Positions 1 through 64,000 of a stretch of 64,000 nt of DNA are shown here, piece after piece. Each line of letters opens with the position of its first letter. The first letter of the stretch is position 1. This stretch comes from Clostridia bacterium (GTDB lineage: Bacteria > Bacillota > Clostridia > Christensenellales > CAG-138): contig JAUNCT010000008.1 of the NCBI GenBank assembly GCA_030526425.1, positions 1 through 64,000 of the forward strand. Reading direction: 5' to 3'. The notes beneath the pieces were generated by a model. It saw only the letters and a list, made by a program, of their open reading frames with translations, had not been told where the DNA came from and did no database searches. A program made the translations under genes and the position numbers.

Positions 1-25
1 GCGAGGCCTTATAGGCCGTTCCCAA

Positions 26-46
26 ACCACCCCTCTTAGGGGTGGT
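26..46. repeat. Short hairpin
   Basis: An 8-base perfect stem (ACCACCCC/GGGGTGGT) with a TCTTA loop at the left edge of the repeat island. There is no T-run, so it resembles the other palindromic units nearby rather than a terminator. Confidence 0.6.
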
Positions 47-330
47 CCTGACTTTGGGATGGGGAGAGCAGTGGCGGGCGTGACGAGTAATTCACAGATG
101 CGAAAACGACGCGGAACGGATCCTCCACTTGGAGACGAAGTCTTCTCCGAAGCGCAGCGGAGGTGTCGGCGCAAGCCGACGGCAGGGATTCGACCGTCGA
201 AGCTCATGTTTCATTACGGCGGTATGTTCGGCGATGAACCGGTAAGCTAAATTTGGACACGGAGGGGGCAGAAACCGGTCGCCGAGCTTGAGCGCAATCG
301 AATCCCCTCAGTCTCGCATATGCTCGACAG

Positions 331-355
331 CTCCCCTTGCAGTCCTCAAGGGGAG
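331..355. repeat. Palindromic repeat unit
   Basis: A 9-base perfect inverted repeat (CTCCCCTTG/CAAGGGGAG) around CAGTCCT. The sequence just before it (GTCTCGCAT.TGCTCGACAG) recurs near 1394-1413. It belongs to the mosaic. Confidence 0.65.
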
Positions 356-1125
356 CCTTACGGGCTCGCTTATTTCGCGGTGTGTTGTGACGGGCGTGAC
401 GAGTGACTTAAAGAATCGGAAACGACTTGGAGCGGAGCCTCCACTTGAGGACGCAAGGGGAGGTGTCGTTGAGCCGAAGGCGAAATGACGGAAGGGATTC
501 GACCGGAGAAACGGAAGCATCGCTGCGGTGGAAGCGTGCAGGGATGCCGGTCGGTTGGTCTGTTGCTTGCGTGCCACTCCTTCCGTCTGCTCGTATACCT
601 GAGGCATACTCGCATCCACCTCTCCGCTCTCGATGTTGCAAGCAACATCTGCCGCTTCCTAACGCCTTGCTTCGCAACGGCTTACCGCCTCTCTGAAGGA
701 GGCTTTTGGTGCGGAGCGTTTGTTGCGCTGTATTTTGGTGCTTGCGGTGGAGGACGACAATCCCTCACCGCCTACGGCGGAGCTCCCTTTACACAAGGGA
801 GCCCACGAATATTGCTTTTTGATCGGTACTCAGTAGCTGACGAGTCGAGTAGCTTTCCGCAAACCGAAACAGCTTGAATCGTTGCCGCCCTTGTGTACTT
901 CGAAGATCCTCCGCAGCGCAGCGGAGGAGTAGGGATGGCCGAGCGTGCCGAAGGCATGCGGGGCGCGGCAGCTGTTGCTTGCAACAGCGAAAGCGTGCCG
1001 AGCTTGCGAGGCGGAGGGATTGTCATCGGAGGCGCAAGTAACGGTGCGGCGGGTCGTACAACGATGTCATTCGGCAAGTCCGTCACTTGCGTGCCACTCC
1101 TTCCGTCATGTCGTGCAGGCACGCC

Positions 1126-1152
1126 ATGACACCTCCCTCTCTGAGGGAGGCT
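1126..1152. repeat. Palindromic repeat unit, copy repeated near 1721-1748
   Basis: The inverted repeat CCTCCCTC/GAGGGAGG lies in a segment duplicated about 595 bases downstream. Both copies are followed by CTTTTGGCTC. Confidence 0.65.
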
Positions 1153-1760
1153 TTTGGCTCGGCAAGCTTGTTGCGTTGTGCTTTGTTGCTTGCGGAAGGA
1201 GGCGAATCCCAACCCCTGCGTCTTCGACTACGGGGAAGACTTTGTCTCCACCGCCTACGGCGGACGCTTTCGCTGCGCAACGCCACTGTCGCGCCCCGCG
1301 TTGTTACACAACGCTCGGGCATCCCCTTGCCCGACTGCTTAAAGACGAATCCCAACCCCTGCGTCTTCGACTACGGGGAAGACTTCGTCTCCAGTCTCGC
1401 ATACGCTCGACAGCTCCCCTTGCTCGACTCCTCCGCTGCGCTTCGGAGAAGACTTCGTCTCCAAGTGGAGCTGACGGACATTGCTTTTTGTGCGGGACGC
1501 TGTGACGGGCGTGTCGAGTAATTTAAAGAAGCGAAAACGACTCTGAGCGGAGCCTCCACTTGAGGACGCAAGGGGAGGTGTCGTTGAGCCGAAGGCGAAA
1601 TGACGGAAGGGATTCGACCGGAGAAACGGAAGCATCGCTGCGGTGGAAGCGTGCAAGGATGTTGGTCGGCAAGCCCGTCACTTGCGTGTCACTCCTTCCG
1701 TCATGTCGTGCAGGCACGCCATGACACCTCCCTCTCTGAGGGAGGCTTTTGGCTCATGAG

Positions 1761-2426
1761 CCCGGCACGCTTTCCTTTGTTGCTTGCGGAAGGAGACGGA
1801 CCCCTTTTCCGGGGGATGCGGACAAGTGCCTGAAACACATCGCATGTGACGCGCATCCGTTCCCATGAAAGTTCGCGCAACCGTTCTTGCCCTTTCACCG
1901 CGCGTCGGTCGGCGGAAAACGGCGGGTTTCCGGGAGCGGTACCGGAAACGGAAGGGGCGGGGAAACAGGGGAAGGAAAGGGGAATTGCAAGTACAGAAAA
2001 CAGAACCTGCAAAAAAACGGGCGGAATATGACCGTTTGCGGTGCGGCACGCATTTTGTTTGCATCCCGGCGGGAGGAAAGCATCATACCCGAAATACAAA
2101 TTTTTTGTAAAGACCTCAACAAAATCACATATCGCCGCGCAAAGAATGCGGATGAAAAAACCGATAATATGAGAAAATGTATGAAAAATCGAAAATTCTC
2201 GGAAAAACGGGGAAATTTTTACATAGAAATCGATATAAAAATACTATGGTCGGGGAAACGCAGAACCGATATAATTGTGTCAATAACGGAGATGGACGCA
2301 AAAAGTACATATCCCCGAAACCGGGAAACATCCCGCTGAAACAATCGAAACACGGTCACATCCGCGCTGCACATCTTTGCGCATGACCGCACGGAACATC
2401 AATCGGAATATTCGGAGAAATCACAA
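1761..2426. other. Non-coding stretch before the first operon
   Basis: This part is clearly AT-richer than its surroundings, especially 2080-2300, and contains no open frame with a good ribosome site. It probably carries the promoter and leader of the catabolic operon. A TATAAT at 2270-2275 is the best -10 element. No known riboswitch was recognised. Confidence 0.5.
2247..2275 (+). promoter_or_regulatory. Possible promoter of the catabolic operon
   Basis: TATAAT at 2270-2275 matches the sigma-A -10 consensus. The -35 region around 2247-2252 (TGGTCG) is poor, so an activator, possibly the AraC protein encoded at 8510, may be needed. The implied leader is about 140 bases. Confidence 0.35.
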
Positions 2427-3461
2427 GTGAAACAACTGAAATGGAAACGGTCCGTTTTGTCGGACATCGAGGGCATCTACTGCCTGGAACTGTTCCACAC
2501 GAACAAGGGCTTCCAAGTCGTTGCGGCGGGTGAGACCCACGGCGGCGTCTGCAAGAGCATCGATTTCGCGACGCGGAACGAAGAGCAGATCTGGGACGGT
2601 CCCGGCGGCTGCATGAACGTGAGCCAGCTGAACGAAGAGGGCTCGGTCGTCGCGATCCAGAACTTCTACAAGGGCTTCCAGTCGAAGGAAGCGCAGGTCG
2701 TGCGCGCGGATAAGGTCGGCGGCGAATGGAAGACCACCGTGCTCGCGGTCATCCCCTACCTGCACCGCAGCGGCGTCGTGCACACCGAAAGCGACGGCGA
2801 CTGGATCGTCTGCTCGCAGCTGTGCACCGAGCGCAACGACGCGGCGGATTGGTCCCACCCGGGCAAGATCCTCGCGGCAAAGGTCCCGGCGTTAGGCGAA
2901 CAGATCGAATTCCGCGTTCTTCAGGAAGGCGTCACCAAGAACCACGGCTTCTGGCAGGGCAAGCTCGACGGTGAGGAGGTCACCCTCATCGGCGGCACCG
3001 AGGGTCTGTTCCGCGTCCGTCCCCCGAAGGGCGGCAAGGACTGGCAGGTCGACAAGCTGCTCGACCGTGAAGTGAGCGATGTCGCGGTCGCGGACCTCGA
3101 CGGCGACGGGGAAGACGAACTCGTCGTGTTCGACGGCTTCCACGGTGAGCTCTGCACGGTGAACAAGCGCGTCGACGGCGTTTGGACCGTCGTTTACGAA
3201 CTGCCGATGCACTTCTCCCACGCCATCTGGGCGGGCGAGCTGCTCGGGCGCAACATGTTCGCCGTCGGTTACCGCAAGGAGGACGGAAAGTTCTATGTCG
3301 TCGAGCACACGGCGGAAGGCTACAAGGCGCACCTCATCGAAGAGGGCATCGCCCCCAGCAACTGCCGCGGCTTCGTTTACGAAGGCAAGTCTTACCTCGC
3401 GGTCGCGGCGCGCGACATGGATCAGGTCGTTTTGTTCGAGCTGACCGAAGAAGAAGCATAA
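2427..3461 (+). CDS. FG-GAP/VCBS-like beta-propeller protein, cytosolic (paralog A)
   Basis: 344 aa from a GTG start; GGAG nine bases upstream supports it. No signal peptide or membrane segment is visible, unlike most FG-GAP proteins. The sequence is made of short beta-strand repeats and carries a calcium-loop-like motif, DLDGDGEDEL, near residue 220, followed by FDGFHG. It is homologous to the product of 10464-11486: both share PYLHR-GIV, DWS-PG, NHGF, D-DGDG--EL---GFHG and WAGEL in the same order. Function is unknown. Its place as first gene of a catabolic operon suggests an enzyme (isomerase, epimerase or lactonase on a propeller fold) or a sugar-acid binding protein. Confidence 0.75.
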   Translation: MKQLKWKRSVLSDIEGIYCLELFHTNKGFQVVAAGETHGGVCKSIDFATRNEEQIWDGPGGCMNVSQLNEEGSVVAIQNFYKGFQSKEAQVVRADKVGGEWKTTVLAVIPYLHRSGVVHTESDGDWIVCSQLCTERNDAADWSHPGKILAAKVPALGEQIEFRVLQEGVTKNHGFWQGKLDGEEVTLIGGTEGLFRVRPPKGGKDWQVDKLLDREVSDVAVADLDGDGEDELVVFDGFHGELCTVNKRVDGVWTVVYELPMHFSHAIWAGELLGRNMFAVGYRKEDGKFYVVEHTAEGYKAHLIEEGIAPSNCRGFVYEGKSYLAVAARDMDQVVLFELTEEEA

Positions 3462-3503
3462 CCCCGTAAAACAATTACGGACCGAGATAAAAAGGAGAAA
3501 AGA

Positions 3504-4577
3504 ATGAACGTCACCGAGATCACCAAGGACGACTGGTATCACGCCATTTTCCCGGAGTGGGGTACCTGGCTGAATGAGGAGATCGACAGCACCGTTGTGG
3601 AGCCCGGCACGTTTGCCATGTGGTGGCTCGGCTGCACCGGTATCTGGCTGAAGACCGAAAACAACACGAACATCTGCATCGACTACTGGTGCGGACGCGG
3701 CAAGTACACGCAGGATTGGTCGAAGTACCCGCCCATCCTCGCGGGCCCGGATTTCCAGCTCAACCGCATGGTCGGCGGCAAGCAGCGCTTCCCCAACACG
3801 AAGATGATCCCCTGCGTGATGGATCCCTTCGAGGTGCAGCACATCGACGCGGTGTTCGTCACCCACAGCCACCGCGACCACATCGACCCCTATGTCACGG
3901 CGGCCATCCACAACAAGTTCCCCGATGTGCCGTTCTACGGACCGAAGTTCGTCACCGACACCTGGCGCGAGTGGGGTCTCCCCGAGGAGGTCATCCACAC
4001 CGTCAAGCCCGGCGATGAGATCCAGGTCAAGGACACCACGGTCGTCGTGCTCGATTCCTTCGACCGCACCGTGTTCCTCACCGCGCCGCGCTCCGGCGAC
4101 CTGGCGGGCTACTGCCCGGACGATATGGACATCCGTTCGGTCAACTACCTCGCGAAGACGCCCGGCGGTTCCTTCTACCACAGCGGCGACTCGCACTTCT
4201 CCAACTACTACCTGCGCCACGGCAAGCAGCACCGGATCGACGTTGCGATCGCTTCCTTCGGCGAGAACCCGCCGGGTCTCACCGACAAGATGACTGCGAG
4301 CGACGTGCTGCGCATGGCGGAAAACCTCCGCTGCAAGGTCATCATCCCCGTGCACTACGAGGTGTGGAGCAACATGATGGGCGACCCGCGTGAGGTCGAC
4401 GTGCTCTACGATATGCGCAAAGACCGGCTGGACTATCAGTTCAACCCCTTCATCTGGCAGGTCGGCGGCAAGTTCACCTTCCCGAACGATGTGGGCAAGC
4501 GCCACTTCATGTTCGAGCGCGGCTTCCAGACCGCCATGGAAGAGGAACCGAACCTCTACTACAAGTCTTTCCTTTGA
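3504..4577 (+). CDS. UlaG-like metallo-beta-lactamase fold lactonase
   Basis: 357 aa, close to the length of E. coli UlaG, L-ascorbate-6-phosphate lactonase. The metal site THSHRDHID (HxHxDH) lies near residues 118-126, with further ligands plausible in YHSGDSHFSN and IIPVHYE. The UlaG-type N-terminus (W-LGCTGIWLKTENNTNICIDYW) is present. A GGAG ribosome site precedes the ATG. In ula operons the substrate is phosphorylated by a PTS on entry. No PTS is present here and the neighbouring importer is a TctCBA system, so the true substrate is probably a different, perhaps unphosphorylated, sugar lactone. Family assignment is firm; substrate is not. Confidence 0.85.
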   Translation: MNVTEITKDDWYHAIFPEWGTWLNEEIDSTVVEPGTFAMWWLGCTGIWLKTENNTNICIDYWCGRGKYTQDWSKYPPILAGPDFQLNRMVGGKQRFPNTKMIPCVMDPFEVQHIDAVFVTHSHRDHIDPYVTAAIHNKFPDVPFYGPKFVTDTWREWGLPEEVIHTVKPGDEIQVKDTTVVVLDSFDRTVFLTAPRSGDLAGYCPDDMDIRSVNYLAKTPGGSFYHSGDSHFSNYYLRHGKQHRIDVAIASFGENPPGLTDKMTASDVLRMAENLRCKVIIPVHYEVWSNMMGDPREVDVLYDMRKDRLDYQFNPFIWQVGGKFTFPNDVGKRHFMFERGFQTAMEEEPNLYYKSFL

Positions 4578-4665
4578 TCCCATCGCCCGAGGGGCGAACG
4601 AACCGGTCCACGGCTGTCAGGCACGGAACCGCATACACAAAATCATTTAAAGGAGATCGAAACAA

Positions 4666-5628
4666 ATGAAGAAACTGTTCGCACTGGTCATGGCCATCGC
4701 GATGGTGCTGACCGCGACCTCCGCTTTCGCAGCGGGCTACCCCGAGAAGGACATCACCCTGGTCAACCCCTATGAGGCGGGCGGCACCTCCGACATCCCG
4801 AGCCGCATCTTCGCCGACTACATTTCCAACAACTGCGCCAACGGTCACCTGATGAACGTCAACTGCATCGGCGGTGCGGGCGGCGCTGTCGGCGCTCAGG
4901 CCGTTATGGATTCCCCCGCGGATGGTTACACCTTCCTCGTCGCTCCCGCGGGCTTCGCGATGAAGTACGCGCAGGGCACCCTCGACTGGACCTACGAAGC
5001 GTTCGATCCGGTCTGCCTGTATGTCACCTCCGTTCTGTCCATCGTCGTCCGTGCGGATTCTCCGTACCGGACCTATCAGGATGTCGTCGACGCCGCGAAG
5101 GCGAACCCCGGCACCGTGAAGATGGGCATCGCCACCGGCGGTCTGCCGCAGTTCTCCGTCTACGCGATGGAAGCACACGACGGCATCAAGTTCCAGACCA
5201 TCGACATCGGCGGTAACACCGTCAAGTCCGCTGAGCTCCTCGCGGGCCGCGTCGACGTCATGATCGATGCAGTCGGCGGCGTTCAGGAATACGTCAAGTC
5301 CGGCGACTTCCGTATCCTCACCGTCTTCTCCGCAGAGCGTCTGCCCTCCTTCCCCGAAGTTCCCACCATGCTCGAAGCCGGCTTCACCAGCGACGAAATG
5401 TCCGTTATGAACCAGGTCTTCGGCGTTTGGGCGCCCAAGGGCACGCCCGCTGAGGCGATCGCAGCCGTTTCCAAGATGTTCGGTGCGGCCGCTGCGGATG
5501 CAGGCGTCGTCGAGCAGCTCGGTGCGAAGAACTACACCGCGACCTACATGGATACCCCGGAATACACCGAGTACCTCGCCGCGATGTACACCAACTTCGT
5601 CAACTTCGCCAACGAGTTCATGAAATAA
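4666..5628 (+). CDS. tctC: Tripartite tricarboxylate transporter substrate-binding protein (TctC family)
   Basis: 320 aa. The N-terminus has a lysine start and hydrophobic core ending in ATSAFA, a good signal peptide with cleavage before AGYPEKD. The mature start (ITLVNPYEAGGTSD) is the usual TctC opening that lines the ligand pocket, and the length is normal. It captures a carboxylate, often a di- or tricarboxylate or sugar acid, outside the membrane for the TctAB channel encoded next. AAGGAGATCG lies upstream of the ATG. A very stable hairpin at 5642-5668 separates it from tctB. Confidence 0.93.
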   Translation: MKKLFALVMAIAMVLTATSAFAAGYPEKDITLVNPYEAGGTSDIPSRIFADYISNNCANGHLMNVNCIGGAGGAVGAQAVMDSPADGYTFLVAPAGFAMKYAQGTLDWTYEAFDPVCLYVTSVLSIVVRADSPYRTYQDVVDAAKANPGTVKMGIATGGLPQFSVYAMEAHDGIKFQTIDIGGNTVKSAELLAGRVDVMIDAVGGVQEYVKSGDFRILTVFSAERLPSFPEVPTMLEAGFTSDEMSVMNQVFGVWAPKGTPAEAIAAVSKMFGAAAADAGVVEQLGAKNYTATYMDTPEYTEYLAAMYTNFVNFANEFMK

Positions 5629-5641
5629 GTTCCGGTGACGG

Positions 5642-5668
5642 TCCCGCGGGGGAAACGCCCCCGCGGGA
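5642..5668 (+). promoter_or_regulatory. Hairpin between tctC and tctB
   Basis: An 11-base perfect stem (TCCCGCGGGGG/CCCCCGCGGGA) with a 5-base loop just after the tctC stop and no T-run. Such hairpins often stabilise the upstream message or reduce downstream expression, giving more binding protein than permease. The second tct operon has a comparable hairpin in the same place. Confidence 0.6.
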
Positions 5669-5732
5669 TACCCGCCTGACAGCTGCGGATCTCTGTCCGT
5701 ACTCAAGTCACCGTCCGAACAAAGCAAACCGC

Positions 5733-5749
5733 TCCGCCCGCCGGGCGGA
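5733..5749 (+). promoter_or_regulatory. Second short hairpin before tctB
   Basis: A 7-base stem (TCCGCCC/GGGCGGA) with a GCC loop, about 30 bases before the tctB start. It may affect mRNA stability or translation of tctB. Confidence 0.4.
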
Positions 5750-5778
5750 ACGGCACACTACTTTCGAGGAGAGAATAC

Positions 5779-6258
5779 ATGGGAGAAATCTTTTTTCTGG
5801 TCTTTTTGATGGCCGTTTGCGGACTCGGCTTCAACGAGTCCTTCTCTTGGAGGATTCTGAAATCGGATACCTCCGGCGGCGCCGCGTTCTGGCCCCGCAT
5901 CATCCTGGTCGCGCTGTTCGTCTGCTGCGCGATCCGTCTCATCACCGTGCTCATGGAGAAGAAGGACGAGCGCAAGAAGTTCGTCTTCCTCGACCTGTTC
6001 TACGGGCACCGCGGGGCGTTCCTTCTGAGCCTCGTGCTGTACTACATCGGCATCAAGTACCTCGGTTACCTGATCGCCACGGTCGTGTATCTGAACATCA
6101 TCGTCAACGTGATGTATAAATTCACCACGGGCAGCTTCGGCACGGCGAAGAACATCATCGTCCGTTTCGTCTGCCTGACCGCCGCGTCCTTCGCTGTGTA
6201 CTACTTCTTCGGTCAAGTGCTGCACATCATGGTCCCCGCGGGCATTTTCGGAATCTGA
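5779..6258 (+). CDS. tctB: Tripartite tricarboxylate transporter small membrane subunit (TctB family)
   Basis: 159 aa with about four hydrophobic segments, the usual size and layout for TctB. It follows tctC and is 11 bases before tctA, in standard order. GAGGAGAGAATAC supplies a ribosome site. It is the small, poorly conserved membrane partner of the TctA channel. Assignment rests on topology, length and context more than on motifs. Confidence 0.88.
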   Translation: MGEIFFLVFLMAVCGLGFNESFSWRILKSDTSGGAAFWPRIILVALFVCCAIRLITVLMEKKDERKKFVFLDLFYGHRGAFLLSLVLYYIGIKYLGYLIATVVYLNIIVNVMYKFTTGSFGTAKNIIVRFVCLTAASFAVYYFFGQVLHIMVPAGIFGI

Positions 6259-6269
6259 GGAGGTAAACG

Positions 6270-7802
6270 ATGCAAGATTTTCTGACTGCTGCCGTTTCGA
6301 TCCTGACGCCCGAGGTCCTCGCGCTGATCTTCGCGGGTACCTTCGTCGGTATCATCTTCGGTGCGATCCCGGGTCTCAACACCCCCATCGCGGTCGCGCT
6401 GCTGCTCCCCTTCGCGTATAAGCTCGAAACCATCCCCGCCGTGGCGCTGCTGCTCGGCGTTTACATGGGCGGTATCTCCGGCGGTCTCGTTTCGGCGATC
6501 CTGCTGCGCATCCCCGGCACCGCCGCCGCCATCGCGACGACCTTCGACGGTTACCCCATGACCCGTAGGGGCAAGGCCGCCGAGGCGCTCGCCATCGGTA
6601 CCTTCGGCTCCTTCCTCGGCGGCGCGTTCTCCGCGATCGTGCTCGCCTTCCTCGCGAAGCCCCTCACCCAGATCGCGCTGAAGTTCAGCCCCTGGGATTA
6701 CTTCGGTCTCATGCTCTTCGCGCTGTCGCTCGTTTCCGTGCTCGTCGGCAAGAACGTGCTCAAGGGCTACATGAGCATGCTGATCGGTCTGCTCATCTCC
6801 TGCATGGGTCTTTCCGCCATCGACGCGATGGCGAAGCGCTTCACCATGGGCATGCCCCAGCTGCAGGGCGGCATCTCGATGGTCATCCTCATCATCGGCA
6901 TCTACGCCATCCCGGAGATCCTCTCCGCGGCGGGCAAGCTGAATGAAGACACCACCACCGCCGAATTCGAGAAGAAGCGTTTCTACGTCCCCTCCAAGGA
7001 GAACCGCGGTCCCCGTTACTGGTGGCTGTGGCTCCAGTCCAGCATCATCGGCACGTTCATCGGCATCCTGCCGGGTCTCGGCAGCTCCACCGGCGCGATG
7101 CTCTCCTACTCCGCGGCGCAGAAGACCGTGAAGAGCGAGGTCGGCTACGGCAACGGCTGCGCCGAAGGCATCTACGCCTCCGAGGTCGCGAACAACGCGG
7201 TCACCGGCGGCGCGCTCATCCCCATGCTGAGCCTCGGCATCCCGGGTGACTCCGTCACCGCGGTCATCATGGCGGCGCTCATCCTCAAGGGCGTTCAGGT
7301 CGGTCCGCTGCTCTTCGTGACCAACGCGCCCCTCATCTACCAGATCGTTCTGGCGACCTTCTTCGCGAACCTCGCCATGTTCATCATCCAGAGCCTCGGC
7401 ATCCCGCTGTTCGCGAAGATCGTCAAGGTCCCGCGGTACATCCTGCTGCCGCTGATCGTGATGTGCATCGCCATCGGCTGCGTGTCCGTCAACAACCGCC
7501 TGTTCGACTTCGCGGTCGTGCTCGTGCTCGGTATCCTCGGCTACACGCTCGAAAAGAACGGCTACCCGCTGCCGCCGCTGCTCCTCGGCTTCATCCTCGG
7601 CAAGGATATGGAAACGTACCTCCGCCGCAGCCTGATGACCCACGGCACCTTCGGCGCCTGCATGTCGAACTTCAGCGTCGGCACCGTGCTCGTCGTGGTC
7701 GCCGCGCTCATCACCGTCGCCGCGCTCGTGATGAAGAACGAAGTCATCGCGAACAAGCTCTTCCCCAAGCGCGCGGCCAAGAAAGCCGCACAGGGTAAAT
7801 AA
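6270..7802 (+). CDS. tctA: Tripartite tricarboxylate transporter large membrane subunit (TctA family)
   Basis: 510 aa, full length, with about ten to twelve membrane segments. It carries the family glycine/proline signatures: GAIPGLNTPIAVALLLPF near residue 31, GILPGLGSSTGAMLSY near 265 and PMLSLGIPGDSVTAVI near 315. It forms the ion-coupled pore that takes ligand from TctC. AGGAGGTAAACG precedes the ATG. The epimerase gene starts three bases after its stop, so the two are almost certainly co-translated. Confidence 0.95.
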   Translation: MQDFLTAAVSILTPEVLALIFAGTFVGIIFGAIPGLNTPIAVALLLPFAYKLETIPAVALLLGVYMGGISGGLVSAILLRIPGTAAAIATTFDGYPMTRRGKAAEALAIGTFGSFLGGAFSAIVLAFLAKPLTQIALKFSPWDYFGLMLFALSLVSVLVGKNVLKGYMSMLIGLLISCMGLSAIDAMAKRFTMGMPQLQGGISMVILIIGIYAIPEILSAAGKLNEDTTTAEFEKKRFYVPSKENRGPRYWWLWLQSSIIGTFIGILPGLGSSTGAMLSYSAAQKTVKSEVGYGNGCAEGIYASEVANNAVTGGALIPMLSLGIPGDSVTAVIMAALILKGVQVGPLLFVTNAPLIYQIVLATFFANLAMFIIQSLGIPLFAKIVKVPRYILLPLIVMCIAIGCVSVNNRLFDFAVVLVLGILGYTLEKNGYPLPPLLLGFILGKDMETYLRRSLMTHGTFGACMSNFSVGTVLVVVAALITVAALVMKNEVIANKLFPKRAAKKAAQGK

Positions 7803-7805
7803 GCT

Positions 7806-8477
7806 ATGAAGAACCGTCCGGAATTCGCTCCCTCGCTCATCTGCATGGACCTGCTCCGTGCGGGTGCGCAGGCGGAGGTCATCAACGAAAGGGCCCAATG
7901 GTTCCACGCGGACCTGATGGACCTCGACTTTGTGGACAATGCGGGTCTGGGCATCCCCTTCGTGAAAGCGGTGGCGACCGTGGCGAAACGCCCGGTCGAC
8001 TGCCACCTCATGGTCCGTCAGCTCGACCGCTGGCTGCCCCGCGCGGCCATGGCGGGCGCAACGATGCTCACGCCCCACATCGAGGTGACGGGGGAGAAGA
8101 CCCCCGAGGTCCTCAACAAGATCGCGGCGCTCGGCTGCAAGGCGGGTCTCGCCATCAGCCCCGAAACGCCCGTGGGCGCGCTCGTGCCGTATCTCGACCG
8201 GGTCGAGAAGGTCACGGTCATGACCATCCGCCCCGGGTTCCCCGGCGCGCCGTTCCTTTGGGAAACGGTCGAAAAGATCCGCGAGCTCCGCGCGATGCGC
8301 GACGGGCGCCGCCTCGGTTTCCAGATCGAGATGGACGGATCCCTTTCGGAGGAAAACTTCAGCGCCCTGCGGGAAGCCGGCTGCGACGTGTTCGTCGCCG
8401 GCGCGGCGGCACTCTTCGCAAGAGACGACGACCTCGCGAAGGCGTTCGACAAAATGGAGGCCGCGTTCGGGCTTTGA
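7806..8477 (+). CDS. Ribulose-phosphate 3-epimerase family enzyme (AlsE-like)
   Basis: 223 aa TIM barrel. All four expected metal/acid positions are visible: FHADLMD (His, Asp), DCHLMV (His) and EMDGSLS (Asp), plus the phosphate-loop region IRPGFPGAPF and VAGAAALF. The variant motifs (ADLMDLDF, EMDGSL rather than VDGG) are closer to D-allulose-6-phosphate 3-epimerase and its relatives than to housekeeping Rpe. It probably interconverts ketose phosphates or a related ketose at C3. No sugar kinase is encoded in this block, so either one is supplied elsewhere or the substrate is unphosphorylated. Confidence 0.8.
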   Translation: MKNRPEFAPSLICMDLLRAGAQAEVINERAQWFHADLMDLDFVDNAGLGIPFVKAVATVAKRPVDCHLMVRQLDRWLPRAAMAGATMLTPHIEVTGEKTPEVLNKIAALGCKAGLAISPETPVGALVPYLDRVEKVTVMTIRPGFPGAPFLWETVEKIRELRAMRDGRRLGFQIEMDGSLSEENFSALREAGCDVFVAGAAALFARDDDLAKAFDKMEAAFGL

Positions 8478-8509
8478 TCACGGCAAAAGGAAAGGACGGT
8501 GGAGACCGC

Positions 8510-9316
8510 ATGCAAACCAAGATCATGACGGAGTTCAAATACGCCGACGTGGCGGGCCGCAGTTCCCACTTCCACAACTCGTACGAGGTCATGTACGTCG
8601 TCGGAGGACGCGCGACGATCACCGTCGGCGCCAACGTGTACAAGGTCGGCCCCGGGAAGCTGTTGTTCTTTTCGAACCTCGAGGAGCACCAAACGGACAT
8701 CACCGAAGCGCCGTTCTGCCGCTACTTCGTCAAGCTCGACCCCGCGCAGCTCAACCGCCGCCTCGGCGATATCTGGCAGCTGTCGGTGTTCAAAAACCGC
8801 TCGGAAGGTTTCATCCACTGGGTGGACCTTGCGGAGTATCACAAGACCGTGACCGAGCTGTTCCGCATGCTCGGTGAGGAATACGGCAAGGACGACGCCT
8901 ACACGGACGAGATCGTCGTTTCGGTGATCCGCCACCTGCTCGCCCTCTGCAGCCGCGTCGCCCCGGAGCGCTTCGCGTTCTCGGGCAGCGAGGAGCTCCA
9001 AAGCCTCGCCAAGGTCCAGCTGTGGATCGAACAGCACTTCACCGAAGACGTGAAGATCCACGAGATCACGGACAAGCTGCTGCTGAACCCCGCACAGCTC
9101 TCGCGCGCGTTCAAAAAGGCGACGGGCTACACGCCGAAACAGTACATGATGCTCAACCGCGTGGCGCGGGCGAAGGAACTGCTCATCCACACCGACCGCA
9201 GCGTGAACGACATCGGCACGAGCTCCGGCTTTCAGGACACCTCGAACTTCATCCGGTACTTCAAACAGGAAGAGGGCGTGACGCCCAACGAGTACCGGCG
9301 CATCAACAAACTGTAA
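8510..9316 (+). CDS. AraC family transcriptional regulator
   Basis: 268 aa. The ATG at 8510 is chosen because GGTGGAG lies just upstream and the protein then starts at the cupin. The N-terminal sensor domain has the cupin-like SHFHNSYEVMYVVGG and KVGPGKLLFF. The C-terminal pair of helix-turn-helix motifs occupies roughly residues 165-265, ending in the family signature GFQDTSNFIRYFKQEEGVTPNEYR. It sits inside the catabolic block and is the likely ligand-responsive regulator of the operon. Confidence 0.9.
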   Translation: MQTKIMTEFKYADVAGRSSHFHNSYEVMYVVGGRATITVGANVYKVGPGKLLFFSNLEEHQTDITEAPFCRYFVKLDPAQLNRRLGDIWQLSVFKNRSEGFIHWVDLAEYHKTVTELFRMLGEEYGKDDAYTDEIVVSVIRHLLALCSRVAPERFAFSGSEELQSLAKVQLWIEQHFTEDVKIHEITDKLLLNPAQLSRAFKKATGYTPKQYMMLNRVARAKELLIHTDRSVNDIGTSSGFQDTSNFIRYFKQEEGVTPNEYRRINKL

Positions 9317-9389
9317 GACTCCGGCCACCGCGGTTCCGCGGCGCCGAATCTCATAAACCCAACATGATTTCAATCGGAGGAATCGAACA

Positions 9390-10460
9390 ATGAGTGGCAA
9401 ACTGATCGAAATGAGAGAGAAATTCCCGAACACCCACGTGTGGGTGGACTCCTGCTCCAAGGCGGACCTCGAGTACGGCATGTCCGTCGGCTGCGTCGGC
9501 GCGACGACCAACCCCGTCATCGTCAACCAAGTCCTCGGCAGCGAGATGCCGGAATGGAAGGACACCATCACCGAGCTGTACAAGAGCAACCCCGAGGCGA
9601 CCGAGGACGACGTCGCCTGGATGCTGATCGAGAAGATGGGTCTGCGCGGCTGCGAGATGCTCCGCCCCGTCTACGAGAAGGAGAACGGCGCCTGCGGCAA
9701 GATCTCCATGCAGACCAACATCAAGAACTACCACAACGCCGAGAAGATGGCGGCACAGGCCGTCGGCTTCTCCAAGCTCGCGGACAACATCATGGTCAAG
9801 ATGCCCATCAACGAGGCCGGTCTGAAGGCCTTCGAAGAGGCGACCTACCGGGGCGTCAGCATCAACGCGACCGTTTCCTTCTCCGTCGCGCAGGCAGTGG
9901 CTCTGGCGGAAGCCGTCGAGCGCGGCATGAAGCGCCGTGAGGCAGAGGGCAAGGACACCTCGAAGATGACCCCCGTCTGCACGATCATGATCGGCCGTAT
10001 CGACGATTGGCTCAAGAAGGCCGTCGCCCGCGATTCCGTCGCGATCGACCCCGAAGCCCTCGAATGGGCGGGCGTCGCGGTGTTCAAGAAGGCTTACAAG
10101 ATCTTCAAGGAGCGCGGCTACCGCACCCGCCTGCTGACCGCGGCTTACCGCAACATCCACCACTGGCAGCAGTTCATCGGCGGCGACGTCTCCATGACCA
10201 TTACCTCCAAGTGGCTGAAGGTCTACGACAACAGCAACGTCGAGATCCGCAACTACATGGATGACCCGGTGCCGCAGCAGTGGCTGGATCAGCTCGACAA
10301 GCTGCCGGATTTCCACCGCGCTTACGACGAGGACGGCATGACCGTCGCCGAGTTCGAGTACTACGGCGCGTTCGTCACCTGCCTCGAAGGCTTCTTCAAG
10401 GGCTATGAGCAGCTGCTGCAGCAGGTCCGCCCGATGCAGTTCGGCAGCGTCCTGAAGTAA
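9390..10460 (+). CDS. Transaldolase family protein
   Basis: 356 aa. Class I aldolase/transaldolase features: an acidic start WVDSCSKADLEYG, GATTNPVIV near residue 37, the putative Schiff-base lysine in IMVKMPIN near residue 138, and INATVSFS. It is longer than fructose-6-phosphate aldolase and short transaldolases (about 220 aa) and nearer the length of classical transaldolase, but the sequence is a distinct branch. It probably cleaves or transfers a three-carbon dihydroxyacetone unit from the ketose made by the neighbouring epimerase. AATCGGAGGAATC precedes the start. Confidence 0.85.
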   Translation: MSGKLIEMREKFPNTHVWVDSCSKADLEYGMSVGCVGATTNPVIVNQVLGSEMPEWKDTITELYKSNPEATEDDVAWMLIEKMGLRGCEMLRPVYEKENGACGKISMQTNIKNYHNAEKMAAQAVGFSKLADNIMVKMPINEAGLKAFEEATYRGVSINATVSFSVAQAVALAEAVERGMKRREAEGKDTSKMTPVCTIMIGRIDDWLKKAVARDSVAIDPEALEWAGVAVFKKAYKIFKERGYRTRLLTAAYRNIHHWQQFIGGDVSMTITSKWLKVYDNSNVEIRNYMDDPVPQQWLDQLDKLPDFHRAYDEDGMTVAEFEYYGAFVTCLEGFFKGYEQLLQQVRPMQFGSVLK

Positions 10461-10463
10461 GAA

Positions 10464-11486
10464 GTGAAACTCACAAGACACGCGCTCGCACCGCTGGAAA
10501 AGTGCTATGCGGTGCGTTCCATGAAGCTCTGCGGGCGGGAGAAACACCTGTTCGCGAGCGAAGTCCGCGCGGCGTGCTACTGCTTCGACGCGGAAACGGG
10601 CGAACGGGAGACCGTGTGGGAGAACGAGGGCGGCACCATGGGCATGGAGCCGCTGCCGGGGTGTGAGGACAGGTTTCTCGCCATCCGCGGGTTCTTCCCG
10701 CCGTTCGCCGCGGCGGATTCCGACATCGCGCTCGTCACCAAAACCGAGGAAGGCTTCACCGTCGAACCGTATCTTCAGGTGCCCTACCTGCACCGTTTCG
10801 GGATCGTCACCACGGACCGCGGTTCGTGGCTGGTGCTTGCGGTATTGTGCGAGACCAAGGCGAACAAAGACGATTGGTCGAGCCCCGGCTACGTGGCGGC
10901 GGCACCGCTCGAAAACGGCAAGCCCGGAACCCCGGTGCGCCTGCTCGGCGGGCAATTCCACAACCACGGCTTTGCCGGGTGCACCTTCCGCGGGAACGCG
11001 GCGGTGCTCACAAGCTCCGACGCCGGCGCTTACGCCTTCACGGCACCGCACGGCGATACCGCCGAATGGAAGGTGGAACGGCTCACCGATGTGCCGACCG
11101 GCGAAGTCCGCGTTTGCGACATGGACGGCGACGGGGTGGAGGAGCTCATCACCCTCGAGGGCTTCCACGGCACGGACCTGAAGGTTTGGCATTTGGACGA
11201 AAACGGAAAGTACGCCCCCGTGTGGCAGTACCCCGAACCGCTCGCCTTCGTGCACCCGCTGTGGGCGGGCGAGCTCTGGGGCAAGATGTGCGGCATCTCC
11301 GGCGGACGCCGCGAGAACGGACCGCTGTTCCTCTTCCGGTATGAGGACGGCGCGTACCGCACGGAGCTCATCGAAGACAAGGCATTCTCCGCCAACGTCA
11401 CCGTGGCGGAGCGCAACGGAAAGCAGGTCATCCTCTCCGCGAACCACGGGCAGAACACCTGCGTGATGTACACCAACGAAGATTAA
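10464..11486 (+). CDS. FG-GAP/VCBS-like beta-propeller protein, cytosolic (paralog B)
   Basis: 340 aa from a GTG, only three bases after the transaldolase stop, so probably translationally coupled. No signal peptide. It has CDMDGDGVEELITLEGFHG near residue 217, and PYLHRFGIV, DWSSPGY, NHGF and WAGELWG match paralog A in order. Overall identity is moderate, so the duplication is not recent. Two divergent copies kept in one operon suggest two related substrates or subunits of one complex. Function unknown. Confidence 0.72.
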   Translation: MKLTRHALAPLEKCYAVRSMKLCGREKHLFASEVRAACYCFDAETGERETVWENEGGTMGMEPLPGCEDRFLAIRGFFPPFAAADSDIALVTKTEEGFTVEPYLQVPYLHRFGIVTTDRGSWLVLAVLCETKANKDDWSSPGYVAAAPLENGKPGTPVRLLGGQFHNHGFAGCTFRGNAAVLTSSDAGAYAFTAPHGDTAEWKVERLTDVPTGEVRVCDMDGDGVEELITLEGFHGTDLKVWHLDENGKYAPVWQYPEPLAFVHPLWAGELWGKMCGISGGRRENGPLFLFRYEDGAYRTELIEDKAFSANVTVAERNGKQVILSANHGQNTCVMYTNED

Positions 11487-11510
11487 AAATTTGTCAGGAG
11501 GACAAGATCA

Positions 11511-12647
11511 ATGGAATACGAACTCCCGAGCAAGCAGACAGCAGTCGTGCTCACCGGAACGAACGGACAGTATGAGATCCGTCACGACGTCGACGTTCCG
11601 AACGACCCCGGTTTCCAGGAGGTCATCGTCAAGGTCATGGCGATCGCCATCTGCGGTACCGACCCCAAGCTTCTCAAGGGCAAGCCCTATCACTACTGCC
11701 CGGATTCCTACCCCTTCATCATCGGTCACGAGTGGTCCGGTGTGGTCGTGAAGGTGGGTCCCGGCGTATTCAACCTGAAGGTCGGCGACCGCGTCGCGGG
11801 CGAAGCGCACCGCGGCTGCGGCGTTTGCGAAAACTGCAAAGCGGGCCGTTACTCCCTGTGCCTGAACTACGGCAAGGACGAGACCGGTCACCGTCACTAC
11901 GGCTTCACCACCGAGGGCGCATACCAGCAGTACATCCGTTACAGCTGCGGTTCCCTCACCGTGCTGCCCGATAACGTCAGCTTCGCGGAAGCGGCCATGT
12001 GCGACACCGCAGGCGTTGCCTTCCACGGTCTCGAGCGCGGCGGCGTGAAGCCCGGCGGAACCTACTGCGTCATCGGACCCGGCCCCATCGGCTTCATGGC
12101 GATGAAGATCGCCCGCGCGCTGGGTGCGGCACACGTCATCTGCATCGGCCGCGGCGCGCGCCTCAAGGCAGCCGTCGAGCTGGGTGCGTGCGATCCCGAT
12201 ATGGCGATCGATTTCGAGACCCAGGATCCGGTCGCGGAGGTTCTGCGCATCACCGGTGGCGTCGGCGCGGACAACGTCTGCGAAGCTTCCGGTGCGCACG
12301 ATGCGCTCAACAAGGCGGTCGCGATGTGCCGTAAGGGCGGCAGCATCGTTCTGCTCGGCACCCCGCCGGAATCCCACCGCGAGGAGATCCTGCTCAAGCC
12401 CATCACCTTCAAAGAGCTTTCCGTCGTCGGCAGCCGCGGCAATCCCAACGCGACCCAGGCGGTCGTCAACCTCATGGGCAGCGGTCAGCTCCGCGTCAAG
12501 GAAATGATCACCCACACCTACCCGCTGACCTCCTTCGCCGAGGGTATCGACACCTTCGTCAACCGCAAGGAAGGCTGCGTCAAGGTCGTGTTCTTCCCGA
12601 ACGAGATCCCCGAAGAGTACCTGCCCTCCGGCAAGGTCCAGCGCTGA
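11511..12647 (+). CDS. Zinc-dependent MDR alcohol/polyol dehydrogenase
   Basis: 378 aa medium-chain dehydrogenase. The catalytic zinc site is suggested by AICGTDPKLL (Cys) and IIGHEWSG (His-Glu). The structural zinc cysteines are in GCGVCENCKAGRYSLC. The Rossmann glycine motif is VIGPGPIGFMAMK. Closest in layout to sorbitol, threonine or galactitol-type dehydrogenases. It would oxidise or reduce a polyol or sugar derivative with NAD(P). AGGAGGACAAG precedes the ATG. Substrate cannot be read from sequence. Confidence 0.88.
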   Translation: MEYELPSKQTAVVLTGTNGQYEIRHDVDVPNDPGFQEVIVKVMAIAICGTDPKLLKGKPYHYCPDSYPFIIGHEWSGVVVKVGPGVFNLKVGDRVAGEAHRGCGVCENCKAGRYSLCLNYGKDETGHRHYGFTTEGAYQQYIRYSCGSLTVLPDNVSFAEAAMCDTAGVAFHGLERGGVKPGGTYCVIGPGPIGFMAMKIARALGAAHVICIGRGARLKAAVELGACDPDMAIDFETQDPVAEVLRITGGVGADNVCEASGAHDALNKAVAMCRKGGSIVLLGTPPESHREEILLKPITFKELSVVGSRGNPNATQAVVNLMGSGQLRVKEMITHTYPLTSFAEGIDTFVNRKEGCVKVVFFPNEIPEEYLPSGKVQR

Positions 12648-12658
12648 ACCCAACGGTG

Positions 12659-12681
12659 ACCGGCCGCGTACTGCGGCCGGT
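12659..12681 (+). terminator. Hairpin after the MDR dehydrogenase gene
   Basis: A perfect 9-base GC stem (ACCGGCCGC/GCGGCCGGT) with a GTACT loop, followed by a weak T-rich tail (TTTCCGTGATTT). It may cause partial termination before the transporter gene. Confidence 0.45.
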
Positions 12682-12701
12682 TTCCGTGATTTCCGAAAAC
12701 T

Positions 12702-13628
12702 ATGTCGAAAAGCAAATGGATCATGCTGCTGATCCTGCCGGTCATTTGGGGCAGCTACTACGTTGCCTCGCACAGCGCGCTCGCTTACATGTCCACCTTC
12801 TCCGTGGGCGTGGCGATCCGCGGGCTCACGCTCGTGCTGCTGACGGCGATCATGGCGTGCAGAAAGGAACTCGGTTCCCTGGTGCGCCTCAAGCACATCT
12901 GGAAGTGGCTGCTGGCGATCGGTCTGATGGGCTTTCTGCTCGACACGACCGCCTTCATCGGGCTCAAGCTTTCCCCGGCGGGCATCGGCACGGCGCTGCT
13001 CAAGTGCGACGTGCTGTTCGTCAACCTGATCTCCGCGTGGCTCTACCATGAGCGCTTCACGAAGACCGACTGGGCGCTGACGCTCGTGATGCTGTTCGGC
13101 GTGTTCCTGGTGCTGGGCATCGACTTCCGCCACCTCGAACTGTTCAACCCGGGCAACATCTTCTTCATCCTGAGCGCGCTGTTCGTTTCGGTCAACGCCT
13201 TCCTCATCAAGAAGGTGCAGCACCACCCCGTGAACCCCGGCAGCGATATGGTCATCGCCTACTACAACAACCTCGTGACGATGATCTTGTTCCTCACCGT
13301 CGCGTTCCCGATGGGACAGATGGCGGAGTTCTCCCGCATCGCGGGGAACAAAAGCCTCACGGTCGCGCTGCTGCTCTCGGGTCTCGGGCAGACGCTCATC
13401 TACGTGGTCTACTACCACAACCTCCGCCGCAACCCCGTGTGGCTGGTGAAGGTCATCCTGCTGCTGATGCCGGTGTTCTCGGCGTTCCTCGGTTTCGTGC
13501 TCTTCCGCGAGACGATGACCGCGGTGCAGCTCATCGGCGTGGCGGTCGTACTCGCCGGCGCGATGGCGATGCTCATCCTCACCCACAAGCGGGACGCCGC
13601 GAAGCAGACCGCCCCGGCGGAACAATGA
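12702..13628 (+). CDS. EamA/DMT family transporter
   Basis: 308 aa with about ten hydrophobic segments in two repeated halves, the typical ten-TM drug/metabolite transporter. SKSKWIMLLILPVIWGSYYV opens the first EamA domain, and the second begins near residue 150. It has a basic C-terminus. Its place between two dehydrogenase genes of the catabolic block suggests export of a pathway product or uptake of a substrate. Direction and substrate are unknown. Confidence 0.85.
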   Translation: MSKSKWIMLLILPVIWGSYYVASHSALAYMSTFSVGVAIRGLTLVLLTAIMACRKELGSLVRLKHIWKWLLAIGLMGFLLDTTAFIGLKLSPAGIGTALLKCDVLFVNLISAWLYHERFTKTDWALTLVMLFGVFLVLGIDFRHLELFNPGNIFFILSALFVSVNAFLIKKVQHHPVNPGSDMVIAYYNNLVTMILFLTVAFPMGQMAEFSRIAGNKSLTVALLLSGLGQTLIYVVYYHNLRRNPVWLVKVILLLMPVFSAFLGFVLFRETMTAVQLIGVAVVLAGAMAMLILTHKRDAAKQTAPAEQ

Positions 13629-13701
13629 CGGGAGGACCTTCCGGTCCGCCGCAAAACGCAACAAACAAACCAACCTGTGTCATTAAGAAAGAAGGATCGT
13701 T

Positions 13702-14820
13702 ATGGTTGAATTCTCTTACTGCATGCCCTCGAAGATCGTTCTCGGTACGGGCAGCACCAAAAAACTGCAGGATCACATCGTCGGCAACAAGGTCCTCATG
13801 ATCTGCGACCCGTTCCTCTACAAGATCGGCACCGCGGAGAAGATCGGTTCCGTGCTGACCGGCTGCGAAGTCGCTTACTTCCACGAGATCGAGCCCAACC
13901 CCTCCTGCGAAAGCGTCGACGCCGCGGCGGCTGCCGCGCGTGAGCTCGGCGCGACGACCGTCATCGGTCTCGGCGGCGGCAGCTCCATGGACGTTTCGAA
14001 GATCGTTTCCTGCCTCGTGACCATGGAGGGCAGCATCTACGATTACTACAGCGGCGGCACGAAGAAGCTCGGTCACCGCACGACCCGCCTCATCTGCATC
14101 CCGACCACCGCGGGCACGGGCAGCGAGGTCACCAACGTCGGCGTGTTCACCAACCGCAACACCCACATCAAGATGCCCTTCGTCACCGATGAGTTCTGGC
14201 CGGACGTCGCGCTGCTCGACCCCGAGCTGACCTACAGCCTGCCGCAGGGCGTCACCGCCTCCACCGGTATGGACGCGTTCTGCCACGCCATCGAGGCGTA
14301 CTGGAACAAGGCGAGCCAGCCCATCTGCGACGCGATCGCGGCGGATGCGATGGAGATGATCCTCGAGAACATCAAGAACGCCTACGACAACGGTTCCGAC
14401 CCGGTCGCCCGTGAGCACATGCAGCTCGCGAGCCTCATGGCGGGCGTCGCGTTCAGCCAGACCCGCACCACCGGTATCCACGCGCTGAGCTTCCCGCTCA
14501 CCACCGAGTTCGGCGCGCCGCACGGCATCGCCTGCTCGATTACCCTGCCCGCGTTCATCCGCATCTCCGGCGAACAGGCGGCGGACAAGATGGCGAAGCT
14601 CTGCAAGCGCCTCGGCTATGCCGATGTCAACGCGCTGGCGGACGCCGTCGAAGCGCTGATGGTCTCGATGAAGATGCCCGTGCGCCTCAGTGAGCTCGGC
14701 GTCAAGGAATCCGACCTCGACCACCTGACCGAAGTCGGTCTCGGCGCGGCGATCATCCACCTGACCCCCGCCGAAATGAACCCGACCACCGTGCGCGCAC
14801 TGCTCGCGAGCATTCTGTAA
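13702..14820 (+). CDS. Iron-containing alcohol dehydrogenase
   Basis: 372 aa group III (Fe-dependent) dehydrogenase. It shows the NAD-binding [12 protein letters not shown] near residue 90, [12 protein letters not shown] near residue 134, and the metal-ligand region with DALLDPE-type Asp, [19 protein letters not shown] and GAPHGIA. Length is normal. AAGAAAGAAGGATCG precedes the ATG. It probably reduces an aldehyde released by the upstream aldolase-type enzyme, for example lactaldehyde or glycolaldehyde to a diol. The exact substrate is inferred only from context. A strong terminator follows. Confidence 0.9.
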
Positions 14821-14833
14821 GGCTTCGTTCCGA

Positions 14834-14871
14834 AGACCCGGTACCGCACCCGCGGCGCCGGGTCTTTTTTT
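14834..14871 (+). terminator. Rho-independent terminator of the catabolic block
   Basis: The stem AGACCCGG/CCGGGTCT is followed by a run of seven or more T. It ends the co-directional block that starts at 2427. Confidence 0.85.
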
Positions 14872-15189
14872 GCGCCGACGCCCGTTCGATACGAAACTTC
14901 TATGGAAATCGGATATTTTATATGATGAAACTTGTGCATGTTTCAGCGGGAGGTTGAAGCGGAAACGGAAGTACGCCGGCGGCGGACCGCGGCGGCGCGG
15001 CGGGCGGCACATCCCCGGATGCGATCGGAGAAAATGCCGTAAAACGGGCATTTTCCGATGCGTTTTGCTGTGGCGGTTGGTCTTCGGAGGGCGGGGAGAA
15101 GGTATTCCGCACGCCCCTTGCCCAATCGAAAAATACATATCGGTATGCGGTTTTTACCGTGTGGCACGGGAATCTGCGCCACAGTACCA
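14872..15189. other. Intergenic region before the arabinose transporter
   Basis: About 320 bases without a plausible gene. It contains an imperfect inverted repeat at about 15020-15058 (GGAGAAAATGCC/GGGCATTTTCC) with no long T-run. It probably holds regulatory sites. No known riboswitch or clear catabolite-response element was recognised. Confidence 0.5.
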
Positions 15190-15218
15190 TTGACAGATTC
15201 TATCAATCGGAATATCAT
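15190..15218 (+). promoter_or_regulatory. Sigma-A type promoter of the arabinose operon
   Basis: TTGACA at 15190-15195, a 17-base spacer, and TATCAT at 15213-15218. Transcription would begin about 55 bases before the binding-protein start. Confidence 0.7.
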
Positions 15219-15276
15219 GAAATCGGTCGGACACACCGGCTCACTTCTCAACAATCACATAGGAGGAACACATCTC

Positions 15277-16233
15277 ATGAAGAAACTGCTTGCTGTCATT
15301 CTCTGTCTGGGTCTCATGCTCACCGCGTCGATCGCGCTGGCCGACAACATCACCGTCGGCATCATCAACAACCCGCCGTCCGAGTCGGGCTACCGCGAAG
15401 CGAACGTCAAAGATTTCGAAACCGTGTTCTCCGCCGAAAACGGCTATACCGCAAAAGCTTTCTACTCCCTGAAGAACGATGAGCAGCTTGCCCAGGCGAG
15501 CCAGTTCATCACCGACGGTGTGGATTACCTGCTCGTCTCCGCAGCGGAGACCACCGGCTGGGACGCCGTCCTGACCGCAGCGCAGGAAGCGGGCATCCCC
15601 GTGTTCCTCTTCGACCGTATGATCGACTGCGACGAAGCGCTCTATGAGGCTGCCGTCGTTTCCGACATGCGCAACCAGGGCATCGGCGCCGTCGAATGGC
15701 TGAAGGCGCAGGGTCTCGAAGCTTACAACATCATCCACATCCAGGGCGCCATGGGTTCCGACGCGCAGATCGGCCGTACCGAACCCTTGAAGGAACAGGC
15801 TGATGCAGACGACGCTTGGAAGATCGTCGTGCAGCAGACCGCCACTTGGGACGAAGCGGAAGCGAAGAACATCACCGAAGCCGCCATCAACTCCGGTGAA
15901 GCGTTCAACGTCATCTACGCCGAGAACGACGGTATGGCACGCGGTGCCGTTGCCGCCCTCGACGAGCACGGCATCACCCACGGCGTCAACGGCGACGTCA
16001 TCATCATCGGCTTCGACTGCAACCGCTGGGCACTCCGTCAGGTCATCCTCGGCAACTGGAACTACGACGGTCAGTGCAGCCCCTTCCAGGCGCAGGTCAT
16101 CAGCGACATGATCCAAAAGCTCCAGGCGGGCGAGACCCTCGAAACCAAGATCGTCATCTCCAATGAGCGCGGCTTCGACGCGAAGACCATCACCGAAGAA
16201 GACATCGCGACCTACGGTCTCGGCGAAGAGTAA
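15277..16233 (+). CDS. Sugar ABC transporter substrate-binding protein (YtfQ/RbsB type)
   Basis: 318 aa. The ATG at 15277 is preceded by AGGAGGAACA and begins a signal peptide that ends TASIALA. The mature protein opens ITVGIINNPPSESGYREAN, typical of YtfQ-like galactofuranose/arabinose binding proteins of the periplasmic binding protein type I fold. FDRMIDC, the QGAMGSDAQIGR loop and IIGFDCNRWAL are also characteristic. It binds a furanose or pentose outside the cell for the ABC complex encoded downstream. The araA, kinase and araD genes that follow point to L-arabinose. Confidence 0.92.
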   Translation: MKKLLAVILCLGLMLTASIALADNITVGIINNPPSESGYREANVKDFETVFSAENGYTAKAFYSLKNDEQLAQASQFITDGVDYLLVSAAETTGWDAVLTAAQEAGIPVFLFDRMIDCDEALYEAAVVSDMRNQGIGAVEWLKAQGLEAYNIIHIQGAMGSDAQIGRTEPLKEQADADDAWKIVVQQTATWDEAEAKNITEAAINSGEAFNVIYAENDGMARGAVAALDEHGITHGVNGDVIIIGFDCNRWALRQVILGNWNYDGQCSPFQAQVISDMIQKLQAGETLETKIVISNERGFDAKTITEEDIATYGLGEE

Positions 16234-16275
16234 CAACGAAAAGACCTTGAAAGGTCTCATCGGCTGAACCATCCG

Positions 16276-16311
16276 GCGCGGTGTGCGCAGTGGCGCACAC
16301 CGCGCTTTTTT
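16276..16311 (+). terminator. Strong terminator or attenuator after the binding-protein gene
   Basis: A perfect 13-base stem (GCGCGGTGTGCGC and its complement), an AGTG loop, then six T. It lies between the binding-protein gene and its ATPase gene. Partial read-through would give more binding protein than membrane complex. Confidence 0.9.
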
Positions 16312-16365
16312 CCGAATCGTCAGCACTCCACGGGCGCGAGGCGCCCCGGGTACGGGAGGAAACCC

Positions 16366-17874
16366 ATGGAACAGAACATCGTCTTGCAAGCAAGGGGGAT
16401 CTCGAAGAGCTTCCCCGGCGTCAAAGCGCTGCAGCACGTCGATTTCACCCTGAGAAGGGGAGAGATCCACGCCCTGATGGGCGAGAACGGCGCAGGCAAG
16501 AGCACGCTCATCAAGGTGCTCACGGGCGTTTACACGCGCGATGAGGGCACCGTTTTTCTGGACGGCGTCGCAAAGGACGTGGCGATCCGCTCGCCGCAGG
16601 ATGCCCAGAACGCGGGCATCAGCACCGTCTATCAGGAGATCACGCTTTGTCCCAACCTGACCGTCGCCGAGAACATGTTCATCGGCCGCGACAAAAAGCT
16701 CTTGGTCTCCCATAAGGAACGCGAAAGAAAGGCCGACGAGATCCTCGGGCGGCTGAACATCCCCGCGCGCGCGGCGCAGCAGCTCGGCAAATGCTCTCTC
16801 GCCGTGCAGCAGATGATCGCCATCGCGCGGGCGGTCGATATGCAATGCAAAGTCCTCATCCTCGACGAGCCGACCTCTTCGCTCGACGACAACGAGGTCG
16901 AAATGCTGTTCACCCTGATGCGCAGGCTCAGGGGCGAGGGCGTCGGCATCATCTTCGTGACGCACTTCCTCGAGCAGGTCTACGCCGTGTGCGACCGCAT
17001 CACGGTGCTGCGCAACGGCGAGCTCGTCGGCGAGTACGAGATCCAAAACCTGCCCGCGGTGGAGCTGGTCTCCAAAATGATGGGCAAGGAGCTCGACGAC
17101 GTGACGGGCATGGAGAAGCGCGAACTCGCGCCGGAGGACGGCGAAACGCCCGTGTACAACGCGGAAGGGCTCTCGAGCGCGAACGGCGTGCGTCCGTTCG
17201 ATTTCCGCATCCGCGCGGGCGAGGTCAACGGCTTCTCGGGTCTGCTCGGCTCGGGGCGCAGCGAAAGCGTGCGCGCCATCTTCGGCGCGGATAAGGTCAC
17301 GGGCGGCACCGTCACCATCGAGGGCAAGCCCGTGAAGGTCAAAAACCCCATCGACGCGATGCGCGGCGGCATCGGCTACCTGCCCGAGGACCGCAAGGAC
17401 GACGGCATCATCGCCGACCTGTCCGTGCGCGACAACATCATCCTCGCGCTGCAGGTGCTGCGCGGCATGGGGCACCCCATCCCGAAGGCGGAGGCGGAAA
17501 AATTCGCCGACGAGTACATCAAGGCGCTGTCGATCAAGACCGCCTCGGCGGATACCCCGGTCGGCTCGCTCTCCGGCGGCAACCAGCAGAAGGTCATCCT
17601 CGCACGGTGGCTTCTGACGCACCCGAAATACCTCATCCTCGACGAGCCGACGCGCGGCATCGACGTCGGCACCAAAACGGAGATCCAGCGCCTCGTGCTG
17701 AAGCTTGCGGAGGAGGGCATGAGCGTGACCTTCATCTCCAGTGAGATCGAAGAGATGCTGCGCACCTGCTCGCGCCTCATCGTCATGCGCGACCGCAAGA
17801 TCGTCGGCGAGCTGAAGGGCAGCGAGCTCACGCAGGACGAGGTCATGCGGACCATCGCGGGAAGGAGTGAATGA
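16366..17874 (+). CDS. Sugar ABC transporter ATP-binding protein (RbsA/AraG/YtfR type)
   Basis: 502 aa with two tandem ATPase domains, normal for monosaccharide ABC importers. Domain 1 has Walker A GENGAGKST near residue 40 and LILDEPTSSLD. The first signature loop is degenerate (KCSLAVQQ). Domain 2 has a degenerate P-loop (GLLGSGRSES), signature SLSGGNQQK and LILDEPTRGIDVGTK. This asymmetry is usual for the family. It powers import from the YtfQ-like protein. The stop overlaps the next start (ATGA). Confidence 0.95.
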   Translation: MEQNIVLQARGISKSFPGVKALQHVDFTLRRGEIHALMGENGAGKSTLIKVLTGVYTRDEGTVFLDGVAKDVAIRSPQDAQNAGISTVYQEITLCPNLTVAENMFIGRDKKLLVSHKERERKADEILGRLNIPARAAQQLGKCSLAVQQMIAIARAVDMQCKVLILDEPTSSLDDNEVEMLFTLMRRLRGEGVGIIFVTHFLEQVYAVCDRITVLRNGELVGEYEIQNLPAVELVSKMMGKELDDVTGMEKRELAPEDGETPVYNAEGLSSANGVRPFDFRIRAGEVNGFSGLLGSGRSESVRAIFGADKVTGGTVTIEGKPVKVKNPIDAMRGGIGYLPEDRKDDGIIADLSVRDNIILALQVLRGMGHPIPKAEAEKFADEYIKALSIKTASADTPVGSLSGGNQQKVILARWLLTHPKYLILDEPTRGIDVGTKTEIQRLVLKLAEEGMSVTFISSEIEEMLRTCSRLIVMRDRKIVGELKGSELTQDEVMRTIAGRSE

Positions 17875-18947
17875 GAATGAAGAAACAAACCGGCTCCGGC
17901 TTCGGGAACGCGCTCCGGCAGCTGACCGTGCCGCTCGTCGCCATCGCGATCCTCATCGTGTTCAACCTCATCCGCGACCCCGCGTTCTTCTCGGTGACGA
18001 CGACCGTCAACAACACCGGGCGCACGGTGCTCGCGGGCAACCTCATCAGCATCATCAACGGCGCTTCCGAGCTCGCCATCCTCGCCATGGGTATGACGCT
18101 CGTGACCGCTGCCAGCGGCGGACAGGACATCGCCGTCGGCGCGACGGCGGCCGTTTGCGGTTCCGTGTTCGTGAAGGTGCTCTCCTCGGGCGCTTCGATC
18201 ACGGGTCTGTCGATCCTCATCGCGGTCGTCGCGTGCATCGCGGCGGGCATGCTCTGCGGCTTGTTCAACGGCACGCTGGTCTCGGTGTTCAAGATCCAGC
18301 CGATGATCGCCACGCTCATCCTCTTCACCTGCGGGCGTTCCATCGCTTACTGGATCAACGGCGGCGCGACGCCGACCGTTTCGAGCCCCATCGTCACGGC
18401 GATCGGCAGCTTCATTCCGGGCGTTCCCGTCCCGACGCCGATCTTCATCGTGATCTTCGTGGGGCTCTGCTTCGGGCTGCTGTTCCGCTTCACGAGCATC
18501 CGGCTGTACATGCAGTCGGTCGGCATCAACCAGCGGGCGGCGCGCCTCAACGGCATTAACCCCGTGGTCATCAAGATGCTGGCGTTCGTGCTGCTCGGCG
18601 TGTGCTGCGCGTTCTCCGGCGTGATCTCGGTGAGCCGTCTCAGCCTCATCAACCACGAAACGATTTTGCTCGAGATCGAGATGGACGCGATCCTCGCGGT
18701 CGCCATCGGCGGCAACTCGCTCGGCGGCGGTAAATTCCGCATGGCGGGCTCGGTCCTCGGCGCGTACGCCATCCAGGCGCTGACCACCACGCTCTACGCG
18801 ATGAAGGTGCCCTCCACGGACATCAAGGCGTACAAGGCGGTCGTCATCATCCTGCTGGTCGTGCTCGGCTCGCCGGTCGTCAAGAAGGCGTTCGCGAACC
18901 TGAAACTCAAGTGGGCGCAGCGCAGCGCAAAGGGGGCGGAAGCATGA
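17871..18947 (+). CDS. Sugar ABC transporter permease 1 (RbsC/YtfT type)
   Basis: 358 aa with about eight to ten membrane segments. Family motifs include ELAILAMGMTLVTAASGGQDIAVG-type and GGNSLGGGKFRMAGSVLGA. It overlaps the ATPase stop by four bases and the next permease start by four bases, so the three are translationally coupled. With the second permease it forms the heterodimeric membrane channel seen in YtfT/YjfF systems. Confidence 0.93.
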   Translation: MRMKKQTGSGFGNALRQLTVPLVAIAILIVFNLIRDPAFFSVTTTVNNTGRTVLAGNLISIINGASELAILAMGMTLVTAASGGQDIAVGATAAVCGSVFVKVLSSGASITGLSILIAVVACIAAGMLCGLFNGTLVSVFKIQPMIATLILFTCGRSIAYWINGGATPTVSSPIVTAIGSFIPGVPVPTPIFIVIFVGLCFGLLFRFTSIRLYMQSVGINQRAARLNGINPVVIKMLAFVLLGVCCAFSGVISVSRLSLINHETILLEIEMDAILAVAIGGNSLGGGKFRMAGSVLGAYAIQALTTTLYAMKVPSTDIKAYKAVVIILLVVLGSPVVKKAFANLKLKWAQRSAKGAEA

Positions 18948-19984
18948 ACGGCAAAAAGACTTTGCGGCGTGAGCCGCTCACGGACAACGCGCTGCTCATG
19001 GTCATCGCCGTGTGCATCTTCACGGCCATGTACGCCGCGGCGATGCTCTTCCTCGGCGGCGGCTTCCTCCGCGTGCAGCAGTTCTTCAACATCCTCAACG
19101 ACAACGCGGCGCTCATCATCGTCGCGTGCGGTCTCACCGTCGTCATGATTGGCGGCGGCATCGACATCTCGGTCGGCGGCGTCATCGCCCTCGTCGCGAT
19201 GGTCTGCACCGTGTACATGAACACCGAGGGGGCATCGATCCCCGTGGCGGTGCTCATCGCAGTCGGCATCGGTCTCGCATTCGGCGTGGTGCAGGGCACG
19301 CTCGTGTCCTACCTCGGCATCCAGCCGTTCATCGTTTCGCTCGCGGGCATGTTCTTCGCCAGAGGCATGACGACGATCGTTTCCGTCAACCCGCAGAAGG
19401 TCGCCCTGCCGGCGTTCAAGCAGCTCATGGCGACGAAGCTGGAGTTCCCCTTCCTCGGGTACTACGGCAAGAAGGGCAACCTCATCCCGGCGCGCCTCGA
19501 GCTCGGCGTCGTGGTGGCGCTCACGGTGCTCGTCGTGATGGCGTTCGTCCTCAGAAAGACCCGCCTCGGGCGCAACTTCTACGCCGTCGGCGGCAACCCG
19601 AACAGCGCGCTCATGCTCGGCATCAACGTGCGCTTCGCGAAGTTCTGCACCTATGTCATTTCGGGCACGCTCGCGGGCATCGCGGGGTTCGTTCTTCTGA
19701 TGCACACGGGTGCCGGCAACGCGACGAACGCTTCCGGTGCGGAAATGAACGCGATCGCCTCGTCGATCATCGGCGGTACGCTGCTCTCGGGCGGCGTCGG
19801 CAACGTGTTCGGTACCTTCGTCGGCGTGCTCACGCTCGCGACCATCAAGGCGATCGTTCCGGCGTCGGGTCTCACCGAGCCGTGGTGGCAGTCCATCACC
19901 ACCGGCGCGATGCTGTGCCTGTTCATCCTCATGCAGAGCGTCGTGCTCGGCATGCGCGGCAAGGGCAAACGTCAAAAGCAATAA
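18944..19984 (+). CDS. Sugar ABC transporter permease 2 (YjfF type)
   Basis: 346 aa from the ATG at 18944, which overlaps the previous stop (ATGA) and follows GGGGGCGG. It is a polytopic permease with the conserved CGLTVVMIGGGIDISVGG, YLGIQPFIVSLAGMFFARGM and AVGGNPNSALMLGI segments. Two different permeases, rather than one RbsC, is the galactofuranose/arabinose arrangement. A hairpin follows at 19995-20020 and then araA. Confidence 0.93.
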   Translation: MNGKKTLRREPLTDNALLMVIAVCIFTAMYAAAMLFLGGGFLRVQQFFNILNDNAALIIVACGLTVVMIGGGIDISVGGVIALVAMVCTVYMNTEGASIPVAVLIAVGIGLAFGVVQGTLVSYLGIQPFIVSLAGMFFARGMTTIVSVNPQKVALPAFKQLMATKLEFPFLGYYGKKGNLIPARLELGVVVALTVLVVMAFVLRKTRLGRNFYAVGGNPNSALMLGINVRFAKFCTYVISGTLAGIAGFVLLMHTGAGNATNASGAEMNAIASSIIGGTLLSGGVGNVFGTFVGVLTLATIKAIVPASGLTEPWWQSITTGAMLCLFILMQSVVLGMRGKGKRQKQ

Positions 19985-19994
19985 CGGAACCGTT

Positions 19995-20020
19995 GGGGAC
20001 CCGTCTCGTGGATGGGCCCC
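19995..20020 (+). promoter_or_regulatory. Hairpin between permease and araA genes
   Basis: About ten base pairs (GGGG-CCCGTC with GATGGG-CCCC, one bulge) with a TCGTG loop and only a weak T-rich tail. It is a possible leaky terminator separating transport from catabolic genes. Confidence 0.45.
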
Positions 20021-20128
20021 CGGACGCCGTTCTTTCTGTTCCCTTTGCGGGAAGAAAGGCGTAAAATACACAAGGGGGAAGCACAACGCATTCTTGATTT
20101 CCGTGAACAAGGAAGGAGTTTTTTCAAA

Positions 20129-21601
20129 ATGAGCAAGTATGAATTCTGGTTTGTGGTCGGCAGTCAGTTCCTGTACGGGGAAGAAGTGCTGAAGACCGTC
20201 GAAACGAGAGCACGCGAGATGGCGGCGGAGCTGTCCGAGGTTTTGCCGTATCCGCTCGTATACAAGGTGACCGCCAAAACGAACAAGGAGATCACCGATG
20301 TCATCAAGGAAGCGAACTACCGCGACGAGTGCGCCGGTATCGTGACCTGGTGCCATACCTTCAGCCCCTCGAAGATGTGGATCAACGGCTTCGCCTCGCT
20401 GCAGAAGCCTTACTGCCACTTTGCGACGCAGTACGGCATCGAGATCCCGAACGAGGAGATCGACATGGATTACATGAACCTGAACCAGGCCGCCCACGGC
20501 GACCGCGAGCACGCCTTCATCGGCGCGCGCCTGCGCATGCCGCGCAAGATCATCGCAGGGCACTGGCAGGATGAGAAGGTCCGGGAGCGCCTCGGCACCT
20601 GGATGCGCGTCGCCGTCGGCGCGGCGGTCTCCAAGTCCCTCAAGGTCATGCGCTTCGGCGACAACATGCGCGAAGTCGCCGTCACCGAGGGCGATAAGGT
20701 CGAAACGCAGATCAAGCTCGGCTGGCAGGTCAACACCTGGGCGGTCGGCGACCTCGTGAAGGAAATGGCGAAGGTCACCGAAGCCGAGATCGACGCGCTC
20801 GTCGCCGAATACGAAGCGAACTACGACATCGCGACCGACAACCTCGCAGCCATCCGCTATCAGGCGAAGGAAGAGATCGCCATGAAGAAGATGCTCGACG
20901 CCGAAGGCGCGATGGCGTTCTCCAACACCTTCCAGGATCTGTACGGCATGGAGCAGCTGCCGGGTCTCGCGAGCCAGCACCTCATGGCGCAGGGCTACGG
21001 CTACGGCGGCGAGGGCGACTGGAAGGTCGCCGCGATGACTGCGATCCTCAAATCCATGGGCGAGGGCGGCAACGGCGCTTCCGCGTTCATGGAAGACTAC
21101 ACCTACCACCTCGTCAAGGGCGAAGAATACTCCCTCGGCGCGCACATGCTCGAGGTCTGCCCGTCCCTCGCGGCGGACAAGCCCCGCATCGAGACCCACC
21201 ATCTGGGCATCGGCATGAACGAGAAGGACCCCGCCCGCCTCGTGTTCGAAGGCAAGGCAGGCCCCGCGATCGTCGTGAGCCTCATCGACATGGGCGGACG
21301 CATGCGCCTCATCTGCCAGGATATCGAGTGCGTGAAGCCCATCATGCCCATGCCGAACCTGCCCGTCGCCCGCGTCATGTGGCGCGCCCTGCCGGACCTC
21401 ACCACGGGTCTCGAGTGCTGGGCACTCTGCGGCGGCGCGCACCACACGGTGCTCTCCTACGACGTCACCGCCGAAATGATGCGCGACTGGGCCCGCATGA
21501 TGGACATCGAGTTCGTGCACATCGGCAAGGACACCACGCCCGAGAAGCTCGAAGAGGAGCTCATGATCAAGGACATCGCGTGGAAGCTCAAGGGCATCTG
21601 A
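20129..21601 (+). CDS. araA: L-arabinose isomerase
   Basis: 490 aa, close to the usual 495-500. The ATG at 20129 is chosen from the AAGGAAGGAG upstream and the standard opening KYEFWFVVGSQFLYGEE. Conserved elements include CAGIVTWCHTFSPSKMWI, FATQYG, MRFGDNMREVAVTEGDK and GYGYGGEGDWK, plus catalytic Glu/His residues in EDYTYHL and HLGIG. It converts L-arabinose to L-ribulose in the cytosol. The kinase and araD genes follow. Confidence 0.97.
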   Translation: MSKYEFWFVVGSQFLYGEEVLKTVETRAREMAAELSEVLPYPLVYKVTAKTNKEITDVIKEANYRDECAGIVTWCHTFSPSKMWINGFASLQKPYCHFATQYGIEIPNEEIDMDYMNLNQAAHGDREHAFIGARLRMPRKIIAGHWQDEKVRERLGTWMRVAVGAAVSKSLKVMRFGDNMREVAVTEGDKVETQIKLGWQVNTWAVGDLVKEMAKVTEAEIDALVAEYEANYDIATDNLAAIRYQAKEEIAMKKMLDAEGAMAFSNTFQDLYGMEQLPGLASQHLMAQGYGYGGEGDWKVAAMTAILKSMGEGGNGASAFMEDYTYHLVKGEEYSLGAHMLEVCPSLAADKPRIETHHLGIGMNEKDPARLVFEGKAGPAIVVSLIDMGGRMRLICQDIECVKPIMPMPNLPVARVMWRALPDLTTGLECWALCGGAHHTVLSYDVTAEMMRDWARMMDIEFVHIGKDTTPEKLEEELMIKDIAWKLKGI

Positions 21602-21710
21602 CGACCGCACAACGGAAGGGCGGCGCCCTGCGCACCGCCCCGTGATACAACGGATTCCGGCCGGGTCCCGGCCGGAATCTTTCCTATCAGCGACGGAAAG
21701 AGGAAAAACA

Positions 21711-23279
21711 ATGGACTTTCTGAACACCGCACTGGGCATCGAGCTCGGCTCGACCCGGATCAAAGCCGTTCTCATCGACGAACACCACAAGCCCATCGCC
21801 GCGGGCAGCCATGAGTGGGAGAACCGCCTCGTGAACGGCGTATGGACCTATACCATGGAGGATATCCACACGGGCGTGCAAGCGTGCTACGCCGACCTCA
21901 AGCGGGATATCGAAGAAAAATTCGGCGCGGTGCCCACCGCGTTCGGCGCGGTCGGCATTTCGGGCATGATGCACGGCTACCTGCCCTTCGACGCCGAGGG
22001 CAACGCGCTGACGGAATTCCGCACCTGGCGCAACACCATGACGGGTGCCGCCGCCGCCGAGCTCACCGGGCTGTTCGGTTTCAACATCCCCCAGCGCTGG
22101 AGCGTCGCGCACCTGTATCAGGCGGTGCTCAACGGGGAGGAACACCTGCCGCGCCTCGGTCACATCACGACCGTCGCGGGCTACATCCACGAGCTTTTGA
22201 CCGGCGTTTGCGCCGTGGGCATCGGCGAGGCGAGCGGCATCTTCCCCATCGACAGTGAGAAGCTCGGGTACGACGCGGGCATGATCGCGAAGTTCGACGC
22301 GCGCGTGAAGGAAAAGGGCTATGCGTGGACCGCGGAGCAGGTGTTGCCGAAGGTACTCGTCGCGGGGGAAAACGCGGGGTATCTCACCGAAGCGGGCGCG
22401 AAGTTCCTCGACCCCGCGGGCGATCTCAAGCCCGGCATCCCCTTTGCGCCGCCCGAAGGCGACGCGGGCACCGGCATGGCGGCGACCAACAGCGTCGCGC
22501 CGCGCACGGGCAACGTTTCCGCAGGCACCTCCGACTTTGCGATGATCGTCGTCGAGAAGATGCCCGGCGTGCACCGCGAGATCGACATGGTCACCACGCC
22601 CTCCGGCGCCCCGGTGGCGATGGTCCACTGCAACAACTGCACCAGCGACATCAACGCGTGGGCGAACCTGTTCGCCGAGTTCGCGGCGGCCGCGGGCTGC
22701 AAGGTCGACAAGAACACCCTGTACACGACGCTGTTCAACATCGCCCTCGAAGGCGACCCGGACTGCGGCGGACTCATGAGCTGCAACTACCTTTCGGGCG
22801 AGGGCGTGACCGATTTCGACGACGGTCGCCCCGTGTTCCTGCGCGCGCCGGGCGCGAAGCTCACGCTCGCGAACTTCATGCGCACGCACCTGCTTTCCGC
22901 ACTCGCCACGCTGAAGATCGGTCTCGATATCCTGACCGGGGAGGAGCAGGTCCCGATCGACAAGCTCTACGGGCACGGCGGTTACTTCAAGACCCCCGGC
23001 GTCGGTCAGCGCATGCTGTCCGCGGCGGTCGGCGCGCCCGTTTCCGTGATGGAGACCGCCGGAGAAGGCGGACCGTACGGCATGGCGCTGCTTGCGGGCT
23101 ACATGCTGTGGAAGGAAGAGGGACAGAAGCTCGAAGAGTACCTCGAGCAGAAGGTCTTTGCGGACGCCGTTTCCTCGACGCTCACCGCGGACGAGAAGGA
23201 CATCGCGGGATTTGCCGCCTTCCTCGAAACCTACAAAAAGGCGCTCGCCGTGGAGACTGCGGCGATCGCGGCGATCTGA
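21711..23279 (+). CDS. FGGY-family carbohydrate kinase, likely L-ribulokinase
   Basis: 522 aa from the ATG at 21711, after AAAGAGGAAAA. The actin-like kinase fold is shown by [15 protein letters not shown] (phosphate 1) and [17 protein letters not shown] (phosphate 2). [20 protein letters not shown] and [15 protein letters not shown] cover the adenosine region. It is shorter and different in sequence from classical AraB (about 560 aa), representing a Firmicute branch often found with AraA and AraD. Sitting between araA and araD it almost surely makes L-ribulose 5-phosphate. The araD gene starts 11 bases downstream. Confidence 0.88.
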
Positions 23280-23289
23280 GGGCACGCGC

Positions 23290-23979
23290 ATGCTGGAACA
23301 GCTGAAAGAAACCGTTTGCGCGGCAAACCTCCTGCTGCCGGAGCATCACCTCGTCACCTTCACCTGGGGCAACGTTTCGGGCATCGACCGGGAAACGGGG
23401 CTCGTGGTCATCAAGCCCTCGGGCGTTTCGTACACGAATATGACGGCGGACGATATGGTCGTCGTCGACCTCGAAGGCAAGGTCGTGGAGGGGCACTGGA
23501 AGCCCTCGAGCGACACCGCGACCCATGTGGAGCTGTACAAGGCCTTCCCCGGGTGCGGGGGCATCGTGCACACGCATTCCCGCTGGGCGACCACCTTTGC
23601 GCAGGCGGGCAGGTCCATCCCCGCGATGGGCACCACCCACGGCGATTACTTCTACGGGGACATCCCCTGCACGCGGCGCATGACGCCCGAGGAGATCGCG
23701 GGGGCGTATGAAAAGGAGACCGGCACGGTCATCATCGAGACCTTCAAAGACCTCGACCCCGCGGCGATCCCCGGCGTCGTCGTGCATTCGCACGGTCCCT
23801 TCGCCTGGGGCACGGACGCGATGGACGCCGTGCACAACGCGGTCGTCATGGAAGAGGTCGCCTTCATGGACTGGCACGCCATGATGATGGCGCCGGAACA
23901 CGGGCGCATGCAGCAGGAACTGCTCGACAAGCACTACCTGAGAAAGCACGGCGCGAACGCCTATTACGGGCAGCGCTGA
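23290..23979 (+). CDS. araD: L-ribulose-5-phosphate 4-epimerase
   Basis: 229 aa, normal for AraD. The class II aldolase fold motifs are all present: [32 protein letters not shown], the metal histidines in [10 protein letters not shown] and VVHSHGPF, and [14 protein letters not shown]. It converts L-ribulose 5-phosphate to D-xylulose 5-phosphate, feeding the pentose phosphate or phosphoketolase route. It is the last gene of the arabinose module. A terminator follows. Confidence 0.97.
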
Positions 23980-23993
23980 ACGGCACAAAACAC

Positions 23994-24025
23994 AAAGGGA
24001 GCCTTCCTTCGGGGGGCTCCTTTTT
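23994..24025 (+). terminator. Terminator of the arabinose module
   Basis: The stem AAAGGGAGCC pairs with GGCTCCTTT with one bulge and is followed by a T-run, 15 bases after the araD stop. Confidence 0.8.
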
Positions 24026-24190
24026 CGTATCCGTTCCCCGGCGGCACGGCACGCAGACCGTGCCTTATTTGTTTTTGTCCCCGCCGAAAGCGCGTATTGA
24101 CACGGATGATTCACGATGATATCATAACGATATCACATAAAGTTGAATGAACGGTCGTAAAAATATTTTCGGAAATCATAGAGAAATCTA

Positions 24191-24218
24191 TTGACAAGCC
24201 CAAAAAAGAGTCTATAAT
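24191..24218 (+). promoter_or_regulatory. Promoter of the TetR-ABC exporter operon
   Basis: TTGACA at 24191-24196, a 16-base spacer, and TATAAT at 24213-24218, both perfect consensus. It sits in locally AT-rich DNA. Confidence 0.85.
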
Positions 24219-24221
24219 ACC

Positions 24222-24268
24222 GTTACATAACAAGTGTTACATAACGAAAGTTACGAAACAAGTGTTAT
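24222..24268 (+). promoter_or_regulatory. Probable TetR operator array
   Basis: GTTACATAAC occurs at 24222-24231 and 24236-24245, spaced by four bases. ACAAGTGTTA recurs at 24230-24239 and 24259-24268. Overlapping inverted halves (TAAC-AAGT-GTTA) are also present. The array starts four bases after the -10 element and ends before the TetR gene, an ideal place for autorepression. Confidence 0.7.
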
Positions 24269-24295
24269 AAAACAATACCGCGGGAGGAGAACAGG

Positions 24296-24955
24296 ATGCC
24301 GCCGAAACCGAAATTCACCGAAGAGGAGATCGTTTCCTGCGCGCTGGAGATCGTACGGGAGAGCGGGATCGACGCCCTTGCGGCGCGCACCGTCGCCAAG
24401 CGCTTGGGCACGACCACGACGCCGATCTTCACGTTCTTTTCCGGCATGGACGAACTGAAGGAAGCCGTGTGCGACCGCGTGCGGAAAATGTTCATCGCCG
24501 AGCTGAAGGAGAGCCTCGGGTACGAGCCGGCGTTCAAAGCCTTCGGGATGCGGTTCATCCGCTTTGCCAAGCACGAGCCGAACCTGTACCGCATCGTCAA
24601 CACGGAGGGCATCGACATCGTCCACCCGGAGCGGTTCCGCGCGGAATTCCGTGAGATCTTCGACCCGATGTGCGGGGAGATCGGGCGTACGTTCGGGCTT
24701 TCGGAACACGACGCCATGAACCTCATGAACCGCATGCTGGTGTTTGCCAACGGCATCGCCGCCTTCGAATCGATCGGGGCGACCGACCTTTCGGATGAGG
24801 AGCTGGGGCCCGTGCTCAGCGAGGTGTGCCTGTCGATGGTGCTGATGTACAAAACGCGCGACGGCTCGATCACACCCCAAATCGCGAACGCGCTCACCAA
24901 CAACCGAGACCGCCTGCCGGTGCCGAAGCGGCGTCCGGCGGAAGGCAACGAATGA
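24296..24955 (+). CDS. TetR family transcriptional repressor
   Basis: 219 aa. The N-terminal DNA-binding domain spans residues 1-60: FTEEEIVSCALEIVRESGID, ARTVAKRLGTTTTPIFTFFSG (helix-turn-helix) and MDELKEAV. The rest is a ligand domain similar to TetR proteins of Firmicute ABC exporters (WHG-like fold). GGGAGGAGAACAGG precedes the start. The repeated GTTACATAAC sites just upstream are likely its operators, so it probably represses itself and the ABC genes that follow. Confidence 0.9.
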   Translation: MPPKPKFTEEEIVSCALEIVRESGIDALAARTVAKRLGTTTTPIFTFFSGMDELKEAVCDRVRKMFIAELKESLGYEPAFKAFGMRFIRFAKHEPNLYRIVNTEGIDIVHPERFRAEFREIFDPMCGEIGRTFGLSEHDAMNLMNRMLVFANGIAAFESIGATDLSDEELGPVLSEVCLSMVLMYKTRDGSITPQIANALTNNRDRLPVPKRRPAEGNE

Positions 24956-25035
24956 GAACACCGCCCCACGGGGTGAAGGACCGAATACAAGAAGAGCCCG
25001 GTGCAAGCGGCGCCGGACGGAAGAAGGAGTATATC

Positions 25036-25749
25036 ATGCTGAAAATCGATCATCTGACCAAGACCTACGGCAACAAAAAAGCGGTGGACGACCTGACGCT
25101 CGAGATCCAACCCGGCGAGATCTTCGGCTTCATCGGGCACAACGGCGCGGGCAAGACCACGACCCTCAAGAGCGTCGCGGGGATCCTCCGTTTCGACAAG
25201 GGCACCATCACCATCGGCAGCACCGATGTCGCGAAGGACCCGATCGCCGCGAAAAAGCAGATCGCCTATATCCCCGACAACCCCGACCTGTACGAGTACA
25301 TGACGGGCATCCAATTCCTCAACTTCATCGCGGACGTGTTCGGCGTCCCCGCCGATGTGCGGCAGGAGCGCATCCGCCGCTATGCGGACATGTTCGAACT
25401 CACAGCCGAACTCGCGCAGCCGGTTTCCGCCTACTCCCACGGCATGAAGCAGAAGCTCGCGATCGTTTCCGCGTGGATCCACGCGCCGAAGCTCATCCTC
25501 ATGGACGAGCCCTTCGTCGGTCTCGACCCGAAGGCGGCGTTCACCCTGAAGGGACTCATGCGCGAGGCCTGCGACAACGGCGCGGCGATCTTCTTCTCGA
25601 CCCACGTGCTCGAGGTCGCCGAAAAGCTGTGTGACAAGGTCGCCATCATCAAGGGCGGCAAGCTCATCCGCTCCGGAACGATGGAGGAGGTCCGCGGCGA
25701 CGAATCGCTCGAACAGGTCTTCCTCGAGCTGGCGGACAGCGAGGCGTAA
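25036..25749 (+). CDS. ABC transporter ATP-binding protein
   Basis: 237 aa from the ATG at 25036 after AAGAAGGAG. Walker A is GHNGAGKTT near residue 38, the signature region AYSHGMKQKLAIVSA, and Walker B LILMDEPFVGLD. The signature (SHGMKQK) is the variant usual in ABC-2 type exporters. It pairs with the large permease encoded 18 bases downstream. The substrate is unknown. TetR control suggests a drug, bile-type compound or peptide. Confidence 0.93.
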   Translation: MLKIDHLTKTYGNKKAVDDLTLEIQPGEIFGFIGHNGAGKTTTLKSVAGILRFDKGTITIGSTDVAKDPIAAKKQIAYIPDNPDLYEYMTGIQFLNFIADVFGVPADVRQERIRRYADMFELTAELAQPVSAYSHGMKQKLAIVSAWIHAPKLILMDEPFVGLDPKAAFTLKGLMREACDNGAAIFFSTHVLEVAEKLCDKVAIIKGGKLIRSGTMEEVRGDESLEQVFLELADSEA

Positions 25750-25767
25750 GGCCGGAAAGGCAACCTT

Positions 25768-27366
25768 ATGTGGAAAGCGTTACTCAAAAAACAGTTCCTC
25801 GAACTGAACACCTTTTATTTCACCAACCGCAAGACCGGTGAGCGCCGCAGCAAAAAAGGCACCGCCGCCATGGTCGCGCTGTACGCGCTGCTGTTCGGCG
25901 TGGTCGGGTTCGCGTTTTACGGGATGTCGATGGGGATGACGGGGCTGCTCGAATCCGGGCTCTCGTGGCTGTACTTCGTGGTGATGGGCGTGATGGCGAT
26001 CTTCTTCGGCGTGTTCGGCAGCGTGTTCAACACCTACGCCTCGCTCTACCGCGCGAAGGACAACGAGATGCTGCTGGCGATGCCCATCCCCCCGCGGGCG
26101 ATTTTGTTCACCCGCATGCTCGGCGTGATGTCCATGGCGCTCCTCTACAGCGGGCTCGTGTGGATCCCCGCCTGCATCCGTTACTGGATCTTCAAGGGCG
26201 GCGCCGCGGCGGTGCTGAACCCCGTGCTGCTGCTCTTCGTGAACACGCTGCTCGTCACGGCGCTGACCTGCCTGCTCGGCTGGGTCGTCGCGATCGTCGC
26301 CGGGAAGTTCAAAAACACGAAGATCCTCACGATGGTGCTGACGATGGCGTTCTTCGGTCTGTACTACTACGCCAGCTTCAACCTGCAGAAGATCATGAAC
26401 CTGCTCGTCGCGAGCGGCGACCGTCTCGCGGAGACCCTGAAGGTGAGCGCGCCCCCGCTGTATGCGCTGGGCGTCGCGGCGAACGGCAACGGCAAGGCGA
26501 TGCTGCTCTATTCCGCCTGCGCGGTCGCGGTGTTCGTGCTGTGCCTGCTGCTGATGGCGAAGAATTTCGTCCGCATCGTGACGAGCTCCGGCACGGTCGC
26601 GAAAACGAAGTACATCGAACGCCGCGCGGAGCAGAAGAGCCCCGCGAAGGCGCTGTTCCTCCGCGAACTCAAGGTCTTCACCTCCTCCACGACCCGCATG
26701 ATGAACAGCGGTCTCGGGCTGCTGATCCTCCCGGTGGTCGGCGTCGTCGCGCTGGTGAAGCGCGGGCTGCTCGCCGAGGTCATGGTGCTGCTGCGCACGG
26801 AAATGCCCGACCTTGCGGGGCTCGTCCCCGGGATGGTGGCGCTGGTGCTCATGCTCATCGTGACGACGAACGCCATCTCCGCGCCCTCCGTTTCGCTCGA
26901 GGGCAAGAACCTGTGGCTCATCCGCTCGCTGCCCGTCGACGCGGCGGCGGTGCTCAAGGCGAAGGTGCGCCTGCATGTGGCGCTGAACATCCTCCCGCTG
27001 GTCGTGAGCGCGGTGCTCGTTTCGCTGGCGTTCGGGCTGGAGATCGCGGAAACGGTCATGATCGTGCTGACGGTCACGGCGTATATGTGCTTCTTCGGTG
27101 TGTTCGGCGTAACGCTCGACCTGGCGCGCCCGAACCTCAACTGGACCAATGAGGTCGTGCCGATCAAGCAGGGCTTTGCGATCACCGTCGCGCTGTTCGG
27201 CGGCTGGGGCATCGTGCTCGCCATCGGTGCCGCGGGATACTTCCTCCGAAGCCTCGTCGACCCGCAGTCGATGCTCATCGCGGTGTTCGTGCTGCTCGTC
27301 GTTGCGACGCGGTTGCTGCGTGCGCGCCTCTACACCAAGGGCGCGGAGCGCTTCGATACCCTGTGA
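25768..27366 (+). CDS. ABC exporter permease
   Basis: 532 aa with roughly ten to twelve membrane segments spread over the whole length and a cytoplasmic opening rich in charged residues (FTNRKTGERRSKKGT). It resembles the large putative ABC exporter permeases that pair with a single ATPase in Clostridia. MLLAMPIPPRAILFTRMLGV and FLRELKVFTSSTTRMMNSG are typical cytoplasmic coupling stretches. The ATPase gene is immediately upstream. The cargo cannot be inferred. Confidence 0.85.
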   Translation: MWKALLKKQFLELNTFYFTNRKTGERRSKKGTAAMVALYALLFGVVGFAFYGMSMGMTGLLESGLSWLYFVVMGVMAIFFGVFGSVFNTYASLYRAKDNEMLLAMPIPPRAILFTRMLGVMSMALLYSGLVWIPACIRYWIFKGGAAAVLNPVLLLFVNTLLVTALTCLLGWVVAIVAGKFKNTKILTMVLTMAFFGLYYYASFNLQKIMNLLVASGDRLAETLKVSAPPLYALGVAANGNGKAMLLYSACAVAVFVLCLLLMAKNFVRIVTSSGTVAKTKYIERRAEQKSPAKALFLRELKVFTSSTTRMMNSGLGLLILPVVGVVALVKRGLLAEVMVLLRTEMPDLAGLVPGMVALVLMLIVTTNAISAPSVSLEGKNLWLIRSLPVDAAAVLKAKVRLHVALNILPLVVSAVLVSLAFGLEIAETVMIVLTVTAYMCFFGVFGVTLDLARPNLNWTNEVVPIKQGFAITVALFGGWGIVLAIGAAGYFLRSLVDPQSMLIAVFVLLVVATRLLRARLYTKGAERFDTL

Positions 27367-27386
27367 CGAAAGAAAGGGCTCAAGGC

Positions 27387-27938
27387 ATGGAAAACACGAA
27401 GACCCTCGAAACCATTCAGAAGCTGTCGAAGGCCGGCAGGATCCTCAGCAAGATCGTATTCATCTGCTGCGTGATCGGCATGATCGGCTGCGCCGTCGGC
27501 GGGATCTCTCTGGCGCTGATCCCCGACGGGCTGACCGTGGGCAACATCCACATCATCGGCGTGCACGGGCTGATCGAAATGCACAGCGGGCTCACGCTCG
27601 GCACGATCTTCAGTTCGATCCTCGCGGGGGCGATCCTCTGCGCGGGGGAAGCCGCGCTCGCCGGCCGGGCGGAACGGTACTTCCGCAACGAACTCGCCAA
27701 CGGCACGCCCTTTACCCGCGGCGGCGCGAAGGAGCTGATGCAGCTGGGCATCCTGTGCATCTGGGTGCCGGTCGTGACCTTCACGCTGGCGGTCATCGCG
27801 CATGAGGTCATCGCCCATTGGTTCCCGAGTGTTTGGGAGGTGCCGGGCGGCATCCTCGAATCGGTCGCGCTCGGCATCGCGTTCATCGTGAGCTCGCTGC
27901 TGTGCCGCTTCGGCGCGGAGCTGACCGAAGACAAGTAA
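27387..27938 (+). CDS. Small membrane protein, DUF2975-like
   Basis: 183 aa from the ATG at 27387; an upstream GTG at 27363 is possible but has a weaker context. Four hydrophobic segments are visible. The middle has the phrase NGTPFTRGGAKELMQLGILCI, which resembles the pattern in DUF2975 proteins, often encoded next to a small helix-turn-helix regulator that is not seen here. It follows the ABC exporter by 20 bases and is probably co-transcribed. Role unknown. Confidence 0.6.
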   Translation: MENTKTLETIQKLSKAGRILSKIVFICCVIGMIGCAVGGISLALIPDGLTVGNIHIIGVHGLIEMHSGLTLGTIFSSILAGAILCAGEAALAGRAERYFRNELANGTPFTRGGAKELMQLGILCIWVPVVTFTLAVIAHEVIAHWFPSVWEVPGGILESVALGIAFIVSSLLCRFGAELTEDK

Positions 27939-28003
27939 TAAAAAGGACAACACGGCAAGCACGGCGGCAACGCCGCGCTTTTGAAAAAAGGAAGGGAAAA
28001 ATC

Positions 28004-28507
28004 ATGATCGAAGCGATCGTTTATTCGTCCTACGCGGGACATACGCAGATGTTCGCTAAGCTGCTCGGCAAGGAGACGGGGCTGAAGGTGCTTTCTTTAG
28101 ATGAGGCGAAGGCACTGAAGGAGGGCACGGAGATCGTGTACCTCGGCTGGCTCGTCGGCGGCAATGTCGCGAACTACGAAAAGGCCGTGAAGCGTTTCCG
28201 CATCGTTGCGGTCGGCGCGGTGGGCATGAGCGCGCCCGGCAAGCAGGAGCCCGATATCCGCAAGAGCAACAAGCTGCCCGACGAGGTGCCCGTGTTCGAA
28301 CTGCAGGGCGGTTACGAACCCGACAAGGTGCACGGCATCTACAAGCTGATGATGAAGATGATGGGCGGGCTCATCGGCAAGCAGCTGCGCGCCAAGCCCG
28401 ACCGCACGCCCGAAGAGGACGAGATGCTCGAAATGATGAAGAGCGGCAAAAACTGCGTGACGGGCGAACAGCTCGCGCCGCTGGTGAACTTCATCCGCGA
28501 GGCGTGA
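28004..28507 (+). CDS. Flavodoxin-like protein
   Basis: 167 aa. The start MIEAIVYSSYAGHTQMFAKLLGKETGL is a flavodoxin-type first strand and phosphate loop (YSSYAGHT in place of T/S-x-T-G-x-T). IVYLGWLVGGNVANYEKAVKRF matches the third strand. It probably binds FMN, but the loop is not fully canonical, so FMN binding is inferred. GAAGGGAAAAATC is the ribosome site. The stop is two bases from the next ATG. Confidence 0.72.
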   Translation: MIEAIVYSSYAGHTQMFAKLLGKETGLKVLSLDEAKALKEGTEIVYLGWLVGGNVANYEKAVKRFRIVAVGAVGMSAPGKQEPDIRKSNKLPDEVPVFELQGGYEPDKVHGIYKLMMKMMGGLIGKQLRAKPDRTPEEDEMLEMMKSGKNCVTGEQLAPLVNFIREA

Positions 28508-28509
28508 CG

Positions 28510-28950
28510 ATGGAACGGAAACGCGGACTGTGCGGCGCCGACTGCGGCGCCTGCCCGAGGGGCGAAAGCTGCCCCGGCTGCGCGGCAACGAACGGACACC
28601 CCTTCGGCGGGGAATGCATCGCGGCGGACTGCGTGCTTGCCTGCGGCGCGGAGGGGCTCGAAGCCCTGAAGCGGGAGCTTTGCCGTGAATTCGGCGCGCT
28701 CGGTATCGAAGGGCTCGGCACGCCCGGGACCCTGTACGAACTTTCCGGCGCGTATGTGTGCCTCGAATACCCGATGCCGGGCGGGCAGACGCTGCGCCTT
28801 CCGGAAGAAAACGGCGCCTACCTCGGCACGCAAAAGGAACTCGGCAACGGGCGCTGCCTCGGCGCCGTCGCGGGGAAGGACTTCCTGCTCGTCGGCGAAT
28901 ACGGACCGATGGGCACCGACCCCGTGCTGATTTGTTATAAGAAGAGATGA
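28510..28950 (+). CDS. Cysteine-rich DUF3795-like protein
   Basis: 146 aa from ATG 28510; a GTG at 28504 overlapping the previous stop is an alternative. The N-terminus has a dense cysteine cluster: LCGADCGACPRGESCPGCAAT, then ECIAADCVLACG, about eight cysteines in the first 45 residues and likely a zinc site. This is the DUF3795 pattern. The C-terminal part (residues 55-146) has no recognised family. Function unknown. Confidence 0.6.
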   Translation: MERKRGLCGADCGACPRGESCPGCAATNGHPFGGECIAADCVLACGAEGLEALKRELCREFGALGIEGLGTPGTLYELSGAYVCLEYPMPGGQTLRLPEENGAYLGTQKELGNGRCLGAVAGKDFLLVGEYGPMGTDPVLICYKKR

Positions 28951-28957
28951 TAACGGT

Positions 28958-30115
28958 ATGAATTTGGAAACGGAACGGCTGATCCTCCGGCCGTGGAGCA
29001 AGGGGGATGCGGAGGACCTGTACCATGCGTGCAAGGACCCCGCGATCGGTCCCGCTGCGGGCTGGCCCGCGCACCGCAGTTTGGAAGAGAGCAGGCAGGT
29101 GCTCGATATGTTCATCGGGCAGCAGCAGACCTACGCCATCGAAAAGAAGGGAAACGGCGGGCACCCCATCGGCTGCATCGGGCTGAAGCTCGGCGAAATG
29201 ACCGACCTGACCCGCCGCACGGACGAGTGCGAGCTGGGCTACTGGCTGGCGCGGGAACACCGGGGCACGGGCGTGATGCCCGAAGCCTGCCGCGCCCTCA
29301 TCGGCTATGCGTTCAAAAAGCTCGGCATGAACGCCCTGTGGTGCGCCTATTACGCGGGCAACGAAAAATCGAAGCGCGTGCAGGAGAAGCTCGGCTTCGT
29401 GTACGACCACACCGAAGAGAACGCGGAGGTGCCGCTGCTCGGTGAGCGCCGCACGGTGGTCGCGAACCTTCTGACGAAGGAGCGGTGGCAGCGCCTTATG
29501 GAGACCGCGCCCGAAAAACGGCGGGCGATCCTTTACATCCACGGCAAGGGCGGCTGCGGCGCGGAGGCGGAGCGGCTGAAGCCCCTGCTCCCCGGGTACG
29601 ACATCGTGGGGCCCGATTTCGAAGACTTCACCCCTTGGGGAACGAGGGATGCGATTTGCACGGCGTATGCGCGGCTGACGGAACGGTATGAGACGGTGAT
29701 CCCGCTGGCGGTGAGCATCGGCGCGTATTTTGCGATGCACGCCTTGGGCGAGCTCGGCGTGCCGCGCATGCTGTTCGTATCTCCGGTGCTCGACCTCGGG
29801 ATGCTCATCGCGAACATGATGCAGTGGGCGGGCGTGACCGAAGCGGAGCTCAAAGAAAAGAAGATCGTTCCGACCGACTTCGGCGAGGATCTTTCGTGGG
29901 ATTACCGCAAATACGTATTGGAGCACCCCGTGAAAGCGGCGAAGCACACCTCGGTGCTGTGGACGCCGAACGACGCACTGGTGCCGAAAGCCATGGTGGA
30001 CGCCTTTACGGCGGCGAACGAAACGGACCTGACCGTGATGGAAAACGGCGAGCATTGGTTCCACACCGAGGAACAGCTGGCGTTCCTCGACAAGTGGCTG
30101 AAAGCGCGGCTGTGA
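28958..30115 (+). CDS. GNAT acetyltransferase fused to an alpha/beta hydrolase
   Basis: 385 aa in two parts. Residues 1-170 are a RimJ/RimL-type GNAT domain (LETERLILRPWSKGDAEDLY, ELGYWLAREHRGTGVMPEA, NEKSKRVQEKLGFVYDHTEE). Residues 185-385 look like a small alpha/beta hydrolase: RAILYIHGKGGCGAEAERL, a nucleophile elbow LAVSIGAYFA, an Asp in WTPNDALVP and a His in GEHWFHTEEQ. The reading frame is continuous with no sign of a frameshift. Each domain is common alone; the fusion is unusual. It may acetylate and later hydrolyse, or act on two related small molecules. Substrate unknown. Confidence 0.8.
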   Translation: MNLETERLILRPWSKGDAEDLYHACKDPAIGPAAGWPAHRSLEESRQVLDMFIGQQQTYAIEKKGNGGHPIGCIGLKLGEMTDLTRRTDECELGYWLAREHRGTGVMPEACRALIGYAFKKLGMNALWCAYYAGNEKSKRVQEKLGFVYDHTEENAEVPLLGERRTVVANLLTKERWQRLMETAPEKRRAILYIHGKGGCGAEAERLKPLLPGYDIVGPDFEDFTPWGTRDAICTAYARLTERYETVIPLAVSIGAYFAMHALGELGVPRMLFVSPVLDLGMLIANMMQWAGVTEAELKEKKIVPTDFGEDLSWDYRKYVLEHPVKAAKHTSVLWTPNDALVPKAMVDAFTAANETDLTVMENGEHWFHTEEQLAFLDKWLKARL

Positions 30116-30139
30116 CGCTTTTGCGGGAAAGGAGCGGGC

Positions 30140-30694
30140 ATGGAATTTCAGTCGGCCGCCGTGCTGAAGGACGGACGGATCTGCACCTTGCGCGCCGCAA
30201 CGGAAGCGGACGCCGCGGAGGTGCTGCGCAGCTTTCTCGCGACCCGCGGGGAAACGGAATTTCTCGCGACCTACCCGGAGGAATGCACGCTGACGGAACA
30301 GGATGAGGCGGCGTTTCTCGAAAATGCGCAGGAAGACCCGCGCGCCGTGCAGCTCGTTGCGGAGCTCGGCGGGAAGATCGCGGGCACGGCGGGCATCGCC
30401 CCCGCGGGAAGGGGCATCAAAATGAAGCACCGCGCCTCGTTCGGCATCGCCGTCGAACGGGCGTATTGGGGGCTCGGCATCGGCAGGGCGCTCACCGAAG
30501 CCTGCATCGCATGCGCGAAAGCCGCGGGTTACGGGCGCATCGAGCTCGAAGTCATGGAAGAGAACACCGCCGCCGTGCGCCTGTATGAAAGCCTCGGCTT
30601 TGAGCCCTTCGGGCGCGACCCCGGCGCCTTTGTCACAAAGGACGGGAGAGCGCAGCCCGTCGTGTGGATGCGCCTGCCGCTGACCGGGGCTTGA
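30140..30694 (+). CDS. GNAT family N-acetyltransferase
   Basis: 184 aa. GNAT fold with the acetyl-CoA loop in ERAYWGLGIGRALTEACIACAK (Q/R-x-x-G-x-G/A form) and the closing IELEVMEENTAAVRLYESLGF. Length is normal. GGGAAAGGAGCGGGC precedes the ATG, 24 bases after the previous gene. The substrate is not identifiable. Confidence 0.87.
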   Translation: MEFQSAAVLKDGRICTLRAATEADAAEVLRSFLATRGETEFLATYPEECTLTEQDEAAFLENAQEDPRAVQLVAELGGKIAGTAGIAPAGRGIKMKHRASFGIAVERAYWGLGIGRALTEACIACAKAAGYGRIELEVMEENTAAVRLYESLGFEPFGRDPGAFVTKDGRAQPVVWMRLPLTGA

Positions 30695-30719
30695 CTGCGG
30701 GCAAGGAAACGGGTATCTT
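30691..30719 (+). promoter_or_regulatory. Probable promoter of the third acetyltransferase gene
   Basis: TTGACT at 30691-30696, 17 bases, TATCTT at 30714-30719. It overlaps the stop codon of the upstream gene and would give a leader of about 160 bases. Confidence 0.55.
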
Positions 30720-30765
30720 GTTATCAACGGCGGAAAACGCCGGAAAATCATTTCGGAGGAATTGT

Positions 30766-30801
30766 TTGAACAACCGCAAAGCAACGGAGTCGGTGCGCTG
30801 A
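30766..30801 (+). CDS. Possible 11-residue leader peptide
   Basis: A TTG codon six bases after a strong GGAGG (30755-30759) opens a short frame reading MNNRKATESVR and ending in TGA. It lies in the long leader before the acetyltransferase gene at 30884 and is followed by two hairpins. This resembles translation-attenuation leaders of resistance genes, but there is no experimental or comparative support in the window. Confidence 0.3.
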   Translation: MNNRKATESVR

Positions 30802-30802
30802 C

Positions 30803-30868
30803 CGGGAGGTCCGCCGCCGGCAAACGGATCTCCCGCAGGCGTTGTTGCCGGGACAAATTCCGGACAAC
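30803..30868 (+). promoter_or_regulatory. Two leader hairpins before an acetyltransferase gene
   Basis: Hairpin 1: GGGAGGTCC with GGATCTCCC, a nine-base stem with one G-U pair. Hairpin 2: GTTGT...ACAAC enclosing CCGGGA/TTCCGG, at 30841-30868, ending just before the AAAGGAG ribosome site. They could control translation of the gene at 30884. Confidence 0.45.
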
Positions 30869-30883
30869 CAAAGGAGATCGAAC

Positions 30884-31549
30884 ATGAAACATTTTGAAGG
30901 AAAACACACAGGACACAAGGACATCATCATCCGCAACGAACGGAACGAAGAGTGTCGCGCGGTCGAAGAACTCGTGCGGGACAGCTTTTGGAACGTGTAC
31001 CGCCCGGGCGCGATGGAACATTATGTACTGCACCGCATGCGCGGGGAAGCGCGCTTTGTGCGGGAATTGAACTTTGTGATGGAGAAGGACGGCGCGCTCA
31101 TCGGACAGAACGTGTTCGTGCGCGCGGAGATCGCCGCCGATGCGGGAAACATTCTTCCCGTGCTGGCGATGGGACCCATCTGCATCCGCAACGACCTTAA
31201 GCGCAAAGGGTACGGGAAGCTGCTGCTCGACACCACACTGGAACGGGCAGCGGAGCTCGGTTTCGGCGCTGTGTGCTTCGAAGGCAACATCGACTTTTAC
31301 GGCAAAAGCGGGTTTTGCCCCGCTTCGGCATTCGGTATCCGCTACCACGGCGTTCCGGAGGGGGAGGACGCTTCGTTCTTCCTCGCAAAGGAACTGATCC
31401 CGGGGTACTTCAACGGTGTGACGGGCGAGTATACCGCGCCCGCACTGTATGAGGTATGTGAGCGGGAACCCGAAGCTTTCGCCGTATATGACGACAGTTT
31501 CCCCAAACGCGAGAAGCTTGTCCTTCCGGGACAGCTGTTCGCAAACTGA
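30884..31549 (+). CDS. GNAT family N-acetyltransferase
   Basis: 221 aa from the ATG at 30884, after AAAGGAG. The GNAT core is seen in RNERNEECRAVEELVRDSFW, AMGPICIRNDLKRKGYGKLLL (acetyl-CoA loop) and GNIDFYGKSGFCPASAFGI. It resembles the predicted N-acetyltransferases with an extended C-terminus. It is preceded by a leader with a possible short peptide and hairpins, suggesting regulated expression. Substrate unknown. A very stable terminator follows. Confidence 0.87.
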   Translation: MKHFEGKHTGHKDIIIRNERNEECRAVEELVRDSFWNVYRPGAMEHYVLHRMRGEARFVRELNFVMEKDGALIGQNVFVRAEIAADAGNILPVLAMGPICIRNDLKRKGYGKLLLDTTLERAAELGFGAVCFEGNIDFYGKSGFCPASAFGIRYHGVPEGEDASFFLAKELIPGYFNGVTGEYTAPALYEVCEREPEAFAVYDDSFPKREKLVLPGQLFAN

Positions 31550-31557
31550 ACCCTGTG

Positions 31558-31585
31558 CCGGCGTGCCTTCGGGCACGCCGGTTTT
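31558..31585 (+). terminator. Terminator with TTCG tetraloop
   Basis: A perfect ten-base stem CCGGCGTGCC/GGCACGCCGG closed by TTCG, an exceptionally stable loop, then TTTT. Confidence 0.85.
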
Positions 31586-31622
31586 CACAACGGGACGATG
31601 ATGGAACCAGCGGAGGAAAGCC

Positions 31623-32315
31623 ATGGAAGAGACGATCCGCGCACGGTTGGAAGCGCTGGCGGACGAGAAGTACGCCGCGTTCCAGATGAAGCTCACGCCG
31701 GGACTCGGGCGGGAGGAGGTCATCGGCGTGCGGATGCCGCTGCTCCGCAAGCTCGCGAAGGAGCTGAAGGGCACGAAGGAAGCCGCGGACTTTCTTGCGG
31801 CGCTCCCGCACGGAACGCACGACGAGAACATCCTCCACGATCTGTTGCTCAATGAGGAGAAGGACTTTGCGGCGTGCCTTGAGAAGGTCGGAGCGTTCCT
31901 CCCGCATGTCGGCAACTGGGCGGTGTGCGATTCCCTGTCGCCGAAGATCTTCAAAAAACACCGCACGGAGCTCATGGAGCGCATCCGTTTGTGGATCGCC
32001 GCGGAGCCCGTGTACACCTGCCGCTTCGGCTTCAACATGCTGATGGGGCACTTTCTCGGTGAAGATTTCGGTCCGGAGGTCTTGGCGCTTGCGGCAACCG
32101 TCCGGCGGGAAGAATACTACGTGCGCATGGGGCAGGCGTGGTTCTTCGCCACGGCGCTCGCGAAGCAATGGGACGCGGCGCTGCCCTATCTCACCGAACG
32201 GCGCCTCGAACCCACGACCCATAAGATGACCGTGCGCAAGGCGCTCGAAAGCTTCCGCGTGACGGAGGAGCACAAGGCGTTTCTGCGGGAAACGGAACGG
32301 AACGCGGGCAAGTGA
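31623..32315 (+). CDS. AlkD-like DNA alkylation repair protein
   Basis: 230 aa. It is a HEAT-repeat DNA glycosylase-like family member, recognised by KYAAFQMKLTPGLGREEVIG near residue 18, RMPLLRKLAKELKG, HDENILHDLLL, VGNWAVCDSLSPKIFKKH and YVRMGQAWFFATALAKQW. Family members remove N3/N7-alkylated purines. The order of helices and length match the Firmicute AlkD group. GGAGGAAAGCC precedes the ATG. Confidence 0.9.
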   Translation: MEETIRARLEALADEKYAAFQMKLTPGLGREEVIGVRMPLLRKLAKELKGTKEAADFLAALPHGTHDENILHDLLLNEEKDFAACLEKVGAFLPHVGNWAVCDSLSPKIFKKHRTELMERIRLWIAAEPVYTCRFGFNMLMGHFLGEDFGPEVLALAATVRREEYYVRMGQAWFFATALAKQWDAALPYLTERRLEPTTHKMTVRKALESFRVTEEHKAFLRETERNAGK

Positions 32316-32331
32316 GCCGAAAAACCGAAGA

Positions 32332-32357
32332 ACGGGACGGAAGTTCCGTTTTTTTCT
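32332..32357 (+). terminator. Terminator after the AlkD-like gene
   Basis: The stem AACGGGAC/GTTCCGTT with a GGAA loop is followed by six or more T. Confidence 0.8.
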
Positions 32358-32378
32358 TTGCCCATCATACGGTTTTGC

Positions 32379-32407
32379 TTTACAGTCCATACGCGTGGGA
32401 TTACAAT
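32379..32407 (+). promoter_or_regulatory. Promoter of azlCD
   Basis: TTTACA at 32379-32384, 17-base spacer, TACAAT at 32402-32407. A second TATAAT overlaps at 32409-32414. Confidence 0.65.
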
Positions 32408-32466
32408 ATATAATTGTGTCTTTGCGGGCAACGAGAAGGTTTTTTCGAAAGGAACGGATACAGAAC

Positions 32467-33192
32467 ATGACGGAAAGGAAACGGAAAGCGTTCCGCGCGG
32501 GTCTGCGCGACGGCGTGCCGATCGGTCTCGGCTACCTTGCGGCTTCGTTCGGGCTGGGCATCGCGGCGCGGAATGCGGGGCTGCTTCCCTTGGAAAGCAT
32601 GCTCGCGAGCATGCTCAACAACGCCTCTGCGGGCGAATACGTCGGCTTCACGCTCATCGCGGCGAAGGCGACCCTGATCGAGATCGCGCTGATGACCTTT
32701 GTGGCGAACGCGCGCTACCTGCTGATGAGCTGCGCGTGGAGCCAGCGCATGGCGCCGGACCTGCCGCTGCGCCACCGCCTCCTGATGGGCTTTTTCATCA
32801 CCGACGAATTCTTCGCGACGGCCATCGCCCAGCCGGGCGACCTCGAACCGATGTATACCTACGGTGAGATTTGCGTGGCGTCGCCGCTGTGGGCGCTGGG
32901 GACGCTCCTCGGCTGCATCGCGGGGAATCTGCTGCCCGACCGCGCGGTGAGCGCGTTCAGCGTGGCGCTGTTCGGCATGTTCCTTGCGACGATCATCCCC
33001 GCGGCGCGCAAGAGCCGCATCATCGCGGGGCTCGTCGCGGTGTGCTTCGCGGCAAGCTGGGCGGCTTCCGCACTGCCGCTGTTTGCGGGCATCTCCACCG
33101 GCACGCGGACGATCGTGCTCACGGTGGTCATCGCCTGTGCGGCGGCGCTGCTGTTCCCCATCAAGGATGAAGAAGGGGAGGCGGACGCATGA
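32467..33192 (+). CDS. azlC: Branched-chain amino acid exporter large subunit (AzlC family)
   Basis: 241 aa from the ATG at 32467. Six or more membrane segments are present, with family stretches FRAGLRDGVPIGLGYLAASF, NNASAGEYVGFTLIA, NARYLLMSCAWSQRM and FFITDEFFATAI. With AzlD it exports branched-chain amino acids or analogues (BrnFE/YgaZH type). Its stop overlaps the azlD start (ATGA). Exact substrate is not established. Confidence 0.93.
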   Translation: MTERKRKAFRAGLRDGVPIGLGYLAASFGLGIAARNAGLLPLESMLASMLNNASAGEYVGFTLIAAKATLIEIALMTFVANARYLLMSCAWSQRMAPDLPLRHRLLMGFFITDEFFATAIAQPGDLEPMYTYGEICVASPLWALGTLLGCIAGNLLPDRAVSAFSVALFGMFLATIIPAARKSRIIAGLVAVCFAASWAASALPLFAGISTGTRTIVLTVVIACAAALLFPIKDEEGEADA

Positions 33193-33491
33193 GGAACCTC
33201 GTTTGCATTTTCGTGATGGCGTTCGTGTCGTTCCTCATCCGCGTGGTGCCGCTGACGCTCATCCGCAAAAAGATCCGTAGCCGGTTCATCCGTTCGGTGC
33301 TGTACTACGTGCCGTATGTGACGCTGGCGGTCATGACCTTCCCCGCCATCGTGGAGGCGACTGCGAGCCCCGTTGCGGGTGCGGTGGCGCTCATTGCGGG
33401 CGTGGTGGCGGCGTGGTGCGGCGCGGGGCTGTTCCCCGTTTCGTGCATCTGCTGCGCGGTGGTGTTCGTGTTGGAACTGTTCTTGGTATAA
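33189..33491 (+). CDS. azlD: Branched-chain amino acid exporter small subunit (AzlD family)
   Basis: 100 aa with three to four hydrophobic segments. The opening FVSFLIRVVPLTLIRKKIRSRFI and YYVPYVTLAVMTFPAI are typical AzlD sequences. It overlaps azlC by four bases, so the two subunits are translationally coupled. The next gene starts 13 bases downstream and may share the transcript. Confidence 0.92.
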   Translation: MRNLVCIFVMAFVSFLIRVVPLTLIRKKIRSRFIRSVLYYVPYVTLAVMTFPAIVEATASPVAGAVALIAGVVAAWCGAGLFPVSCICCAVVFVLELFLV

Positions 33492-33504
33492 GGAGGAAAC
33501 AACG

Positions 33505-34332
33505 ATGCGTTTCGGTGCCTGCCCCAACATGATGCTGCGCCAAAACAACGGCGCGGGTTTCGAGTATGCCGAGCGTGCGAAGCGCGCGGGGTACGATTAT
33601 TACGAGCTGCCGCTCGCCTCGCTGACGGGAATGGACCCCGCGGCGCGCCGCGAAGGGCTGGCGCTGATGCGCTCGCTCGGCCTGCCCTGTTACACGGTGA
33701 GCTCCATCCTTCCGCAGGGGATGCGCCTGTTGACCGAGCCGACCCCGAAAGACGAGGTCGAAGAATACCTGAAGCGCGCGCTGGACGCCGCGGCGCCCTT
33801 TGCGCCCGAGGTCATCGTGTTCGGCAGCGCGTGGGCGAAGATCCGCCCGCAGGAGATGCCCGAGGCGGAGGCTTACGAACGCCTTGCGGAGTTCTGCCGC
33901 CTGCTCGGCGACCGCAGCGCGGAATACGGCGTGACGGCGGTGATCGAACCGAACTGCCGCCGCGAGACCAACTGCGTGAAGACCTTCCGCGACGCGGTGC
34001 GCCTCGCGAAGCTTGCCGCGCACCCGAACGTGTTCGCTCTGTCGGATTATTACCACGCCGAGATCGAGCAGGAGGGGACGGAGGACCTGAAAGCGGAGGG
34101 CGCCGCATGGCTGAAGCATGCGCATTTCGCGCGCATCGCGGGGCGTTCCTTCCCGGCGGACCTTGCCGAGGACGCGCACTACGCCCCGTATTTCGAAGCG
34201 CTCGCCGGGATCGGTTACGCGGGCGGGCTCACGCTCGAGGGCAAGCCCTCTTCGCCCGAGGCGTATTACGACGAGGCGGTCGCCGCGCTGGCATTCTTCC
34301 GTGAAGCCGCCGCGAAATTCGGACTGAAATAA
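33505..34332 (+). CDS. Sugar phosphate isomerase/epimerase-like TIM barrel protein
   Basis: 275 aa from the ATG at 33505 after AAGGAGG. Xylose-isomerase-like TIM barrel: YDYYELPLASL near residue 32, VIVFGSAW, the acidic ligand in VIEPNCRRETNCVKT, FALSDYYHAEIE and GGLTLEGKP. The Glu, Asp, His and Glu positions form a plausible metal site. It may isomerise or epimerise a sugar or act as an AP endonuclease-like fold protein. Its substrate is unknown, and its neighbours (azlCD) do not help. Confidence 0.82.
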   Translation: MRFGACPNMMLRQNNGAGFEYAERAKRAGYDYYELPLASLTGMDPAARREGLALMRSLGLPCYTVSSILPQGMRLLTEPTPKDEVEEYLKRALDAAAPFAPEVIVFGSAWAKIRPQEMPEAEAYERLAEFCRLLGDRSAEYGVTAVIEPNCRRETNCVKTFRDAVRLAKLAAHPNVFALSDYYHAEIEQEGTEDLKAEGAAWLKHAHFARIAGRSFPADLAEDAHYAPYFEALAGIGYAGGLTLEGKPSSPEAYYDEAVAALAFFREAAAKFGLK

Positions 34333-34333
34333 G

Positions 34334-34367
34334 AAAAAGGGCTCTCCCCGATGGGAGGGCCCTTTTT
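34334..34367. terminator. Bidirectional terminator
   Basis: AAAAAGGGC pairs with GCCCTTTTT around an inner CTCCC/GGGAG stem and CGAT loop. It serves the plus-strand gene ending at 34332 and the minus-strand gene ending at 34382. Confidence 0.88.
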
Positions 34368-34381
34368 GTGTGTTTTGTTTT

Positions 34382-35353
34382 TCACCCGAGGAACAGGCTC
34401 GTGAGCGTCTTTTCGTCGAGCATCACGCCGATGACGCACAGCTTGCCCGTGGCGGCGGGTGCCGCGGGGCGGATTTTCTGTTCGCCGGGGACGTAGTCGA
34501 ACGCGAGCCAACCGTTTTCCGAAGGGACGATGCCCTTCGCGCGGAGGATCATGCCGCAGCGCCCCGTTCCGAACTCCCCGAGGATGGCGCCGAGCGCGGC
34601 TTCGGTGAACCTGCGCGGTGTTTCCGCGCCCCAGCTTTGGAACATGCCCTCGGCTTGGTGGGCGTGATGATCGTGATGTTCGCCGTGCTCGTGCCGGTGG
34701 TGCGTGTGTTCGGGCACGAGTTCCGAGAGCAGCTCGTCCTCGAGGGTGTGCTCCTGCTTGGTGACGGCAAGGAGCTCTTCCGCCGAAAGCTCCTCCCACG
34801 GGGTGGTCACGACGCTTGCGCGCGGGTTGAGTTCGGCAAGCTCCGCACAAAGGGCGGTCAGCGCTTCCTCCTCCATGCCCTGCGTGCGCGAGAGGACGAT
34901 GGCGTCGCAGTGCTTGAGCTGGTCTTCGGTGACCTCGCCGTAGCCGTAGCTTGCCAGCTGTGCCGACACGCGGAGCGCGTCTGCCACGGTGAGGATGTGT
35001 TCCACAACGAGCTCTGCGCCGTGCTCTGCCGCTTCCTTCACGGCGGTGAGCACATCGGACAGGGCGGCGACGCCCGAGGGTTCGATGAGGATGCGGTCCG
35101 GCGCGTAGTCCCGCGCGAGGGTGAGGAGCGCCTCGGTGAAATCCCCCGCGAGGGAGCAGCAGATGCAACCGGAATCCAGCTCGGCGATCTGCATGCCCGT
35201 GCCCGAAAGCAGCGCGCCGTCGACGCCCACCTCGCCGAACTCGTTTTCGATGAGGGCGAGCTTTTCCGTGCCGCAGGCGCCGCCGAGCAGCTTGTTGATC
35301 AGCGTCGTTTTGCCCGCGCCGAGAAAGCCCGCGATGATGTCGACCTCGATCAT
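34382..35353 (-). CDS. CobW/YjiA-type metal-chaperone GTPase
   Basis: 323 aa, ATG overlapping the adenosine deaminase stop (ATGA). The G3E GTPase motifs are present: Walker A GFLGAGKTT near residue 8, IENEFGEVGVDGALL, the metal-binding CxCC in LDSGCICCSLAGDF, and ILIEPSGVA. A histidine-rich stretch, HTHHRHEHGEHHDHHAH, near residues 216-233 probably binds zinc or another metal. The C-terminal CobW domain is present. Such proteins deliver metal to client enzymes. Its coupling to adenosine deaminase, a zinc enzyme, is suggestive. Confidence 0.9.
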   Translation of the reverse strand: MIEVDIIAGFLGAGKTTLINKLLGGACGTEKLALIENEFGEVGVDGALLSGTGMQIAELDSGCICCSLAGDFTEALLTLARDYAPDRILIEPSGVAALSDVLTAVKEAAEHGAELVVEHILTVADALRVSAQLASYGYGEVTEDQLKHCDAIVLSRTQGMEEEALTALCAELAELNPRASVVTTPWEELSAEELLAVTKQEHTLEDELLSELVPEHTHHRHEHGEHHDHHAHQAEGMFQSWGAETPRRFTEAALGAILGEFGTGRCGMILRAKGIVPSENGWLAFDYVPGEQKIRPAAPAATGKLCVIGVMLDEKTLTSLFLG

Positions 35354-36384
35354 TCGGCGCTCTCCAAGTATCCCATCAGCCGCTCGATGAGCGGCGTTTT
35401 TTCTTCCGCGGGGAGGAAGGACGCCTTCACGCTGTTGATGTTGCAGCGGATGAGGTCGTTGCAGGTGAGCCCCATTTCGGTGAGGCAGTGGTCGTACTCC
35501 GTATCGAGGTCGATGCCGGAGAGGATCATGTTGTCGGTGTTGATCGTGCAGGACATGCCCATGGCGATGAGCCGTTTCAGCGGGTGCTCCCCGTAGGAGG
35601 GCTGCGTTTCGCACTGGATGTTGCTCGTCGGGCAGATCTCGAGGGTGACGCCGTCGCGGATGGCGCGCGCACACAGCGCCTCATCGTTGAAGATGTGGTG
35701 CCCGTGACCGATGCGCTTGGTGCCGAAATCCAAGGCGTCCCGCACGGTGTCGGGACCTTGGCTGTCGCCCGCGTGGCAGGTGAACGGCACGCCGAGCTCC
35801 TTCGCGAGGTCGAACACGGGGGCGAAGTTTTTGAGCGGCACGATGCCCTCCGCACCCGCGAGGTCGATGGCGACGACGCCCGTTTTTTCGGGGATGAACT
35901 GCGCAGCGAGGCGCACTGTCTCGAGGTTCGCTTCCATGTTCGCCTGCTCGCTGCCGACGCACATCGTGCAGAGGATGATGCCGGTTTGGATGCCGGGGTT
36001 TGCCGCGAGCCCGCGCTTGCGCCCCTCGAGCACGGCTTCGATCGCGTCGCGCTGGGTGAGCGCCGCTCTCGTGTGCAGCTGCGGCGCGAAGCGGATCTCC
36101 GCGTAGGCGAGCCCCTGCGACGCCAAAAGGGCGATGAGCTCTTCGGTCACGCGGGTGAGGGACGCGGCGTCCTGCAGGATGGACAGGGGCATTTCGAACC
36201 GCGCGAGATATTCGTTCACGCTGCGGCAATCCGCCGTGACGGTGATGAAATTCCGGAAACCCTCGAGCGTTTCGGCGGGGAGGGGGATGTTGCGCTCCTT
36301 CGCGAGTTCCCACGCGGTCTCCGCGAGCATGGAACCGTCGAGGTGCAGGTGCAGGTCGCATTTCGGGAAGGGATACTTCGGCAT
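35350..36384 (-). CDS. add: Adenosine deaminase
   Basis: 344 aa, usual length. Metal and catalytic motifs: CDLHLHLDGSM near residue 10, VPFTCHAGDSQGP (His and Glu-position region), KRIGHGHHI, LEICPTSNIQC and CTINTDNM (Asp-Asp region). It deaminates adenosine to inosine with a zinc centre. It starts a few bases after the esterase stop and its own stop overlaps the CobW-type GTPase start, so the genes are co-translated. Confidence 0.92.
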   Translation of the reverse strand: MPKYPFPKCDLHLHLDGSMLAETAWELAKERNIPLPAETLEGFRNFITVTADCRSVNEYLARFEMPLSILQDAASLTRVTEELIALLASQGLAYAEIRFAPQLHTRAALTQRDAIEAVLEGRKRGLAANPGIQTGIILCTMCVGSEQANMEANLETVRLAAQFIPEKTGVVAIDLAGAEGIVPLKNFAPVFDLAKELGVPFTCHAGDSQGPDTVRDALDFGTKRIGHGHHIFNDEALCARAIRDGVTLEICPTSNIQCETQPSYGEHPLKRLIAMGMSCTINTDNMILSGIDLDTEYDHCLTEMGLTCNDLIRCNINSVKASFLPAEEKTPLIERLMGYLESAE

Positions 36385-36387
36385 GGT

Positions 36388-37206
36388 TCAGACCTCCTTG
36401 TCGGCAAGTGCGTTGACGAAATCCACCACGAGCGCGGCGACCTTATGGCGCTCATGCGCGTAGGTCGAGCCGTGCGGCGAATCCGGCAGCAGGTGTTCGG
36501 TGAGCGGGACGGCTTGAGACAGACCCCGCTTGAGGAGTTCCGGCGAAACGTCGTCGACCTTGTTGTCGCGCCCCGCCCAAATGGCGCACACGGGGCAGCG
36601 GATATCGCCGAGGCGCTTGTTCAGATCGTTTATCAGGCGCTGCAGATCCTTGAGCTTGCGGGTGTCCATGCCGTCGATCATGCGGGAATACAGGTCGTAA
36701 TCCGTATCCTCGGGGTGGCGGTTCTCGTTTTCGTAACGGATGTAGGGGAAGAGCGGGCTGATGAGGCGCGCGCAGCGGAGGTAGGGCTTCATTTTCAGCG
36801 GCGCCGAGATGAGCACCGCGCCCGCGCACTCCTTACGGGCGGCGACTTCCCCCGCGAGGATGCCGCCGAGGCTGAGACCGACGGGGATGATGCGCGTGCA
36901 CCCCTCCGCCTTCAGCTTGTCGTAGGCGCCGAGCGCCGTGGCGAGCCACTCGTTTTCGTTGGCCTTGCCGAAATCGCGCACGGTGGTGCCGTGCCCCGCG
37001 AGCGTCGGCGCGACGACGGTGTACCCCGCACGGACCAATGCGTCCGCCGTGGGGCGGACGTTCGCGGGCGTCCCCGTGATGCCGTGCAGAACGATGCAGC
37101 CCGTTTTGCCGCCTTTCGCGAACAGGGGCTCCGTCGCCGCGTTGGGGACCATGGGCGTGTCGATATAGTCGTAATTTCCGGAAACATCGAAACCGAAGAT
37201 CTTCAT
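36388..37206 (-). CDS. Alpha/beta hydrolase, carboxylesterase type
   Basis: 272 aa from the ATG at 37206, after AAGGAGAAC. Features are the oxyanion motif VLHGITGTPANVR near residue 42, the nucleophile elbow VGLSLGGILAGEV near residue 108, an Asp in IWAGRDNKVDDVSP and a His in LPDSPHGSTYAHE. This pattern is that of Firmicute carboxylesterase Est30/YvaK and monoacylglycerol lipase relatives. It hydrolyses a short or medium acyl ester. It sits between murC and add in a minus-strand operon. Confidence 0.88.
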   Translation of the reverse strand: MKIFGFDVSGNYDYIDTPMVPNAATEPLFAKGGKTGCIVLHGITGTPANVRPTADALVRAGYTVVAPTLAGHGTTVRDFGKANENEWLATALGAYDKLKAEGCTRIIPVGLSLGGILAGEVAARKECAGAVLISAPLKMKPYLRCARLISPLFPYIRYENENRHPEDTDYDLYSRMIDGMDTRKLKDLQRLINDLNKRLGDIRCPVCAIWAGRDNKVDDVSPELLKRGLSQAVPLTEHLLPDSPHGSTYAHERHKVAALVVDFVNALADKEV

Positions 37207-37268
37207 GAACTGTTCTCCTTGTGAAAACGACGGCGTTGGGCACGCCGCCGTTGTGGTTTTGGATATGC

Positions 37269-38630
37269 TTACAGCAGTTTTTTGGTTTGACGGAACACGT
37301 CGCCCGAGCCGACGGCGACGACGAGGTCGCCCGGTTTGCCGTTTTCGTCGAGCCAGGTGCGGATCGCTTCGAAAGTGCCGAGGTACAGCGCGTTGCCGGT
37401 GGCGGCATTGATACCCGCGACCATGTCCTTCGCGTGGACGATGCCCGTGTCGACCTCGCGACCGGGGTAGATATCCGGCACGAGGACCTTGTCCGCCGCG
37501 CCGAAGCAGGTGACGTTCTCGCAGAAGAGGGTGCGCGCGCGGGTATAACTGTTGCACTGGAAGATGCAGAACAGCCGTTCGTGCGGGACGCGGCTCGCGG
37601 CGTTCAGCGTCGCGCGGATCTCACCGGGGTGGTGGGCATAGTCGTGGTAGTAGCGGATGCCGTTGCGCTCGCCGTAGAACTCGAAGCGGCGCTTCGTGTT
37701 TTGGAACTCGTGCATCGCTTCGGCGTAGACCTCGAACGGGATGCCGAACTCTTCGGAAACGATCCACGCGGCGATGGCGTTCTGCACGTTGTGTTCACCG
37801 GGCACGGACAGCTGCACCTTGCCGAGCTCCGCGCCGTCCTTCACGAGGGTGAAGCAAGGGAAGCCGTGTTCGTCGTAAGCGATGTCCTTTGCGGTGTAGC
37901 TGCCGTTTTTGAGACCGAAGGTCTTCACGCGGTGCGTATCGTTTGCCGCGAGCTTCGCGACGCGCGCATCGTCGGCGTTGGCGATGAACAGACCGTTTTC
38001 GGGCAGCAGCTTGAGGAACTTCCCGAACGCCGCGACGATGTGGTCCATATCCTTGTAGTAATCGAGATGGTCGTCGTCGATGTTGTTGATGATGGCGACC
38101 GTCGGCGCGAGGGTGAGGAAGCTTTCCACGTATTCGCAGGCTTCGGTGATGAAGCAATCGTCGTGACCGACGCGCACGCCGCCGCCGAGCAGGTCGACGT
38201 AGCCGCCGACGTGGACGGTCGCATCCTTCCCGGCGACCTTGTTGATGTAGGCGAGCATGGAGGTGATGGTCGTTTTGCCGTGGCAGCCCGCGACGGCGAC
38301 GACATCCTTGAAGCGCGCGGAGATCTGCCCGAGGGCTTCGGAACGCTCGAGTTCCGGAATGCCGAGCTCCTTCGCCATCACGCGCTCGGGGTTTTCGGGC
38401 TTGATGGCGGCGCTGTAAACGACGAGGTCGGCGTCCTTCAGGTATTCGCCGGTGTGTCCGGCGCTCCAGCGGATGCCCGCTTCGTCCAGAGAGGGGGTGA
38501 ACTGCGTGGCCTCACGGTCGCTGCCGGTGACCTCGTGTCCCTGGGATTTCAAAATCAAGGCGAGGCCGTTCATGCTGCACCCGCCGATGCCGATCAGGTG
38601 GATGCGTTTCGCATTGTCGATATGTGCCAT
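37269..38630 (-). CDS. murC: UDP-N-acetylmuramate--L-alanine ligase
   Basis: 453 aa, normal length. MurC features are the N-terminal Rossmann motif HLIGIGGCSMNGLALIL, the ATP loop AVAGCHGKTTITSMLA near residue 110, INNIDDDHLDYYKD, and the C-terminal ligand domain with YYHDYAHHPGEIRATL near residue 335. It adds L-alanine to UDP-MurNAc in the cytosol, the first peptide step of peptidoglycan synthesis. It is the first gene of the minus-strand operon. GGAGCGAAT precedes the ATG. Confidence 0.97.
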   Translation of the reverse strand: MAHIDNAKRIHLIGIGGCSMNGLALILKSQGHEVTGSDREATQFTPSLDEAGIRWSAGHTGEYLKDADLVVYSAAIKPENPERVMAKELGIPELERSEALGQISARFKDVVAVAGCHGKTTITSMLAYINKVAGKDATVHVGGYVDLLGGGVRVGHDDCFITEACEYVESFLTLAPTVAIINNIDDDHLDYYKDMDHIVAAFGKFLKLLPENGLFIANADDARVAKLAANDTHRVKTFGLKNGSYTAKDIAYDEHGFPCFTLVKDGAELGKVQLSVPGEHNVQNAIAAWIVSEEFGIPFEVYAEAMHEFQNTKRRFEFYGERNGIRYYHDYAHHPGEIRATLNAASRVPHERLFCIFQCNSYTRARTLFCENVTCFGAADKVLVPDIYPGREVDTGIVHAKDMVAGINAATGNALYLGTFEAIRTWLDENGKPGDLVVAVGSGDVFRQTKKLL

Positions 38631-38662
38631 ATTCGCTCCTTTGTGTCTTGTTTGAATATCTC

Positions 38663-38692
38663 ATTATACATCCTCGGGCGGGCGGGGCGCAA
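38663..38692 (-). promoter_or_regulatory. Probable promoter of the murC operon
   Basis: On the minus strand TTGCGC, 18-base spacer, TATAAT (38668-38663). The -10 is perfect; the -35 matches only its TTG half. Confidence 0.55.
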
Positions 38693-38714
38693 GCGGAGCG
38701 GGGCGGCGCGGAAA

Positions 38715-38743
38715 TTGACGCGACCCAAGCGGAATGGTATGAT
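38715..38743 (+). promoter_or_regulatory. Promoter of the envelope glycosylation-like operon
   Basis: TTGACG at 38715-38720, 17-base spacer, TATGAT at 38738-38743. It is divergent from the murC promoter. Confidence 0.75.
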
Positions 38744-38793
38744 TTTGGCGTGTATCGCCGTAAATCAAGAAGGCGGACAAAGGAACGGAAACC

Positions 38794-40284
38794 ATGGAAA
38801 CGAAGAAAACGGAAAAGCGCGGGGACGGGCTGAAGACCGCGGCGTGGATCGCCGCGGCGGTGTTTTTGCTGTCGCTCATCCCGGTGCTGTATGTATCGCG
38901 CTACGCGCACCCTTTGACGGATGATTACAACTTCGGTTTTGCCGTGCATCGCGCGGTGGAGAACGGGGAGGGACTTTTGGGCGTGCTGCGCGCAGCTTGG
39001 GCGACCGCGCTCGACAATTACCGCAACTGGCAGGGGACCTTCGCGGCGCTGTTCGTGTTTGCCCTGCAGCCGGGCGCGTTCGGCGACGGGTGGTATTTCC
39101 TCACGACCTTCCTCATGACCGGAGCGCTGACGGCTTCGGTGTTCACGCTGTTCCGCACGGTGCTGAAGACCGCCCACGGGTGCCGCCGCGCGGCGTGGAT
39201 CGCGCTTGCTTCCGCCGCGTGCTTTCTGATGGTGCAGCGCGCGCCCGACAAGCATCAGGCCTTCTATTGGTTCAACGGCAGCAGCTACTACACGCTGTTC
39301 TTTGCGCTGATGCTGCTGCTCGTTGCGGCGCTCGTGCGCATCGCCGCGGGGAAGGGCGGCGCCGCGTTGACGGTCTTTTCGGTGCTCGCCGCCTTTTTGC
39401 TCGGCGGCGGCAACTACAGCACGGGGCTGTTGACGCTCGAACTTCTGGTGCTGCTGACGGCGGCGCTGTTTTTCGCAAAGCACCCCGCAAAGGTCAAAAC
39501 GCTCGTTGCCGCCTGCGCCTGCGCGGGGGCGTTCCTCATCAGCACGCTGTGCCCCGGGAACGCGGCGCGGACGCTCGAAAACGCCGCGAACTCCCTGCCA
39601 CCGGTGACGGCGGTGCTCCGCTCCTTCGCGGAGGGCGCGCGCTTCGTTTGGACGCACACGGGATTTTGGGAGGTGCTGTACCTGATGTTCCTCTTCCCGG
39701 TGCTGCTCGGCGTGACGCGCGGGACCGGGCGGCGTTTCCCCTTGCCCGCAGGCGCGGCGGCGCTCGGCTTCTGCCTGTTTTGCTCGCTGCTCACGCCCCC
39801 GCTGTACGCCATGGGCTACATCGGCGAGGGGCGCCAGCTCGACATCTATTACGACGCGCTGATCCTCCTTTGGAGCTTTGTCCTTTGGTACGTGTGCGGC
39901 TGGCTCAACACGAGGCATGCGGCGCGGACGGAGGCGCTTTGCGCAAGGGTGCGTGCGTTTCCGAAAACCAAGCTTGTGTGCGCTGGGGCGGTCTTCACAC
40001 TGCTGTGCGCGGGGCATATCGCCGCCAATACGGCGGAGCTCGGGCGGCTGACGGGCGTGAACACCGCGGTCTCCCTCGTCCGCGGGACGGCGGCGGATTA
40101 CGACCGCCGCTACCGGGAGATGCTGGAAACGATGGCTTCGGAGGAAACGGACGTGGCGGTCGCGGAGCTGGAGCCGCACCCCGTGTTTTTCGGAAAGCTG
40201 TACCTGACGGACGACCCACGCGAGTGGGCGAACGAACAGCTGGCGGCGTGGTTCGGCAAGAACAGCGTCGTATTGAAGCATTGA
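38794..40284 (+). CDS. Polytopic membrane protein, DUF6056-like
   Basis: 496 aa with about ten to twelve membrane segments. The first periplasmic loop holds SRYAHPLTDDYNFGFAVH, with an acidic pair, then NYRNWQGTFAALFVFALQPG; these match the DUF6056 pattern and recall GT-C glycosyltransferases, whose first loop has the catalytic Asp. It probably uses a lipid-linked sugar or modifies a wall polymer, though enzyme activity is inferred only. It is first in a three-gene operon with another GT-C-like protein and a YfhO protein. Confidence 0.7.
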   Translation: METKKTEKRGDGLKTAAWIAAAVFLLSLIPVLYVSRYAHPLTDDYNFGFAVHRAVENGEGLLGVLRAAWATALDNYRNWQGTFAALFVFALQPGAFGDGWYFLTTFLMTGALTASVFTLFRTVLKTAHGCRRAAWIALASAACFLMVQRAPDKHQAFYWFNGSSYYTLFFALMLLLVAALVRIAAGKGGAALTVFSVLAAFLLGGGNYSTGLLTLELLVLLTAALFFAKHPAKVKTLVAACACAGAFLISTLCPGNAARTLENAANSLPPVTAVLRSFAEGARFVWTHTGFWEVLYLMFLFPVLLGVTRGTGRRFPLPAGAAALGFCLFCSLLTPPLYAMGYIGEGRQLDIYYDALILLWSFVLWYVCGWLNTRHAARTEALCARVRAFPKTKLVCAGAVFTLLCAGHIAANTAELGRLTGVNTAVSLVRGTAADYDRRYREMLETMASEETDVAVAELEPHPVFFGKLYLTDDPREWANEQLAAWFGKNSVVLKH

Positions 40285-40294
40285 GGTGACCGAC

Positions 40295-41848
40295 ATGAAG
40301 AAAACAGACCGGACGGACCGCATCATCGCGCTGCTGCTGGCGGTGGCGGTGTTTGCCCTGACCCTGACCTGCACGACCGACCGCCCCTTCTGGGGGGACG
40401 ACTACGCCGCCTACCTCAACGAGGGCATCGCCATCGCGGAGGGACGCTTCGGGGAACAGAAGGCGTTGAACTACCGCGCGCACCCGACGGATATCCGGAA
40501 CCCGCAGGTCACCCAAAGCGGGGAGCTGACCTATGTTTGGGGCTATCCGCTGCTGATCGCGGGGGTGTATTCCCTCGTGGGGTACGATGCCGGAAGCATG
40601 GTGTGGTACCGCATGATCTCCGTCGGGTTCTTTGCGGTCTTCACGGGGGTGTTCTACCTGTGGTGCCGCAGGCGTTTCCCGCGGTGGGGGGCTTTGCCGC
40701 TCGCGGCGTTCCTCGGCACGTGCCGCGTGCTGTACGGCGGCATCGACATGTATTATTCGGATGTGCTGTTCGTTTCGCTGACGGGCATCGCGCTGTACCT
40801 TGCGGAGCGCTTCACCGACACGGAGCGGGGAAAGGGGCGTGTGCTGTGCGGGCTCCTTTTGGGGCTGACGCTCTTCCTTGCCAAGGAAACGCGCCACAAC
40901 GGCTTCTCGGTCGCGCTCGCGGCGTTCGGCGGGCTTGCTCTCGACCTGTTCCGCACGCCGAAGGAACGCCGGAAGGAAAAGGCGAAGGCGGCGCTCATCC
41001 CGCTTGCGGCGATGCTCGTGCCGCTCATCGTGCTCGAGGGCTTCGTGTTCGGGAAGGCGACAAGCGACGGAATGCCGCACTGCGACCTCAAGACCTTTTT
41101 GTTCAACCTGCGCTACGCCGTGTACACCGTGAAGGATTGGCTCGCGGCGAGCCTGCTGTTCCGCCCGTGGAGCGCCGGGATGACGGTGCCCGCAACGATG
41201 AAGCTCGTCGCCTACGGCATGATGGCGGTGATGGGCGTGGGGCTGATCGGCAGGATGCTCCCTCGGGAATGGCATTACGCGATCTTTGCGGCGGGCAACC
41301 TCATCGGCGTTTCGCTGCTGCCCTTCGCGGCGGATCAGAGCGGACGCTACCATTACTTTCTGCTGCCGTTCGCGGTGCTGTGCTTCGGTTACGGGGTTCG
41401 GGTGCTGTGGGGGCTGTGCAAAAAGCTTTCGAAGGGGCGCCTTGCCCCGAAGCCCCGGCTGCAAAGGCTCGTGTGGATCCCCGTGGGGGCGTACTGCATC
41501 GCCGCGTGCGGGCTGACGCTTGCCGGAGGACCCGCCCCGCTCGACGCGGCGGACTGCGCTTACGGTGTGGACGCGCTGGAAATGTACGCCTACATCCGCG
41601 AAAACACCGCGGAGGACTGCACCATCCTCACGCAGAAGCCGCGCGTGCTGCGGCTGAACACGGGCAGGGACTGCATCGCCATCGCGAACGGACACACGGC
41701 GGGCGAGGCGCAGTACTTCCTCGATATCCGCGCGAATTACTATTCGGACACCGTGCCGAAGGAGCTGATCGCAACGCTCGGCAAGGAGGAGCTGCGGCGC
41801 ATCGGAAACCTCACGCTGTACCGGCTGACGGAGGGGAACGGGGAATGA
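40295..41848 (+). CDS. GT-C type glycosyltransferase-like membrane protein
   Basis: 517 aa from ATG 40295, which has GAGGTG six bases upstream; a GTG at 40286 is possible. About eleven membrane segments. The first outer loop contains TDRPFWGDDYAAYLNEGIA, resembling the acidic catalytic loop of PMT/ArnT family 39 enzymes, then YVWGYPLLIAGVYSLVGYDA. The C-terminal soluble part follows the last segment near residue 410. It likely transfers a sugar from a polyprenyl-phosphate donor to an envelope acceptor. Acceptor unknown. Confidence 0.75.
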   Translation: MKKTDRTDRIIALLLAVAVFALTLTCTTDRPFWGDDYAAYLNEGIAIAEGRFGEQKALNYRAHPTDIRNPQVTQSGELTYVWGYPLLIAGVYSLVGYDAGSMVWYRMISVGFFAVFTGVFYLWCRRRFPRWGALPLAAFLGTCRVLYGGIDMYYSDVLFVSLTGIALYLAERFTDTERGKGRVLCGLLLGLTLFLAKETRHNGFSVALAAFGGLALDLFRTPKERRKEKAKAALIPLAAMLVPLIVLEGFVFGKATSDGMPHCDLKTFLFNLRYAVYTVKDWLAASLLFRPWSAGMTVPATMKLVAYGMMAVMGVGLIGRMLPREWHYAIFAAGNLIGVSLLPFAADQSGRYHYFLLPFAVLCFGYGVRVLWGLCKKLSKGRLAPKPRLQRLVWIPVGAYCIAACGLTLAGGPAPLDAADCAYGVDALEMYAYIRENTAEDCTILTQKPRVLRLNTGRDCIAIANGHTAGEAQYFLDIRANYYSDTVPKELIATLGKEELRRIGNLTLYRLTEGNGE

Positions 41849-44175
41849 TGAGCTTTGTGCGCAAACACACCGTGACCGCGGCGTTTTTGCTGTCGTTCCT
41901 CATGGCTTCCGCCGTGTTCGTGCCGAAGATGTGGGCGAACGGCGGGCTGTTCGCCCTTACGAGCGATTTCACCGCGCAGCAGATCCCCTTCGGGATGCTC
42001 ATGAACGAGGGCGTCAAAAGCGGGGCGCTGTGGAACGCGGGCATCGACCTCGGCGGCAACCTGTTGGAAAGCTTCGGCTTTTACAACCTCGGCAGTCCGT
42101 TCTTTCTCGTGACGCTGCTTTTCCCCGCGGCGGCTTACCCGTATCTCATGGGTTGGCTGATGATTTTGAAGTTCGCGGTGGCGGGCGCGACGGCGGCGCT
42201 GTACCTGAAGCGCAGGGTCAAAACCCCGCTTGCGGTGCTGTTCGGCGCGGTGCTGTACGCGTTTTCGGGCTATGCGGTCATCGGCATCGTGTTCTATCAC
42301 TTTCTCGATGTGGTGGCGCTGTTCCCGCTGATGCTGTGGGCGTTCGACGCCCTGATGGAAGACGGGCAGCGCAACCGGTTCGCGCCCGCGTGCTTTGTGA
42401 ACCTGTGCGCGAACCCCGTGTTCTTTTTCGGCAGCGCGTGCTTCACGGTGCTGTACTGGCTGTTTTTGTATGTGTTTCCCGCAAAGCGCGAACAGCGGCT
42501 GAAGCCCCTGTGGCGGGCAACGGGGCGTGCGCTTGCCGAAGCCGCCGCGGGTTGTATGCTGGCGGGGGTGCTGCTCGTGCCGACGGTGACGGGGCTTCTC
42601 GGGAACGCGCGTGCGACGAACACGATGTCGCTGCGGAACGGGCTGATCCCCTCGAAGGTGCACATTCTCATGCGGTGGATGGCGGTGTTCCTGCCGCCCG
42701 AGAACATGAATGCGTATTCCGCCGTGCTGACCAAGGCGTGGGGCACGTGGTCGCTGTACCTGCCGCTGTGCGGAAGCTGTTTTGCCATCGCCTATGCGGT
42801 GACGGAGAAGGACGGGCTCGCGCGGTTTTTGCGGGTGCTGGCGGTGTTTCTCGCGGTGCCCATCCTCGGGAGCGTGTTCACCGCCTTTGCCGCGGAGGAA
42901 TACGGGCGCTGGTATTACATGCCCGCGTTGATGGCGGCGCTCGCCTCGGCGAAGGTCTTCGAAAGCACGGAACGGCGGGGGCTTCGTCGCGCGTGCCTGA
43001 TCTCATTCGCTGCGATCGCGGCATATGTGCTCGCGACGGCGGTGCTCGGGACCCGCTTGGGAACGCCGGTGCTCCGACCGAACCGTTATGCGCTTTCCGT
43101 GGGGATCGCGGTGGCGTCGCTGCTGTGCTGCCTGATATTCAAAACATACGGCGGGCACGCGGGGGTGCGCAAAGGCTTTTTCGCCCTGACGGTGCTGTGC
43201 GCCGCGGCGCTGCTTGCCGTGGAGACCGTGCGCTATTCCTCGGACGGGCGGGAGGATTTCCGTTGGGGAGCGCGCGTGACGGAGCCGGGGTATTCGGCGG
43301 CGAAGGTCGCCCTTGCGACGGAGCCGGGCGCGGACCTGCCGCGGGACGTGCTGCCTTACCGGTATTGCTTCGATGAGGGCACCGGTCGTTACAACGTGAA
43401 CTTCGGCATGGCGCATGCGCTGCCGACGACGGGCTCGTTCATTTCCACGGCGGAAAGCGGCGTGTTCGCGCTGTACGGGGCGCTCGGCAAGCCGCGCACC
43501 ATCTTTTCCCACACCGGACCCGCGGGCGTGACCGAGCTGCTCGGCGGCAGGTATGTCGTATCCGCAGAACGCCCGGAGGACGGGACGGAAGCTGCGGAGC
43601 TTGTGACCTCGGTGGGGCAGACCTTCTACCGGTATGAGAACGCGAACGCGCTGCCGCTCGGCACCGTGTACACCGAATACATCACGCGGAGCGAGCTTGC
43701 CCAAGTGAGCAAGGATGACCGTGCGGCGGTGATGCTGCGCGCGCTCGTCGTGCCCGACGAAGCGGAAGCGACCGTGCGAAAGACGCTGGCACATTGCGAT
43801 GATTTCACTGCGCTCGGGGCGGCGGATGCCGCCGATGCCGCGGGCTCGCACACCGCGGGGGAGACGCTCTCCTTCCGGGAGGAAAAGGACGCCTTCACCT
43901 GCACCGTGCGCGCGGATGCGGACGCTTACGCCTTTTTCTCCGTGCCGCACAACCGTTGGTGGAAGGCGACGGTGAACGGGAACCCGGCGGAGATCCTCGA
44001 TATTTGCGGGCTGATGGCAGTGCCCGTGACCGCGGGTGAGAACGAAATCGCCTTTGAGTACGATTACGCGCCGCTGCGCTGCGGCATCGCCATGACCGCC
44101 GCGGGCGCGCTGCTGTGGGCGGGAACCGCCGCAGTGACCCGAAGGAAAGACAAAAGAACGAAAAACGACGCATAA
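41845..44175 (+). CDS. YfhO family membrane protein
   Basis: 776 aa from ATG 41845, overlapping the previous stop (ATGA). About twelve to fourteen membrane segments, a long outer domain (roughly residues 470-740) and a last segment near the basic C-terminus. SDFTAQQIPFGMLMNEGVKSGALWNAGIDLGG and WGTWSLYLPL are typical of YfhO, which in Firmicutes glycosylates lipoteichoic acid or related polymers. FSVPHNRWWKATVNGNP near residue 700 is a family hallmark. The three-gene operon likely modifies a cell-wall polymer. Confidence 0.87.
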   Translation: MMSFVRKHTVTAAFLLSFLMASAVFVPKMWANGGLFALTSDFTAQQIPFGMLMNEGVKSGALWNAGIDLGGNLLESFGFYNLGSPFFLVTLLFPAAAYPYLMGWLMILKFAVAGATAALYLKRRVKTPLAVLFGAVLYAFSGYAVIGIVFYHFLDVVALFPLMLWAFDALMEDGQRNRFAPACFVNLCANPVFFFGSACFTVLYWLFLYVFPAKREQRLKPLWRATGRALAEAAAGCMLAGVLLVPTVTGLLGNARATNTMSLRNGLIPSKVHILMRWMAVFLPPENMNAYSAVLTKAWGTWSLYLPLCGSCFAIAYAVTEKDGLARFLRVLAVFLAVPILGSVFTAFAAEEYGRWYYMPALMAALASAKVFESTERRGLRRACLISFAAIAAYVLATAVLGTRLGTPVLRPNRYALSVGIAVASLLCCLIFKTYGGHAGVRKGFFALTVLCAAALLAVETVRYSSDGREDFRWGARVTEPGYSAAKVALATEPGADLPRDVLPYRYCFDEGTGRYNVNFGMAHALPTTGSFISTAESGVFALYGALGKPRTIFSHTGPAGVTELLGGRYVVSAERPEDGTEAAELVTSVGQTFYRYENANALPLGTVYTEYITRSELAQVSKDDRAAVMLRALVVPDEAEATVRKTLAHCDDFTALGAADAADAAGSHTAGETLSFREEKDAFTCTVRADADAYAFFSVPHNRWWKATVNGNPAEILDICGLMAVPVTAGENEIAFEYDYAPLRCGIAMTAAGALLWAGTAAVTRRKDKRTKNDA

Positions 44176-44179
44176 CGAG

Positions 44180-44209
44180 AACCGGCGGACCCGAGAGGGT
44201 CCGCCGGTT
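44180..44209 (+). terminator. Hairpin terminator after yfhO-like gene
   Basis: A perfect 13-base stem AACCGGCGGACCC and complement with a GAGA loop. The T-run is short. Confidence 0.7.
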
Positions 44210-44306
44210 TGTGCTTCGGGGCATGGCGCCGTTCGCAAAAGCGGAGGAGCGGGGGAGGCTTTTCCAGGTAAACACGGTAACGCCGGTGTGATATCGGGGC
44301 AATGAA

Positions 44307-44336
44307 AAAGGGACGCCGCCGGAGCGGTGTCCCTTT
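44307..44336 (-). terminator. Terminator of the NlpC/P60 gene
   Basis: A 13-base stem (AAAGGGACACCGC with GCGGCGTCCCTTT in minus-strand sense) with a four-base loop. The minus strand continues in TTTTT. Confidence 0.8.
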
Positions 44337-44352
44337 GGTATTTTGGGTTTCG

Positions 44353-46152
44353 TCAGAAGATGCGGTAGCCCATGAGAAAGTGGTTCTTCCAGTAGCTGCC
44401 GGAGGTGACGGTGGAGGTCTCTCGGACCTTGCCCTGCGTACTCGACGCGTCGATCATCTTGCCGCTGCCGAGGTAGATGCCGACGTGACCTTCCGCCATG
44501 GTGGAGCCGGAGAAGACGAGGATGTCGCCGCGCTTGCAGTCCGACAGGCTCGTGATCTTTTTGAACTTGCTGCAGCTGCGCCAGTTGATGCTCGTCATGT
44601 AGCTCACGTTGACGCCCGCGTTCTTCAGGCACCAGTACACGAAGCCCGAGCAGTCGAACTGGCTCGGTCCCTTCGCGCCGCGCACGTACTTGCAGCCGAG
44701 CTTCGTCTGCGCGAGGGAGATGAGCTTTTCGATGTTCTGCTCCGTCTTGCTCGAGGAGGAAGAGGAGGAAGAGGACGGCTTGCTCGAGGAGGAGCTGCTG
44801 CCCGAAGAGGGCTTGCTCGACGAGGAGGACGAGGAGGACGAGGTCGACTTCGCCTTCTTCGCGCTCGAAGAGAACAGCGCGTTGTACGTGCCCGAACCGA
44901 CCTTGCCGTCGGCGTGGAGCTTGTTGCGCTCCTGGAAGGCCTGCACGGCCTCTGCGGTGCGGGTGTTGAAATAACTCGTCGCGTTGCCGCTTCGGAGATA
45001 ATTGAGCTTGACCAAACGGTCCTGCACCTTTTTCACGTCGGTGCCGCGGTCGCCCAGCTGCATGACGTAGGCGGGCGCGTTCTTCGCCATGATGGCGTCC
45101 TTCGTCGTGGGTCCGAGCTTTCCGTCCGCGACGAGGTCGTTTTGCGACTGGAACTTTTTGATCGCCGTCGACAGGGTCTTGGTGAACTCATCGTCCACGG
45201 AGCCCGAATAGTAGCCGAGCTTCTTCAGACGCTCCTTCACGCTTTTGATCGTACTGTTGCGGTCGCCCACCTTGTAGGTGTTGCCGACGCTCTTGTCGCT
45301 GAACAGCCGCTCGATGGTCTTTTCGCCGGCCTTGCCGTCGCTCGAGAGCTTGTTCTTCGACTGGAAGTTCTTGACGGCCGCCTCGGTCGTTTCGCCGAAG
45401 GTGCCGGTGATGTTCTTTTTCGAGGTGATGTAGCCGAGCTCGTACAGGCGCTGCTGCAGGGATTCGACTGCGTCGCCCTCGTCGCCGAGCTGCATGACGA
45501 AGATCTTCGCGTCCTTGCTCATGAGCAGGGAATAGGTCGCGTAGTCGAGCACGCCGTTCTCTTCGAGCCCGTTGTGGCGCTGGAAGGATTCGACCGCGTC
45601 CTTGGTGAGCGGACCGAAGTGCGTCGTCGGCTCATCGGAATCCATGTAGCCGAGCTCCATCAGGCGCGACTGGATGTTGAGGATCTCGAAGTCGTCGCTG
45701 CCGCTCTTGAGCGTTTGGAAGCTCTCTTCGACGAGCACGTTCTCCGCGGTGCGGACGGTCTCGTCGGTGTAGTCGGGCTCTTCGCTCTCGTCGCCTTCTT
45801 CTTCGTTCGAGGCGCCGAACACGCCGGGCTGCACATCGTCGGGGAGGAGGTCCTCACCGTCTTCTCCCTCGGTGTTTTCGCCGATGGAGGCGACCTGCGG
45901 GACTTCGGTGGCCACGTTGCGCCGCGGCAAAGCGAGCGCCAGCACGAGAATGAGCACCAGCACGCCGCACACCGAACCCATGCCGATCCACAGCGTTTTC
46001 ACGGGGAGACCGGACAGGTAATTGACCAGCTTGCGGTAGCCGAGAATGATGTTGCGCATCACGAATTTGAAGGTGCCGGTCGCACCGTTCGAAACGCCGT
46101 TGCCGACGCGTTTTACTTTTTTGATCGTCGATCGTTTGATACGGATCTTCAA
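44353..46152 (-). CDS. Membrane-anchored NlpC/P60 peptidoglycan hydrolase with four PG-binding repeats
   Basis: 599 aa from a TTG at 46152, which has AGGAAGGGG eight bases upstream; ATG codons 75-90 bases farther upstream lack such a site, so the start is uncertain. Order: short basic cytosolic part, one membrane segment (LWIGMGSVCGVLVLILVLAL near residue 60), acidic linker, four PG_binding_1 repeats (LMELGYMD, LYELGYIT, LKKLGYYS, LVKLNYLR), a long serine-rich linker, then the C40 peptidase with catalytic Cys in SQFDCSGFVYWCL and His in EGHVGIYLGSG. It cuts wall stem peptides outside the membrane, probably in growth or separation. Confidence 0.92.
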   Translation of the reverse strand: MKIRIKRSTIKKVKRVGNGVSNGATGTFKFVMRNIILGYRKLVNYLSGLPVKTLWIGMGSVCGVLVLILVLALALPRRNVATEVPQVASIGENTEGEDGEDLLPDDVQPGVFGASNEEEGDESEEPDYTDETVRTAENVLVEESFQTLKSGSDDFEILNIQSRLMELGYMDSDEPTTHFGPLTKDAVESFQRHNGLEENGVLDYATYSLLMSKDAKIFVMQLGDEGDAVESLQQRLYELGYITSKKNITGTFGETTEAAVKNFQSKNKLSSDGKAGEKTIERLFSDKSVGNTYKVGDRNSTIKSVKERLKKLGYYSGSVDDEFTKTLSTAIKKFQSQNDLVADGKLGPTTKDAIMAKNAPAYVMQLGDRGTDVKKVQDRLVKLNYLRSGNATSYFNTRTAEAVQAFQERNKLHADGKVGSGTYNALFSSSAKKAKSTSSSSSSSSSKPSSGSSSSSSKPSSSSSSSSSKTEQNIEKLISLAQTKLGCKYVRGAKGPSQFDCSGFVYWCLKNAGVNVSYMTSINWRSCSKFKKITSLSDCKRGDILVFSGSTMAEGHVGIYLGSGKMIDASSTQGKVRETSTVTSGSYWKNHFLMGYRIF

Positions 46153-46328
46153 GGGATCGTCCCCTTCCTCAGGTGGTGGAATTTGCCTGTTTCTGCGAAC
46201 AGTATAGCGGCGAACTGTGGCGCGCATGTGAACGCACGGCAACAGATGCCGAAACTACAACAATAGCATAGCATTGCGCCCCGTTGCGGTACAAGGAAAC
46301 AAACTGTGAATACGCCCCGCGGGCACCC
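46153..46328. other. Divergent intergenic region
   Basis: It lies between the wall hydrolase (minus) and the yitT-like gene (plus). A TATACT at 46206-46201 on the minus strand is a candidate -10 for the hydrolase, without a clear -35. No RNA gene was recognised. Confidence 0.4.
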
Positions 46329-46358
46329 TTGTCCGCATGGGTTTGCTTGCGGTAAAAT
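46329..46358 (+). promoter_or_regulatory. Probable promoter of the YitT-YlmH-U32 operon
   Basis: TTGTCC at 46329-46334, 18 bases, TAAAAT at 46353-46358. Confidence 0.55.
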
Positions 46359-46381
46359 AGAAAATGAGGTGATTTCGTTTT

Positions 46382-47242
46382 ATGCAAAAGCTTTGGAATA
46401 AAAAACTGTGGATCGACTGCCTGGTCGTGCCTTTCGGAACGGCGCTGCTCGCGCTGGGGATCGTGCTGTTCAACATCCCCAACGACATCGCGCCGGGCGG
46501 CGTTTCGGGTCTCGCCACGGCGTTGAGCGCGTGGATGAACGGGCGCGTTTCGGTCGGTATGCTGAGCCTTGCGCTGAACCTGCCGCTGTTCGTGCTGGCG
46601 CTGGTGCGCTTCGGTCTGCGCCCGCTCACGGGGACGCTCGCGTCGACGGTGCTGCTGTCGTTCATGATCGACGGCTTCGGGCTGTTCATCCCGGGGTACA
46701 CGGGCAATACGCTCCTCGCCGCGGTGTTCGGCGGCGTGCTTTCCGGCGCGGGCATGGGGCTGCTGCTCCGCCGCGGGTATACGACGGGCGGCACGGACCT
46801 TCTGAGCGCTCTGCTCAACAGCCGGAACCCGAACCTTCCGGTCGCGCGGCTGCTGCTCATCATCGACGCGGCGGTCGTGGGCGTCGCGGTGCTGATCTTC
46901 CGCAACATCGAGGTCGGTCTCTACTCCGTGGTCGCGATCTTCGTGACGACCAAGGTCATCGACGGCATCCTCGTCGGCGCGGACACGGAGCGCGTGCTTT
47001 ATGTCATCACCGGGCGCGGCGCGGAGATCACCGCAAAGCTCGAAGAGATGGACCTCGGCGTGACGCTGGTGGAAGCAACGGGCGGATACACGGGAGAAGG
47101 GCGGCAGATGCTCGTGGTGGTCACCCACCGCAACCAGTTCGCGCAGGCGCTCGCCGCCGCGAAAGCGATCGACCCCGCGGCGTTCATGTTCGTTTCGAAC
47201 GCGACGGAGGTCCACGGCGAGGGCTTCAAGCCCATCGCCTGA
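46382..47242 (+). CDS. YitT family membrane protein
   Basis: 286 aa. The N-terminal half has five to six membrane segments with GIVLFNIPNDIAPGGVSGLA and RRGYTTGGTDLLSALL, typical of the YitT (DUF161) domain. The C-terminal soluble DUF2179 domain begins near residue 205 (RVLYVITGRGAEITAKLEEM). The molecular role of this widespread Firmicute family is not established. GAGGTGATTTCG precedes the start. Confidence 0.92.
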   Translation: MQKLWNKKLWIDCLVVPFGTALLALGIVLFNIPNDIAPGGVSGLATALSAWMNGRVSVGMLSLALNLPLFVLALVRFGLRPLTGTLASTVLLSFMIDGFGLFIPGYTGNTLLAAVFGGVLSGAGMGLLLRRGYTTGGTDLLSALLNSRNPNLPVARLLLIIDAAVVGVAVLIFRNIEVGLYSVVAIFVTTKVIDGILVGADTERVLYVITGRGAEITAKLEEMDLGVTLVEATGGYTGEGRQMLVVVTHRNQFAQALAAAKAIDPAAFMFVSNATEVHGEGFKPIA

Positions 47243-47256
47243 AGGAAGGGAAAGCG

Positions 47257-48021
47257 ATGAACGAGGAACGTGTGTTTTTGGAAAAGCGCTTCCGCGAGCT
47301 CGCCGCGCAGGCGGAGCGGCGGGGAAGCTGCACCTACACCCCGTTTCTGACGGAGGCGGAGCAGGCGGTGCTCGCGGGGCTTGCCCGCAGCCTGCCCGTG
47401 CCCTTTGCCCTCAACGGCGGCGCGGAGACTTGCGAACGGCGCATCGCCCGGTTCGGGACGCCCGCGGAATACGAGGACGGGGACGTTTGGCCCATCGTCT
47501 GCCTGAAGGTCGCGGCGAAGAGCAAGCGCTTCATGGAGGAGCTCGGGCACCGCGATTATCTCGGCGCGTTCATGCACCTCGGCGCGGAGCGCGAGACCAT
47601 CGGCGATATCTTCCCGGGGGAGGACGGGGCTTATGTGTTCTGCCTTGAAACGGCGGCGCGCCTTGCGGAGGAGCTGCTGCTCACCGTGCGCCGCACGAGC
47701 GTGACCGTCGAACGGACGGAGCCGCCCGCGGAACTGCTGACGCCGGAACTCACCGAGGAGACCGTGCGCGTGACGAACGAACGCGCGGACGCCGTCGTGG
47801 CGCATGTGTACGCCCTTTCCCGCGAGAAGGCGCAGCAGCTCTTCCGCGAGGGGCTGGTGTTCCGCAACGGAGCGCAGCTGATGAACGACAGCGCGACCCT
47901 GAAGGACGGGGATATCCTCTCCGTGCGCGGATACGGCAGGTTCCGTTTCGCGGGCGTGACGGGGCTGACGAAAAAGGGGAAAAAGACCCTGAAGATCGAG
48001 CGCTACGGCGCGAAAAAATGA
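47257..48021 (+). CDS. S4-domain RNA-binding protein (YlmH type)
   Basis: 254 aa from ATG 47257 after GAAGGAAGGG. N-terminal RRM-like YlmH region (FLTEAEQAVLAGL, GDIFPGEDGAYVFCLETAA). The C-terminal S4 domain runs from about residue 178 (NERADAVVAHVYALSREKAQQLFREGLVFRNG). YlmH acts on ribosome-associated quality control and cell division clusters in Firmicutes. Here it is instead followed by U32 genes. Confidence 0.88.
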   Translation: MNEERVFLEKRFRELAAQAERRGSCTYTPFLTEAEQAVLAGLARSLPVPFALNGGAETCERRIARFGTPAEYEDGDVWPIVCLKVAAKSKRFMEELGHRDYLGAFMHLGAERETIGDIFPGEDGAYVFCLETAARLAEELLLTVRRTSVTVERTEPPAELLTPELTEETVRVTNERADAVVAHVYALSREKAQQLFREGLVFRNGAQLMNDSATLKDGDILSVRGYGRFRFAGVTGLTKKGKKTLKIERYGAKK

Positions 48022-48041
48022 ACGGCGAAGGACGGAGCGAT

Positions 48042-50096
48042 ATGGAAAACAAGCAATTCCGACCCGAGATATTGGCCCCGGCGGGGGGAGAGGAACAGCT
48101 GCGCGCTGCGGTGCGCTGCGGCGCGGACGCGGTCTATTTCGGCGCGCGCGGATTCAACGCGCGGCGGAACGCGGAAAACTTCGGCGCGGAGGGCATCGCC
48201 TCCGCGGTGCGCTACTGCCACGCAAGGGGCGTTCGGGTGCACATCACGCTGAACACGCTCGTGTTCGACAAGGAGAAGGATGCGCTCATCGAGACCGCGG
48301 ACGAGATCGCCGAAGCGGGCGTCGACGCCGTGATCGTGCAGGACCTTGCCGTGGCGAAGCTGCTGCGCGAACGCTACCCCGAGCTGCCGCTGCACGCCTC
48401 GACCCAGATGGCGGTGCACAACATCGCGGGGGTGCGGCTCATGGAGGAGCTCGGCTTCCGTCAGGCGGTGCTCGCGAGGGAACTCAGCATCGAAGAGATC
48501 CGCTCCATCCGCAGTCAAACGGAGCTCCCGCTCGAATGCTTCGTGCACGGCGCGCTGTGCGTGAGCCTGTCGGGCAGCTGCTACCTTTCGAGCCTCATCG
48601 GCACGCGCAGCGGCAACCGCGGTCTCTGCGCACAGCCCTGCCGCATGAACTTCGCGCTCGACGGCGGGCGCGACCACGCCCTTTCGCTGAAGGACCTGAG
48701 CCATATCGAAAAGATCCGCGCGTTCGCGGAGGCGGGCGTCGCGACGCTGAAGATCGAAGGGCGCATGAAGCGCCCCGAATACGTCGCCGCCGCGGTCACG
48801 GCGTGCAGGAAAGCCCTCGGCGGGGAACGCCCGGATACCGAGAGCCTGCGCGCGGTGTTCTCGCGCAGCGGCTTCACCGACGGGTTCTACCGCGGCGTGC
48901 GCACGAAGAACATGTTCGGCACCCGCACCAAGGAGGACGTCGTCCGCGCGAACGAGGTGCTGCCGAAGCTCGCCGCCCTGTACCGCGAGGAGAAGGGGAA
49001 CATCCCCGTGGAGATGCGCTTCACCGCCGTGGCGGATACGCCCGCGACCCTGACCGTGACGGACGGCACGCACACCGCCTTTGCCGCGGGGCAGGTGCCC
49101 GAACCCGCGCGCAGCGTTGCCCTCGGCGCGGAACGCGCGGAGCAGAACCTCGGGCAGACCGGCGGCACGCCCTACACGGTGAAGTCCATCCGAACGGAGA
49201 TCGGCGCGGGGCTGTCCCTGCCCGTTTCCGAGATCAAGCGCCTGCGCCGCGAAGCGTTGGCGATGCTCGAAGAGCAGTCCGTCCGCGGTCCGTGGAAAGG
49301 GACCGGCAAGGGCTTCGACCCCATTGCGCCGCACGCTGCGCCCCAAAGCCCCGCGCTGCGCCTCCGCGCGGAATCGCTCGCGCAGCTGCCGGACACGGAA
49401 GCGTTCGAAAAGATCGTCCTCCCCGTGAAGGAGATCGTGAAGCACCCGGAATGCATCGCGCGGTTCGGGGACAAGCTCGTCGGCGAGATCCCCGCGGTCG
49501 TGTTCGAAGAGGATTACGCCGCGACCGAACGCCTCGTGAAAAGCGCGAAGGAGCTGGGGCTTGGCGCCGTATACGCCGAAAACTGCGGCGCGGTGCAGCT
49601 GGCGCGCGCACTCGGGCTCACCGTGCACGGCGGCGCGCTGCTGAACATCCTCAACGGGACGACTCTTGCGGAGTACGAACGGCTCGGTCTTCGGGATGCG
49701 ACGCTGTCGTTCGAAATGCCCATGAAGGAGGCGGCGAAGGTCGGCGGCACGCTGCCGCGCGGGCTCATCGCTTACGGGTACCTGCCGCTCATGCGCATCC
49801 GCGCCTGCCCGGTCCGCACGGAGAAGGGCTGCGGCGGCTGTACGGGCAGGAACACATTGACGGACGAACGGAACGAGCGCTTCCCGCTGATCTGCAGGGA
49901 CAAGCGCTACCGCGAACTGCTGAACAGCGTGCCGCTGTATGTGGCGGACAAGCGCATCGCCCCGGTCGATTTCGCGACGCTGTACCTGACGACGGAAACG
50001 CGCGAGGAGGCGGAGCACGTCGTGCGGCTGTTTACGGAAAAGGCGGCGCCGGATTTCCGCCGCACGAACGGGCTGTATTTCAGAGAACTGCCGTAA
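48042..50096 (+). CDS. U32 family protein, long form (large subunit or two-domain)
   Basis: 684 aa from ATG 48042, chosen because GGACGGAG lies just upstream; an ATG at 48018 overlapping the previous stop is an alternative. The U32 core is clear: LAPAGGEEQLRAAVRCGADAVYFG, STQMAVHNIAG, the signature ECFVHGALCVSLSGSCYLSS, GNRGLCAQPCRM (iron-sulphur-type cysteines) and LKIEGRMKRPEYV. A long C-terminal part has a cysteine cluster RACPVRTEKGCGGCTGR near residue 600. Relatives (RlhA, TrhP/UbiU) hydroxylate RNA or quinones rather than cut proteins. Confidence 0.88.
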   Translation: MENKQFRPEILAPAGGEEQLRAAVRCGADAVYFGARGFNARRNAENFGAEGIASAVRYCHARGVRVHITLNTLVFDKEKDALIETADEIAEAGVDAVIVQDLAVAKLLRERYPELPLHASTQMAVHNIAGVRLMEELGFRQAVLARELSIEEIRSIRSQTELPLECFVHGALCVSLSGSCYLSSLIGTRSGNRGLCAQPCRMNFALDGGRDHALSLKDLSHIEKIRAFAEAGVATLKIEGRMKRPEYVAAAVTACRKALGGERPDTESLRAVFSRSGFTDGFYRGVRTKNMFGTRTKEDVVRANEVLPKLAALYREEKGNIPVEMRFTAVADTPATLTVTDGTHTAFAAGQVPEPARSVALGAERAEQNLGQTGGTPYTVKSIRTEIGAGLSLPVSEIKRLRREALAMLEEQSVRGPWKGTGKGFDPIAPHAAPQSPALRLRAESLAQLPDTEAFEKIVLPVKEIVKHPECIARFGDKLVGEIPAVVFEEDYAATERLVKSAKELGLGAVYAENCGAVQLARALGLTVHGGALLNILNGTTLAEYERLGLRDATLSFEMPMKEAAKVGGTLPRGLIAYGYLPLMRIRACPVRTEKGCGGCTGRNTLTDERNERFPLICRDKRYRELLNSVPLYVADKRIAPVDFATLYLTTETREEAEHVVRLFTEKAAPDFRRTNGLYFRELP

Positions 50097-50111
50097 CGGG
50101 GGGAGAACGGA

Positions 50112-51311
50112 ATGAAAAAGGAACTGCTGGCGCCTGCGGGCGACCTTGTGGGGCTTGCGGCGGCGCTGCGCTTCGGCGCGGACGCCGTGTACATGGGCGG
50201 TCCCTTCATGCAGATGCGCGCGCAAAGCGTCGGACAGACGATGGAGGACCTGGCGGAAGCCGTGCGCATGGCGCACGCCGCGGGCGCGAAGCTTTACGTG
50301 ACCGTGAACTGCTTCGCCTTCAATGAGGAGCTGCCGCGTATCGCCGTATATGCGAAAGAGCTGCACGCCATCGGCGTGGACGCGGTCATCGTTTCCGACC
50401 TCGGGGCGATCCTGACCATCCGCGAGGCGTGCCCCGAGCTCGAGGTGCATGTGAGCACGCAGGCGAACACCATGAATTATGCCGCGGCGCGGCACTACCA
50501 CGCGCTGGGCGCGAAGCGCGTCGTGCTCGCAAGGGAGCTTTCGGTCAGGGACATCCGCACCATCCGCGAGAACATCCCCGAAGAGCTCGAGCTCGAGGCC
50601 TTCGTGCACGGGGCGATGTGTATGGCGTATTCGGGCAGGTGCCTGCTCAGCGCCTACATGACGGGGCGCAGCGGCAACCGCGGCGCCTGTGCGCAGTCCT
50701 GCCGGTGGAACTACCGCCTGCAGGAGGAGAAGCGCCCCGACGAGTGGTATGAGATCGAGGAGAACGAACGCGGCACGGCGATCCTCTCGTCGTTCGACCT
50801 GAATGCCGCAAGCTTCCTCGGTGAGCTCGAAGACGCGGGCGTATGCTCCTTCAAGATCGAGGGGCGCATGAAGTCCGAATACTACATCGCGGGGGCGGTC
50901 AACGCCTACCGCATGGCGCTCGACGGGACGGCATCGGACGAACAGGTGCAGCGGGAGCTCGAAGCCATCAGCCACCGCCCCTACTGCGACGGGTTCTACC
51001 ACGGACCCGTGCACGCCGAGCCGTGGGACGGGCAGTACATCTCCACCTGCCGCTACGTGGGGCGCGTCGAACAAGCTTTGCCGGACGGGCGTTTCGTTGC
51101 CGAGGCGAAGAACCGCTTTGCCGTGGGGGAGGAGCTCGAACTCGTGCACCCGGGTGTGCCGGGCATCCCGTTCACGGTGACGGGTATCGAAAACGAGGCG
51201 GGCGAAGCGATCCCGCTGATCAACCTGCCCCGCGCCCGCGTGAAGGTCGCGGGTGCCCCCGTCGCCCGTGCGGGCGACCTGCTGCGCAAGCGCTGCGGAC
51301 GGGACGGATAA
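50112..51311 (+). CDS. U32 family protein, TrhP/YegQ type
   Basis: 399 aa, typical of TrhP (YegQ), which hydroxylates uridine 34 of certain tRNAs using prephenate. It shows LAPAGDLVGLAAALRFGADAVYMGG, VSTQANTMNYAA, the U32 signature EAFVHGAMCMAYSGRCLLSA, GNRGACAQSCRW and FKIEGRMKSEYYIAG. The next gene is on the other strand. It lies 15 bases after another U32 gene. The tRNA role is inferred from family. Confidence 0.87.
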   Translation: MKKELLAPAGDLVGLAAALRFGADAVYMGGPFMQMRAQSVGQTMEDLAEAVRMAHAAGAKLYVTVNCFAFNEELPRIAVYAKELHAIGVDAVIVSDLGAILTIREACPELEVHVSTQANTMNYAAARHYHALGAKRVVLARELSVRDIRTIRENIPEELELEAFVHGAMCMAYSGRCLLSAYMTGRSGNRGACAQSCRWNYRLQEEKRPDEWYEIEENERGTAILSSFDLNAASFLGELEDAGVCSFKIEGRMKSEYYIAGAVNAYRMALDGTASDEQVQRELEAISHRPYCDGFYHGPVHAEPWDGQYISTCRYVGRVEQALPDGRFVAEAKNRFAVGEELELVHPGVPGIPFTVTGIENEAGEAIPLINLPRARVKVAGAPVARAGDLLRKRCGRDG

Positions 51312-51320
51312 AGGAACAAT

Positions 51321-51353
51321 AAAAAAGACGCCTGCGGATGCGGGCGTCTTTTT
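51321..51353. terminator. Bidirectional terminator, copy 1 of a repeated element
   Basis: AAAAAAGACGCC..GGCGTCTTTTT stem with a TGCGGATGC loop. An essentially identical copy is at 52265-52295. It serves both the U32 gene and the convergent HAD gene. Confidence 0.88.
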
Positions 51354-51373
51354 GTGTAAGCGCGGAACCGGCG

Positions 51374-52165
51374 TCAGTTCGCGGAGGCACACTCCGGGAT
51401 GCGACCGACGCCCTCGAGGATCGCGGTCGGCTGATAGGCGTAGGTGTTGACGGTATCCATATCCGAGACACCGGACAGCACCAGCACGGTGTCTATGCCG
51501 CTTTCCGTACCGCAAACGATATCCGTGTCCATCCGGTCGCCGATGATCACGGCGTCCTCCGTGTGACAACCGAGCAGCCGGAGCCCCGTCCGCATCATGA
51601 GCGGGTTCGGTTTGCCGCAGAAATACGCCTGCTTCCCGGTCGCCATTTCGATCGGCGCGATCAACGCGCGGCAGGCGGGTGCGATGCCGTGCTCGATGTT
51701 GCCCGAAACATCGGAATTCGCGCCGATGAGCTTTGCGCCGCCGCACACGAGGTTCACCGCCTTGGTCAGAGATTCGAGCGAATAATTGCGCCCCTCGCCG
51801 ACGACGACGTATTCGGGGTTCACGTCGTTCATCGTGATGCCGGCGTCGTACAGCGCGTTCAGCAAGCCCGCCTCGCCGATGACGAACGCCGAACAGCCCG
51901 GCGCCTGTTGCTTCAGAAAACGCGCGGTCGCGAGGGCGCTGGTATAGAAATGTTCCTCCGGCACGTGCGCGCCGAGCCGTTCGAGCTTTTGGTGCAGCTC
52001 GCGCGGGGTCAGGCTGCTGTTGTTCGTCAGAAACAGATATTGCTTGTTGTTCTCCTGCAGCCAGCGGATGAACTCGAGCGCGCCGGGCAGCAGCCGGTTG
52101 CCGTGGTACAGCACGCCGTCCATGTCGCAGATGAAACCCTTCTTCGCGGAAAAATCGATGTTCAC
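51374..52165 (-). CDS. HAD-IIA family phosphatase (NagD/AraL type)
   Basis: 263 aa from a GTG at 52165 with AAAGGAGGG upstream. HAD motifs: I ICDMDGVLYHGN near residue 13, II LFLTNNSS, III YFCGKPNP, IV IIGDRMDTDIVCG. The C2 cap insertion between II and III is of the NagD type. It probably dephosphorylates sugar phosphates or nucleotides. It stands alone on the minus strand between two copies of the same terminator. Confidence 0.88.
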   Translation of the reverse strand: MNIDFSAKKGFICDMDGVLYHGNRLLPGALEFIRWLQENNKQYLFLTNNSSLTPRELHQKLERLGAHVPEEHFYTSALATARFLKQQAPGCSAFVIGEAGLLNALYDAGITMNDVNPEYVVVGEGRNYSLESLTKAVNLVCGGAKLIGANSDVSGNIEHGIAPACRALIAPIEMATGKQAYFCGKPNPLMMRTGLRLLGCHTEDAVIIGDRMDTDIVCGTESGIDTVLVLSGVSDMDTVNTYAYQPTAILEGVGRIPECASAN

Positions 52166-52264
52166 GGGGGAATCCCTCCTTTGTCGTTCGGGCTCAGTAT
52201 AGCGCCGCCGTTTCAAATCCGAAGCGGTTCCCGGTGAAGCGTATGTGAAGCCCGCGCGGAACGC

Positions 52265-52295
52265 AAAAAAGACGCCTGCGGATGCGGGCGTCTTT
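52265..52295. terminator. Bidirectional terminator, copy 2 of a repeated element
   Basis: The same AAAAAAGACGCC, TGCGGATGC loop and GGCGTCTTTT as at 51321. It ends the minus-strand tctA gene. Confidence 0.88.
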
Positions 52296-52310
52296 TGCTA
52301 TTTTGGGGTC

Positions 52311-53828
52311 TTATTTGTTTTCCTGCGCTTTGGCGGCGGCTTCCTTCTTCAGGCGGGTCTGCTTGTTCTTGTACAGGGAGCTGACCACGACGAAGCCGGA
52401 GAGCGCGAACAGCACGAGGCAGATGGGGCTGAGCAGGGGCGCAAAGCTGCCGTCGTTCGCGACGAGCATGCGGCGCAGGTTCTCTTCCGCCATCGGTCCG
52501 AGGATGAGCGCGAGGAGGATCGGGGATACGGGGATCTTGGCCTTCTGCATGAAGTAGCCGACGATACCGAACGCGAGGGCGGTCCAGATGTCGAAGACGT
52601 TGTTGCGCAGCGCGAAGGAGCCGACGATGCAGAGGACGAAGATGATCGGCGTGAGGACGTTGTTCTCGAGCGAGATGACCTTGGTGAACGCGGGCAGACC
52701 GCAGCTTGCGATGAAGAACATGAGGATGTTCGCGATGATCATCGCCGCGAAGATCAGGTAAACGATGTCCTTGTGGTCTCTGTAAAGGAGCGGTCCGGGG
52801 GTCAGACCCTGGATCATCAGCGCGCCGATGAGCACCGCGGTGACCGGGTCGCCGGGGATACCGAGCGACAGCATGGGGATCATCGCACCGCCGCCGACCG
52901 CGTTGTTCGCCGCCTCGGGGGCCGCAACGCCCTCGATGGCGCCGTGACCGAACTCTTCGTAGTTCTTGGAGGAGCGGCGGGCTTCGCTGTAAGCGACGAA
53001 GCACGCGATATCGGAACCCGCGCCGGGGATGACGCCGATGAAGGTACCGATGATACCGGACTTGATGATGTGCTTCATGCACAGCTTCACGTCTTCAAAC
53101 GAGGAGAAGATGCGCTCGACCTTGTTGGAGACCTTCTTCGCCTTGGAGTGGTTCTCGATGCTCACGATGCACTCGGAAACCGCGAACAGACCGATGAGCA
53201 CGGGCACGAGCTCGAAGCCGCCGTACAGGTTGAAGGAACCGAAGGTGAAGCGGGGGTAGCCGTCCATCGGGTCGAGACCGATGGTGCACAGCAAAAGACC
53301 GATGCCGGCGGAGATGAAGCCCTTGAGCAGGCTCTCGCCGGAGATGGAGACGATGACGGAAAGACCGAACAAGGCGACGACCGCGAACTCACCGGAGGTG
53401 AAGTGCAGCGCGATCTTCGACATGGCGGGCGCCGCGAAGATCATGATGGCGACGCCGACGAGACCGCCGAGACTCGAGGAGAGGACGGACATCGAAAGTG
53501 CGCGTCCGGCTTTGCCGCTCTTCGCCATGGGGTAACCGTCCATAACGGTCGCGGCGGCGGCGGGGGTGCCGGGGGTGTTCAGAAGGATCGCGGAGATCGA
53601 ACCGCCGTAGACGGCGGAGGCGTAGATGCACATCAAAATCGGCAGACCGTAGCGCATGTCCATGCCGTAGGTGAAGGGCACCATCAACGCAACGCCCATC
53701 GTCGCGGTGAGACCCGGGAGCGCGCCGACGACGATACCCGCCGCGGTGGCGAGCGCCATCAGCAGCAGGCATTTCGGGTCGGTGACGATGCCTGCAAAGG
53801 ATGAAAAGAACAGGGATGCGGAACCCAT
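52311..53828 (-). CDS. tctA: Tripartite tricarboxylate transporter large membrane subunit (TctA family), second system
   Basis: 505 aa polytopic channel subunit. GALPGLTATMGVALMVPF near residue 38, LLNTPGTPAAAATVMDGYPM, GVIPGAGSDIACFVAY and PMLSLGIPGDPVTAVL are the family signatures. Clear homolog of the protein at 6270 but divergent, and with a lysine-rich C-terminus. Last gene of a minus-strand tctCBA operon. GAGGAGGTAACG is the ribosome site. Confidence 0.95.
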   Translation of the reverse strand: MGSASLFFSSFAGIVTDPKCLLLMALATAAGIVVGALPGLTATMGVALMVPFTYGMDMRYGLPILMCIYASAVYGGSISAILLNTPGTPAAAATVMDGYPMAKSGKAGRALSMSVLSSSLGGLVGVAIMIFAAPAMSKIALHFTSGEFAVVALFGLSVIVSISGESLLKGFISAGIGLLLCTIGLDPMDGYPRFTFGSFNLYGGFELVPVLIGLFAVSECIVSIENHSKAKKVSNKVERIFSSFEDVKLCMKHIIKSGIIGTFIGVIPGAGSDIACFVAYSEARRSSKNYEEFGHGAIEGVAAPEAANNAVGGGAMIPMLSLGIPGDPVTAVLIGALMIQGLTPGPLLYRDHKDIVYLIFAAMIIANILMFFIASCGLPAFTKVISLENNVLTPIIFVLCIVGSFALRNNVFDIWTALAFGIVGYFMQKAKIPVSPILLALILGPMAEENLRRMLVANDGSFAPLLSPICLVLFALSGFVVVSSLYKNKQTRLKKEAAAKAQENK

Positions 53829-53843
53829 AGTTGCGTTACCTCC

Positions 53844-54308
53844 TCAGAACATAAAGGACAGCAGTCCGTCGGGAAGCATGACGTACAGCAGCTTCGCGAA
53901 AATGAAATATACGATGACCGGAACGACGATGCTGACGATCGCCATCTGGACCCAACGGCGGTTCTCCATCAGGTACATGCCCGCGAACAGCAGCCACACC
54001 GTGTCGAGGATGAAGCCGAGCTTGTTGAACAGCAGGCAGTAGAGGAGGAACAGAACGATGGCGATGAAACCGCGTTTCATTCCGGGGGTGAGCGAAAGGG
54101 CGGCGCCTTCCTCCTTCATCTTACCGAGAAGGGATGCGACGATGAGGATGAGGCTGAGCACCGCGGTGAAGCCCGCGATGATCATGGGGAAGAACTTCGC
54201 GCCGGGGTCGGTCGGCGAATGGTTCTCCGGGAATTTCGAAGCGGTCACGAGGACGTAACCGGAAATGGCGAGGCCGATGAGACCCGCCGCGACATTCGTT
54301 TTCTTCAT
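53844..54308 (-). CDS. tctB: Tripartite tricarboxylate transporter small membrane subunit (TctB family), second system
   Basis: 154 aa with about four membrane segments (AAGLIGLAISGYVLVTAS first). AAKFFPMIIAG and the C-terminal VPVIVYFIFAKLLYVMLPDGL fit TctB. It lies 15 bases before tctA and after a hairpin that follows tctC. Assigned from topology and context. Confidence 0.88.
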   Translation of the reverse strand: MKKTNVAAGLIGLAISGYVLVTASKFPENHSPTDPGAKFFPMIIAGFTAVLSLILIVASLLGKMKEEGAALSLTPGMKRGFIAIVLFLLYCLLFNKLGFILDTVWLLFAGMYLMENRRWVQMAIVSIVVPVIVYFIFAKLLYVMLPDGLLSFMF

Positions 54309-54342
54309 GGGAAAACTCTCTTTCTCGTGAATGGTCGTTGAA

Positions 54343-54370
54343 GCGGGAAGCCCCCGAAGGAGCTTCCCGC
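54343..54370 (-). promoter_or_regulatory. Hairpin between tctC and tctB, second system
   Basis: A 9-base perfect stem (GCGGGAAGC/GCTTCCCGC) just downstream of the tctC stop, no T-run. It occupies the same place as the hairpin at 5642-5668 in the other tct operon. Confidence 0.55.
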
Positions 54371-54394
54371 CGTTGGTTCAAAGGGAAGGGTTGC

Positions 54395-55366
54395 TTATTT
54401 GGTCAGACCGAGTTCCTTCATCAGGCTGCCGACGGTCTCGAGGTCCTCTGCGAGCCATGCGCTCCAGTCTGCGCTGTTGCGGTAGACCGGGACCATACCC
54501 GCGTTCTTGCAGTAGGTCTGGTAAGCTTCGGAGTTCCAGACTTCGGTGGCCAGCTCTTCCCAAGCCGCCTTGACGTCTTCCTTCACGCCCTTGGGGCAGA
54601 AGAAGCCCTGGAAGGAACCGCCGACGCTGTCATAGCCCTGCTCTTTGCAAGTGGGGTATTCGGCGTAATCCGCGAGACGCTCTTCGGTCATGATGCCGAG
54701 GATGCGCATATCGCCGGACTGGACGTAAGCGTGGGAGGTGGAGAGCTCGGTGGTGGTCAGGTCGATCTCACCTGCGAGCATCGCGACGGCTGCGGAAGCG
54801 GCACCGTCATAGGGAACGGTGGTCAGCTCGATGCCGGCCGCCTTCATGAACTTCGCGGCGCAGATGTGCCAGATGGAACCGGTGCCGACGGTACCGACCT
54901 TCAGCTTGCCGGGGTTCTCTTTCGCATACGCGACGAGCTCTTCGAGGGTGTTGAACGGAGAATCCGCCTTGACCGCGACGACGCTGGGCAGCTCGCAGAT
55001 CTCGATGATCGGGTGCATATCCGCCCAGGTGAAGGTGACGAGACCCTGCGGGGGCAGCGTGTTCAGCTCCGCGGTGATGATGCCGATGGTGTTGCCGTTC
55101 GGGTTTGCACCGATGATGGCGGAGAAGCCGACTGCGCCGGAGCCGCCGGTCTGGTTGGAAACGGTCACGGTCTGTCCGAGTTTCTCACCGAGCTGTGCAG
55201 CGAAAAGACGCGCGTTGCCGTCTGCGCCGCCGCCTGCAGCCCAGGGGCAGATGATGTTGATGGACTTCTTGAATACTTTCGAGTAGTCGGTGCCTTCGGC
55301 AGTTGCGATGCCGGCGATGGACAGGACCATGGCGAGTGCCAGGACCAGCGCGAGGATCTTCTTCAT
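54395..55366 (-). CDS. tctC: Tripartite tricarboxylate transporter substrate-binding protein (TctC family), second system
   Basis: 323 aa from ATG 55366 after AAAGGAGAACG. Signal peptide MKKILALVLALAMVLSIAG ending near TATA. The mature part has INIICPWAAGGGADGNARL, the TctC ligand-loop pattern, and VSNQTGGSGAVGFSAI. It differs clearly from the TctC at 4666 (INIICPWAAGG against ITLVNPYEAGG), so it probably binds another carboxylate. First gene of its operon. The AraC-type sensor gene is divergent. Confidence 0.93.
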   Translation of the reverse strand: MKKILALVLALAMVLSIAGIATAEGTDYSKVFKKSINIICPWAAGGGADGNARLFAAQLGEKLGQTVTVSNQTGGSGAVGFSAIIGANPNGNTIGIITAELNTLPPQGLVTFTWADMHPIIEICELPSVVAVKADSPFNTLEELVAYAKENPGKLKVGTVGTGSIWHICAAKFMKAAGIELTTVPYDGAASAAVAMLAGEIDLTTTELSTSHAYVQSGDMRILGIMTEERLADYAEYPTCKEQGYDSVGGSFQGFFCPKGVKEDVKAAWEELATEVWNSEAYQTYCKNAGMVPVYRNSADWSAWLAEDLETVGSLMKELGLTK

Positions 55367-55432
55367 GTGGTTGCGTTCTCCTTTTGTGAAATGAAATTGA
55401 GATGTGCGGACCGTGTCGGCCCTTCGATAGAA

Positions 55433-55462
55433 ATTATGGATGAAACACGGCGTTCTTTTCAA
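55433..55462 (-). promoter_or_regulatory. Probable promoter of the second tctCBA operon
   Basis: Minus strand TTGAAA (55462-55457), 18-base spacer, CATAAT (55438-55433). Confidence 0.55.
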
Positions 55463-55614
55463 TTCTCATTGCTTGCACGAAGGGGAAATTGCATTTCTCA
55501 TTTTTTGACAACGACAGAAAATGGGGCAAAACGCCGTATTTTTGAGATGACTTGCATGAAAAAGAAGCATTTGTTGCAAACGGGATCCGGAGGACGGCGG
55601 GGCGGAAGCGGTGG

Positions 55615-55642
55615 TTCCGAAACGCGCGGAGTGTACTATAAT
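55615..55642 (+). promoter_or_regulatory. Probable promoter of the AraC-type sensor gene
   Basis: Perfect TATAAT at 55637-55642 with a weak TTCCGA at 55615-55620, 16 bases apart. Confidence 0.5.
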
Positions 55643-55686
55643 AGCAAAGGTGCTATGAAGACCTATCCGCCGACGGAGACCGACGA

Positions 55687-57936
55687 TTGAAAAAACTGAT
55701 CCGAAAACTGAAACCCGGTTCACTCTTCACGAGGATCTGCATGATGATGCTGACCCTCGTGGTTTTTGTGTGCATGTATCTTTCGGTGTACGCGCTGTTC
55801 CGCGACGGACGCCGCATGGAGGAGAGCGTGATGCGCTCGGGCGCGGAGACCGTGCGCCGCGTTTCCGGCATGGTCACGGAAAACCTCGCGACGCTCACGC
55901 GCATCCTCAACAGCACGTTCATGAGCCCGGAGGTCGTCCGCAAGGCGCTTTCGCCGGAGCTCGTGCGCGTGGAAAACATGCAGTCCGTGACGGAGGCGCT
56001 CACCACCGCGACGGCGGCCTCCGACAGCATCGACGCGCTGTACCTGTTTTCGGCGCGCAACAAGATCGGGCTCTCGTCGGACTACTCCGCCTCCGGCTGG
56101 CAGGTGGATTCGTGGCTCGGCGTGCTGTCGCGCTTCCTCACCCGGCGGGACAAGCTGACGCCCGTCGTCGTTGCGGGCGTGCCCGTTTATTATTACAACG
56201 AAGGCGCGGAGATCTACATCGTGCGGGGCTTCCCCGATGTGCGGTATGAGCCGTGTTCCTTGTATTTTCTGATGCACGTGGCTTCCGACGCGTTCGGGCG
56301 GACGGTGAACGGTTCCGGTACGGAGGCGCTGTTCTGCTTCGACGCGAAGGGGACGGCCCTGTCCGGACCCGCGGAGACCGCCGGCGGCGTGCAGCCGGGC
56401 AAGATCTGGAACACGGTCGTCGCGGACGGCAAAACGGCGGGGAACGTGCAGCTGCGCCTGCCCGACGGGAAACGCACCCGCTGCATTTACGAAAAGAACG
56501 CCGAAACGGGCTGGACCCTCGTGTATCTTACGGAACCCGAAAGCGCGCTGAGCGCTGCGCTGTACCGCTCGCACGTGCCCGAGGCGCTGATGTGGACGGC
56601 TTTTCTGCTGTTCGGCGTGTGCATGATCGGCATCGGCGCGAAGCGGCTGACGAACCCGCTCGACCGGCTGATCGAGAACATCGGCGGCGCGGATCCCGAG
56701 ATCGGGGATGAATGGGCGTACCTGAGCGCATCGTACGAGCGGCTGACCATGCGCAAGGAGGAGCTCGAGCACTATCTGCCCATCGCGGCGGGTGCCATCG
56801 AGGAGGATCTGTTCCGCTCGCTGCTCGCGGGGGAACCCGCGGAACGGGAACGGGTCGCGGAGCAGCTTGCGCTGGCGGGCAGCCCCTTCCGCACCGAAAC
56901 GCCCGCGGCGGTCTTCCTGTGCGATGTGACGAAGGACGGGGAAGCGGAAGCCGACACCATGGCGGACACCATCGCCTATTTCGAACTGAACGACCGCGTC
57001 AAGGAGGTCCTCGGCGAACGGGGGACGCCTTACCTTTTGATGCGCTCGCGCGATGCCGCGGCGGCGCTCGTGTGTGCCCTGCCCGCGGAGGAGACCGATG
57101 CTTGTTACTGCGAGCTGTGCGGGCTGTTCGGCGCGCTGCGCCTTTCCGGCGGGGCGCCCGTGTGGGGCTTCGGCAAACCGGCGAACGACCTGCTGAGCCT
57201 GACGGAGTCCATGGAGGACGCCAAGCGGAACCTCGACTATTTCCGCTATCACCGCGACGACGGGAAGCAGAGCGAGACCTCCGGCGGGTACCGCAGGAGC
57301 ATCGAATTTTTGCACGACCTGTCGCAGCGCATGCACGACGGTGCCATCGGGGATCTTGCGGCGGAGACGGAGCGAGTCGTCGGCGATATCGGCGCATCCG
57401 TCGCGGATGCGGGTCTCCGGCGCGAGCTGTACCGCATGCTGCTCGACACCCTGCTTTCGGAGGAACCCGGTGCCGACGGAACGGTCACCGGAGAGCAGCT
57501 GCTGCCCCCGGACCTCCCCGAGGAGGAGCTTGCGCAGCGCGCAGCGGAACACGCGCGCGAGATCGCGGAGCGGCTCGGCGACGGACTGGCATCCGGACAG
57601 GACAAGCGCATCCGCCGCGTTTGCCGCTATATCGAAACGCATTACGCGGACGCGGGACTGAGCCTCGAGCAGGCTGCGGAATACGTCGGCGTCAGCGCCT
57701 CGTACCTCAGCCGCAGCTTCACCGCGGCGATGCAGAAGAACTTCACCGCTTACCTCAACGAATACCGCGTGGAGTGCGCGAAGAAACTGCTGGAAACGAC
57801 GGAACTGCCTGCGCAGGAGGTCGGCTACCTGACCGGCTTCTGCAGCATGGCGACCTTCTTCCGCGTGTTCAAGAAAACGACGGGTCTGACGCCGAAGCAA
57901 TACCGCACCGGCGCGGGCGGAACGGAGGAAGAATGA
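55687..57936 (+). CDS. Membrane-spanning AraC family sensor-regulator
   Basis: 749 aa from a TTG start. Order: basic start, membrane segment near residues 15-38 (ICMMMLTLVVFVCMYLSVYAL), a large outer domain to about residue 295 (Cache-like in size), a second membrane segment (ALMWTAFLLFGVCMIGIGA), a cytosolic linker with no obvious histidine kinase or GGDEF domain, and a C-terminal AraC DNA-binding domain near residues 640-740 ending PAQEVGYLTGFCSMATFFRVFKKTTGLTPKQYR. It likely senses a solute outside and directly controls DNA, probably the divergent tctCBA operon. Its stop overlaps the next start. Confidence 0.88.
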   Translation: MKKLIRKLKPGSLFTRICMMMLTLVVFVCMYLSVYALFRDGRRMEESVMRSGAETVRRVSGMVTENLATLTRILNSTFMSPEVVRKALSPELVRVENMQSVTEALTTATAASDSIDALYLFSARNKIGLSSDYSASGWQVDSWLGVLSRFLTRRDKLTPVVVAGVPVYYYNEGAEIYIVRGFPDVRYEPCSLYFLMHVASDAFGRTVNGSGTEALFCFDAKGTALSGPAETAGGVQPGKIWNTVVADGKTAGNVQLRLPDGKRTRCIYEKNAETGWTLVYLTEPESALSAALYRSHVPEALMWTAFLLFGVCMIGIGAKRLTNPLDRLIENIGGADPEIGDEWAYLSASYERLTMRKEELEHYLPIAAGAIEEDLFRSLLAGEPAERERVAEQLALAGSPFRTETPAAVFLCDVTKDGEAEADTMADTIAYFELNDRVKEVLGERGTPYLLMRSRDAAAALVCALPAEETDACYCELCGLFGALRLSGGAPVWGFGKPANDLLSLTESMEDAKRNLDYFRYHRDDGKQSETSGGYRRSIEFLHDLSQRMHDGAIGDLAAETERVVGDIGASVADAGLRRELYRMLLDTLLSEEPGADGTVTGEQLLPPDLPEEELAQRAAEHAREIAERLGDGLASGQDKRIRRVCRYIETHYADAGLSLEQAAEYVGVSASYLSRSFTAAMQKNFTAYLNEYRVECAKKLLETTELPAQEVGYLTGFCSMATFFRVFKKTTGLTPKQYRTGAGGTEEE

Positions 57937-58952
57937 AACGGATTTTTGCCCGCTTTGCGGCGGCGCTTGCGGTGTTGTCGTGCTGCGTTCTGCCCTTCGC
58001 TTCCGCCGCTGCGGAGGAACGGGACCCCGTTGCGGTGAGTCTTTCGCTGGCGTGCCCCGGACCCGCGGAATCCGTTGCCGGGGTGTGGGCCCGCATGTTT
58101 GCGGAAAAGACCGCGGAGCTCAGCAACGGCACGGTGCTGGTGACGGTGTTCGCGGACGGCGTGCTCGGTACGGACCCCGAGGTCGCAAGGGCGTGCCGCT
58201 ACGGTTCGGTGGACCTCATGATCGCGCGGACGACGGAGATCGCCGGAGTCGCGGAGGGCTGCATGCTGGCGGACGTTCCGTTTTTGTTCCGGGATACGGC
58301 GCACGCGGGCAGGGTGTTTGCGGATGCGCGCATCCGCAGCGTGCTGGCGGAAAGCCTCTTGGAAAGCGGACTCGTGCTGCTGAGCACGACGGAATGGGGC
58401 ATGGAGAACATCGGGCTGACGAACCCGCCGGGCAGTGAAGGAACTCCGGAAGGCGTGCCCGCGGCAAGCGCCGCGGATCCTTGCCGGCAAGCGGTACTGA
58501 CGGCGCTCGGTTACCGGCCCGTGGTGACGGAGATCTCGGATGTGTGCCTTGCGGTGCGGCAGCACGCCGTACTTGCGCAGGAGAGCACGCCCGAAATGTT
58601 CTACCGCCTCGGCATTTACGAAACGCAGAAGTATTTGACCGACAGCCGGCACTTCGTTTCGGTGGGCACGCTGTGTGCGGGCAGCACCGGGTGGGAGAGC
58701 CTTTCGGAAGAGACCCGCGCGTGTCTGCTGCGGGCGGCTGCGGAAACGGAGGATGCGGTGAACGCCGCGGCCGAAGCGGAGAACGAACGGTTGCTTCGCG
58801 CGATGCGGAGTGTGGGCATCCGTGTGACGGAGGCGGAGATCTCCGATGAACGACGGAACGCGGCGGCGGAAGCGGCGACCGCGCTGATCGCGGAACGGCT
58901 GGGCACGGAAACGGCGGAGCTTCTGCTTGCGGTCGCGGACGAACTGAAATGA
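57933..58952 (+). CDS. TRAP-type (DctP) solute-binding protein, orphan
   Basis: 339 aa, ATG overlapping the regulator stop (ATGA). The signal peptide ends about PFASAAAEE. DctP features: FADGVLGTDPEVARACRYGSVDLMI, DVPFLFRDTAHAGRVF, TPEMFYRLGIYETQKYLTDSRHF. The usual arginine-bearing segment (DLKGLKIRV-like) is replaced by a proline/alanine-rich stretch (NPPGSEGTPEGVPAASAA), and the second arginine position reads WGMENIGLTN. No DctQ or DctM gene is nearby. It may therefore present a ligand to the membrane regulator rather than to a TRAP permease. That role is inference. Confidence 0.82.
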   Translation: MKRIFARFAAALAVLSCCVLPFASAAAEERDPVAVSLSLACPGPAESVAGVWARMFAEKTAELSNGTVLVTVFADGVLGTDPEVARACRYGSVDLMIARTTEIAGVAEGCMLADVPFLFRDTAHAGRVFADARIRSVLAESLLESGLVLLSTTEWGMENIGLTNPPGSEGTPEGVPAASAADPCRQAVLTALGYRPVVTEISDVCLAVRQHAVLAQESTPEMFYRLGIYETQKYLTDSRHFVSVGTLCAGSTGWESLSEETRACLLRAAAETEDAVNAAAEAENERLLRAMRSVGIRVTEAEISDERRNAAAEAATALIAERLGTETAELLLAVADELK

Positions 58953-58958
58953 AATGAC

Positions 58959-58990
58959 AAAGGGAGCGCCCCGACCGGGGCGCTCCCTTT
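58959..58990. terminator. Bidirectional terminator
   Basis: A perfect 14-base stem AAAGGGAGCGCCCC and complement with a GACC loop, between convergent genes. Confidence 0.85.
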
Positions 58991-59002
58991 CGTTATCGGC
59001 TC

Positions 59003-59692
59003 TCAGGCTGACTGAAGCGAGGCGGCGTAGGCTTCGGCGGAGGCAAGGTCCGCAAAGAACACGCGCAGATTCCAGATGCCGTAGCCGAATTGGGTCTTGT
59101 GATCCTTCTTTTCACGGTACGAGGTGACGATCATGCCGTTGTACTTGCCGGGCTCCTTGCACAGAGCGGCGATCCAGTCGCGCTCGCCGACTTCGGCGGC
59201 GGAGACGTTGGCGCGGTCTCCGCGGGTCCCCTTCTTGCCTGTCATCAGCCCCAGCTGCAAGCCTTCGCCCTCGCGGAAGCCGGATTTTTTGTTGACCTCG
59301 ATCTCGAGCGCCATGCCGAGCACGTTGCTCAGTTCGCCGTTGACGATGATGTAGTTGATCTTGGTGCCGTTGAAGCTGACGGTGTTCTTGCTCCACGTGC
59401 GGACGACATCCCAATCGTCGGTGTACGCCCACGGGTTCACCTTGTAGGCGGTGACGGTGCTGCCGTCGTCAAAGGAAAGCACGTACTCTTCGATGCCCGG
59501 CTCTTCGGGCTCCTCGGTTTCGGCAGGCGCTTCGGTTGCTTCGGGCGTTTCGGCAAAGGCGCCGGAAAGCGCGGCGAGCGCCTCCTTAGCGGCTGCGGCA
59601 ACGCTCTCCGCGGCGGTCTCATCTGCGGCCGCGACGGCGGCGAACGCGAAGACCAAGAGGAACGCAAGGACGACGGAAACAGATCTCTTCAT
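59003..59692 (-). CDS. Secreted protein of unknown function
   Basis: 229 aa. A clear signal peptide (MKRSVSVVLAFLLVFAF ending AVAAAD), then an alanine/glutamate/proline-rich linker to about residue 70. A compact domain follows: YVLSFDDGSTVTAYKVNPWAY, WSKNTVSFNGTKINYIIVNG, a glycine/lysine stretch and YGIWNLRVFFADLASAEAY. No family recognised. It is transcribed alone from its own promoter. Confidence 0.75.
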   Translation of the reverse strand: MKRSVSVVLAFLLVFAFAAVAAADETAAESVAAAAKEALAALSGAFAETPEATEAPAETEEPEEPGIEEYVLSFDDGSTVTAYKVNPWAYTDDWDVVRTWSKNTVSFNGTKINYIIVNGELSNVLGMALEIEVNKKSGFREGEGLQLGLMTGKKGTRGDRANVSAAEVGERDWIAALCKEPGKYNGMIVTSYREKKDHKTQFGYGIWNLRVFFADLASAEAYAASLQSA

Positions 59693-59745
59693 GGGAAACC
59701 TCCTCGGTTGATTTCGGAAACGGTCGTTCGGTATCGAATGAATTC

Positions 59746-59775
59746 ATTATAGTATGCGACGAACGCAAAAATCAA
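59746..59775 (-). promoter_or_regulatory. Promoter of the secreted-protein gene
   Basis: Minus strand TTGATT (59775-59770), 18 bases, TATAAT (59751-59746). Confidence 0.7.
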
Positions 59776-59807
59776 TGCCGCAGCATACTGTTGCCGGCGG
59801 ACAATCG

Positions 59808-59816
59808 TGCTATAAT
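59808..59816 (+). promoter_or_regulatory. Extended -10 promoter of the EamA gene
   Basis: TGCTATAAT (TGn plus TATAAT) at 59808-59816. The -35 is weak, which extended -10 promoters tolerate. Confidence 0.6.
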
Positions 59817-59853
59817 GGTGGGTGCATTTTGGGAAAGCATTGAGGGAGGACCG

Positions 59854-60738
59854 ATGAAAAACAAAAACACCGCGCATCTGCTTGCGCTGGTCACGGCGGT
59901 CATGTGGTCGTCGTCGTATCTGTTCACGCGCATCGCGCTGCGGGATTTCAGCTCTTACGGCGTGGCGCTGCTGCGGCTCCTTTTCGCGTCGCTCGTTCTT
60001 GCGGGGTACCTGCTGTTGAAGCGGGCGAAGCTCCCCGCGAAGCGCGACCTGCCGAAGTATCTCCTGTCCGGCGCGATGGGCTTCGGGCTGTTCTATCTGG
60101 TTTACAACACGGGCATGGCCAAGGGGCTGAACACCGCCACGAGCTGCACACTCGTTTCGACGGCGCCCCTGTTCACGGCGCTCATCGGGCGGGTGTTTCT
60201 GAAGGAGAAGCTTTCGGTCGCCAAGTGGTGCAGCATCCTCATCGCGTTCGCGGGCGTGCTCGTGCTCACCTGGGAGGGGCTGACGATGGAAAACGGCGTT
60301 TCCGGCATCCTGTGGTTGCTGGCGACGGCGCTGCTGCTGGCGGGCTACAACATCTACCAGCGGCATCTCGTGCAGGGGAAGGATACGGAGCCGCTCGTCG
60401 TGACGGCGTGGAGCATCTTTTTCGGAACGTTGCTGCTGACGCCCTTTTTGCCGCAGACGGTCGCGCAGCTGAGCCGCGCTTCGGCCTTGCCCGTCCTTTG
60501 CTGCGCGGTGCTCGGCATCGGCGCGAGCGCAACGGGCTACGTGATGTGGGGCAAGGCGCTCAAGATCGCGGACAACGTGAGCACGGTGTCGAACTACATC
60601 CTCGTCGAGCCGTTCAGCACGGCGCTGCTCGGGGCGGTCTTCCTCGGGGAGACGCTGACCGCGCCGACGCTCATCGGCGGCGGCATCATCCTCGCGGGAC
60701 TTTTCCTGTTCTACTTTTTGCCGGAAAAGAAGGCGTGA
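59854..60738 (+). CDS. EamA/DMT family transporter
   Basis: 294 aa, ATG 59854 after GAGGGAGGACC. Ten membrane segments in two EamA halves: HLLALVTAVMWSSSYLFTRI first half and WLLATALLLAGYNIYQRHLV second half, with ASATGYVMWGKAL and VSNYILVEPFSTALLGAVFLGE as family motifs. Metabolite exporter or importer, substrate unknown. Monocistronic with a terminator after it. Confidence 0.9.
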   Translation: MKNKNTAHLLALVTAVMWSSSYLFTRIALRDFSSYGVALLRLLFASLVLAGYLLLKRAKLPAKRDLPKYLLSGAMGFGLFYLVYNTGMAKGLNTATSCTLVSTAPLFTALIGRVFLKEKLSVAKWCSILIAFAGVLVLTWEGLTMENGVSGILWLLATALLLAGYNIYQRHLVQGKDTEPLVVTAWSIFFGTLLLTPFLPQTVAQLSRASALPVLCCAVLGIGASATGYVMWGKALKIADNVSTVSNYILVEPFSTALLGAVFLGETLTAPTLIGGGIILAGLFLFYFLPEKKA

Positions 60739-60749
60739 ATAAAACGAAA

Positions 60750-60788
60750 ACCGGGCGCGGGTACAGACCCTGCGTCCGGTGCTTTTTT
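60750..60788. terminator. Bidirectional terminator
   Basis: ACCGGGCGC-GGGT pairs with ACCCTGCGTCCGGT (one bulge, one G-U pair), loop ACAG, then T-run on the plus strand and TTTT on the minus strand. Confidence 0.75.
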
Positions 60789-60813
60789 GTTTTTGGGAAC
60801 CGTTCCCTTGCTT

Positions 60814-62070
60814 TTACAGGCTGCGCAGCGCTTCGATCGGGTCGAGCTTGGCGGCCTTGACGGCGGGGAATGCGCCGAAGAACAGACCGACCGCGAACGA
60901 GAACACGACCGACAGCGCGATGATGAACCCGCTGATGGCGATCGGCGCGCCGGAGAAGCGGGAGATCGCGTAGGCGAGCCCGACCCCGCAGAGGACGCCG
61001 ATGATGCCGCCGATGCAGGTGAGCACGCCCGCCTCGGTCAGGAATTGCACGGAGACCGTGCGCGCCGTGGCGCCGAGCGCCTTTTTGAGACCGATCTCGC
61101 CCGTGCGCTCGGTGACGGAAACGAGCATGATGTTCATGACGCCGATGCCGCCGACGAGCAGCGAGATCGAAGCGACGAGCAGCAGCTGGCGGTTCGTGGA
61201 CTGCGAAAGCTCCTGCAGCTCCTTCGCCTTTTTGAGCATGTCTTCACTGCGGTATTTGACATCGCCCGCGTCGCCGGTGAAGCGCCCGTTCAGGATCTTG
61301 GCGATCTGCTTGCCCGCCTCGGTCATCTCATCGGTGGCGACGGCGCGCGCGACGACGGACTGCGGCTCGTCGTAACCGAAGATCTCCGGCCAGCAATGGG
61401 CGGGCAGAAAGAGCTTGCCGCCGCCGCTTGACTGGTTGTAGGTGAAGTATTCTTCGAGGGTCGTGACCTTCGGCGCGAAGGAGGAAGGCTCCGCAAGCTC
61501 GCCGATGACCACGAACGGCACCTTTTTGATGAGCACCGTCTGCCCGATGGGCGAAGCGCCCTGAAACAGGTCCTTCGAGGCGGCGCGGTCGAGGATGCAC
61601 ACGTTGCGCAGTTCTTTGATGTCGCGCGCGGTGAAGGTGCGCCCCGCGCGCAGGCGGTAGCCGTACACGCGGAAGTACTCGTTGTCCACGCCGTAGACGG
61701 AGGACTGGCTGAGGCTGTCCGGACCGTGGAACACGCCCTCGTAGAGGCTGCGCACGGTGAAGACCGCGGCGCCCGCCACCTCTGGGATGGCGCGGATGGA
61801 CGCGATGGTCGCATCGTCGATCACGGGGACCGCCTCGGGAATGGATTCGTATTCGGGGTTGACGGCGTAATCCCCGCGGGAGAGCTGCACCGTGACGGTG
61901 TTGTTGCCCGCGCCGACGAGGTTCTGCTTGATCTGTTCGTTCGTGCCCATGATCGTCGAGCTGATGGCGATGATGGAGGCGATGCCGATGATGATGCCGA
62001 GCATGGTGAGCATGCTGCGCATCTTATGCGACCGGATGTTGTCGATCGCCGAAATGAAGTATTCGCCCAT
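60814..62070 (-). CDS. MacB-like ABC transporter permease
   Basis: 418 aa. FtsX/MacB topology: a first membrane segment after a short amphipathic start (NIRSHKMRSMLTMLGIIIGI), a large outer domain of about 240 residues, then three membrane segments at the C-terminus with GLKKALGATARTVSVQFL and a closing AAKLDPIEALRSL. All are characteristic of MacB-type permeases, which couple mechanically to an outer adaptor rather than transport through the membrane. It follows the adaptor gene. Confidence 0.93.
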   Translation of the reverse strand: MGEYFISAIDNIRSHKMRSMLTMLGIIIGIASIIAISSTIMGTNEQIKQNLVGAGNNTVTVQLSRGDYAVNPEYESIPEAVPVIDDATIASIRAIPEVAGAAVFTVRSLYEGVFHGPDSLSQSSVYGVDNEYFRVYGYRLRAGRTFTARDIKELRNVCILDRAASKDLFQGASPIGQTVLIKKVPFVVIGELAEPSSFAPKVTTLEEYFTYNQSSGGGKLFLPAHCWPEIFGYDEPQSVVARAVATDEMTEAGKQIAKILNGRFTGDAGDVKYRSEDMLKKAKELQELSQSTNRQLLLVASISLLVGGIGVMNIMLVSVTERTGEIGLKKALGATARTVSVQFLTEAGVLTCIGGIIGVLCGVGLAYAISRFSGAPIAISGFIIALSVVFSFAVGLFFGAFPAVKAAKLDPIEALRSL

Positions 62071-62076
62071 CTGCCC

Positions 62077-63789
62077 TTACTCCTCATCCATCACGCAGGG
62101 AGCGCCGTCGGCGACGCCCTTGCCGCCCGGGAAGGCGATGCGGTCGCCCATGGTCAGGCTCGAACCCAAAAGCTCCCAGTAACCGAAAAAGTTCTTGCCC
62201 GTGCGCACGACCTCACGTACGAGCTTGCCGTCCCGCCCGATGTAGATGCACTGCTCGCCGTTTTCGTTGGCGATGAAGGCCTCCATCAGGTAGAGGTTGG
62301 TCTTCTTGACCGCCGTGGGCGATTCGTCCTCGACGAGGGTCATTTCGCACCAGCTGCCGACTTCGAGCCCCTCGGGGTCGTCGATGGTCACGCGCACGCC
62401 GTAGAGGGAGGCGTCGTTGTTGTCGTAGCTTTGGGAGGAATCGTCCGGCATGGAGGCGACCTCGGTCACGGTGCCGGTGAAGCTCGCGCCGGTCTCGTAG
62501 CTCATGCCCGAAAAACGCGTGCCGGGAACGACGCGCCCGAGCAGGTATTCGTTCACCTGACCGCGCACGTAGAAGCTGCCGTTGCCCTTGACGAGCAGCA
62601 GCGTTTCGCCCTCGCCGACATCCTTCGGGTCTTCGAGGGTGGTGACCACGCCGTCGACGGTGGCGTAGATGTAACCGTCCTTGCCGGATTTGCGGTAGTT
62701 CTTCAGGTCGAGCTGCAGCTGCAGATACTGCAGCTCCGCTTCGCGGATCTTGCGGGCGGCCTCCTTCGCCATTTCGAGCCGCTCCTCGCGGGAGGGACCG
62801 GGGATGTACGGCGTCGGTGTCGGAGCGACCGGACCCGTCGGCGTCGGGGTCGGTGAGATGTTGTAAACATTCAGCACCACGGAAACCGCCGATTCATAGG
62901 GCGGCTGAACATCGGGATCGGTGAATTTGAATGCGAATTCTTTTGTGTAGCCTTCGGGTTTCCGGGCTTCTTTTTTTTCGACGCAGTCTTTGACGAACGC
63001 CGTTGAAATACCGTTGACGGAAAGAATGCCCGGGATGCCCTTGCCGGGAGTCCGGGTGAAGAAATCGGAACTGTCCTCGGTATCGGGGTCCGTCAGCTCT
63101 CTTTGCCCGACCGCAAGCGCGGTCCGCGTATCGAGTTTGTTGACGAAGGTCCAGTTGAGTTCATAACCGTCTTTGCAGAACACGTTGACCATCAGCGTGT
63201 TGTCCGGGGCGGTCCCCGCATTTTTCAGATAATTGTAGATTTCGGCAGCCGTCATGCCGCACACATTCGGCATCGTGATGGAGGTGGATCTGACGGGCGC
63301 GAGGCGGGGCAAAGGACGCATGTTGCGCACGACGGGCGTCGGGGCGGTGGTTTCCACCGGCGTGAGCTCGGTCACGAGCGGGTCTTCCCACTCTTTTTTC
63401 GCGTACTTTTTGTACTCCGCATAGTAGCCCATGAGGTCGTATTCGAGCTGCAGCAGTTCGGAGCGCTTCAGCTCGGCGTCGATCGATTCGAGCGTCGCAT
63501 CGTACTTCAAAAGCTTGTCGCCCACATGCACGACATCGCCCTTTTTCACGTAGTAGGTCTCGACGGTCAGGTCCTTTTCCTTTACGATGCGCTGGGCGGC
63601 GTCGGAGTTGACCATGCCGTTCAGCGTGATGTTCGAGGCCATGTAATCGAGGCTGTAGTTCGAGGCGAACACGGTCTTGACCGGCTCCGGCGTGCGGTTC
63701 TTCCAAAGGAAATACCCGCCGGCGCCCACGCCCGCGAGGAGCAGGACGGCGACCGAAACGCGCAGAAAGCGCTTGGCGTTCTTGTTCAT
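62077..63789 (-). CDS. HlyD/MacA-like adaptor with a PASTA-like insertion
   Basis: 570 aa, longer than usual MacA-type adaptors (about 370-430). N-terminal membrane anchor near residues 8-28 and a split lipoyl-like hairpin (ETYYVKKGDVVHVGDKLLKY near residue 77). Coiled-coil segments lie around residues 100-135 and again near 335-370 (REERLEMAKEAARKIREAEL), and a beta-barrel follows (VRGQVNEYLLGRVVPGTRF). Between them, roughly residues 165-310, is an extra region containing MPNVCGMTAAEIYNYLKNAG, which resembles a PASTA domain. It links the ABC permease to the wall or outer environment. The gene ends six bases before the permease gene. Confidence 0.85.
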   Translation of the reverse strand: MNKNAKRFLRVSVAVLLLAGVGAGGYFLWKNRTPEPVKTVFASNYSLDYMASNITLNGMVNSDAAQRIVKEKDLTVETYYVKKGDVVHVGDKLLKYDATLESIDAELKRSELLQLEYDLMGYYAEYKKYAKKEWEDPLVTELTPVETTAPTPVVRNMRPLPRLAPVRSTSITMPNVCGMTAAEIYNYLKNAGTAPDNTLMVNVFCKDGYELNWTFVNKLDTRTALAVGQRELTDPDTEDSSDFFTRTPGKGIPGILSVNGISTAFVKDCVEKKEARKPEGYTKEFAFKFTDPDVQPPYESAVSVVLNVYNISPTPTPTGPVAPTPTPYIPGPSREERLEMAKEAARKIREAELQYLQLQLDLKNYRKSGKDGYIYATVDGVVTTLEDPKDVGEGETLLLVKGNGSFYVRGQVNEYLLGRVVPGTRFSGMSYETGASFTGTVTEVASMPDDSSQSYDNNDASLYGVRVTIDDPEGLEVGSWCEMTLVEDESPTAVKKTNLYLMEAFIANENGEQCIYIGRDGKLVREVVRTGKNFFGYWELLGSSLTMGDRIAFPGGKGVADGAPCVMDEE

Positions 63790-64000
63790 TTGAGTTCCTC
63801 CCCTTCGCCCGAGGAGAACAGACCCTCGTGGATGCGCCCGTCGATGATGTGGAACATCTTCTCGGCGCGCTTCGCGACGCCGTGCTCGTGCGTGATCATG
63901 ATGATGGTCGAGCCCTCTTGGTGCAGCATGTCGAACAGGTCGAGGATCTGGAGACCGGACTTCGAGTCGAGCGCGCCGGTCGGCTCATCCGCCAGCAGCA
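63786..64000 (-). CDS. MacB-like ABC transporter ATP-binding protein, partial
   Basis: Only the C-terminal 70 or so residues are inside the window; the start lies beyond 64000. Walker B and D-loop read LLADEPTGALDSKSG, and the switch histidine is in IIMITHEHGVA, typical of MacB/LolD-type ATPases. The stop overlaps the adaptor start (ATGA). With the adaptor and permease it forms an efflux or envelope-stress operon. Confidence 0.9.
   Translation of the reverse strand, partial: LLADEPTGALDSKSGLQILDLFDMLHQEGSTIIMITHEHGVAKRAEKMFHIIDGRIHEGLFSSGEGEELK

Follow-up and report, generated by a model that had tools for sequence, protein, structure and literature searches.

The closest described counterpart of the locus presented here is the ula operon of Escherichia coli (UlaABCDEFG), which is dedicated to L-ascorbate. 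In E. coli, the β-keto acid of this route is decarboxylated to the pentulose (phosphate) by UlaD, an enzyme with an OMPDC fold. A survey of UlaG gene contexts from 2011 reported a ulaABCDEF unit in all cases and, for Catonella morbi, a gene downstream of ulaF that is duplicated and uncharacterised (PMC3219644). A further point of reference is aldos-2-ulose dehydratase (AUDH), a recognised VCBS-type seven-bladed propeller (PMC8023676).

The window, a stretch of 64,000 nucleotides from a Clostridia bacterium (contig JAUNCT010000008.1), contains 12 ORFs at positions 2427–14820, all on the + strand and separated by intergenic gaps of 3–150 nt (Table 1). The one-way block with short gaps described in the original prediction is thus confirmed, and family models recover the gene families named there, i.e., UlaG, TctCBA, RPE/AlsE, AraC, TAL_FSA, Zn-MDR, EamA, and Fe-ADH. 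The two propellers, rightly called paralogs, share 29% sequence identity; no role had been given to them, yet they are the most informative genes of the block. The next unit downstream, preceded by a promoter-like site at 15190–15218, encodes a sugar ABC importer, the L-arabinose isomerase AraA (NF002795, above cut-off), an FGGY kinase, and AraD. These genes were ruled out as members of the operon, since the terminator-like hairpin and the promoter-like site lie in between and the relatives do not have these genes there. The window contains neither tRNAs nor Rfam matches.

Table 1. Features of the 12-gene unit in the window.
Feature	Position	Strand	Remarks
prop1	2427..3461	+	Cytosolic 7-bladed VCBS/AUDH-type β-propeller (predicted); proposed UlaD replacement (decarboxylase)
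UlaG-type metallo-β-lactamase-fold lactonase	3504..4577	+	NF008688 equivalog; PDB 2wyl, E 7e-138
TctC substrate-binding protein	4666..5628	+	PF03401
TctB small membrane subunit	5779..6258	+	PF07331
TctA large membrane subunit	6270..7802	+	PF01970, 461 bits
AlsE-like enzyme, ribulose-phosphate 3-epimerase (RPE) family	7806..8477	+	NF007266, 227 bits (cut-off 271); metal ligands intact
AraC-family regulator	8510..9316	+	ATG start at 8510; PF12833, PF02311
Divergent TAL_FSA Schiff-base aldolase/transaldolase (TAL)	9390..10460	+	PF00923, 129.9 bits; catalytic Lys and both phosphate Arg retained
prop2, second propeller paralog	10464..11486	+	Invariant residues retained
Zn-dependent MDR dehydrogenase	11511..12647	+	Closest models IolM and Tdh, both far under cut-off
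DMT/EamA transporter	12702..13628	+	PF00892
Iron-type alcohol dehydrogenase (FeADH), last gene of the operon	13702..14820	+	PF00465/PF25137
Terminator-like hairpin and T-run, end of the unit	14848..14863	+	

Scanning genome contigs with prop1 as a single protein identified relatives on three contigs of uncultured bacteria. The order prop1–UlaG–TctC–TctB–TctA–AlsE–AraC–TAL–prop2–MDR is identical in all three (L049, L050, and L051), with protein identities to the window ranging from about 48% (prop2) to 86% (MDR, 84–86%). In two of these relatives (G669 and G670), the block is closed by DMT and then FeADH, the latter in the same place and 75–77% identical, and the arabinose unit beyond the operon is not present; in G671, MDR is followed by unrelated genes. 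An operon order kept in three other genomes is far beyond chance, and the block is therefore a real, conserved unit, so the neighborhood conservation on which the original prediction had staked its operon was indeed found. When the TAL gene was used as a marker, genomes from the same order that hold only TAL were seen to carry it as an orphan in an unshared neighborhood. The operon is thus patchy, but it moves as a whole.

Neither Pfam nor NCBIfam has a family that the propellers match above cut-off; there is only a weak match to the FG-GAP repeat. Among 391 genomes of the class, relatives of the propeller are present in 13, including that of the window, and an independent search of the same genomes for UlaG returned exactly these 13. 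The linkage is strict: in all 13 loci from the 12 genomes other than the window's, the distance between UlaG and the propeller is no more than about 6 kb. An ascorbate-type PTS accompanies eight of these loci (L034, L035, L039, L041, L043, L044, L045, and L046), and most propeller loci are otherwise complete ula operons, with UlaG, the ascorbate PTS, UlaE, and UlaF, in which the propeller is the sole unexplained gene. The cleanest of them, L034, has the order DeoR regulator, UlaG, IIA, IIC, IIB, propeller, UlaF, and UlaE, which corresponds to the gene set of the E. coli ula operon except that the propeller stands in the place expected for UlaD. Its UlaG, IIC, UlaF, and UlaE score above the NCBIfam cut-offs, and the best matches of IIA and IIB, under cut-off, are subunits of the ascorbate PTS. 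The propeller, assigned to no family, occupies the position that UlaD has in Aerococcus. Two of the PTS-type loci (L035 and L044) also carry an FSA-type TAL and transketolase halves. Elsewhere, an FGGY kinase is found nearby (L036, L040, and L042, with an additional sugar ABC importer in L040); L038 is a 3-kb contig that is too short for typing. The closest Tct-type relative of the window operon is locus L037, arranged as TctCBA–UlaG–UlaF–AP_endonuc_2 epimerase–propeller–transketolase halves; in the UlaG tree, it falls into one group with the window and the three relatives of the latter (support 99/98). No propeller was found in plasmid records. Ula operons of Clostridia have so far been regarded as complete (PMC3219644), yet those examined here lack UlaD, and the duplicated gene of Catonella morbi may be such a propeller.

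The absence of UlaD was examined at several levels. PF00215, the family covering UlaD and PyrF, has one strong match in each of 12 of the 13 propeller genomes and none in the thirteenth, besides a few sub-threshold matches. NCBIfam assigns eight of the strong matches to PyrF, and the remaining four align to those at 49–76%; an extra over-threshold match in G402 is RPE by sequence. UlaD was not found in the window's genome (72% complete), where the sole PF00215 match is PyrF, and the UlaD model NF009832 has no match in G669, G670, or G671. Likewise, tblastn with five UlaD-type queries revealed no UlaD in 17 propeller loci, including the window. On the other side, eight UlaG loci were taken from records of Pantoea, Vibrio, Aerococcus, Levilactobacillus, Enterococcus, Salmonella, and Klebsiella; all eight have UlaD and lack the propeller. 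At UlaG loci of the window's class, no UlaD was found.

Since this contrast might have been a matter of phylogeny, 398 genomes across the phylum were searched. UlaG occurs in six of them outside the class, all further Firmicutes: four have the propeller without UlaD, and two have UlaD, over cut-off, without the propeller. One genome of each kind (G789 with the propeller and G917 with UlaD) belongs to the same family, and the UlaG tree requires about three switches from one state to the other, well-supported branches forcing at least two of them. The replacement therefore appears to be recurrent, and phylogeny alone as the explanation of the exclusion is ruled out by the same-family pair and the tree. 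Overall, no overlap exists between the 21 loci with a propeller and the 10 with UlaD (Fisher p 2e-8, a value overstated by relatedness). That UlaD and a propeller family without a name are distributed in this complementary manner is the most valuable result of the analysis. The propeller most likely performs the decarboxylation of UlaD. The loss of UlaD could, in principle, also be owing to a different, unlinked decarboxylase.

The UlaG of the window scores 517.9 bits against NF008688, the model of ascorbate-6-phosphate lactonase (cut-off 306), and shares 59% identity with its counterpart in the full ula operon of L034. The original prediction proposed an undescribed sugar-acid or lactone operon that does not fit the ascorbate route. 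The first part stands, as no published description of such an operon was found in a search that covered few subscription journals, but its separateness does not. Since UlaG passes the ascorbate-6-phosphate lactonase model at the family level and the nearest relatives are ula operons, where UlaG and propeller otherwise mostly occur together, the claim of a misfit needs revision: the route resembles that of ascorbate and is not a separate one. The absence of a PTS, also noted there, was borne out, with no tblastn match to UlaA, UlaB, or UlaC anywhere in the window and all three subunits of a tripartite tricarboxylate transporter, TctA, TctB, and TctC, recognized by Pfam instead. UlaE is missing from the window as well, and an AraD/UlaF-type protein is encoded only at 23287–23979, in a separate unit. 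Also in agreement with that prediction, the sulfo-transaldolase route was rejected: BmSF-TAL is merely a weak match to TAL (E 4e-6), and no sulfoquinovose genes were recognized in the unit.

These gene contents bear on the substrate. It may be that the operon handles a compound unrelated to ascorbate, such as another aldonate or an inositol-type ketose, for which UlaG and the propellers were merely recruited; we regard this as a credible contender, though not the probable case. The missing PTS, UlaE, and UlaF, the added AlsE and TAL, the MDR dehydrogenase closest to IolM, and a TAL relative that adjoins the iol cluster in Clavibacter would all agree with it, whereas the UlaG match described above and the retention of UlaF, the AP_endonuc_2 epimerase, and the propeller in the Tct-type locus L037 argue for a link to ascorbate. 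Such a substrate would affect only the substrate part of the proposal and would leave the role proposed for the propeller in ula operons untouched. Our best guess is that the window operon is a Tct-fed variant acting on ascorbate or a close 3-keto-aldonate or lactone.

The AlsE-like enzyme scores 227.3 bits in the equivalog comparison, under the cut-off of 271, and the metal ligands of the RPE family are conserved. Alignment of TAL to TalB and FSA, whose sequences were checked against the known active-site numbering, shows that the Schiff-base Lys, the TTNP motif, and both phosphate-binding Arg residues are kept, with Gln at the position of TalB Glu96 (as in FSA) and Met at that of Phe178. Because the Schiff-base Lys and both Arg residues are kept, the originally proposed three-carbon cleavage by the TAL-family enzyme is plausible. 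Phosphorylated ketoses are thus likely substrates. The lack of a kinase, pointed out in the original prediction, holds for the 12-gene unit, but an FGGY kinase and an AraD/UlaF-type epimerase lie 7–9 kb downstream inside the separate arabinose-type unit, and FGGY kinases are encoded elsewhere in all four genomes with a window-type operon. The apparent need of TAL and AlsE for phosphorylated sugars in a unit that carries no kinase speaks against reading the block as a variant of the ascorbate pathway with a replaced UlaD. It is also credible, though less likely than not, that TAL serves only to complete the pentose phosphate pathway, without being a cleavage enzyme specific to this route. The kept phosphate-binding Arg residues, the FSA-type TAL with transketolase halves in L035 and L044, and the transketolase halves in L037 are compatible with such a function; however, the window TAL belongs to a divergent subfamily that shares with the aldolase FSA the Gln in place of TalB Glu96, and the unit has no transketolase.

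AlphaFold (AF2) models of the window prop1 and the L034 propeller have pLDDT values of 94.4 and 93.7, respectively. The best match of both is the AUDH propeller, with a Z-score of 35.7 over 335 residues at 2.7 Å for prop1 (next fold, 29.9) and 35.0 over 339 residues at 2.7 Å for the L034 protein (next fold, 29.8). The prop1 ORF (344 aa) is predicted to be a propeller from end to end, without the cupin and lectin domains of AUDH. The sequence identity between the propellers and AUDH is just 12–13%, and a sequence-profile search of the propeller against the PDB gave nothing meaningful. Among 21 propellers, 29 positions are invariant, several His and Arg residues included; among them are H113, R114, D141, W142, N172, H173, D223, D225, E231, H239, H265, and R283 (prop1 numbering), and in the prop1 model several of these residues are located where successive strands start.

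This predicted fold raises the question of the reaction. The propeller of AUDH is reportedly a Zn-dependent dehydratase site (Claesson et al. 2012), in which the catalytic Zn polarises the keto group beside the attacked carbon. A β-keto-acid decarboxylase likewise requires a polarised keto group at such a position. With a dehydratase as the closest fold, the propeller might be a dehydratase or isomerase with AUDH-like chemistry in a modified pathway, decarboxylation being spontaneous or due to another enzyme; this is unlikely, as UlaE and UlaF are kept in most propeller operons, implying that L-xylulose-5-P is still made, and the exact complementarity with UlaD would be a coincidence. Still more improbable is a non-catalytic partner of UlaG in assembly, metal loading, or sensing, with UlaD replaced by an unlinked enzyme: the strict one-to-one linkage with UlaG and the many VCBS propellers that mediate binding (PMC8023676) would suit it, but ten UlaG loci have no propeller, exactly those with UlaD, and the invariant His, Arg, Asp, and Asn residues look catalytic.

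Collectively, the block probably encodes a modified form of the bacterial ascorbate (ula) route, with the propeller decarboxylating in place of UlaD. In this variant, TctCBA would import an organic-acid anion, either ascorbate or a closely related lactone or 3-keto-sugar acid. Opening of the lactone by UlaG would give a 3-keto-aldonate, a β-keto acid that the propeller, with an axial metal polarising the 3-keto group, would decarboxylate to a pentulose (phosphate). The AlsE-like enzyme might then epimerise the ketose phosphate, a phosphorylation step being assumed, and the TAL-family enzyme would cleave the product or transfer a three-carbon unit, in this presumed order, while the MDR and Fe dehydrogenases would serve redox balance. 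A point against this reading is that the window operon is without UlaE and UlaF, with AlsE and TAL instead, and has two propellers, so that one of the latter may perform another reaction. Taking all parts together, we lean slightly towards the propeller family constituting a new fold class among 3-keto-aldonate(-6-phosphate) decarboxylases, exchanged with UlaD several times in the ascorbate pathways of Firmicutes, the window operon being a Tct-fed, kinase-less branch with two propellers. If true, this would be a clear non-orthologous displacement between unrelated folds, would assign a function to a nameless protein family, and would explain how such Firmicutes can ferment vitamin C or related lactones. 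In a search that covered few subscription journals, no literature was found that ties a propeller to 3-keto-gulonate decarboxylation or the ula pathway, or that links TctC to UlaG in a relevant way.

Compared with the ula operon of E. coli, the window operon shares the UlaG-type lactonase but has the propeller for UlaD, TctCBA for the PTS, an AlsE-like enzyme for UlaE, and AraC for UlaR; UlaF is missing from the unit, and TAL, MDR, DMT, and FeADH are extra, whereas the related Clostridial loci keep the PTS, UlaE, and UlaF. UlaD and the propeller take the same place in the operon and are mutually exclusive, although their folds, a TIM barrel and a predicted β-propeller, are unrelated. The seven-bladed VCBS propeller fold is predicted to be common to AUDH from Phanerochaete (PDB 4a7k, 4a7y, and 4a7z; Z about 35), yet AUDH is fungal and, in its solved chains, ~880 residues long with additional domains, and the protein described here is a lone cytosolic propeller of ~340 aa. 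All three subunits are shared with known TctCBA transporters, which in this operon and in L037 are linked to UlaG. Finally, TAL has the TAL_FSA superfamily and the Schiff-base Lys in common with BmSF-TAL and FSA, but is larger (356 aa) and represents a divergent subfamily.

Genome G402 carries two UlaG-propeller loci, of which L037 is of the Tct type and L038 is located on a 3-kb contig; in the UlaG tree, the UlaG of L038 is placed among sequences of the UlaD type, i.e., those from loci with the decarboxylase UlaD and without the propeller. Split transketolase genes lie downstream in the propeller-type ula loci L035, L044, and L037, with an FSA-type transaldolase also downstream in the former two.

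Nested degenerate repeats, both direct and inverted, are present immediately 5' of the operon (227 nt at 88%, 106 nt at 93%, and 46-nt inverted arms at 98%). Downstream, an L-arabinose-type unit is separate from the operon, and another TctA/TctC set is encoded on the opposite strand.

Features of the window outside the operon
Feature	Position	Strand	Remark
Nested repeats	1-1800		
Promoter-like site	15190		accompanies L-arabinose-type unit
L-arabinose-type unit	15253-23979		
Sugar ABC importer	within 15253-23979		unit member
AraA	within 15253-23979		NF002795, 725.8 bits
FGGY kinase	within 15253-23979		XylB score weak
AraD/UlaF-type epimerase	within 15253-23979		unit member
Second TctA/TctC set	52311-55462	-	
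Large AraC-type regulator gene	55687-57936	+	accompanies second TctA/TctC set

Solitary relatives of TAL, the operon's divergent TAL_FSA-family gene, occur in genomes of the same order (L010, L011, L012, and L013; 54–58% identity) among unrelated neighbors, and a 42% relative is carried by a plasmid of Clavibacter (L047), next to an inositol cluster. A conjugative plasmid of Salmonella (L080) bears a compact ula-like set consisting of a PTS, a HUMPS-family decarboxylase, UlaG, and a PRD regulator.
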